Notes under the pieces: generated by a model
What the model was told of the DNA's origin: nothing
The model's input: the letters and a program-made list of their open reading frames with translations, nothing else
The model's database searches: none
Position numbers and translations under genes: made by a program
DNA from: a virus
Virus record (IMG/VR): IMGVR_UViG_3300046516_000374
Coordinates: 1 to 24,058 of that record
Reading direction: 5' to 3' (one strand)
Length of the DNA: 24,058 bases
Part shown: piece by piece, positions 1 through 24,058 of the stretch
Layout: each line of letters begins with the position of its first letter
Position numbering within the stretch: position 1 is the first letter of the stretch

Positions 1-77
1 CCGAGGCCCGCCCGCGAGGGAGGCTCGGTAGCACGCGCGTCATCGTCGTTCTCCGCCGCGCGTGTTTTCGATTTCAT
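1..77 (-). CDS. N-terminus of an unidentified protein, truncated by window edge
   Basis: An open frame starts at ATG 77-75 and runs off the left end after about 25 codons (MKSKTRAAENDDDARATEPP...). The visible part is hydrophilic and charged, with no recognisable domain. The ATG overlaps the TGA of the tiny ORF before it as ATGA, the junction style used throughout this window, which is the main reason to believe the start. The product cannot be named. Confidence 0.35.
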   Translation of the reverse strand, partial: MKSKTRAAENDDDARATEPPSRAGL

Positions 78-136
78 GCGCCGTTCATCCGATGCTTGTC
101 ATAAGCGCGGCGCAGATCGCGGATCGTTATAGCCAC
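74..136 (-). CDS. 20-aa microORF bridging two genes (doubtful)
   Basis: GTG 136-134 opens a 20-codon frame (VAITIRDLRRAYDKHRMNGA) ending in a TGA that overlaps the next ATG as ATGA. Its GTG lies within the last codons of the GIY-YIG gene, so the reading would be coupled at both ends. The amphipathic basic composition looks protein-like, but the length is too short for any statistical support. It could equally be spacer. Confidence 0.2.
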   Translation of the reverse strand: MAITIRDLRRAYDKHRMNGA

Positions 137-618
137 AGCTTGAATTTCCTACGATATGTCAATGCGCGCCAACTATTCCATCGCAACTTCCTCTCAGCCA
201 ATGCTTCAGGTGTCCGGCTCGCATTCCAGAAGTCCGGAGGACCATATCCATATGCTTTCAGCACCCTGTTGATCGCGGGCTGATCGACGCCGAGTTCTTT
301 TGCCACCATCCATGGATGAATGCCATCGTTGAAAATTCTATTAATAATTGATTGGTTGTATTCCTCTTCTGGAGTTTCCGGCTCGAATTGTTCCGTCAGC
401 ATGGTGTCTGACCAATTGAACCATTCTCCTTTAATTTTGAACTCCTCGAACCTACGATGGGCTTCACGTTCAGTTCGAAGAAAACCATCAATGACACGAA
501 CAACGCTTAGTCGTAGCCTACAGGTATAACTCACACTTCTTACCCTGATATCGACATTCCTGCTGGCTCCGATCTTGACCAGATTTTGTTGTTCAGCCTT
601 GGCTATATAAACTGACAT
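127..618 (-). CDS. GIY-YIG (T5orf172/MUG113-type) nuclease with C-terminal helix-turn-helix
   Basis: A 163-aa protein. Residues about 2-75 match the T5orf172 branch of the GIY-YIG nucleases: a VYIAKA opening strand, VKIGASR in place of the YIG motif, an arginine-rich segment, a Glu-x-x-x-His-x-x-Phe helix (EREAHRRFEEF) and the closing GEWFNW motif. Residues about 95-120 (HPWMVAKELGVDQPAINRVLKAYG) read as a helix-turn-helix, so the protein probably cuts or nicks DNA at a bound site. ATG 618-616 overlaps the TGA of the upstream RHH gene (TGATG), implying translational coupling; a TTG one codon earlier is possible. The gene is clearly AT-richer than its surroundings, consistent with recent acquisition. 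Family assignment is from motifs; the role (homing-type endonuclease, exclusion or defence) is inference. Confidence 0.72.
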   Translation of the reverse strand: MSVYIAKAEQQNLVKIGASRNVDIRVRSVSYTCRLRLSVVRVIDGFLRTEREAHRRFEEFKIKGEWFNWSDTMLTEQFEPETPEEEYNQSIINRIFNDGIHPWMVAKELGVDQPAINRVLKAYGYGPPDFWNASRTPEALAERKLRWNSWRALTYRRKFKLWL

Positions 619-833
619 CAAATCAACCCCACCAGTTCCCGATCAAGCCGTGATGGGTCGCTGACCAGGCCGACATGCTGACCGGCCTTCTTCGCCTCGT
701 GGCAGACCTTATAGAGAGTGAATGCCATGCGGATCACGGTGGTCATGCTCGTGCCGGTCTCTCGCGCGACACGCTGGATATCAGCCTGAAAGCTGGGTGA
801 TATGTCCATGCTGAGGCGGGTTTTTGGTTCCAT
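618..833 (-). CDS. Ribbon-helix-helix DNA-binding protein, likely operon autoregulator
   Basis: A 71-aa protein from ATG 833-831. A short beta-strand (TRLSMDISPSFQADI) followed by two helices (QRVARETGTSMTTVIRMAFTLYKVCH) is the Arc/CopG ribbon-helix-helix layout. Such dimers bind inverted or direct repeats near their own promoter. A perfect 9-bp inverted repeat lies at 854-880 over the putative -35 box. It is translationally coupled to the GIY-YIG nuclease downstream. Two-gene RHH-plus-effector operons recall toxin-antitoxin pairs, but GIY-YIG nucleases are not usual toxins, so autoregulation of a mobile nuclease gene is the simpler reading. An upstream TTG at 869 would place the start inside the promoter and is rejected. 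Confidence 0.7.
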   Translation of the reverse strand: MEPKTRLSMDISPSFQADIQRVARETGTSMTTVIRMAFTLYKVCHEAKKAGQHVGLVSDPSRLDRELVGLI

Positions 834-840
834 GAGACAC

Positions 841-869
841 ACCCTACACGCTAGAAAATGTGCCGTCAA
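841..869 (-). promoter_or_regulatory. Putative sigma70 promoter of the RHH/GIY-YIG operon
   Basis: On the minus strand TTGACG (869-864) is followed after exactly 17 bp by TAGGGT (846-841). The -10 box is imperfect, the -35 box is good. The predicted start of transcription would fall at about 834, next to the ATG at 833, so the mRNA would be leaderless or nearly so. Position and spacing are seen; activity is inferred. Confidence 0.42.
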
Positions 870-880
870 TACACATTTTC
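854..880. promoter_or_regulatory. Inverted repeat, candidate RHH operator
   Basis: GAAAATGTG (854-862) and CACATTTTC (872-880) form a perfect 9-bp inverted repeat separated by 9 bp. The putative -35 hexamer lies in the spacer. It sits between the RHH gene and the divergent plus-strand cluster, so it could control one or both. Confidence 0.5.
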
Positions 881-937
881 ATGTTGCATCCCCCAACACC
901 CCGTGCCATCCTACCGCCAGATATAAGGAGCCAACCG

Positions 938-1120
938 ATGCCCGAGTACCTGTTCCGAGGGACCGTGACGAGCGGTAATGTGACGTTCCGCGTCTAGGCG
1001 GCCAACCCGACCGAGGCTAAGGACAAGGCCAGACGCGGATTGTGGGAAGACTACGATGACAGCGCGGCCGAAAACCTGGACTGCGAACTCGATCTGTCCA
1101 CCATCGAACTGAACGAGTAG
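938..1120 (+). pseudogene. Small phage protein interrupted by an in-frame amber codon
   Basis: A strong Shine-Dalgarno AAGGAG (925-930) lies 7 nt before ATG 938-940. The frame reads MPEYLFRGTVTSGNVTFRV, then TAG at 995-997, then continues for 40 codons (AANPTEAKDKARR...STIELNE) to a second TAG at 1118-1120. Both halves look protein-like: strands, then a KAR-type helix, then an acidic tail, so this was one 60-codon gene. The amber could have come from CAG, GAG, AAG or TGG by one substitution. No start codon is suitably placed for reinitiation just after it. Either the gene is inactivated or the amber is read through; nothing else in the window suggests TAG reassignment. It is the first gene of the plus-strand cluster. 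Confidence 0.6.
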
Positions 1121-1123
1121 ATC

Positions 1124-1408
1124 ATGCCCACCGAAACCGCCCCCCGCTTCGCCATCCGCGACCTGAGCGTGTTGCAGTTCGCCAACGGATTCACTCTATG
1201 GGCATACAAAGCCGGCGACGCTTCGCTGAGTGCCATCACCGCGCCGGGTTTCTTCGGTGACGCGCGCGACATGATGCGCCCCGGCGACCATGTTCACGTG
1301 TCCGGTACCCGCGGCGGCGCGGTGCTGTATGTCGTATCGTCCAACGACGACGCTATCCGAGTTCTCGTCATGTGCGCGGCACCGGTCGATGCGGGAGGGT
1401 TCTGGTGA
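1124..1408 (+). CDS. Small conserved-type phage protein, unknown function
   Basis: 94 aa from ATG 1124, 3 nt after the preceding stop. The pattern of a short strand, then FTLWAYKAGDASL, an APGFFGDARDMMRPGD turn and a VHVSG strand resembles a small all-beta protein family I associate with proteobacterial phages. It has no signal peptide, membrane helix or cysteine pattern. Its TGA overlaps the next ATG (TGATG), so it is coupled to the following gene. Function is unknown. Confidence 0.6.
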   Translation: MPTETAPRFAIRDLSVLQFANGFTLWAYKAGDASLSAITAPGFFGDARDMMRPGDHVHVSGTRGGAVLYVVSSNDDAIRVLVMCAAPVDAGGFW

Positions 1409-1629
1409 TGCAGACACTCGACAAACACGATGTGAAGCAAATCTTTCGCTGCCTTGATCAGATCAAAGACCTTTGCGACTACATGCGGCACAATCATTTG
1501 GATGCGCCCTATGATACGGTCTATCGCGCGGTCGGTGGCGAAGGCTTCATCCGCGAGTTGCTGCTGGAGAAGATTGTCGCTGACATTCAGATCGAGGCGC
1601 CGGAACCTTTGCCAGTCGAGTCGTTTTGA
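1408..1629 (+). CDS. Hypothetical 73-aa helical phage protein
   Basis: The start ATG 1408-1410 overlaps the previous stop and is preceded by GGGAGGG (1393-1399) at 8 nt. That decides it over longer readings that begin inside the neighbouring gene. The protein (MQTLDKHDVKQIFRCLDQIK...) is predicted mostly helical with an acidic C-terminus and shows no known motif. Its TGA overlaps the next ATG. A small regulatory or accessory role is a guess. Confidence 0.55.
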   Translation: MQTLDKHDVKQIFRCLDQIKDLCDYMRHNHLDAPYDTVYRAVGGEGFIRELLLEKIVADIQIEAPEPLPVESF

Positions 1630-1823
1630 TGACCGGCGGTGCCGAACTGCGCGAGATGGCGGGTGTTCTGACCTTATTGCACTGGAACTCGCCATTCAGT
1701 CTGCGCCAGATTGAGCGCCTCCGCGAACTCGCGCATGAGTTCGACCGCATGGAGGCGGAACTTAACAGGCGCTACCAGGAAGAGCGCGAGGCGCACGCGG
1801 CGATGGAGGGATTGAAAACATGA
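1629..1823 (+). CDS. Hypothetical 64-aa helical protein
   Basis: ATG 1629 overlaps the previous TGA (TGATG) and its own TGA overlaps the next ATG (ATGA). The second half (IERLRELAHEFDRMEAELN and on) is a charged heptad-like helix typical of a small coiled coil, so it may oligomerise. No family is recognised. The evidence is length, junction style and GC-rich codon use. Confidence 0.5.
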   Translation: MTGGAELREMAGVLTLLHWNSPFSLRQIERLRELAHEFDRMEAELNRRYQEEREAHAAMEGLKT

Positions 1824-2128
1824 CCGACTTCAACGCACCATGGGAATACGACGACACCCTTCGCGCCATCTTCGACGCTGACGGCACCTCGGTCGCGTTC
1901 CTGCCGACGAGCCAGCGCGATCCGGCGCGGGCGCGGTTGCTGTTGGCCGCGCCGCGGTTGTTGAAGGCATTACAAATGCTGGAAGACGCCGAAAATGCGA
2001 ACGCGAATTGCACTGAGTGCGATGGCGCGGGCGTTCCGGAATTGTGTCCGGTCTGCTTTCCATTGTTTGATGATGCGCGTCTGACACGCCGCGCGCTGAT
2101 CGCGGAAATTGAGGGAGGCGGAACATGA
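1820..2128 (+). CDS. Small phage protein with CxxC-CxxC zinc-binding motif
   Basis: 102 aa. The central segment ARARLLLAAPRLLKALQML follows the AR-LL-AAP-LL-AL pattern common in small accessory proteins of tailed phages. It is followed by CTECDGAGVPELCPVC (about residues 64-79), a CxxC-x8-CxxC pair likely to hold one zinc ion. The N-terminus (WEYDDTLRAIFDADGT) looks like a small strand pair. It overlaps both neighbours by 4 nt. Function is unknown; zinc binding is inferred from the cysteine spacing. Confidence 0.6.
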   Translation: MTDFNAPWEYDDTLRAIFDADGTSVAFLPTSQRDPARARLLLAAPRLLKALQMLEDAENANANCTECDGAGVPELCPVCFPLFDDARLTRRALIAEIEGGGT

Positions 2129-2295
2129 CCCTACGCCGCCTCTCCGCCCGCCGGCACACCCCGTTCGGTTGGGTCGAGATCCCGTCGCCGCAGGTCTTTA
2201 GGTGGTGGGATCATTGGCCGCTGTATATCGGCTTGACCTTGGTGTGCCTCGGAGGAATAGGCATCGGGATCGGTCTCGCGCGGTTGTGGCCATGA
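2125..2295 (+). CDS. 56-aa single-pass membrane protein
   Basis: ATG 2125 overlaps the previous stop (ATGA) and the TGA at 2293-2295 overlaps the next ATG. The product has a basic N-terminus (MTLRRLSARRHTPFGW), a tryptophan-rich interfacial segment (FRWWDHWPLY) and one hydrophobic helix (IGLTLVCLGGIGIGIGLARL) ending in LWP. That suggests an inner-membrane protein with its N-terminus in the cytoplasm. It is the first of three consecutive membrane or exported products (to 3060, with one soluble protein between). A holin, antiholin or exclusion protein is possible, but this is inference. Confidence 0.5.
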   Translation: MTLRRLSARRHTPFGWVEIPSPQVFRWWDHWPLYIGLTLVCLGGIGIGIGLARLWP

Positions 2296-2525
2296 GCAAT
2301 GTGACCCGCGTCCTCGCCATTCTCGCCCCGCTCCTGACTGGCGCGGCTACTTTGGCACAAGGATCGTCGCCTGGAACTGGCGCGTCGCCGGTACCCATGG
2401 TCGTCATCCCGACTTGCGAAAACAATGCGGCCTGCAAGGAAGCACCAAAATCGTTCACCTACGATCTGCCGTGCGGCGGAACGGTGACGTTCACGATCAT
2501 TCCAGGCGGAGGGACAGGGCGGTGA
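2292..2525 (+). CDS. Small secreted protein with Sec signal peptide and three cysteines
   Basis: 77 aa from ATG 2292, chosen because it overlaps the preceding TGA (ATGA) and puts a typical signal peptide at the N-terminus: MSNVTR, hydrophobic VLAILAPLLTGAA, and a likely cleavage after TLA before QGSS. The mature part has CENNAAC and DLPCGG (three cysteines) and a beta-like GTVTFTIIPGG end. The product is probably periplasmic or outer-membrane associated. Phage-encoded envelope proteins of this size are often lysogenic-conversion or exclusion factors, but no family is recognised here. Confidence 0.55.
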   Translation: MSNVTRVLAILAPLLTGAATLAQGSSPGTGASPVPMVVIPTCENNAACKEAPKSFTYDLPCGGTVTFTIIPGGGTGR

Positions 2526-2779
2526 AAACCGGCGCGAAGATAGTCGCGGATATCGAGAACTGGCCGGTAGCCACTTTGGAGCGTAGTGAATTGTGCGATA
2601 AGCACTGGCCCACGATCCGCGCCGCGCTGCTGGCCTACGAGCCGCCGAAGACGGCGCTACGGACGATTGTGGATGCAGTTGAGGCTTACCAAAGTGGTGC
2701 GTCCGTCGTGACTCTTTGCTTCACAGTAGAAGAAGTCGCCGTCGCCCGCGCGGAACTGGATGAACTGGAGAAAAAATGA
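2522..2779 (+). CDS. Hypothetical 85-aa cytoplasmic protein
   Basis: GTG 2522 overlaps the previous stop (GTGA) and has GGAGGG (2508-2513) 8 nt upstream, which fixes the start. The protein (VKTGAKIVADIENWPVATLERS...) appears helical and acidic at its end (VARAELDELEKK). It has no signal peptide or catalytic motif. Its TGA overlaps the next ATG. Function unknown. Confidence 0.5.
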   Translation: MKTGAKIVADIENWPVATLERSELCDKHWPTIRAALLAYEPPKTALRTIVDAVEAYQSGASVVTLCFTVEEVAVARAELDELEKK

Positions 2780-3060
2780 AGCGCCTGTTCTGGCTCGGCG
2801 TCGCGATGGAAGCCTATGATGCGACCGGACACATGTTGTCGGCCCTGATACGACTTACCGGCAGCGTGCCCTTATGGTGGTTCGCGTACTACTACACGGC
2901 CCCGCTTCCGACCATCGCCGGTCTGGAATGGGACATCTTCTGGTCCTGCTGGCACGCCACCGCCGTTGGGTTGATCATCGTTGGGTACTTCGCCGCATCG
3001 CGCGGAACTGGAACGCAAGTGAGCACGCCGGTTCGATTCCGGCCCGCGTCTCCATCCTGA
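2776..3060 (+). CDS. Two-helix membrane protein with tRNA-like 3' end
   Basis: 94 aa from ATG 2776 (ATGA overlap). Two hydrophobic, aromatic stretches (LIRLTGSVPLWWFAYYYT, about 26-43, and WHATAVGLIIVGYFAA, about 59-74) suggest two membrane helices. The C-terminal tail STPVRFRPASPS is the peptide typically produced when a frame reads through the T-arm and acceptor end of a tRNA, and the DNA here indeed carries such a segment (3027-3054). The natural C-terminus may therefore have been replaced by an attachment-site-like sequence. Function unknown. Confidence 0.5.
   Translation: MKRLFWLGVAMEAYDATGHMLSALIRLTGSVPLWWFAYYYTAPLPTIAGLEWDIFWSCWHATAVGLIIVGYFAASRGTGTQVSTPVRFRPASPS
3027..3054 (+). other. 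tRNA 3'-end-like segment, possible attachment-site core
   Basis: GCCGG-TTCGATT-CCGGC is a perfect T-arm (5-bp stem, 7-nt loop with TTCGA). It is followed by 7 nt, one discriminator base and CCA at 3052-3054, exactly as at a tRNA 3' end. No matching 5' acceptor strand, D-arm or convincing anticodon arm was found in the preceding 80 bases, so this is not a whole tRNA. Phages that integrate at tRNA 3' ends carry such fragments in attP, but no integrase is next to it here. Confidence 0.3.
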
Positions 3061-3081
3061 ACGAACCAGAAGGGAAGTAAC

Positions 3082-3429
3082 ATGCCGTTCGACAACACGA
3101 CTTACCCAGAGACAGAAACCCAGACCGAGCGCGACCTCCGCATCCTCCGCGCCGCGCGTGAGGGCATCAGCAAGCCGGGAGGGTGGTGTCGCCATATGGT
3201 GACGATACCTGGGGAACTTGCTCGTCATTGCGCGGTCGGTTGGATTGGGGCGGCCGTCGGGTCATTTGAGGATGAGACGTTGGCCTATGCTCAATCCTTG
3301 TTGGAACGCGACCTGCCGAAGCCTTACAAGGTGGTCACGACCTACAATGACAACATAGTGAATCAATCCACTGTGGTCCGTCTCTTCGACCGCGCCATCG
3401 CCCGCCTGGAACGCGAGCGCGACGCCTGA
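3082..3429 (+). CDS. DUF6197-like protein
   Basis: 115 aa from ATG 3082, preceded by AGAAGGGAAG. The opening helix (LRILRAAREGISKPGGWCRH) followed by ARHCAVGWIGAAVGS, an LPKPYKVVTTYND segment and a final helix (TVVRLFDRAIARLERERDA) fits the DUF6197 pattern of small proteins found in phages and actinobacteria. No catalytic function is known. It is the last gene of the plus-strand cluster and is followed directly by a terminator hairpin. Confidence 0.55.
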   Translation: MPFDNTTYPETETQTERDLRILRAAREGISKPGGWCRHMVTIPGELARHCAVGWIGAAVGSFEDETLAYAQSLLERDLPKPYKVVTTYNDNIVNQSTVVRLFDRAIARLERERDA

Positions 3430-3441
3430 TAGCCGCGCACG

Positions 3442-3480
3442 AAAAAGCCCGCTAACCATTCCATAGGAGAGCGGGCCTTT
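3442..3480. terminator. Bidirectional intrinsic terminator between convergent operons
   Basis: GCCCGCT (3447-3453) pairs with AGCGGGC (3470-3476) across a 16-nt loop. Five T residues follow on the minus strand (3446-3442) and a short T run follows on the plus strand. It lies between the plus-strand cluster ending at 3429 and the minus-strand operon ending at 3535, so it probably ends both. The minus-strand T-tract is the better of the two. Confidence 0.7.
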
Positions 3481-3534
3481 AAGCGCCGGGGCAATAACTA
3501 AGCGGCGACACCATGCCACCGCCGTCCGGTCGCG

Positions 3535-3945
3535 TCAAGGCGCGGGAGGCGTAGCCGGTGCGGGGTTGAGCGCCGCCTGCAACGCCGTGGTGGCAGCCTG
3601 AACGGCAGTGGTGTTGCCCTCAAGGGTTGCCAGGTCTGCCGCCGTAACCGGGCTACCGGCCGCGATCTGATCCTTCAACGCCTGGATGGCGGCAGCATTA
3701 GCCGCGAGACCATCACTGACTTCAGTGGCAAGCGCCTGAACGGCCGCGCTCTGAGCCGCGAGGTCGGATTGGAGAGTAGCGGACATAGTTTTCAACTCCT
3801 CGATTAAGGTGTGATCGTAGTCGAGTTTCGCGTGCGCGGCGTGCAGTTCCCGGTGAACCTGATCGAGTTCCGCCTTGATCGCGGCGACCACGCGGGCCAC
3901 GAAGCGGTCGTCTCTGTCATGCTCGCGATCGGGCTGGCGGCTCAT
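3535..3945 (-). CDS. Coiled-coil protein, probable small virion or accessory protein
   Basis: 136 aa from ATG 3945. The first 54 residues are charged and helical. The rest is an Ala/Gln-rich heptad-like region (LQSDLAAQSAAVQALATEVS and similar) with a Pro/Ala tail (NPAPATPPAP), as in trimeric stalks and small phage structural proteins. An internal ATG at 3786 has GAGGAG 9 nt upstream, so a shorter 83-aa product may also be made. It is the last gene of the long minus-strand operon before the terminator. No enzymatic motif is present. Confidence 0.55.
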   Translation of the reverse strand: MSRQPDREHDRDDRFVARVVAAIKAELDQVHRELHAAHAKLDYDHTLIEELKTMSATLQSDLAAQSAAVQALATEVSDGLAANAAAIQALKDQIAAGSPVTAADLATLEGNTTAVQAATTALQAALNPAPATPPAP

Positions 3946-3989
3946 GGTGCCTTATCGCACACGGCGCGTGGCGGGAACAGGGACGGGAA

Positions 3990-4238
3990 CTACTCAGGCG
4001 GGTCAGGAAGCGGCATCCAGTGCGTTGCTCGAACTTCCATGGGATATGCCAGGCGCCCAACCTCATGGTGCCCTTTCGCGATATCCGCCAACAATGGCGA
4101 AGGTGGCACCCATAGCAGCAAATCCACGCCTCGCGGCGCCGTCTCTATAGGTTTCCACATGCGAGCGATCTGATCCCGCATGTCCAGCATCCGGCATCCC
4201 CGCTGGCGCAGCAGCGCGGCGAGGTCTTCTTCACTCAT
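3990..4238 (-). CDS. DUF551-like protein
   Basis: 82 aa from ATG 4238, which overlaps the upstream stop by 8 nt; the longer frame to 4292 would lie over the neighbour. The core WKPIETAPRGVDLLLWVP and the ending ATHWMPLPDPPE are the two conserved blocks of DUF551, a small protein common in phages and prophages. Function is unknown. The N-terminal helix (MSEEDLAALLRQRGCRMLD) is an addition to the minimal domain. Confidence 0.65.
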   Translation of the reverse strand: MSEEDLAALLRQRGCRMLDMRDQIARMWKPIETAPRGVDLLLWVPPSPLLADIAKGHHEVGRLAYPMEVRATHWMPLPDPPE

Positions 4239-4542
4239 GCGCCAGGGTCTCAAGCCACCGCCACACGTCGGCCGCCGGCTCGACCTCCCCAAAGTCCACG
4301 CTGTTATTCAACCGCCGCACCACGTCCAGGAACGCGGCGATGGCGGCGGGAGAGGGTTGCCCCGGATAAGTGACCTTTCCAGTCAGGATGGGTGATCCTG
4401 TTATTGTGCGAATCATCACGTCCGACGTTGGCTCAGGGTTCCGCATGGCGCGTTGCTGTAACCCCTGTTGGACCTCGTTCACGGCCTGCTGCCCCGCCAA
4501 CCGGAACGTCGGATCGTTCCAATCCCAAGGTGTTGTGCGCAT
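4231..4542 (-). CDS. Hypothetical 103-aa protein
   Basis: The start is taken as ATG 4542, 1 nt beyond the upstream TGA, because GGGAG (4556-4552) lies 9 nt before it; a second ATG at 4551 touches that Shine-Dalgarno directly. The product opens MRTTPWDWNDPTFRLAGQQA and has a Gln-rich helix and a C-terminal helix (SPAAIAAFLDVVRRLNN...WRWLETLAHE). No family is recognised. It overlaps the DUF551-like gene by 8 nt. Confidence 0.5.
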   Translation of the reverse strand: MRTTPWDWNDPTFRLAGQQAVNEVQQGLQQRAMRNPEPTSDVMIRTITGSPILTGKVTYPGQPSPAAIAAFLDVVRRLNNSVDFGEVEPAADVWRWLETLAHE

Positions 4543-4543
4543 G

Positions 4544-4750
4544 TCAGTCATCTCCCTGCTCTGTTTCTTGTTCCGTGACCGGAGGATAACCAGATTCGAC
4601 GTGATCAAGCCAGAACGGTATCGCCCGGTTCAGCGCCTCGGCGCGGCTTCCAAGGCCAAGCCGGTCCACCGCCACGTCCAGCCGCCGCATGACCGGATTC
4701 GGGATTTTGGCCTGGATGTTTTCGGTGCGGGGACCGCGCGAGTGGGCCAT
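4544..4750 (-). CDS. Ribbon-helix-helix-like DNA-binding protein
   Basis: 68 aa from ATG 4750, 3 nt after the PP-loop gene. A strand (NIQAKIPNPVMRRLDVA) followed by VDRLGLGSRAEALNRAIPFWLDHVES is a CopG/Arc-type ribbon-helix-helix pattern. The tail is acidic (TEQETEQGDD). It is not similar in detail to the RHH protein at 618-833. It may be a regulator of late phage genes; no operator candidate was found next to it. Confidence 0.5.
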   Translation of the reverse strand: MAHSRGPRTENIQAKIPNPVMRRLDVAVDRLGLGSRAEALNRAIPFWLDHVESGYPPVTEQETEQGDD

Positions 4751-4753
4751 GAG

Positions 4754-5515
4754 TCAGGCTAAATCCTGTGAGGCGATCTGGCACAGGAAATCGCACGCGG
4801 GCGCCAATGGATTGAGCGTCGGCCAGTTCGCCGGTATCTCGTCAATGAATATCCGCTCGTTGGCGATCCGCGTCAGTCGCGCACCAAGCCGCCGCGAGAG
4901 TTCCGCCATGCGCGAGAACTGAGCGGGGAAGTGCAGACGCATCGCGGACCAGTAATCCGGCGACGTGGCCTTGCCGCACGGGAGGCAGTTATTATTTTGG
5001 AAACCTAACGAATACATCACGGGCAGCGCGATCCCCGCGCCCTGAACCATCGCGAGACAGGCCGCCTTGTCCAGTCCCGCCGTGATCAGCGGGTTCTCGA
5101 TGGTCAGTTCGTGGAACACCTTCGCGAGCCGTTCGGCGCGGGTCTGATCGGTCGCATCGCAGGTGTAGCCAAAGATGTGAATATCATCGGCATACTGAAA
5201 CGCATGACGCGGCGCGACTTTGAGAATGCCAGTGCAAGGTGCTCCGTCTGGCCCGGCTATGAACCGGCGCCGCTCCCATACGTCCCAGGTGTCCTCATAC
5301 TCATCTGAGTGCAGTCGGATCACGGATACGCCCCACCAGCGTTCGCAGTCGCGTAGGAAGCGTTCGTTGTCGGGATGCTCGGCGCGGGTTTCGCAGTAGG
5401 CCACCACGCCGCCGGGGTGGCCGCGCAGATCGAGCGCGATGGCAACCGCGCTAGCGGCACCGCAGCCGAACCAGCGGATGCGGCGTCGTTCCATCAATGC
5501 CCCTTTGTTGAACAT
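4754..5515 (-). CDS. PAPS-reductase-family (PP-loop) protein with degenerate loop
   Basis: 253 aa from ATG 5515 (overlapping the upstream TGA), or 246 aa from ATG 5494, which has AAAGGGG 5 nt upstream. The N-terminus has the adenine-nucleotide alpha-hydrolase fold order: strand, PP-loop position, helix (WFGCGAASAVAIALDL), then a CETRAEHPDNERFLRDCERWW segment. The usual SGGxDS loop is replaced by CGAAS (residues 18-22). Further on are GYTCDATDQTRAERL and a QNNNCLPCGKA CxxC motif. The layout recalls a PAPS-reductase-like family with a CGAAS loop found in phages and bacteria. Because the SGG is missing, ordinary PAPS reduction is doubtful; thiol-based nucleotide or nucleic-acid chemistry is possible. 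It is separated from the canonical PP-loop gene at 17028. Confidence 0.65.
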   Translation of the reverse strand: MFNKGALMERRRIRWFGCGAASAVAIALDLRGHPGGVVAYCETRAEHPDNERFLRDCERWWGVSVIRLHSDEYEDTWDVWERRRFIAGPDGAPCTGILKVAPRHAFQYADDIHIFGYTCDATDQTRAERLAKVFHELTIENPLITAGLDKAACLAMVQGAGIALPVMYSLGFQNNNCLPCGKATSPDYWSAMRLHFPAQFSRMAELSRRLGARLTRIANERIFIDEIPANWPTLNPLAPACDFLCQIASQDLA

Positions 5516-5694
5516 CAGTCATCAACCTCAACGATCGTGGTTGTCAGGACTACCAGTTCTGCCTCTATCTGTTCAGCGCGCCGCATCAGAATGTTGGCTT
5601 CGCAACGAAGACTGTTGATCGTTGCCCGTCTATCCTGGAGGTATTCAGGCAGGTTCATATTATCCCATTTGAACTTATATGTCTGATCACCCAC
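5515..5694 (-). CDS. 59-aa coiled-coil protein
   Basis: GTG 5694 is preceded by a very strong Shine-Dalgarno AGGAGGA (5707-5701) at 6 nt spacing, the best in the operon. The 59 codons end in a TGA that overlaps the next ATG. The product starts VGDQTYKFKWDNMNLPEYLQ and continues as one long helix with heptads (SLRCEANILMRRAEQIEAEL). It may be an oligomeric accessory protein. No family is recognised. Base composition is slightly AT-richer than the neighbours. Confidence 0.5.
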   Translation of the reverse strand: MGDQTYKFKWDNMNLPEYLQDRRATINSLRCEANILMRRAEQIEAELVVLTTTIVEVDD

Positions 5695-5713
5695 CAGTGT
5701 CCTCCTGTTTGCG

Positions 5714-5833
5714 TCAGGAGCGGTGATCGGGTATACCTATGGGCAGGGTTCCCGAAACCGCTTCCTCGGTTTCAGCGCGTGGCCGGGGTTCAGAGCCCGG
5801 CCCGCGCACCCTGCCACTTTCCCACACCGTCAC
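5714..5833 (-). CDS. 39-aa hypothetical microprotein
   Basis: GTG 5833 overlaps the upstream TGA (GTGA); the frame ends at TGA 5716-5714. The product (VTVWESGRVRGPGSEPRPRA...) is hydrophilic and Gly/Pro/Arg-rich, with no predicted fold. A longer reading from 6010 in the same frame would overlap two other genes and is rejected. Support is limited to junction style. Confidence 0.3.
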   Translation of the reverse strand: MTVWESGRVRGPGSEPRPRAETEEAVSGTLPIGIPDHRS

Positions 5834-5925
5834 GGCCTTGGCAACCGCGCGAGCCATCCCGCGAGCCACGCCGTCGCCACAGACACGGCGGCGACCAGGC
5901 CTATGACGAGCAGAGCCTCGATCAT
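5830..5925 (-). CDS. 31-aa single-helix membrane microprotein
   Basis: ATG 5925 overlaps the upstream TGA (ATGA) and its own TGA overlaps the next GTG. The product is almost a single membrane helix: MIEALLVIGLVAAVSVATAW followed by LAGWLARLPRP, with positive charges at the C-terminal end. It is one of three very short one-helix peptides between 5830 and 7205. Possible roles are modulation of a holin or of the host membrane. Confidence 0.45.
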   Translation of the reverse strand: MIEALLVIGLVAAVSVATAWLAGWLARLPRP

Positions 5926-6122
5926 GGCGCCATATCGGCCTCCACCAGAAGGCGTCCCAGGCGCCGCTCCATGTCGGCTCGGCAGAGAACCCCGGCACCG
6001 CCCGTCTCACCCGTGATGCTCAACCATACATCGTCGCGAATCATCGTGGGATACTCCTTTAACCCGTTGGCGCCTGTGTCGCGCTGGCAGTCCATGCAAC
6101 GGATGCGACTGAGTTTGCTCAC
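5922..6122 (-). CDS. Small zinc-binding phage protein
   Basis: 66 aa from GTG 6122 (GTGA overlap with the upstream gene). The motif RCMDC near residue 10, followed by a YPTMIRDDVWLS segment and VLCRADMERRLGR, follows a pattern of small phage zinc proteins in which a CxxC pair is matched by a second LCxxC pair before an ERRLGR helix. Here the last Cys is replaced by Asp (CRAD), so metal binding may be three-Cys/one-Asp or lost. The longer frame to 6194 overlaps other genes and is rejected. Confidence 0.55.
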   Translation of the reverse strand: MSKLSRIRCMDCQRDTGANGLKEYPTMIRDDVWLSITGETGGAGVLCRADMERRLGRLLVEADMAP

Positions 6123-6223
6123 CCCGCGAGCCACCACGCCACGGCGATGATCCCGCCCCACACGACGGCCAGCGCGGCGATGATCGTGAGCCACACCCGG
6201 ACGATCTCACGGTCCAGCGGCAT
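6119..6223 (-). CDS. 34-aa single-helix membrane microprotein
   Basis: ATG 6223 overlaps the upstream TGA (TGATG) and TGA 6121-6119 overlaps the next GTG. The product has a charged start (MPLDREIVRVW) and one hydrophobic helix rich in Ile, Ala, Val and Trp (LTIIAALAVVWGGIIAVAWW). It resembles small inner-membrane peptides. The chain of coupled junctions on both sides supports translation. Confidence 0.5.
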   Translation of the reverse strand: MPLDREIVRVWLTIIAALAVVWGGIIAVAWWLAG

Positions 6224-6648
6224 CACGGATCGTTCGCCTTGGGCGCTTGCTGCGCCTTGCGGAGCGCGTCGATGGCGTCCTTGGCATTGTCCTGGTCTTG
6301 CCGCGTCGCCCTTCCGTCGCGGTCGATCATTCGTTGCGTTGATTTGTGCGCTGCCCGCTCGGCCCGGTAAATCTCGCGGATCTGATCGGCGGTCGCACCG
6401 GGGTATCCAGCCGAGTCGGGCACGTTTCGTTCTTCCTCGCGGTAGGCTTTCACCGCCCTGCCCGCCCTGGACTTTGGCGGGGCCACGTCGGGCGCCCGCA
6501 GGATGATGATGCGCTGCACAATCGGCGGCGTCGGCGCGATGGCGAGCGGCGCGGGCTTCGGGGCGCAGCGCGTCAGGACCGTCGCGACCATCAGCAGCGC
6601 GATCGCGGCCAGCGTCTCGACAACCCTGCGGCCTGAATGGTCGATCAT
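6223..6648 (-). CDS. Membrane-anchored periplasmic-type protein, spanin-like candidate
   Basis: 141 aa from ATG 6648 (ATGA overlap). After a short basic N-terminus comes a hydrophobic helix (VETLAAIALLMVATVL) ending in TRCAPKPAP. The Cys looks like a lipobox position, but the Arg at -1 makes lipoprotein processing unlikely. A Pro-rich linker and a long charged helical region follow (about residues 60-141). N-terminal anchor plus periplasmic helices and the location among other small membrane proteins suggest a spanin or Rz-type component of lysis, but there is no sequence match I can name. Confidence 0.45.
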   Translation of the reverse strand: MIDHSGRRVVETLAAIALLMVATVLTRCAPKPAPLAIAPTPPIVQRIIILRAPDVAPPKSRAGRAVKAYREEERNVPDSAGYPGATADQIREIYRAERAAHKSTQRMIDRDGRATRQDQDNAKDAIDALRKAQQAPKANDP

Positions 6649-7127
6649 CGCCCCCTCGGCACCAGTGGCAACGGCACGCTATGCCCCTCCAACCCTTTCA
6701 CCCGCTCATCCAGCCGCGCCCGCGCCTCGCTCGCCAGCGCATCTGCCTGATCCAGCGCCCGCCGCGTCTCAGCGACGATCCGCACGTTGTTGTCCATCGC
6801 CGCCCGGATGTCGTTCATCCGCTTGTCCGCCTGGACGATGTTCTCCTGCAGGCGTTTGATGTCTTCCTCGGCCACATCCAGGTCTTTCCGAAGTGTCTCG
6901 ATCTTCGGCTCAAGATGAACCTCGATTTTCGTCTCGACCCGATCCACCTTGCCGGCGATGCCGTTGACCGAGGCATACCATAGAGTCACGGTCACTATGC
7001 CGCCGAAGATCGCGGACGCGCCGGCCATGATCGCCAGGGCGAGGCCAAGGTTGACCCGTATCCAGAGCGCGAGGGAGAACCGCGGCGGCTCGTAGGGGTG
7101 TTCATCGACAATGACCCGGCGCTCCAC
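6645..7127 (-). CDS. Membrane protein with long coiled coil
   Basis: 160 aa from GTG 7127, directly after the TGA of the 25-aa ORF. Residues about 17-52 are hydrophobic (LALWIRVNLGLALAIMAG and TVTLWYASVNG). Residues about 60-145 form an extended charged coiled coil (VDRVETKIEVHLEPKIETLR and on). This recalls i-spanin-like or tether proteins that bridge the periplasm, or a membrane-bound oligomeric scaffold. It lies in the block of small membrane proteins between the tail fibres and the second PP-loop gene. Confidence 0.5.
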   Translation of the reverse strand: MERRVIVDEHPYEPPRFSLALWIRVNLGLALAIMAGASAIFGGIVTVTLWYASVNGIAGKVDRVETKIEVHLEPKIETLRKDLDVAEEDIKRLQENIVQADKRMNDIRAAMDNNVRIVAETRRALDQADALASEARARLDERVKGLEGHSVPLPLVPRGR

Positions 7128-7205
7128 TCACGCCCGCACCAACAGCCACACCAGCATCGCGGCCATGGCAACCAACGCGACCGGAAGCCATCGGATGTAG
7201 TTCAT
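7128..7205 (-). CDS. 25-aa single-helix membrane peptide
   Basis: ATG 7205 overlaps the TGA of the upstream gene (ATGA), and its TGA is immediately followed by the GTG of the next gene. The peptide MNYIRWLPVALVAMAAMLVW + LLVRA is one complete membrane helix. It is too short to assign; lysis regulators and small envelope peptides are of this size. It could also be only a coupling leader. Confidence 0.4.
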   Translation of the reverse strand: MNYIRWLPVALVAMAAMLVWLLVRA

Positions 7206-7441
7206 CGCCGGCCCGGCAGGCCGATGCCGCCTATGCAACCGAGTAGGTCAAAGCACAATACAATCAGCCAGATTATGACCACCGCCGCGATCAACAGGTT
7301 CACGATCCGCATGGGAACGGACATATCGAACCCAAGAAGGCCCAATATCCAAGGCACAAGGAGCCGCAGGATACCGACCACCACGGCGACAATCACGATT
7401 TGGATGAGTAAATTCTCTATGAAGGAAAGTGAAAAGCACAT
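7202..7441 (-). CDS. Small multi-pass membrane protein, holin candidate
   Basis: 79 aa from ATG 7441, with GAGG and AGGA just upstream. Two strongly hydrophobic stretches (NLLIQIVIVAVVVGILRLLV and IVNLLIAAVVIIWLIVLCF) are separated by a short turn (GLLGFDMSVPM), and the tail is Gly/Arg-rich. Size, two-helix topology and position after the tail-fibre genes fit a class II-like holin that forms membrane lesions at lysis. No holin family signature is visible, so this is inferred from topology and context. Confidence 0.5.
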   Translation of the reverse strand: MCFSLSFIENLLIQIVIVAVVVGILRLLVPWILGLLGFDMSVPMRIVNLLIAAVVIIWLIVLCFDLLGCIGGIGLPGRR

Positions 7442-7455
7442 TGCCTCGGGTCCTT

Positions 7456-7974
7456 TCAGTGCGGATGAGCCTCGCCGCGTTCCATTTGAAAATCGTGCTC
7501 GTCATGCACACTGACCTGCTTGATCAGCATGTCCAACCGCGCATCCGTCCGCGCGTGCGCGGCCATCAGTTCCGCGTGGGCCTGCGTCACCGCCGCCTCG
7601 CGCCTCGCGACCTGTTCGAGGCGACCGGTCAGGTTTTCGATGTGGCCGTTGATCTCGGCATCACGCACGCTGCCAAACGCGATCTTCGCCTGCATGTCCG
7701 CGATTATGCGCTCGTATATGTCATACCGATCTTTCATGACGCGCGCCGGCAACAACTCGTCCCGGCTCTTCAGGTCAGCGGTAATCTCGGTAATCCGGTC
7801 CTGACGGTTCCATTGCTGACCCAAATTAAACGCCGCCGCCAGCGCCGCCAAAAAGACCGTCGCGACAATCGCCCAGTTGACCGCCGGATGCCAGGAACCG
7901 TCCTCGCGCGTCAACAGACCACGCCTCGCGCGCCGTTCCGGCCCCTCATAAGTGGGACGGTCGTTACCGGACAT
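7456..7974 (-). CDS. Single-pass membrane protein with periplasmic coiled coil
   Basis: 172 aa from ATG 7974. A charged cytoplasmic N-terminus (MSGNDRPTYEGPERRARRG) precedes one membrane helix (about 33-53, NWAIVATVFLAALAAAFNLG). A long helical region follows (RDAEINGHIENLTGRLEQVA, then TDARLDMLIKQVS) and a His-rich tail (HDEHDFQMERGEAHPH). It may be an i-spanin-like or other lysis-block component. It overlaps the tiny ORF 7964-8041. Confidence 0.5.
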   Translation of the reverse strand: MSGNDRPTYEGPERRARRGLLTREDGSWHPAVNWAIVATVFLAALAAAFNLGQQWNRQDRITEITADLKSRDELLPARVMKDRYDIYERIIADMQAKIAFGSVRDAEINGHIENLTGRLEQVARREAAVTQAHAELMAAHARTDARLDMLIKQVSVHDEHDFQMERGEAHPH

Positions 7975-8041
7975 TTAACGGCGGTTTCACGAACTCGCGC
8001 CGGGCGAGTTTGGGCGTGGAGTGTTTGGGACCGGGTATCAC
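7964..8041 (-). CDS. 25-aa microORF (doubtful)
   Basis: GTG 8041 lies directly downstream of the tailspike stop, overlapping the TGA of an 8-codon frame. The peptide VIPGPKHSTPKLARREFVKP plus PLNVR is basic and looks protein-like. Its TAA lies 11 nt inside the following gene. There is no Shine-Dalgarno. The 90 bases between the two larger genes would otherwise be empty. Confidence 0.3.
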   Translation of the reverse strand: MIPGPKHSTPKLARREFVKPPLNVR

Positions 8042-8063
8042 CCGGGCGGATGGGTCCAGCCCA

Positions 8064-10268
8064 TCATTGGACCTCGATCGAGTCGATCCGTGCGCTCGCG
8101 TGCCACACGTCCGTCGTATTCGCCGTTGGTGGCGCGAACGTCAGCGACAGGCACCCGTTCGTGATATCCGCCGTCGCCGCTACCGCCGCGCCCGTCACCG
8201 TGCCGCGCGTCAGAATGATCGGCGTGCCCAAAGTCACCGCCGTCGAGGCGACACCCGTATCCCGAACCATCATGTTGTTGGGCACATACCAATCGTAGTC
8301 TTGCCCCGGCGTCGTGAAATTCCGCGCGTGCAGCCTGACCCCAAACCCGAACGCGGTGTTGTTTGGAATATCGAGGCAGTTCGTGGCTCCCGCCGCCGCG
8401 CCACCTGACGTGAGCCGGAATGCCGCCGCCGTGGAACCGCTGCCGAACATCACGGCGTTGCTCCATTGCGAATCCCCGCTTGCGCCGATCTGCCCGTTCG
8501 CCATGACCAGAATGCCGGTCCTCCCCCTGTCCGCCGAACTCTTCCCGCCTGGCGATACGGAGAACTGCCCAGACAGCGCGTTGAGCGTGCCGCCGGAAAC
8601 CGTCGCGGACAGGCCCGCCGCCGTGTTGGACGAACCAAATGCCACGGCACCACTGGCCGATGCGGTCTGCGAAGTGTTCCCGCGTGTCAGTTGCCCATCG
8701 AACGAGTTCGCCCCGGTCACCACGCCGGTCCCTGGCGCCACCGTCGCCGATAAAGTGCCCAGCGTGGAAACGCCATTCTTGTAGAACAGCGACTGCGGCA
8801 GGCGCGTCGAAGTCCCATCGACTACCCACGTCCAGCCCCACTCCTGCCCGTTGCCGTCGATGGTGATCCCGGTGTCCACCATGCCCGCCGGTCCAATGGT
8901 CACGTTGGTATCGGCTGTCGTGTTGGTCTGTAGGTGAAAGCTGCTTTGACGTCCGGCGTCGATACAAAGCCCCTTGCCCACGCCAGGACCAGGACCGAAG
9001 ATGCCGCCGCTGACCACGATCCCGAACGGCTTGGACGGGGCATCCTGCGAGGTCATGCGGAACGCACAGAATCCCGTGTAGGGATTGCTCAGTTGCATCT
9101 GCGAGATGTCGATGTCGTGGATCGCGCCGCCGATCGAGGTTGTTGAGCCAATGGTCATCAGGTCGGCCAGCACGCTATCCGGATTGCCCTCGGTGCCCTC
9201 GATGCGAAGCCCGACGATCTTGTAGTTGCTGATCCCCGTCGTGGCGTCGTTTCGGATAACGAGTCCAGGGCCGTGCGGGCCGTAGATATTGATCGCCTGC
9301 ATGTTCATCGGGTTGCCGCCAATGGCGCCGACCGAATGGAACTCGATGGCGGGGATCGTCGTGTCGCCGGAACTCGCGCAATGAATATTATTCAGCACGC
9401 CCTCGCGAACGAACCCATTACCTGGCACGTTCTTCGGTGTGCCGAACGAAATGCAGCCGCCCTTGACGAACAGCATGGAGACGTTTTCAAGCACCGGCTC
9501 ATCCGTGCGATCGTAGAAGTGCAGCGCGTATTGCGCGGCCACCGCCGTCCGATTGCCGACGATGCCGATGTTCTTGACTGTTGGACCCGTGAAGCTGGTG
9601 TTCACGTTCAAGGTATTCGGGGCACCCGTCGATCCGTCTCCCCAGGCCTCGGACCAGGAGAACAGATCACCCGTGTAGGTGCTGTCCATGATGACCCAGG
9701 ACTTGTATTCACCGTCGCCGAGGACGCCACCGCTCGTGCGCGTCGTAAACTGCGGGAGCGCGCCGTTCGTGCCTTTGATCCGGTATTCGCCGGGCGGGAT
9801 GTAGAGGATGTTTGGCGTGGTCCCGACCGCGTTGAGCGTGTTGACTCGTGCGATGGCGGCGGCGAAGGCGTTGCGATCATCGGTCACGTTGTCGCCAACG
9901 GCGCCGTAGTCGCGGACATTGATGCGCTCGGCGAAGCGGGCCGCGTCAGTGCGGGCCGTCGTGGAACCCGTCGCCGTGGAGGTCGCGGCACTGGTATCGC
10001 CGGTCAGTGAACCCGCTGACAGTGTCGTGAAAGCGCCATTCACGGCGGTAAATGATGTAAAGTTCCCTGTATTCGGAATAGTGCCGCCAATCGGCCCAGG
10101 CGACGACAGGTCAACCGCTCCTCCGGCACTCAAATCCAACTTTCCGGCGAACGCGGCATTAAGTTCCGCGGCACTTGGCCGATATCCCGTTGGCCAGTTA
10201 GGCGCCGATTGCGGCCATGCTACCATCGGAAGTAATACGGCGACACACGCCAGGAGCCATTGTCTCAT
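8064..10268 (-). CDS. Tailspike/tail-fibre protein with signal peptide and pectate-lyase-type beta-helix
   Basis: 734 aa from ATG 10268 (ATGA overlap). Residues 1-20 are a Sec-type signal peptide (MRQWLLACVAVLLPMVAWPQ). Residues 22-45 (APNWPTGYRPSAAELNAAFA...) match the start of the mature part of the protein at 21452-23188. After a Ser/Thr/Gly/Ala-rich linker, INVRDYGAVGDNVTDD (about 116-131) is the classic entrance of the pectate-lyase-type beta-helix of phage tailspikes, followed by repetitive beta-strand sequence to about 460. The C-terminal 250 residues are Gly/Ser/Ala-rich and end in a small beta domain. It probably binds and may cut a surface polysaccharide. A signal peptide on a virion protein is unusual. 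Confidence 0.75.
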   Translation of the reverse strand: MRQWLLACVAVLLPMVAWPQSAPNWPTGYRPSAAELNAAFAGKLDLSAGGAVDLSSPGPIGGTIPNTGNFTSFTAVNGAFTTLSAGSLTGDTSAATSTATGSTTARTDAARFAERINVRDYGAVGDNVTDDRNAFAAAIARVNTLNAVGTTPNILYIPPGEYRIKGTNGALPQFTTRTSGGVLGDGEYKSWVIMDSTYTGDLFSWSEAWGDGSTGAPNTLNVNTSFTGPTVKNIGIVGNRTAVAAQYALHFYDRTDEPVLENVSMLFVKGGCISFGTPKNVPGNGFVREGVLNNIHCASSGDTTIPAIEFHSVGAIGGNPMNMQAINIYGPHGPGLVIRNDATTGISNYKIVGLRIEGTEGNPDSVLADLMTIGSTTSIGGAIHDIDISQMQLSNPYTGFCAFRMTSQDAPSKPFGIVVSGGIFGPGPGVGKGLCIDAGRQSSFHLQTNTTADTNVTIGPAGMVDTGITIDGNGQEWGWTWVVDGTSTRLPQSLFYKNGVSTLGTLSATVAPGTGVVTGANSFDGQLTRGNTSQTASASGAVAFGSSNTAAGLSATVSGGTLNALSGQFSVSPGGKSSADRGRTGILVMANGQIGASGDSQWSNAVMFGSGSTAAAFRLTSGGAAAGATNCLDIPNNTAFGFGVRLHARNFTTPGQDYDWYVPNNMMVRDTGVASTAVTLGTPIILTRGTVTGAAVAATADITNGCLSLTFAPPTANTTDVWHASARIDSIEVQ

Positions 10269-11335
10269 AATGCCGTCACCGCCCTGAGTTCCGGCACCTG
10301 AAACGCCCTTGGATAGTAGCGTATCCGCTGGTCCACGCCATCCTGTGCCGCCGACCTGACGACGCCAAACTTGATCAGAGTGAACGTCGGGATGGCGGTC
10401 AAAGTAGAAAAAACAACTGGCCCACCGTTCAGAGACACAGATATGACCTTCGTCGCGGCGACATAAGTCATTCCCAATTTTTGCTTTATGTTCGCGCTGA
10501 TCGATCCTGTCGCGTTGAACTGGCCGGAGTTCACGTTGGCGACAAACGAAAACATGGTGATGCCGGCATTGGCGATACGGGATACCAGGGTGTTACTGAC
10601 ATCGGTTTGCAGATTCGGCAGATCGACGGTCGTGTTGATTTGCCGCTGCATGAAGTCCACGATCAGCGTGCCTTCCACGGCATTGAACCACGCGCCCGTG
10701 GGAAGTGTGCCGCTGTCCACCGCGCGTGTCGCCGCTCCCGCCGTGGTTGGAATGTAGCTTGTCGGATAGGCCGATTTTTCCAGTTGGAACCTTGTCAGCG
10801 ATCCAGCGACCGTCACGATGAAAGTCCCCGCCACGGTCACTGTGAACACGTTCGGCACACCCGCCGACGCCACGCCAAGCCCTGTCGCCGTCCCCGTTCC
10901 CGCGCTCGATGTCGCCGTTCCGGTGCCAATGGTCCAGAGCGTGTATGTCCCGGTCGTGAGTGATCCCGTTGTCTGCGTGACCGCGACACCGCTGTTCAGC
11001 AGGAAGTTGGTTCCGGCGTTCTCTTGCAACAACCCGGTTGTCGTGTTGATGCGCGGGGCGTTGGCGAGGAACGTGTTAAAGCCACTCCCGGCCGCGTCGG
11101 TGTAAAGCCCGTCCGTCGCGGTGTTGTTGGCTCGCGTCCACGTCACCGAGGCGTCCAGCGTGGCGGACAGGAGGTTCAGGTCCAGGGAGGGAGGATTGCC
11201 CGGCACACCAGCCCATTGTGGCCCCGGCTTGAACTTCTGTAGGCCCGTGGGGCCGCCAGTGGGAACGGGTTGCGCGAAGGCGCTCGGTGCCAGGAGAGAG
11301 GCACCAGCGGTCAGCAGGGCGCGGCGACGATTCAC
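10265..11335 (-). CDS. Tail fibre with Tat-like signal peptide and lectin-like domain
   Basis: 356 aa from GTG 11335 (GTGA overlap); the longer frame to 11437 reads through the neighbour. The N-terminus VNRRRALLTAGASLLAPSAF plus AQ has a twin-arginine run, a hydrophobic core and an AFA cleavage site, typical of alphaproteobacterial exported proteins. The middle (TNFLLNSGVAVTQTTGSLTT..., FQLEKSAYPTSYIPTTAGAA, TRAVDSG) is a carbohydrate-binding-like block often found in phage tail and appendage proteins. The C-terminal half (EGTLIVDFMQRQ...) resembles a concanavalin/LamG-like beta-sandwich. It is probably a host-binding fibre and overlaps the following tailspike by 4 nt. Confidence 0.65.
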   Translation of the reverse strand: MNRRRALLTAGASLLAPSAFAQPVPTGGPTGLQKFKPGPQWAGVPGNPPSLDLNLLSATLDASVTWTRANNTATDGLYTDAAGSGFNTFLANAPRINTTTGLLQENAGTNFLLNSGVAVTQTTGSLTTGTYTLWTIGTGTATSSAGTGTATGLGVASAGVPNVFTVTVAGTFIVTVAGSLTRFQLEKSAYPTSYIPTTAGAATRAVDSGTLPTGAWFNAVEGTLIVDFMQRQINTTVDLPNLQTDVSNTLVSRIANAGITMFSFVANVNSGQFNATGSISANIKQKLGMTYVAATKVISVSLNGGPVVFSTLTAIPTFTLIKFGVVRSAAQDGVDQRIRYYPRAFQVPELRAVTAL

Positions 11336-11820
11336 TTCAAGCCGTATCCGCTGAACGGGTGCGCCGAGTCTGAGGAAACTACCGAAACGGCTCCGGCCGC
11401 TGGTGTCACGACATAAGCTGCGCCGGGCACGATACACGTCGTATCTCCACTCGATGTTGTCCCAGTCGCCGCGCCAATCTCATTTATACATAGATTCACG
11501 GTGGCGGATGGCGGGTTTTGGAGCCACCCACCAGCCGCGCGATTGCCCGCCGCGATGGCGGTAACGGCGGCGGCACCAGTCGTCACGGTTTTTACGTCTA
11601 ATGTAACAATCGTGAGCGCCGCCGGTTTCGTCGCGATGGTTCCGAGTGCGCCGCCGGTCACACAGATATGCCCCGTCGTATCCATATAGCCGTTCATCCC
11701 TGACCCGACGCCGCCGGAGTTGTTGATCGTGTCGCACGAAGCGACCACCTGATACGGCTGCGCCTGAGCCGCGAGCGGCAAGAGAAGCCCAATGGCGAGA
11801 AGAAGGCGCTTCATTGTCAC
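11332..11820 (-). CDS. Small exported protein of the fibre cluster
   Basis: 162 aa from GTG 11820 (GTGA overlap) or 160 aa from ATG 11814. Either start gives a clear Sec signal peptide (MKRLLLAIGLLLPLAAQA with cleavage before QPY). The mature part is beta-rich, with Gly/Ala/Thr repeats and four cysteines (SCDTINNSGG, HICVTGG, NLCINEIG, TTCIVPG) that may form disulphides. No family is recognised. It lies between two fibre genes, so it may be a fibre tip, adhesin or fibre-associated protein. Confidence 0.55.
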   Translation of the reverse strand: MTMKRLLLAIGLLLPLAAQAQPYQVVASCDTINNSGGVGSGMNGYMDTTGHICVTGGALGTIATKPAALTIVTLDVKTVTTGAAAVTAIAAGNRAAGGWLQNPPSATVNLCINEIGAATGTTSSGDTTCIVPGAAYVVTPAAGAVSVVSSDSAHPFSGYGLK

Positions 11821-12749
11821 GCTCCCGTAAATATAACGTAGTTGAGCACCAACGCGGGCGGTACGTTCTGCGAGTTTCCGCTTTCCGCCGAGTTCACCGT
11901 GAGCCCGGTCGCCGCGCTGGCGATACCGATCCCGGTGCCAACCAATCCAGTGGTTATGCCGGTTGTGGCCGATCCGGTTTGAGCGGTTCCGACCTGAGTG
12001 AAAAAAGCATTCACGCCAAAAGTGCCTTGTGAGGCGGAATCGGCGGCCGTGCTTTCCGTGTGCGTGTGCCCAGGATCGTTGATGGGGTGATTGTGCGTCG
12101 GATCAGTGACGCCATGCACGTGCGTCGGATCGGTGGTCGTGTGCCCATGCGCCTGCGCGAGTTGATCGCCACCCGACGCACCGAGGAAATTCGCGGCGAT
12201 GCCTGAACCGCCGACCGTGAGCCTGTTCGCGGCCGAACCGCTCATATCGTCCTTGCCGAACGGCGCGCGGCCTCGCATGTCCGGCAACGTGTAAGTGGTC
12301 GATCCATCACCGGTTCCGAATGCCCATCCTCCCACGGCGTTCGCCGAAACCCAGAGTGGGTCCGTCCGCGGTCTTGTTTGCCCGGCGCAAACATACCACC
12401 CAGGCATCAGTGAAGGTAATGCGCCTTCGCCCAACGCCGTCGTTCGAACTTCTCCGAGATAAGCCCCCGATGGAATAATGGTCGAACCGCCCGCGCCCTT
12501 GATCTGGCCAACCGTCAGATAGTCGGTGTTGGCCACGCCGGGCGATGCGCCAGTGTGATGAAAACCGTTCATCGGCAGGTTTCCGGTCGCTGAACCCTGG
12601 CCATCGCGAGTCAATACGTTGCCGAAGCCGTTTGTTGTAATATCCGAAGTGTCGGTATCGGTTCTTGAGGCAGTAATATTGATGCCCGCCGCAGCGTCGG
12701 CGACCCACGAATATACCCGAGTAAAGACGCCTGAGCCGTTCCAGGGCAA
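11817..12749 (-). CDS. Tail fibre with phage tail-collar domain and His-rich segment
   Basis: 310 aa. The start is TTG 12749, with AAGGAG 8 nt upstream. The N-terminus (MPWNGSGVFTRVYSWVADAA) and VLTRDGQGSATGNLPMNGFH are a recognisable virion-attachment and fibre-repeat opening. Residues about 113-165 (LPSLMPGWYVCAGQTRPRTD..., YTLPDMRGRAPFG) are the tail-collar domain. Residues 199-230 hold repeated HxH/DPTHxH motifs, similar in style to metal-coordinating histidines in trimeric tail-fibre tips. The end NVPPALVLNYVIFTGA is typical for these fibres. It lies directly downstream of the ejection proteins and has no signal peptide, unlike its three neighbours. Confidence 0.8.
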   Translation of the reverse strand: MPWNGSGVFTRVYSWVADAAAGINITASRTDTDTSDITTNGFGNVLTRDGQGSATGNLPMNGFHHTGASPGVANTDYLTVGQIKGAGGSTIIPSGAYLGEVRTTALGEGALPSLMPGWYVCAGQTRPRTDPLWVSANAVGGWAFGTGDGSTTYTLPDMRGRAPFGKDDMSGSAANRLTVGGSGIAANFLGASGGDQLAQAHGHTTTDPTHVHGVTDPTHNHPINDPGHTHTESTAADSASQGTFGVNAFFTQVGTAQTGSATTGITTGLVGTGIGIASAATGLTVNSAESGNSQNVPPALVLNYVIFTGA

Positions 12750-13030
12750 ATCAAATACTCCTTGCGCGTGGCGCCGAGGCGGCGGATTGTGAGGTCATCA
12801 AACGGAGACTTATCATTCCGATCTTCATCCCCGTCTTCATTGTCCTGTTCATCCTGATCCCCGTCCTGCTGACAAAGATGGCCGGCGATCTTCTGGGCAT
12901 CCGAGATCGATCCTGGCGCGTGGCTCTGTTCCTGGCGATCATGGTGTTGAACTGGCAGATGTGGCAGGCGCCGAAAGACGCGGGCCAGGCAAGAGTGTAT
13001 TCGGCTGATTACCGATCACGGGCGCCATGA
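12725..13030 (+). other. Antisense open frame encoding two membrane helices, no standard start
   Basis: On the plus strand an open frame from 12725 to TGA 13028-13030 reads ...EVIKRRLIIPIFIPVFIVLF, ILIPVLLTKMAGDLLGIRDR, SWRVALFLAIMVLNWQMW.... It shows a positively charged start, two hydrophobic helices and codons ending mostly in C or G, as in real genes of this window. It lacks ATG, GTG or TTG before the first helix (CTG 12731 only) and runs against the operon, overlapping the end of the ejection-protein gene. It could be a real antisense membrane protein, a decayed gene or a composition artefact. Confidence 0.25.
12751..12942 (-). CDS. 63-aa ORF between ejection protein and collar fibre (doubtful)
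   Basis: ATG 12942 overlaps the upstream TGA (ATGA) and its TGA lies 1 nt before the TTG of the collar fibre, so the boundaries fit the operon. However, the product is Met- and Arg-rich (RMNRTMKTGMKIGMISLR) and uses many AGG/AGA codons, unlike every neighbour. The antisense frame over the same bases looks better. I list it because of its junctions, with low confidence. Confidence 0.25.
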   Translation of the reverse strand: MIARNRATRQDRSRMPRRSPAIFVSRTGIRMNRTMKTGMKIGMISLRLMTSQSAASAPRARSI

Positions 13031-14924
13031 AGGCGCGGGTCAACATCGACGGCGACTGTCCGGCCATCGGTATTTTATTGCCGTAAAGCGCGGCCAGCCA
13101 TGGATTGAGGGCGGACACCTGCGCGGCCCGTCCCAGAATGTCTGGTGCGCCAACTCCAAGCAAACCCCCAGCGACGGCTCCCGGAACGCCGGCCAACTCA
13201 TGCCCCTGACGTGCCAGTTCCACACCCGCCATGACGCGACCTAGGCCGCGGGCCGTATGCGTCGCTGTCGGAGAGTTGGCCAGATCCTTCGCCGCTGGCG
13301 CCATGGCGTTTCCGGTCGCCGCGAGGTCTTCCACCTGCTGCTTTACCGCTGGATTGCCGAACAAGACGCTTTGCGCCTCGGGCGAGTATGCTGGTCGCCG
13401 CCCGATCAATGCCGTGGCCAATGATGTCGGGCTTTGTGTCTCGCCCGCCGGATTGAGCAACGCGAACGAGCGCAGGTTGCCGGCGGCGGACGGCAAATGG
13501 GTCGTCACACCTTCCAGGCGCGTGCCGCCAAGTCGAGCCTGCGCCATGGCGAACCGCGTCGCTTCCTCTGGCGACTTCGCCTGAAGCACGGGCGCCACGT
13601 AATTATCCAGAATGTCGTGGCCGGTGCGCGTAATATCGCTTGCCTGCCGGAACGCCGCCTCGGCGTGTGGTCCGGCTGCTTTCGCCTCGCCCTCGATATC
13701 ATTCGTCAGACCACTGTAAAGTTGTTTGATCGCGGCCTTGCCCATTCCCTCGATCGGTTGCGGGTCTTCCAGCATCTGTCCCAAACTGGTCCGGATGGAA
13801 TGGACTGCCTGAGACGACAGGGTTCCAGTCGGCGTGAGGTCTTTGCCGAGCGCCGTTTTCAGGCTGGCAGCAAGCTGCGGCTGAAGCACCTTGGCGAGAT
13901 TATCCGCGCCGCCGTAATTCTGAAGCACGGTATCGAGAGACTGCTTGAACCCTGGCACCGGAACCGCCGTCGATTCCGGCACAAGCGTCCGGTAAAGGCC
14001 CCATCGCGCGGCCTGTTGGTTCTTGAACTGATCAAGCCAGTTAGTCGCTGCCCCCTGGAGCGATGTTCCAGCTTCTTGCGCCGTGGTCGCTGGGCCGAGC
14101 GAGCCGGCGATGCCGTTCAATTTATCCTGCCAGGAGTTGATCAGGTTCTCACGAGCCGCGCCGACCGCGCCCTCGCTTCCCGGCATCCTCGCCGCGAACT
14201 TTTCCGCGAACAGCAAACCGGGTTGACCGGTTGTCGTGCCGGTCAGGTTCGTCGGCAGGTCTAGCCGCTTGAACGCGCCGTAGGGTTCTGTCGGCGTGCC
14301 GCCGCCCGCCAGTCCCGCGACACGTTGCGGTGCATTCATTAGCGCGTTGCCCATGGCGGCGCCCGGAATCGCACCAAGCAAGCCAGCCACGATGGGATGG
14401 TTGGGAAACGTCTCCGCGGCTTGCCCACCGGTCGCACTCGCACCCGCCAAAGCAGGTAACGATGCCAGAGCCGCGCGCGGGCCAGATATCGCCAATTGCG
14501 CCGGGCCACCGGACATCACGCCGCCAAGCACGTCCATGCCACGGCGGCCAAGCCATGTTGACGGTTGATATTCCGTGCCGCCTGTCGTGTTGAATGCCAG
14601 GGTTTTCGCGGTCTGATAGTCTGGGAACAATGGCGCTGGACTACCAGGCGCCTTGATGGACTCAATCGCTGATTGCACGCCCGGGTTCTTACCAACAAGG
14701 CCACCAAGCCAATCGATGCCCTGCGCCGCGGTGTTCGGTAAGGAGAGATAGCCGGCAATCGCGTTCGCCGCGCCCGTTCCAACCTGTCGCGGGATATCGA
14801 CCGTCAAATCGCCAGTTGGTCCGGCGACGGGATGCTGTGGCGCGAATGGATCATGCTCAACGGGAACAAGCGCCGCTTGTGGCACGGCGAATGGATCATG
14901 ATCGATTGGGATAAGATCAGCCAC
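12939..14924 (-). CDS. Large internal virion / DNA-ejection-type protein
   Basis: 661 aa, Ala/Gly/Pro-rich. The N-terminus has two copies of a 10-residue motif, LIPIDHDPFA and LVPVEHDPFA (residues 4-28). Hydrophobic Gly/Ala-rich stretches (about 135-205 and 560-610) could insert in a membrane, and the centre is mostly helical (ENLINSWQDKLNGIAGSLGP and on). Size, composition and position directly after the transglycosylase protein match the ejection proteins of P22-like podoviruses, which leave the capsid with the DNA and cross the envelope. No catalytic motif is seen. It overlaps its upstream neighbour by 8 nt. Confidence 0.55.
   Translation of the reverse strand: MADLIPIDHDPFAVPQAALVPVEHDPFAPQHPVAGPTGDLTVDIPRQVGTGAANAIAGYLSLPNTAAQGIDWLGGLVGKNPGVQSAIESIKAPGSPAPLFPDYQTAKTLAFNTTGGTEYQPSTWLGRRGMDVLGGVMSGGPAQLAISGPRAALASLPALAGASATGGQAAETFPNHPIVAGLLGAIPGAAMGNALMNAPQRVAGLAGGGTPTEPYGAFKRLDLPTNLTGTTTGQPGLLFAEKFAARMPGSEGAVGAARENLINSWQDKLNGIAGSLGPATTAQEAGTSLQGAATNWLDQFKNQQAARWGLYRTLVPESTAVPVPGFKQSLDTVLQNYGGADNLAKVLQPQLAASLKTALGKDLTPTGTLSSQAVHSIRTSLGQMLEDPQPIEGMGKAAIKQLYSGLTNDIEGEAKAAGPHAEAAFRQASDITRTGHDILDNYVAPVLQAKSPEEATRFAMAQARLGGTRLEGVTTHLPSAAGNLRSFALLNPAGETQSPTSLATALIGRRPAYSPEAQSVLFGNPAVKQQVEDLAATGNAMAPAAKDLANSPTATHTARGLGRVMAGVELARQGHELAGVPGAVAGGLLGVGAPDILGRAAQVSALNPWLAALYGNKIPMAGQSPSMLTRAFMAPVIGNQPNTLLPGPRLSAPATSASSTP
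14841..14915 (-). repeat. Duplicated DHDPFA-type motif in the ejection protein
   Basis: Two copies of a roughly 10-codon unit (I/V-P-I/V-D/E-HDPFA) lie 15 codons apart. The DNA copies share the run GCGAATGGATCATG on the plus strand. It may be a short linear binding motif. Confidence 0.5.
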
Positions 14925-17028
14925 CGGGCTTCACCTGCAAATATTTCCCAGGTCGTGCCGGATCTGGAACATACCAGTTCTTGTCTGGCGCGAGCCGAGC
15001 GCCTGGAACCGGCGGTTGAGGACCGGTCTGCGGCGATCCCTTCGGCATTTCTGGCGCTGGACCTTGGCCCGCTGGTTGCTTCATTTCCTGCGAAAGCGGG
15101 TCATAGATCGGCGCGAAGGCTCCTTTCTCTTTGTAAAACTGTGCCTGCCACCCAGGAGGCAACATCCCGGTATCTGGATTGACATTGTGCATGGCGTGCA
15201 TCGCCATGTCGCGATTGTAGGTGAACTGAGATCGTGCCCATCCAAGGACGCGCTCAATGGCGTTCGGATCGGTCGCGATGCCAGGTTGCGTGTGGATGAA
15301 ATGTTCGATCTTAGCGTCAGTAATCGCGCTATCCTTACCGATCGCGTTTTGGAGGATCGTGCCTGCCACGACGCCAAGCGTCTTTTGCGCCGATTGGATG
15401 TTGCCGACCGCGTTTGGATCGATACCAAGTGTGCCAAGATCGACGCCGAGCGACTTCCCCGCCGCCGCCGCCGTCGCGAGCCACGGGGCGAAGTATCCAG
15501 CCGGGATGCCACCCTTGGCCGCTTCATGCAGTTGGTTCACGCCATAGTCTATGTTGCCGATGGCGTTGTCCGCCTCAGACCCGAGGGATGCCATCTTGCC
15601 AAGCGTGGCAACGGCGGCCTCGCCGGTTTTCGTGCCTTGCGCGCCAGCGGATGCCCTGGCTGCAACGGCTGGATTATCAGCCGGAACAGGCGTTGTTACG
15701 GTTCCTCCTGGATTGATAACATGAAGACTTCCGCCAGGATCGATAATAGGGCGTCCAGTTGGAGGTATAATAGGCTTCCCCCCCCGTGCTTCATAAACGC
15801 CAGTGCTTGGATTGATTCTGTAATCAAGAAGCGGCGTCGCCGCGCTTTTCTGTTCTCCGGTGTTTTGTTCAGTTTGAATGCCACCCGCGCCAATCGTATA
15901 GCGTGGCATCGGCGTCGCCGCACTCGTTTGAGCCCCTGTGTTCTGATTGGTCTGAACCCCGGTGCGGGGATCAACCCTGAAGGTATCCAACCCAAGCAAC
16001 GTCTTGGCCAGTTCCATCTGCGCCTGCGCGCCCTTCATCAGCGCGGGATTGTATTGGTTGCGCGGATTGGACATGACGTCGATGGACCGCTGCATCATGT
16101 CGAGTGCCTGTTGGCGCGTGTATTGCTGCGGTGCCGCGCCTCCTGGCGCTCCCGCGGTCTGCCCGCTCGATGGCGGCGGTATCTGAACCTGCGCGTTCGG
16201 ATTGACCCCTGGCGCACCCGGAGCCGCCGGCCCGGCCACATCCGTTCCACCTGTCCGTCCCGCCACACCCTGACCGCCCGAAACCACGGGCACGCCGCCC
16301 GCGTAGCGCATGACATGCTGCACGTAGTTCGGGTCACCGCCGCCGTTGTAGTTCTTCAGCGCGGCCTCGACGTTCGCTGGATTGGAGAAGTCGGTGCGCG
16401 GACCGCCACGCGCCTTCAGATAATCGGCGGCGAAGTTGATGTTCGCACGAGGATCGCGGAGCGTCGCGGGATCGACGCCGGCCATGCCAAAGCCAGGACT
16501 TTGCGCTGTAGCGGGCAATATTTGATGTAGCCCGATCTCACCCGCGCCGCCGGTCGCGTTCGGGTTGAAATTACTCTCCTGCTTACCTTGCGCGATCAGC
16601 ACGTTGACGGGAATGCCCGTTCGCGCCGATGCCTCCTGATAATATGGCAGATATTCCGCCGGCAGACTTCCGCCCGCTCCACCAGTCGGAACATCGGCGG
16701 ACGCTTGCGGCGCGGATGCCGGCGATGGTGCCGCGACGCCCCCAGGCGCCCCACCGCGAAGATACTGCATCTGGTTTGTCGTGTCGGCATTCCGCTGATT
16801 GACGATATCCTGGATGCTGCTCATGCCCTGGTTCTGCATGTAGCCGCCAAGCAATGCCTGCGCGACGCGACCGATCCCGGCCCACTTCGACCCGACCGGC
16901 GCGGTGTTGGTGCCCTCCTGCATCAACGCCTGTGCCATCTGAAGACGCGGCAACGCGGCGGCGAGCGCCGGATCCTGGTTCATCTGCGAACCCATGAGCG
17001 CCTGGACGAGAAGATCGGAACTCGCCAT
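14917..17028 (-). CDS. Virion lytic transglycosylase / ejection protein
   Basis: 703 aa from ATG 17028 (TGATG overlap). Residues about 125-235 form a soluble-lytic-transglycosylase domain: YYQEASARTGIPVNVLIAQG, then KQESNFNPNA with the catalytic Glu at about 151, GEIGLHQILPATAQ, and ANINFAADYLKARGG. The enzyme cleaves peptidoglycan glycan strands, so that DNA can cross the periplasm at infection. The N-terminal 100 residues are Gln/Ala-rich helices. A Pro/Gly-rich linker and a duplicated 17-residue repeat (357-399) come next. The C-terminal part is helical (LGKMASLGSEADNAIGNIDY...) with a Pro-rich end. It is much longer than a free transglycosylase (about 150-200 aa for the domain), which points to an internal virion protein. 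Confidence 0.75.
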   Translation of the reverse strand: MASSDLLVQALMGSQMNQDPALAAALPRLQMAQALMQEGTNTAPVGSKWAGIGRVAQALLGGYMQNQGMSSIQDIVNQRNADTTNQMQYLRGGAPGGVAAPSPASAPQASADVPTGGAGGSLPAEYLPYYQEASARTGIPVNVLIAQGKQESNFNPNATGGAGEIGLHQILPATAQSPGFGMAGVDPATLRDPRANINFAADYLKARGGPRTDFSNPANVEAALKNYNGGGDPNYVQHVMRYAGGVPVVSGGQGVAGRTGGTDVAGPAAPGAPGVNPNAQVQIPPPSSGQTAGAPGGAAPQQYTRQQALDMMQRSIDVMSNPRNQYNPALMKGAQAQMELAKTLLGLDTFRVDPRTGVQTNQNTGAQTSAATPMPRYTIGAGGIQTEQNTGEQKSAATPLLDYRINPSTGVYEARGGKPIIPPTGRPIIDPGGSLHVINPGGTVTTPVPADNPAVAARASAGAQGTKTGEAAVATLGKMASLGSEADNAIGNIDYGVNQLHEAAKGGIPAGYFAPWLATAAAAGKSLGVDLGTLGIDPNAVGNIQSAQKTLGVVAGTILQNAIGKDSAITDAKIEHFIHTQPGIATDPNAIERVLGWARSQFTYNRDMAMHAMHNVNPDTGMLPPGWQAQFYKEKGAFAPIYDPLSQEMKQPAGQGPAPEMPKGSPQTGPQPPVPGARLAPDKNWYVPDPARPGKYLQVKPGG
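15832..15960 (-). repeat. Duplicated 17-residue repeat in the transglycosylase protein
   Basis: GVQTNQNTGAQTSAATP (residues 357-373) and GIQTEQNTGEQKSAATP (383-399) are near-identical tandem units separated by 9 residues. A related INPSTGVYEARGGKP unit follows. They probably form a repetitive beta or linker segment. Confidence 0.6.
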
Positions 17029-17762
17029 CAGCGCGCCTCCCGCAATTCACGAGCGAGGTTCGCGATCGGTCCTTCGATCTCGTGCGCCACGATCCGCAAT
17101 CCCGCCATGTAGTCCGCGAACAGTTCCGGATGCCTCTCGCGCAGATACGCCGCGCGACCCTCGCCCCACCAGGCCGTACAGCGGGCACACTCAGGGGCGT
17201 TGGTCATGTGGTCGTAGATCGCGTTTCGAGGCGCCCCCACGTCCCGCAGGTAGGCTTGCACGTCCACGTGCGACCAGTCATCGACCGGATGCCAAATCTC
17301 AATGCCCTCGACCACGTCACCGGAGTTCGTCGGCGGGTGCGGCACGTCGCACTTCTTGGTGCCGCGAATTAGCAGTGTGTTGCCGTCCTCCTTGATCCGA
17401 TTGAAGATCGGCCACATTAAATTTGTGAAGCAACAATGATATCGTGTCACTAGTTTTGCGCCGGTCTCTTTCGATAGCACTGCCAGACCGTGTTGCGAAT
17501 AAGGAAGCAAATCGGTCGGCGTGCCATATTCCGCGATCCATCCGCGAACGTCGCTCTGGACACGAACGAAGTTCGGGCACATGGCCTCAACCTCATCCAC
17601 AACGGCACGGGTCTCCGGCATGTTGTCGCCGGTTTCCATATAATACGCGGTCATTCTGTGCAGATGGGCGCGCAACAAATACAGGCACGCCAGAGAATCT
17701 TTACCACCTGAAAACGAAATCGCAACATTCTCATGCCGGTCCAATGGCGACAGGTCGATCAT
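17028..17762 (-). CDS. PP-loop ATPase / PAPS-reductase-family protein
   Basis: 244 aa from ATG 17762, chosen over ATG 17786 because it overlaps the methyltransferase stop (ATGA). The N-terminus NVAISFSGGKDSLACLYLLR carries the intact PP-loop (SGGKDS, residues 18-23) of the adenine-nucleotide alpha-hydrolase superfamily, which binds ATP or PAPS. Later blocks are TRYHCCFTNLMWPI, LLIRGTKKCDVPHPP and a PECARCTAWWGEGRAAYL CxxC element. Members include PAPS reductases, tRNA-thiolation enzymes and DndC of DNA phosphorothioation; the fold alone does not tell which. Lying between a methyltransferase and an ejection protein, it is more likely a nucleic-acid or nucleotide modification enzyme than part of sulphate assimilation (inference). 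Confidence 0.7.
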   Translation of the reverse strand: MIDLSPLDRHENVAISFSGGKDSLACLYLLRAHLHRMTAYYMETGDNMPETRAVVDEVEAMCPNFVRVQSDVRGWIAEYGTPTDLLPYSQHGLAVLSKETGAKLVTRYHCCFTNLMWPIFNRIKEDGNTLLIRGTKKCDVPHPPTNSGDVVEGIEIWHPVDDWSHVDVQAYLRDVGAPRNAIYDHMTNAPECARCTAWWGEGRAAYLRERHPELFADYMAGLRIVAHEIEGPIANLARELREAR

Positions 17763-18433
17763 GCGCGCCGCATCTTCCACGCGCACACGCGAAGATCGTT
17801 GAATATGCGGTCATATTCCGCGTCGTCGCCGTAAGCCTCGCGGAACGGCGCATCGTCGGCGTTCAGATACCACCAGCAATCCGGCATCCATCCCGCTTCC
17901 CGCGCGTGGAACTCCATCGCATCGCGCGAGATCGCCCGCGCCGACAGTTTCGCCTCGAACAGATCATTGTCGCCGTGTGTCCGCTCGTAGTCATAGACAA
18001 ACAGAAATCCCCCCGGCTTCGTGATGCGGGCCGCCTCGGCGAGCGCCACAGGGAAGTCGGCATGACACAATGAATAGAGAAACATGCAGCCGTTCACCCG
18101 CGCATCGAACAACGGGATATCGTGCATGTCGCAAAGCACGGGCCAAAAGCCGCGCGACTTCAACGGTCCAAGGGAGAGTTGCAGCCGGTTCTTGTTCACC
18201 AGCGCGAAGAACAGATCAGGCCGCTCGCGGCGCATCAGCCGCGCGACCTCACCGATCCCGCAACCGACATCCGCGATCACGGCGCCCTGCGAAGGCGCCA
18301 TCAGACGCAAGAGTTCCGAAACATGCCCCGCTTCCGTATCGGCCAACCGCGCGCCCTGGAACACCCGCACGCCGGTTGCCATGAGCGCCTGCGTCGCCAC
18401 GTCCAGGATGGCGTTGGACAGTTCCGGCGCCAT
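17759..18433 (-). CDS. Class I SAM-dependent methyltransferase
   Basis: 224 aa from ATG 18433 (TGATG overlap). Motif I VIADVGCGIGEVARLM (residues 52-67) is the SAM-binding Gly-rich loop. The following FFALVNKNRLQLSL, LCDMHDIPLF, NGCMFLYSLCHADFPVAL and ITKPGGFLFVYDYE correspond to motifs II to VI of a Rossmann-type methyltransferase, nearest in style to small-molecule or lipid methyltransferases. No DPPY/NPPY motif of DNA adenine or N4-cytosine methyltransferases and no PC motif of C5 enzymes is present, so a DNA target is not indicated. The substrate is unknown. It is translationally coupled to the PP-loop gene. Confidence 0.75.
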   Translation of the reverse strand: MAPELSNAILDVATQALMATGVRVFQGARLADTEAGHVSELLRLMAPSQGAVIADVGCGIGEVARLMRRERPDLFFALVNKNRLQLSLGPLKSRGFWPVLCDMHDIPLFDARVNGCMFLYSLCHADFPVALAEAARITKPGGFLFVYDYERTHGDNDLFEAKLSARAISRDAMEFHAREAGWMPDCWWYLNADDAPFREAYGDDAEYDRIFNDLRVCAWKMRRA

Positions 18434-19335
18434 CAGTAGGCCGCCGCCGCGGTGACGGCGATTGTGCCAATCGTGCCGGCGACGCCGCCCGTTGTCGCGT
18501 TGTTCTGAGCGATCTGCGCCTGGTAAGCCTGCATCGCCGCGTTGTTCTGCAACGCCGTGGCGCCCGTCACATCCACCGGTGCGACCGCTGCCTGCGACGT
18601 GGTCCCGATCGGTTGCGTCGGTGTCGATGGTGTCGCGCCGAACAGTTGCGACAAGAGCGAGATCGGCTGCTGTTGGGCAAGCTGCTGTTGCTGGATATTC
18701 TGGTTCTGCCCCGCCTGCGCGAGACCGAACAGATTGGCCGCCGCGCTCGATCCGCCCGCGATGGCGCTATTCTGCGCCGCGTCGTAAGCCTGCGTCCGAG
18801 AGTTATCCAGTTGCGTCATGGCGTTATTGTAGGCTAATGACCCGACCGGGATGGCCTGTCTGGACAACTGGTCAGTCAGTTGTTGCTCCTGGTTCTTCCA
18901 TTGCGGATCAAGAAAGGATTTCGATTTGTTGTAAATCGCGTTCGTCGCCTGGTCGTTAAGCTGCTGCGGCCCCTGGTTCAGATACGAGGAAAACGGCGTG
19001 TTGAAGTTCAGCGGCTTGCTGGTCACATCGCCAACCTGACCCGCGAGGCCCTGCGCCGATGGGATCAGCGTGTTGGCGACGTTCTGTTGCCCGGTCAGGA
19101 TCGATTGCCCGAGCGGGCCAAGTTTTACATCTTGCGTATAGGTCGGGACCGTCTGGCCTTCCGGGTTCGTGTATGATCCGGTCGGATTGTAAGTGGTCGA
19201 ACCATAGGGCGTGTTTTGATTGACAAGCCCCATCGCCGTCTGTGAAGCGGCGGTTGACGTGTTCGCGGTGCCTTGTGCCTGGGCCGTGGCCCGCGCGTCA
19301 GGTGCCGGCGGCGGCTGGGGAGTCGATTTTCCCGT
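18433..19335 (-). CDS. Gln/Asn/Ala-rich virion protein, best start ACG
   Basis: 300 aa if it starts at ACG 19335-19333, 337 aa if at ATG 19446. AGAGGA (19349-19344) lies 8 nt upstream of ACG, and the sequence after it (GKSTPQPPPAPDARATAQAQ) looks like a natural N-terminus. The 37 extra codons of the longer frame lie over the GNAT gene and read as a shadow (Arg/Ser-rich). The body is low-complexity: PYGSTTYNPTGSYTNPEG, then a helical QQLTDQLSRQAIPVGSLAYN region, Gln-rich NQNIQQQQLAQQQP and an Ala-rich end (TIGTIAVTAAAAY). Position just before the ejection genes suggests an internal or ejection protein. Confidence 0.55.
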   Translation of the reverse strand, partial: TGKSTPQPPPAPDARATAQAQGTANTSTAASQTAMGLVNQNTPYGSTTYNPTGSYTNPEGQTVPTYTQDVKLGPLGQSILTGQQNVANTLIPSAQGLAGQVGDVTSKPLNFNTPFSSYLNQGPQQLNDQATNAIYNKSKSFLDPQWKNQEQQLTDQLSRQAIPVGSLAYNNAMTQLDNSRTQAYDAAQNSAIAGGSSAAANLFGLAQAGQNQNIQQQQLAQQQPISLLSQLFGATPSTPTQPIGTTSQAAVAPVDVTGATALQNNAAMQAYQAQIAQNNATTGGVAGTIGTIAVTAAAAY

Positions 19336-19750
19336 GGCACGTATCCTCTGCGATCCAACGGGCCGCGTCCTTGCGGAGTAGCCCGTAGGAAACCGCGTCG
19401 TCATCCACGAAAGCATCGGGATGGACGCCCTCCTGTCGAAATCCAAGGCGGCAGAGGAATGCCCGGGTGGGCAGATTCTTGCTGGTCGTGATAGCCGTCA
19501 ACCGCTTGCATCCAACCTGGATGAACGGATACCGTAGTATGCCCCTTACGGTCTGAGGGGTAGCCCAATATTTGTCGCAAGTCACGAAACTGATCTCGAT
19601 GTCCGGCCAGCGGTAGTGGTGGAACACCGCCACCGCCGCGAGATCACCCCGCCGCAACACACCGATCGCCACGCTCGGCCCAAAGTCGGATATGCCGAGG
19701 CGGTCCCCGGCCCATCGCGTCAACGCCGTGTCGTGGCCGAAAAGAAGCAT
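19298..19750 (-). CDS. GNAT-family N-acetyltransferase
   Basis: 150 aa from ATG 19750 (TGATG overlap; a GTG one codon earlier is possible). The strand DLAAVAVFHHY, the catalytic-core strand DIEISFVTCDKYWATPQTVR and GILRYPFIQVGCKRLTAITT, followed by NLPTRAFLCRLGFRQEG, give the beta4-helix3-beta5-helix4 layout of the GNAT fold, ending in the LGF-x-x-EG motif usual for motif B. Such genes occur in the tail-gene region of a number of podoviruses. The substrate (phage protein, host protein or small molecule) is unknown. It overlaps the next gene by 38 nt if that starts at ACG. Confidence 0.75.
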   Translation of the reverse strand: MLLFGHDTALTRWAGDRLGISDFGPSVAIGVLRRGDLAAVAVFHHYRWPDIEISFVTCDKYWATPQTVRGILRYPFIQVGCKRLTAITTSKNLPTRAFLCRLGFRQEGVHPDAFVDDDAVSYGLLRKDAARWIAEDTCHGKIDSPAAAGT

Positions 19751-19908
19751 CACTTAACCCATGCTATCATGGCATTAAGGCTAAGAATGATAAGAGCCAT
19801 CAAGCCGATAGAAGTCCAGTCATCCGGCGATAACGGCCCTTCGGCAGCGACCGAACAAATCGCTAACCCAGCTATCGTATCGTATAAGAAAATGAGGACC
19901 CTGAGCAT
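19750..19908 (-). CDS. 52-aa two-helix membrane protein
   Basis: ATG 19908 overlaps the TGA of the gp10-like gene, and its own TGA overlaps the ATG of the GNAT gene (both TGATG). The product opens MLRVLIFLYDTIAGLAICSV, has a short polar loop (AEGPLSPDDWTS) and a second helix (IGLMALIILSLNAMIAWV). It is an inner-membrane hairpin. Finding such a protein inside the tail-gene block is unexpected; a role in virion entry, superinfection control or lysis timing is a guess. Confidence 0.5.
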   Translation of the reverse strand: MLRVLIFLYDTIAGLAICSVAAEGPLSPDDWTSIGLMALIILSLNAMIAWVK

Positions 19909-21455
19909 CAGAGCGCGTTGCCCCCCTCAAGCCGAAGATCCGTTCTGAGCCACTGGACGGCCTCCCGCGCCGCGATGGCGATGCCCCACCCGAGCGCCGT
20001 TCCCGACCCGCCGCCAACCCGCCAGCGCGGATCGATGTTGACCTCCGTTGACCACGGTGACGTATCCCACGGTGACGTGTCCCACGGCGATCCCGTCGCA
20101 CTCGACACCACCGGGATCGGAATGTTCGGATCGACATAATCGAAGCCGACCCGGAAGTTGTAAGAGACGCTTGAAATGGCCTGCAACACCGGGCGCACCG
20201 CCGCGAGCCGCTTACGCTGGGCTGTGCCGAGTTTGTTCCACGCCTGTTGAGCCATCGCCTGGACCGGCGCTCCCGCATCCTGATTGCCGGTGTCCGCCTG
20301 GTAGACCGTCCCGTTCGGACCGCCGAAATAAAGCCGGTCGTTGAACAACCCCCAGCACGAAGCGTTCATTCCCTTGTAGCGGCACCACGGCTGCGTTTGC
20401 AGTCCCGTGTTGCACACGTGCTGGTCAAATGTCCCATCAGAGTTGGGAATATTGAAGATCAGCGCACGGCCGCGGGGATAGAAGATCGCCTGCCATCCGA
20501 ACGCGGTCTGGTTCGCGGCCACGGCGATCTGCACCGCCTTGGATACTTTCGACCGCGGCGGCATCTGTCCGTTGCGCAGCGCACTGAACATGGCATTGAA
20601 CGACAAATGATCGTCGAACGTGGTCACGAAGCTGTCACCACCATAGTCCGCGACCGCTCGCGCGGAAACGGGAGGCGACAACCGATAAGTTCCGACCAAT
20701 GACCATGCCGTGATCAGCGCCGGATCGTTACCCTGGAACAGCAGACAGTCGCCGGATGACATGACGAACGAGGCGTAGTTGATGACGCCTGTCCCGCCAT
20801 CGTAGGACAAGCTGCGCATCGCCACCAGGAAGCCGCCACGGGGGCAGAATGGCCCGAGATCATAGAACGACAGAGCCCCCGAGATCGAGTTCAGCGGCGC
20901 GAACCAAAAGCCGGACGATCGCTGTGTCCAGAAAAAAAGCCGCTGCTGGTGCAGCCAAACGCCATACAGCGTCGATGTATCGACGCCAGTGAACGAAGCA
21001 TCCACGAACGTCGTGCCGTCGTAAATCTTGGCCGGATCGGCACCGTTGACGAAGAACGTCCGGTTGAGGAACCCCGCCGTCTGCCAGCGTGCGTTGCTGA
21101 AGCCGGTGCCAAGCAGGTTGGGCGTGCTGTCGCCAATCTCGAATACGCTCCCGCCGCACGCCGCCACGAGGTCGGAAACCTCCGTCGCCGGATGCGCGCC
21201 GGAATTGAACTCCGCCAGTGTCTCGACCGGCCCGGCGCCCATGCCGCTGGCGAACTGGATGAAGCCGCCACGCACGTTCATCCCACCGCCGGCATCGGGG
21301 AACCAGTTGTCCAGTGTGACAGCGTCCAGCGGGTCCATGCCGTCCAGGCTGTCGCGTGTGTTCCACCCGCCGCCGGGCGATGGGATGGAGACGGGCGCTG
21401 TGATCGGCGCCGTCGCGTTCTGTAGCCGTTGCTGGCGGGACAGGATGGCGGTCAT
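19908..21455 (-). CDS. P22 gp10-like tail / DNA-stabilisation protein
   Basis: 515 aa from ATG 21455 (ATGA overlap). The N-terminus (VSIPSPGGGWNTRDSLDGMD, DAVTLDNWFPDAGGGMNVRG) and a series of beta repeats (GVWLHQQRLFFWTQRSSGFW, GLFNDRLYFGGPNGTVYQAD) follow the pattern of the phage tail-hub/stabilisation proteins that close the portal channel after packaging. A short SPWDT tandem repeat lies near the C-terminus (about residue 455-470), with DPRWRVGGGSGTALGWGI after it. No enzyme motif is present. Position after the gp4-like gene supports the call, although a tailspike gene is inserted between the two. Confidence 0.6.
   Translation of the reverse strand: MTAILSRQQRLQNATAPITAPVSIPSPGGGWNTRDSLDGMDPLDAVTLDNWFPDAGGGMNVRGGFIQFASGMGAGPVETLAEFNSGAHPATEVSDLVAACGGSVFEIGDSTPNLLGTGFSNARWQTAGFLNRTFFVNGADPAKIYDGTTFVDASFTGVDTSTLYGVWLHQQRLFFWTQRSSGFWFAPLNSISGALSFYDLGPFCPRGGFLVAMRSLSYDGGTGVINYASFVMSSGDCLLFQGNDPALITAWSLVGTYRLSPPVSARAVADYGGDSFVTTFDDHLSFNAMFSALRNGQMPPRSKVSKAVQIAVAANQTAFGWQAIFYPRGRALIFNIPNSDGTFDQHVCNTGLQTQPWCRYKGMNASCWGLFNDRLYFGGPNGTVYQADTGNQDAGAPVQAMAQQAWNKLGTAQRKRLAAVRPVLQAISSVSYNFRVGFDYVDPNIPIPVVSSATGSPWDTSPWDTSPWSTEVNIDPRWRVGGGSGTALGWGIAIAAREAVQWLRTDLRLEGGNAL
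20052..20089 (-). repeat. 15-bp tandem repeat encoding SPWDT units
   Basis: CCACGGTGACGTATC (20052-20066) is repeated as CCACGGTGACGTGTC (20067-20081) and in part again to 20089. It encodes SPWDTSPWDTSPWST in the gp10-like protein. Copy number could vary between relatives. Confidence 0.7.
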
Positions 21456-23188
21456 GAATCACCGCCGCAGCGATACGAAATCTGCGTGCCGCTGATATCG
21501 CCGGTCGCGGTCAGTCGCCACACGCCGCCCGTGACCTGAACCGTCGAGAACGGCGAGGCGATGGAAAGGCCGAACTGGCATGTCATCAGCGGAATAATGA
21601 CCGGCAAAGTGACGGTGCAAGTAAAACCAGCCGCCGTCCCGACATTGATCCCGCCATTGATCGTGCCGTTGATTACCGCGCCCGCGCCGCACGCGCTGAC
21701 CTGTGCCAGTGGTGGATTGTCCCATTGATTAAGCTGGTAGCGAACCGAACCGCCCCCGGACAAAGCCACCGCCGGCGTTTGTATTCCAACACCGGTGTTG
21801 TTCGCGATCACGCCGAGTTGTGACGGATACGGCCCGGCCACGACCTCGTTAAATCCTCGGAACGTGCTGTCAGCCAGCATGAAGTCCTGGATGTTGTTGG
21901 TCTTGATTCCATGCGCGTGAACGCTTGGCGTGAGCGCATAGCCGATATCGACGCCGCGGATATGCACGAGCGCATTGCCGGCGGAGACATTCACGAAATA
22001 GTGATCGACGCCGGTTTCACCCAGGCCAATCCCGCCCAGCACGCCGCCGGTCATGTAAAGCGATGACCCGGAACTCTGGAACCAATCACCGGATGCCGCG
22101 CCACTGAAATGATCCAGCACGAGGCCAGACGTGGCGCCCATCTGGAAACAGTTGCTCACATCGGCCGCGCTGCCCAGGTTCTGGATACCGCACTGCGGCG
22201 TGAAGCCGCGTAGCACGTTATTGAGGCTCCAGTTCGCCCCCGACGCCGTGGCGTCGATGATCGTGCCGACGCTGTCCCAGTTGACGTCGATGATCGACCC
22301 TTCGATCGTGGCACCGGCCTCGACCTTGAAGCCATATCGCCACGCGAACGCCTCACTCGACCCCACGTTGATCGTTACCCCAGGACCGGTCTGCGCCGTG
22401 GCGCGGTAGATCGCGTTGACGTGCGCGGCGGCACTGATCGCCGTGAAGCAAGCGGGCGTGGAATTGCAAATGTCGAACCACGGCGTCGGAGAGAAGCGGG
22501 CGTTGATGAAGTTGAAACTGTCGCCGGTCTTGGACAGGCTGAAAGCGGTCTTCACGGCATAGACGTTGAAGTCGGAGAACTGCATGTTCTCCCATGAGAC
22601 GTTGGGCGTCTCGACAAGGAACTCGTAGGCGTTGATGACGGTGAAGTTGTCCATCTTCGCGTGGTGGCATTGCACGGTGCCATTATCGCCGATGGTGGAA
22701 GGATAGACCGTCGTGCCGTTCGTCTGGTTCGGATAGTAGAAATTGACGCCAGTGATCCGCCAGTTCGACCCGCAGGTAAACGGTTGCAGCGACGTACTCT
22801 TGAGCAGCAGCGTCGTGCCCATGCTGATCGCTTTGTTGAACGATCCGGCCGGAAACCCGACACCCTCTATCGTGCAGTTGGCCAACGGCATCGTCGTCAC
22901 CTGGCCATCCATGTTGATCTGGCCAAGCGGCAAATACAGGTGCGCGCCCTGTTGCGAGCACGCCGTCACCGCCGCCGTCATGGCCGCGCCATCTGGCGTC
23001 ACCCCATCCGCCTTTACGCCGAAATTGATGGCATAAAGCCCGAACTTGCTGTTCACGTCCTGCTTGGACGCCCATTCCGCGTTGACCTCGGCGGCGGACG
23101 GACGATAGCCGGTCGGCCAGTTCGGCGACGATTGCCCCCAGGCCGCGAACGGGATCAGGCAGAACGCGAGGAGAAGCAGCTTCTTCAT
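21452..23188 (-). CDS. Tailspike-like protein with signal peptide and beta-helix
   Basis: 578 aa from ATG 23188 (ATGA overlap). The signal peptide MKKLLLLAFCLIPFAAWG ends before QSSPNWPTGYRPSAAEVNAE, which matches the start of the mature part of the protein at 8064-10268. FGLYAINFGVKADGVTPDGA is a pectate-lyase-like entry strand. Parallel beta-helix-type repeats follow (TIEGVGFPAGSF, WRITGVNFYY, MDNFTVINAY, ENMQFSDFNVYAV). The C-terminal domain has paired cysteines (ACGAGAVINGTINGG, GFTCTVTLPV, MTCQFGLS, SYRCGG). It is likely a receptor-binding or depolymerase fibre. It is wedged between the gp4-like and gp10-like genes, where P22-like phages normally have none. Confidence 0.7.
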   Translation of the reverse strand: MKKLLLLAFCLIPFAAWGQSSPNWPTGYRPSAAEVNAEWASKQDVNSKFGLYAINFGVKADGVTPDGAAMTAAVTACSQQGAHLYLPLGQINMDGQVTTMPLANCTIEGVGFPAGSFNKAISMGTTLLLKSTSLQPFTCGSNWRITGVNFYYPNQTNGTTVYPSTIGDNGTVQCHHAKMDNFTVINAYEFLVETPNVSWENMQFSDFNVYAVKTAFSLSKTGDSFNFINARFSPTPWFDICNSTPACFTAISAAAHVNAIYRATAQTGPGVTINVGSSEAFAWRYGFKVEAGATIEGSIIDVNWDSVGTIIDATASGANWSLNNVLRGFTPQCGIQNLGSAADVSNCFQMGATSGLVLDHFSGAASGDWFQSSGSSLYMTGGVLGGIGLGETGVDHYFVNVSAGNALVHIRGVDIGYALTPSVHAHGIKTNNIQDFMLADSTFRGFNEVVAGPYPSQLGVIANNTGVGIQTPAVALSGGGSVRYQLNQWDNPPLAQVSACGAGAVINGTINGGINVGTAAGFTCTVTLPVIIPLMTCQFGLSIASPFSTVQVTGGVWRLTATGDISGTQISYRCGGDS

Positions 23189-24058
23189 GGTTGTCCTGTC
23201 TGCGGGCCGTACCCCGTCTCGGGAAGCTGAAACGGACCGATCAGGTGCAACCCATCCATCGGCGTCATGTTCAGGATCGGCGCCCCGCCATCGGTCGCCA
23301 GAGCCTTGCTGACCTGACGCTCGTATTCGTCCAGTTCCTCATTGTAGGACAGGCCCAGACGCCGCAGCAGGCGGTATTTGAGCGATAGCCGGATCAGATA
23401 TTCAAAGGTCGGATCGACCGATACATCGGTGTCCGCGCGCCATGAGTTCTGCGGTATGCCGTCCATCGACTGGCACCAGCCCGCCGACACATACTCAAAC
23501 ACGAACTGCGCGCCATCATCGAACGGCGTCGGATCGATGGACAGGAACGTGCGAAACGCCGGCACATCGCCAACGCCCTCCGTGCCGATCGACCCGCCGA
23601 CCTGCGTGCCGCCCTGAGAGTAGACGCTGCGGAACCGGAAGCGCCGCTGGATCGAGGCGCGGCCAATCACGGAAGACTTGTAGATCTGCCATTGCTGCGG
23701 CGACAGCGGCCCGCGCATGGCCCAATAGCGGGATCGGTCCCAGAACGTATTGTCCACCGGACGATCGAAGTCCGCCGGCAGCGGATAGTTGGCCTGACCG
23801 AACTGGAATGTCCCGGCGCCGGTGACTGACGATTTCAGGCTCAGCGTGATCTTGTTCGGCGTCGGTGTGGACATCGTGATCGGCGGCTCGACGAGGCGAA
23901 TGATCGCGTTGTTTGGGATACCGGTGCCCGCCGCGATCCACAGATCCGGAGAGACCAGTTCAATCCCGGACAGGCCGCTGATGACCGCTGAGTTGCCCAC
24001 GTTCGCCACCGTGCCGTGTTGCGGCAGCACGGCGACGGACTGGAAATTGAACTCGCGG
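23185..24058 (-). CDS. P22 gp4-like head-tail adaptor, 5' end beyond the window
   Basis: At least 290 codons; the frame is open to the window end (REFNFQSVAVLPQHGTVANV...), so the start is missing. The conserved-looking core is YPLPADFDRPVDNTFWDRSR, GPLSPQQWQIYKSSVIGRA and IDPTPFDDGAQFVFEYVSAG. It ends with a helical EYLIRLSLKYRLLRRLGLSY, NEELDEYERQVSKALA region and GGAPILNMTP. This resembles adaptor or tail-accessory proteins encoded just before the gp10-like gene in P22-type podoviruses, though gp4 of P22 is shorter (166 aa). Naming rests on this pattern and position. Confidence 0.5.
   Translation of the reverse strand, partial: REFNFQSVAVLPQHGTVANVGNSAVISGLSGIELVSPDLWIAAGTGIPNNAIIRLVEPPITMSTPTPNKITLSLKSSVTGAGTFQFGQANYPLPADFDRPVDNTFWDRSRYWAMRGPLSPQQWQIYKSSVIGRASIQRRFRFRSVYSQGGTQVGGSIGTEGVGDVPAFRTFLSIDPTPFDDGAQFVFEYVSAGWCQSMDGIPQNSWRADTDVSVDPTFEYLIRLSLKYRLLRRLGLSYNEELDEYERQVSKALATDGGAPILNMTPMDGLHLIGPFQLPETGYGPQTGQP

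Follow-up and report, generated by a model that had tools for sequence, protein, structure and literature searches.

The window, by which we mean the whole 24,058-nucleotide stretch analysed (positions 1 to 24,058 of IMG/VR virus record IMGVR_UViG_3300046516_000374), comes from a soil-type tailed phage, and this phage and all relatives compared with it (L numbers below) are metagenomic sequences. A short-tailed type is fixed by its predicted tail tubular B/P22 gp10-like protein. The gene order, with tail A, tail B, acyltransferase, structural and injection proteins followed by collar fibre and spike, is shared with alphaproteobacterial P22/T7-like podophages (Sulfitobacter phiGT1, Rhizobium RHph_Y25 and Bradyrhizobium ppBjS10J-1). 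The fibre cluster begins with a collar-domain tail fibre, the N terminus of which is kept in 80 IMG/VR loci; as the sequence-only reading had stated, this protein carries no export signal. Genes for leader-bearing proteins of 162, 356 and 734 amino acids follow, and a further one, for a 578-amino acid fibre, is found between tail genes A and B (Table 1).

Table 1. Coordinates of the fibre, spike and tail features discussed, with the predicted leaders and anchor motifs
Feature	Position	Strand	Evidence or remark
734-aa tailspike-like protein: predicted leader, anchor motif, pectate-lyase-type beta-helix, C-terminal domain	8064..10268	(-)	Pfam PF12708 2.4e-13
Putative anchor motif WPTGYRPSAAELN, directly after 734-aa leader	10158..10196	(-)	leaderless versions exist
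Sec-like leader of 734-aa protein, MRQWLLACVAVLLPMVAWPQ	10209..10268	(-)	poor cleavage site in window copy
356-aa fibre with predicted Tat leader, GTG start at 11335; related to RcGTA head spike fibre (GhsB)	10265..11335	(-)	PHROG tail protein phrog_5939 6.5e-19; profile comparisons
Twin-arginine leader MNRRRALLTAGASLLAPSAFA	11273..11335	(-)	GTG start overlaps TGA of 162-aa gene
162-aa protein with predicted Sec leader, GTG start at 11820; C-terminal beta-sandwich domain	11332..11820	(-)	
Predicted Sec leader of 162-aa protein, MTMKRLLLAIGLLLPLAAQA	11761..11820	(-)	homologue conservation
310-aa collar-domain tail fibre, no leader	11817..12749	(-)	Pfam Collar PF07484 9.9e-7; PHROG tail/virion families
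Tail tubular B/P22 gp10-like protein	19908..21455	(-)	phrog_5107 6.5e-76; homologues in Bradyrhizobium, Rhizobium, Sulfitobacter podophages
578-aa leader-bearing fibre; 12 Cys in mature part	21452..23188	(-)	
Putative anchor motif WPTGYRPSAAEVN, directly after 578-aa leader	23081..23119	(-)	
Predicted Sec leader of 578-aa protein, MKKLLLLAFCLIPFAAWG	23135..23188	(-)	

Leaders and start codons

Leaders were called by our own written rule rather than by SignalP, together with the NCBIfam Tat model (for three relatives) and conservation. Applied to the gene starts and to homologues, the rule found leaders in the window genes and in relatives. The Sec leaders on the 162- and 734-amino acid proteins and the Tat-like leader on the 356-amino acid protein, all noted in the sequence-only reading, were confirmed, with a poor cleavage site in the 734-amino acid copy; the three consecutive export-signal genes described there stand, but the set is wider, as the 578-amino acid protein had been missed.

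The 162- and 578-amino acid proteins both show a short basic n-region, a hydrophobic core and small residues at positions −3 and −1. The N terminus of the 162-amino acid protein (MTMKRLLLAIGLLLPLAAQA, then QPYQ) is a textbook Sec leader, and all 18 intact homologues have one, varied in sequence but constant in layout. At the start of the 734-amino acid protein (ATG at 10268, MRQWLLACVAVLLPMVAWPQSAPNW) the n- and h-regions are clear; a good signal-peptidase site is lacking, there being no AxA and P/Q at the expected position. Homologues in L129 and L131 (61–64% identical) do have a cleavage site, MRKWLLACVALFLPMAAHA followed by ACD.

The 356-amino acid family shows Tat features, namely a twin arginine followed by hydrophobic residues, a mild h-region and AxA; in the window copy, MNRRRALLTAGASLLAPSAFA precedes QPVP. 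RR, LL and A-x-A before QP are invariant across six homologues, and RR is present in 17 of 18 leader-bearing relatives compared with 0 of 12 in the 162-amino acid family (p = 1.5e-7). Core hydrophobicity is 1.94 and 2.59 in the two families, respectively (p = 1e-4), a less hydrophobic core being the usual difference between Tat and Sec leaders. Between the window and L128, the Tat leader differs by 7 synonymous and 2 non-synonymous codon changes, pointing to conservation at the protein level. The cut-off of the Tat model (TIGR01409) was reached by proteins of 413 and 1130 amino acids in L032 and of 858 amino acids in L125; the window leader gave no match to this model. About 50 further relatives of the 356-amino acid protein are leaderless, and weak “Sec” flags in leaderless head-spike-fibre relatives (L178, L187, L191, L198, L203 and L209) were judged by eye to be spurious.

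All four leader genes start in a 4-bp ATGA/GTGA overlap with the stop of the preceding gene, and in the 356-, 734- and 578-amino acid genes the stretch from leader to mature part offers no internal in-frame start that has a usable ribosome site, so that the start calls are firm; the 162-amino acid gene has one weak internal GTG candidate, at codon 25. Among the relatives, the rule called leaders in 17 of 96 genes just downstream of the collar fibre versus 1 of 357 upstream (Fisher p = 1.6e-11), a frequency that exceeds chance, and at least two leader genes follow the collar fibre in 6 of 54 relatives.

Cysteine content of the mature proteins

An even number of cysteines has been used as a criterion for periplasmic disulfide-bonded proteins (PMC7678975). 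The number was even in 36 of 37 mature Sec-leader proteins, compared with 107 of 206 (52%) upstream virion genes; after clustering, about 22.7 of 23 were even (p = 1e-7), and a fully automatic set gave 31 of 35 (p = 1.7e-6). In the curated table, the entry for the 193-amino acid protein of L132 was an equally long but different gene with 6 cysteines; the correct gene has 4, also an even number. Cysteine density per 100 amino acids was 1.76 in Sec-leader proteins and 0.52 in control virion proteins, an enrichment of 3 to 4 times. These even, enriched cysteines suggest a signature of periplasmic disulfide bonding. Cysteines were also seen to be gained or lost in pairs, AVC...CRI in L129 and L131 corresponding to AVG...YRI in the window spike, and an invariant pair (C111 and C129) is found in the C-terminal domain of the 162-amino acid protein. 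The AlphaFold model of this protein is usable for residues 70–162 only, with both cysteines on confident strands.

No even-number bias was seen in Tat-type proteins (4 of the 8 that contain cysteine are even), and the mature 356-amino acid protein contains none; the lack of bias is as expected, because Tat substrates are folded before export, but it lends export no support of its own. A role of DsbA as a host factor for phage has been described in Klebsiella and is explained there via host receptors (PMC13412088); it was not counted as support.

Anchor motifs and related virion fibres

The 578-amino acid protein and the 734-amino acid spike share a leader-plus-anchor module. In nearly all leaderless fibres that carry the PxWxxGYxPSAxEWN anchor, the protein begins 6–19 residues before the W, and removal of the 578-amino acid leader would place this W at residue 6; the N terminus of the leaderless fibres is thus the point at which the leader would be cut off. 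Leaderless homologues with a conserved later start, named in the sequence-only reading as evidence that would speak against it, do occur for the anchor module (18 or more versions), but they are other proteins sharing the anchor, and the leader is for this reason read as an optional add-on and not as a mis-called start. A GTDB scan with the anchor pattern returned a single contig, taken for a chance match.

The C-terminal domain of the 734-amino acid protein is shared with the leaderless spike of L034, which holds the same gene position; the AlphaFold model of the window spike was poor (pLDDT 37). The profile of the 356-amino acid family matched the domain of the RcGTA head spike fibre GhsB/Rcc01080 (PDB 6tb9; NF048003) at E = 9e-26, and L135 alone did so at 2.7e-10. 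Among relatives, L125 (1.3e-68) and L220 (1e-42) matched NF048003 (GTA_spike_fiber) above its curated cut-off. The window protein, at 20 bits, falls short of the cut-off of 36 and is therefore regarded as a divergent relative that does not formally belong to the family. The leader-bearing proteins combine a position in the tail operon with a fibre or spike fold.

Searches of named phages in INPHARED yielded no useful match for the 162-, 356- and 578-amino acid proteins, for two leader proteins from relatives or for the anchor peptide; the 734-amino acid spike matched over its beta-helix only, and a 1394-amino acid protein of L142 matched weakly. On these searches, cultured phages appear to have none, or almost none, of the leader-bearing proteins. 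For the 162-amino acid protein, Foldseek found similar folds only among uncharacterised phage proteins, and a plasmid search gave no match. No credible leader was seen in the fibre and spike genes of phiGT1, RHph_Y25 and ppBjS10J-1; a marginal rule match on the phiGT1 spike (MLYRIQSTALGQ...) is unlike a signal peptide.

Probable export and proposed assembly of the fibres

Wrong start codons or chance hydrophobic N termini might be feared with metagenomic contigs and a home-made predictor, but such an artefact is already contradicted by these data: the genes are joined by translational overlaps, three of the four have no competing ribosome-site start, the background is 1 in 357, every intact 162-amino acid homologue has a leader, and the Tat leader is conserved at the protein level. 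Because of this conservation, the family-specific Sec/Tat split and the cysteine parity, the leaders are very probably export signals, in strong support of the export proposed in the sequence-only reading. The alternative raised there was another use of the leader, in anchoring or trimer nucleation. On this view the leaders would not be export signals but hydrophobic peptides that remain on the protein and either slot into a socket of the virion or membrane or seed trimer formation. The poor cleavage site of the window spike would fit, and the same fibre family provides a precedent, in which residues 2–10 (IALGLGLGL) of the RcGTA head fibre dock into hydrophobic pockets on the base of the spike (PMC7296036). 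However, that N terminus is a short hydrophobic anchor peptide with no arginine pair, basic n-region or AxA site, whereas the 356-amino acid family has a twin-arginine leader with AxA and the present leaders keep AxA before Q. Anchoring also leaves unexplained the restriction of Tat motifs to one protein family and does not predict even, pairwise cysteines, and the anchors come after the leader and occur in leaderless proteins too; we consider retention improbable.

If exported, the proteins could be lysogenic-conversion cargo (morons) expressed in lysogens and acting at the host surface, exported phage proteins encoded beside tail genes being known from lambda (Lom and Bor). This seems very improbable, and none of the present results favours it: the genes form part of the late tail operon, joined by 4-bp overlaps, come in runs of two to four, take the place of fibres or sit beside them, and bear virion anchors. 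The proteins could also be soluble adhesins, depolymerases or esterases that build up in the periplasm and, once lysis releases them, work on the capsule or matrix surrounding the cell or shield progeny. Leaders and even cysteines point to export here as well, the beta-helix and SGNH-esterase folds are compatible, and the leaderless collar fibre could be the sole receptor-binding protein. Free enzymes are nonetheless a doubtful, if possible, explanation, for the N termini of leaderless fibres correspond to the anchor motifs that come straight after the leader, and a free enzyme has no need of a virion anchor; in addition, the 356-amino acid family is akin to the RcGTA head spike fibre, and C-terminal spike domains recur in leaderless spikes at the same gene position. 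With anchors, beta-helix and head-spike-fibre domains shared with leaderless virion fibres, the earlier suggestion that the proteins are exported “rather than virion parts” is not supported.

The best-fitting reading is that the leader-bearing proteins of this short-tailed phage are tail fibres or spikes, together with one small beta-sandwich protein associated with the fibres, and that they are exported before joining the virion. The four proteins would be made as pre-proteins, three (162, 578 and 734 amino acids) exported by Sec and one, the head-spike-fibre-type protein of 356 amino acids, by Tat. Signal peptidase would cut off the leader, and the Sec substrates would fold and form disulfides in the periplasm. 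Virions would be assembled in the cytoplasm and meet the mature fibres at cell lysis, the fibres attaching via the same N-terminal anchors as leaderless fibres. Cleavage and disulfide formation are steps that we infer, as is, most of all, the joining of the mature fibres to virions once the cell has lysed; we put the probability of the full chain, virion attachment included, at roughly 0.55–0.6.

In the textbook view, tailed phages are assembled wholly in the cytoplasm. Virion proteins with cleavable Sec leaders are known from Ff phages (pIII and pVIII, pIII also having disulfides), but Ff phages are assembled at the membrane without lysis, whereas the present virion is tailed and would be assembled in the cytoplasm; no homology was found or expected. 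SAR/Sec-exported endolysins and spanins (e.g. PMC8951688) are, like the window proteins, late phage proteins that use host Sec, but they are lysis enzymes without fibre anchors, whereas the window proteins are probable fibres. No earlier description of export-tagged tailed-phage fibres was found. To our knowledge, attachment after export has been shown for no tailed-phage fibre.

At about even odds, export of adhesion fibres through host Sec and Tat is a route used by many tailed phages that are uncultured, both short-tailed and contractile; the fibres would fold and be oxidised in the periplasm, and the virions would be completed only at or after lysis. If so, a large group of uncultured phages would have host-range proteins that rely on host Sec, Tat and Dsb, and such fibres would not be expected to fold when made in a cytoplasm and would have to join the particle from across the membrane. 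A leader with even cysteines would provide a simple sequence mark for finding them, with the prospect of stable, disulfide-bonded phage adhesins, and tailed phages would possess a split, two-compartment assembly line.

Leader genes of the window and their relatives

The window, a virus record of 24 kb, probably represents part of a short-tailed phage genome. Relatives that have been named are phages of Sulfitobacter, Rhizobium and Bradyrhizobium, which makes an alphaproteobacterial host probable but not certain.

Genes of the window (TM, transmembrane segment)
Gene	Coordinates	Strand	Remarks
Tail tubular A	23185-24057	-	First in minus-strand order
578-aa protein	21452-23188	-	Between tail A and tail B
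Tail B / P22 gp10-like	19908-21455	-	
Acyltransferase-like gene, structural protein, transglycosylase-bearing injection protein, second large protein		-	After tail B
Collar-domain fibre	11817-12749	-	Followed by 162-, 356- and 734-aa genes
162-aa protein	11332-11820	-	
356-aa protein	10265-11335	-	
734-aa spike	8064-10268	-	
Gene resembling the PAPS reductase / ATP-pyrophosphatase family (PF01507)	17028-17786	-	Pfam match, 9e-11; inside structural operon; retained in related loci L012, L013
Methyltransferase-like gene	17759-18433		Accompanies the PF01507 gene
Second gene resembling the PAPS reductase / ATP-pyrophosphatase family	4754-5515	-	By eye only
Hydrophobic-N-terminus genes resembling lysis cassette	6223-7974	-	Past fibre cluster; proline-rich 141 aa with possible lipobox; two single-TM (160, 172 aa); TM-bearing 79 aa

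The export signals that the sequence-only reading had placed on the 162-, 356- and 734-aa proteins were borne out. The leaders are judged real. Each of the four leader genes, that of the 578-aa protein included, overlaps the stop end of the preceding gene by 4 bp (ATGA or GTGA), which fixes its start. Complete Sec signals were found on the 162- and 578-aa proteins, and a twin-arginine (Tat) leader with AxA|Q on the 356-aa protein. In the 734-aa leader the n- and h-region are good, but the cleavage site is poor in the window copy; in homologues from L129 and L131 (L-numbers denote IMG/VR loci of related phages) this leader has an AHA|A site and is followed by a different N-terminal region. The window spike has the anchor SAPNWPTGYRPSAAE behind this leader, as does the 578-aa protein behind its own, and the resulting 48-residue leader-plus-anchor module is common to two otherwise unrelated proteins. 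In L010, whose tail B gene is 99% identical to that of the window (best tblastn segment), the counterpart of the 578-aa protein keeps the module nearly unchanged, with the remainder ~40% identical; this is the usual fibre-module pattern. Open-access papers searched for tail fibres or spikes in connection with signal peptides, Tat or DsbA gave no description of this arrangement, and none of the leader-bearing proteins tested had a close relative among the cultured phages of INPHARED.

Eighty IMG/VR loci were retrieved by the collar-fibre N-terminus, and one fixed leader rule was applied. Of the 96 genes in the three positions downstream of the collar fibre, 17 were called as leader-bearing, versus 1 of 357 upstream of it; L024, L030, L032, L036, L037 and L092 each hold a run of at least two leader genes. 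A second route, via the 162-aa protein, led to other phage groups (20 loci); each of the 18 intact homologues of this protein had a Sec leader of its own, and adjacent fibre genes were often leader-bearing too. Contractile phages were included (tail sheath beside leader genes in L134; Baseplate_J and Mu gp48 in L003), and L136 encodes a podophage-type head-tail connector. Consecutive leader-gene runs also occur in a different phage group (L139 and L142, 5762-14496), where every mature protein has an even number of cysteines (4, 6, 4 and 4, 6, 12, 24, respectively). The fibre cluster of L037 may also encode a lipoprotein: the product of 12351-14138 starts with a lipobox-like leader (ALFTYA|C) and contains another 8 cysteines.

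Cysteine parity and leader type

Even cysteine numbers are favoured in bacterial exported proteins (PMC7678975 and references there). Even numbers were counted in 36 of the 37 Sec-leader proteins of the curated set (22.7 of 23 after clustering, p = 1e-7), whose density was 1.76 cysteines per 100 residues; in the control, 356 virion-region genes upstream of the collar fibre, the density was 0.52 and parity at chance level (even in 107 of 206). When all strict Sec-leader genes were taken, unselected, 31 of 35 were even. Among fibres sharing the N-terminal motif PxWxxGYxPSAxEWN, density was 1.33 per 100 in leader-bearing versus 0.46 in leaderless members (p = 0.003), and two cysteines were gained or lost together between the window 734-aa spike and L129/L131. 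The cysteine numbers are, in our reading, evidence for export. Tat-type proteins showed low density and no parity bias, as expected if they are folded before export.

By family comparison, Sec or Tat leader type goes with the protein family. Members of the 356-aa family are related to the head spike fibre of RcGTA, the Rhodobacter gene transfer agent (profile 9e-26; L135, 2.7e-10); NCBIfam GTA_spike_fiber matches were obtained in L125 and L220, the window copy being sub-threshold. Its distinct N-termini in IMG/VR comprised ~50 leaderless and 18 leader-bearing forms, 17 of the latter with twin arginines. None of 12 leaders in the 162-aa family had RR, and their cores are more hydrophobic. Three consecutive fibre genes of L032 carry Tat motifs (SRRTFIK, SRRDFVY, NRRDFIH), two passing NCBI's Tat model. 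Tat-leader head-spike-fibre relatives (L147, L148, L153, L161, L167, L197, L212, L219, L220, L222) have in common a conserved cysteine pair directly behind the leader, QCVTD...VDACxGGV, which may form an anchor loop closed by a disulfide bond.

Mature N-termini and the proposed fate of the leader-bearing proteins

At least 18 leaderless fibres (MSSSPNW, MGSNPAW, MPSSPNW and others) begin with the PxWxxGYxPSAxEWN motif or have it close to their first residue, a position suggesting a virion anchor; one such fibre, in L011, is encoded between tail A and tail B, as the 578-aa protein is in the window. If the leader of the 578-aa protein is cut at AWG|Q, as predicted, the mature protein begins QSSPNW, with spacing identical to that of leaderless fibres, and the 734-aa spike shares its C-terminal part with a leaderless spike encoded immediately past the collar fibre of L034. 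Because they retain the N-terminal feature of leaderless fibres, we think that the mature leader-bearing proteins are virion fibres, not only secreted enzymes.

There are two main rivals. Were these proteins secreted and non-virion, as in the earlier proposal of exported adhesins or depolymerases rather than virion parts, the even cysteines would fit, and that proposal is strongly supported as to export; its exclusion of the virion is not supported, the N-terminus being shared with leaderless fibres. Alternatively, the leader might be a hydrophobic virion anchor, for which the RcGTA head fibre is a real precedent, its residues 2-10 (IALGLGLGL) plugging into the spike base (PMC7296036). AxA sites, twin arginines and even cysteines would, however, not be expected from a hydrophobic anchor of this kind. 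As a side observation, leaderless head-spike-fibre relatives in L178 and L187 have an N-terminal Gly/hydrophobic stretch (MSYFGIPIRNGVSIGLGSIVSLASQG) similar to that of the RcGTA head fibre.

For exported virion fibres, we propose that the pre-proteins would be exported while the cytoplasm assembles virions, Sec substrates being oxidised in the periplasm; lysis would then bring virions and exported fibres together, and the fibres would attach via their anchors. Late attachment of P22 spikes to finished particles is known in vitro, and by this analogy attachment of exported fibres to virions after lysis would be feasible.
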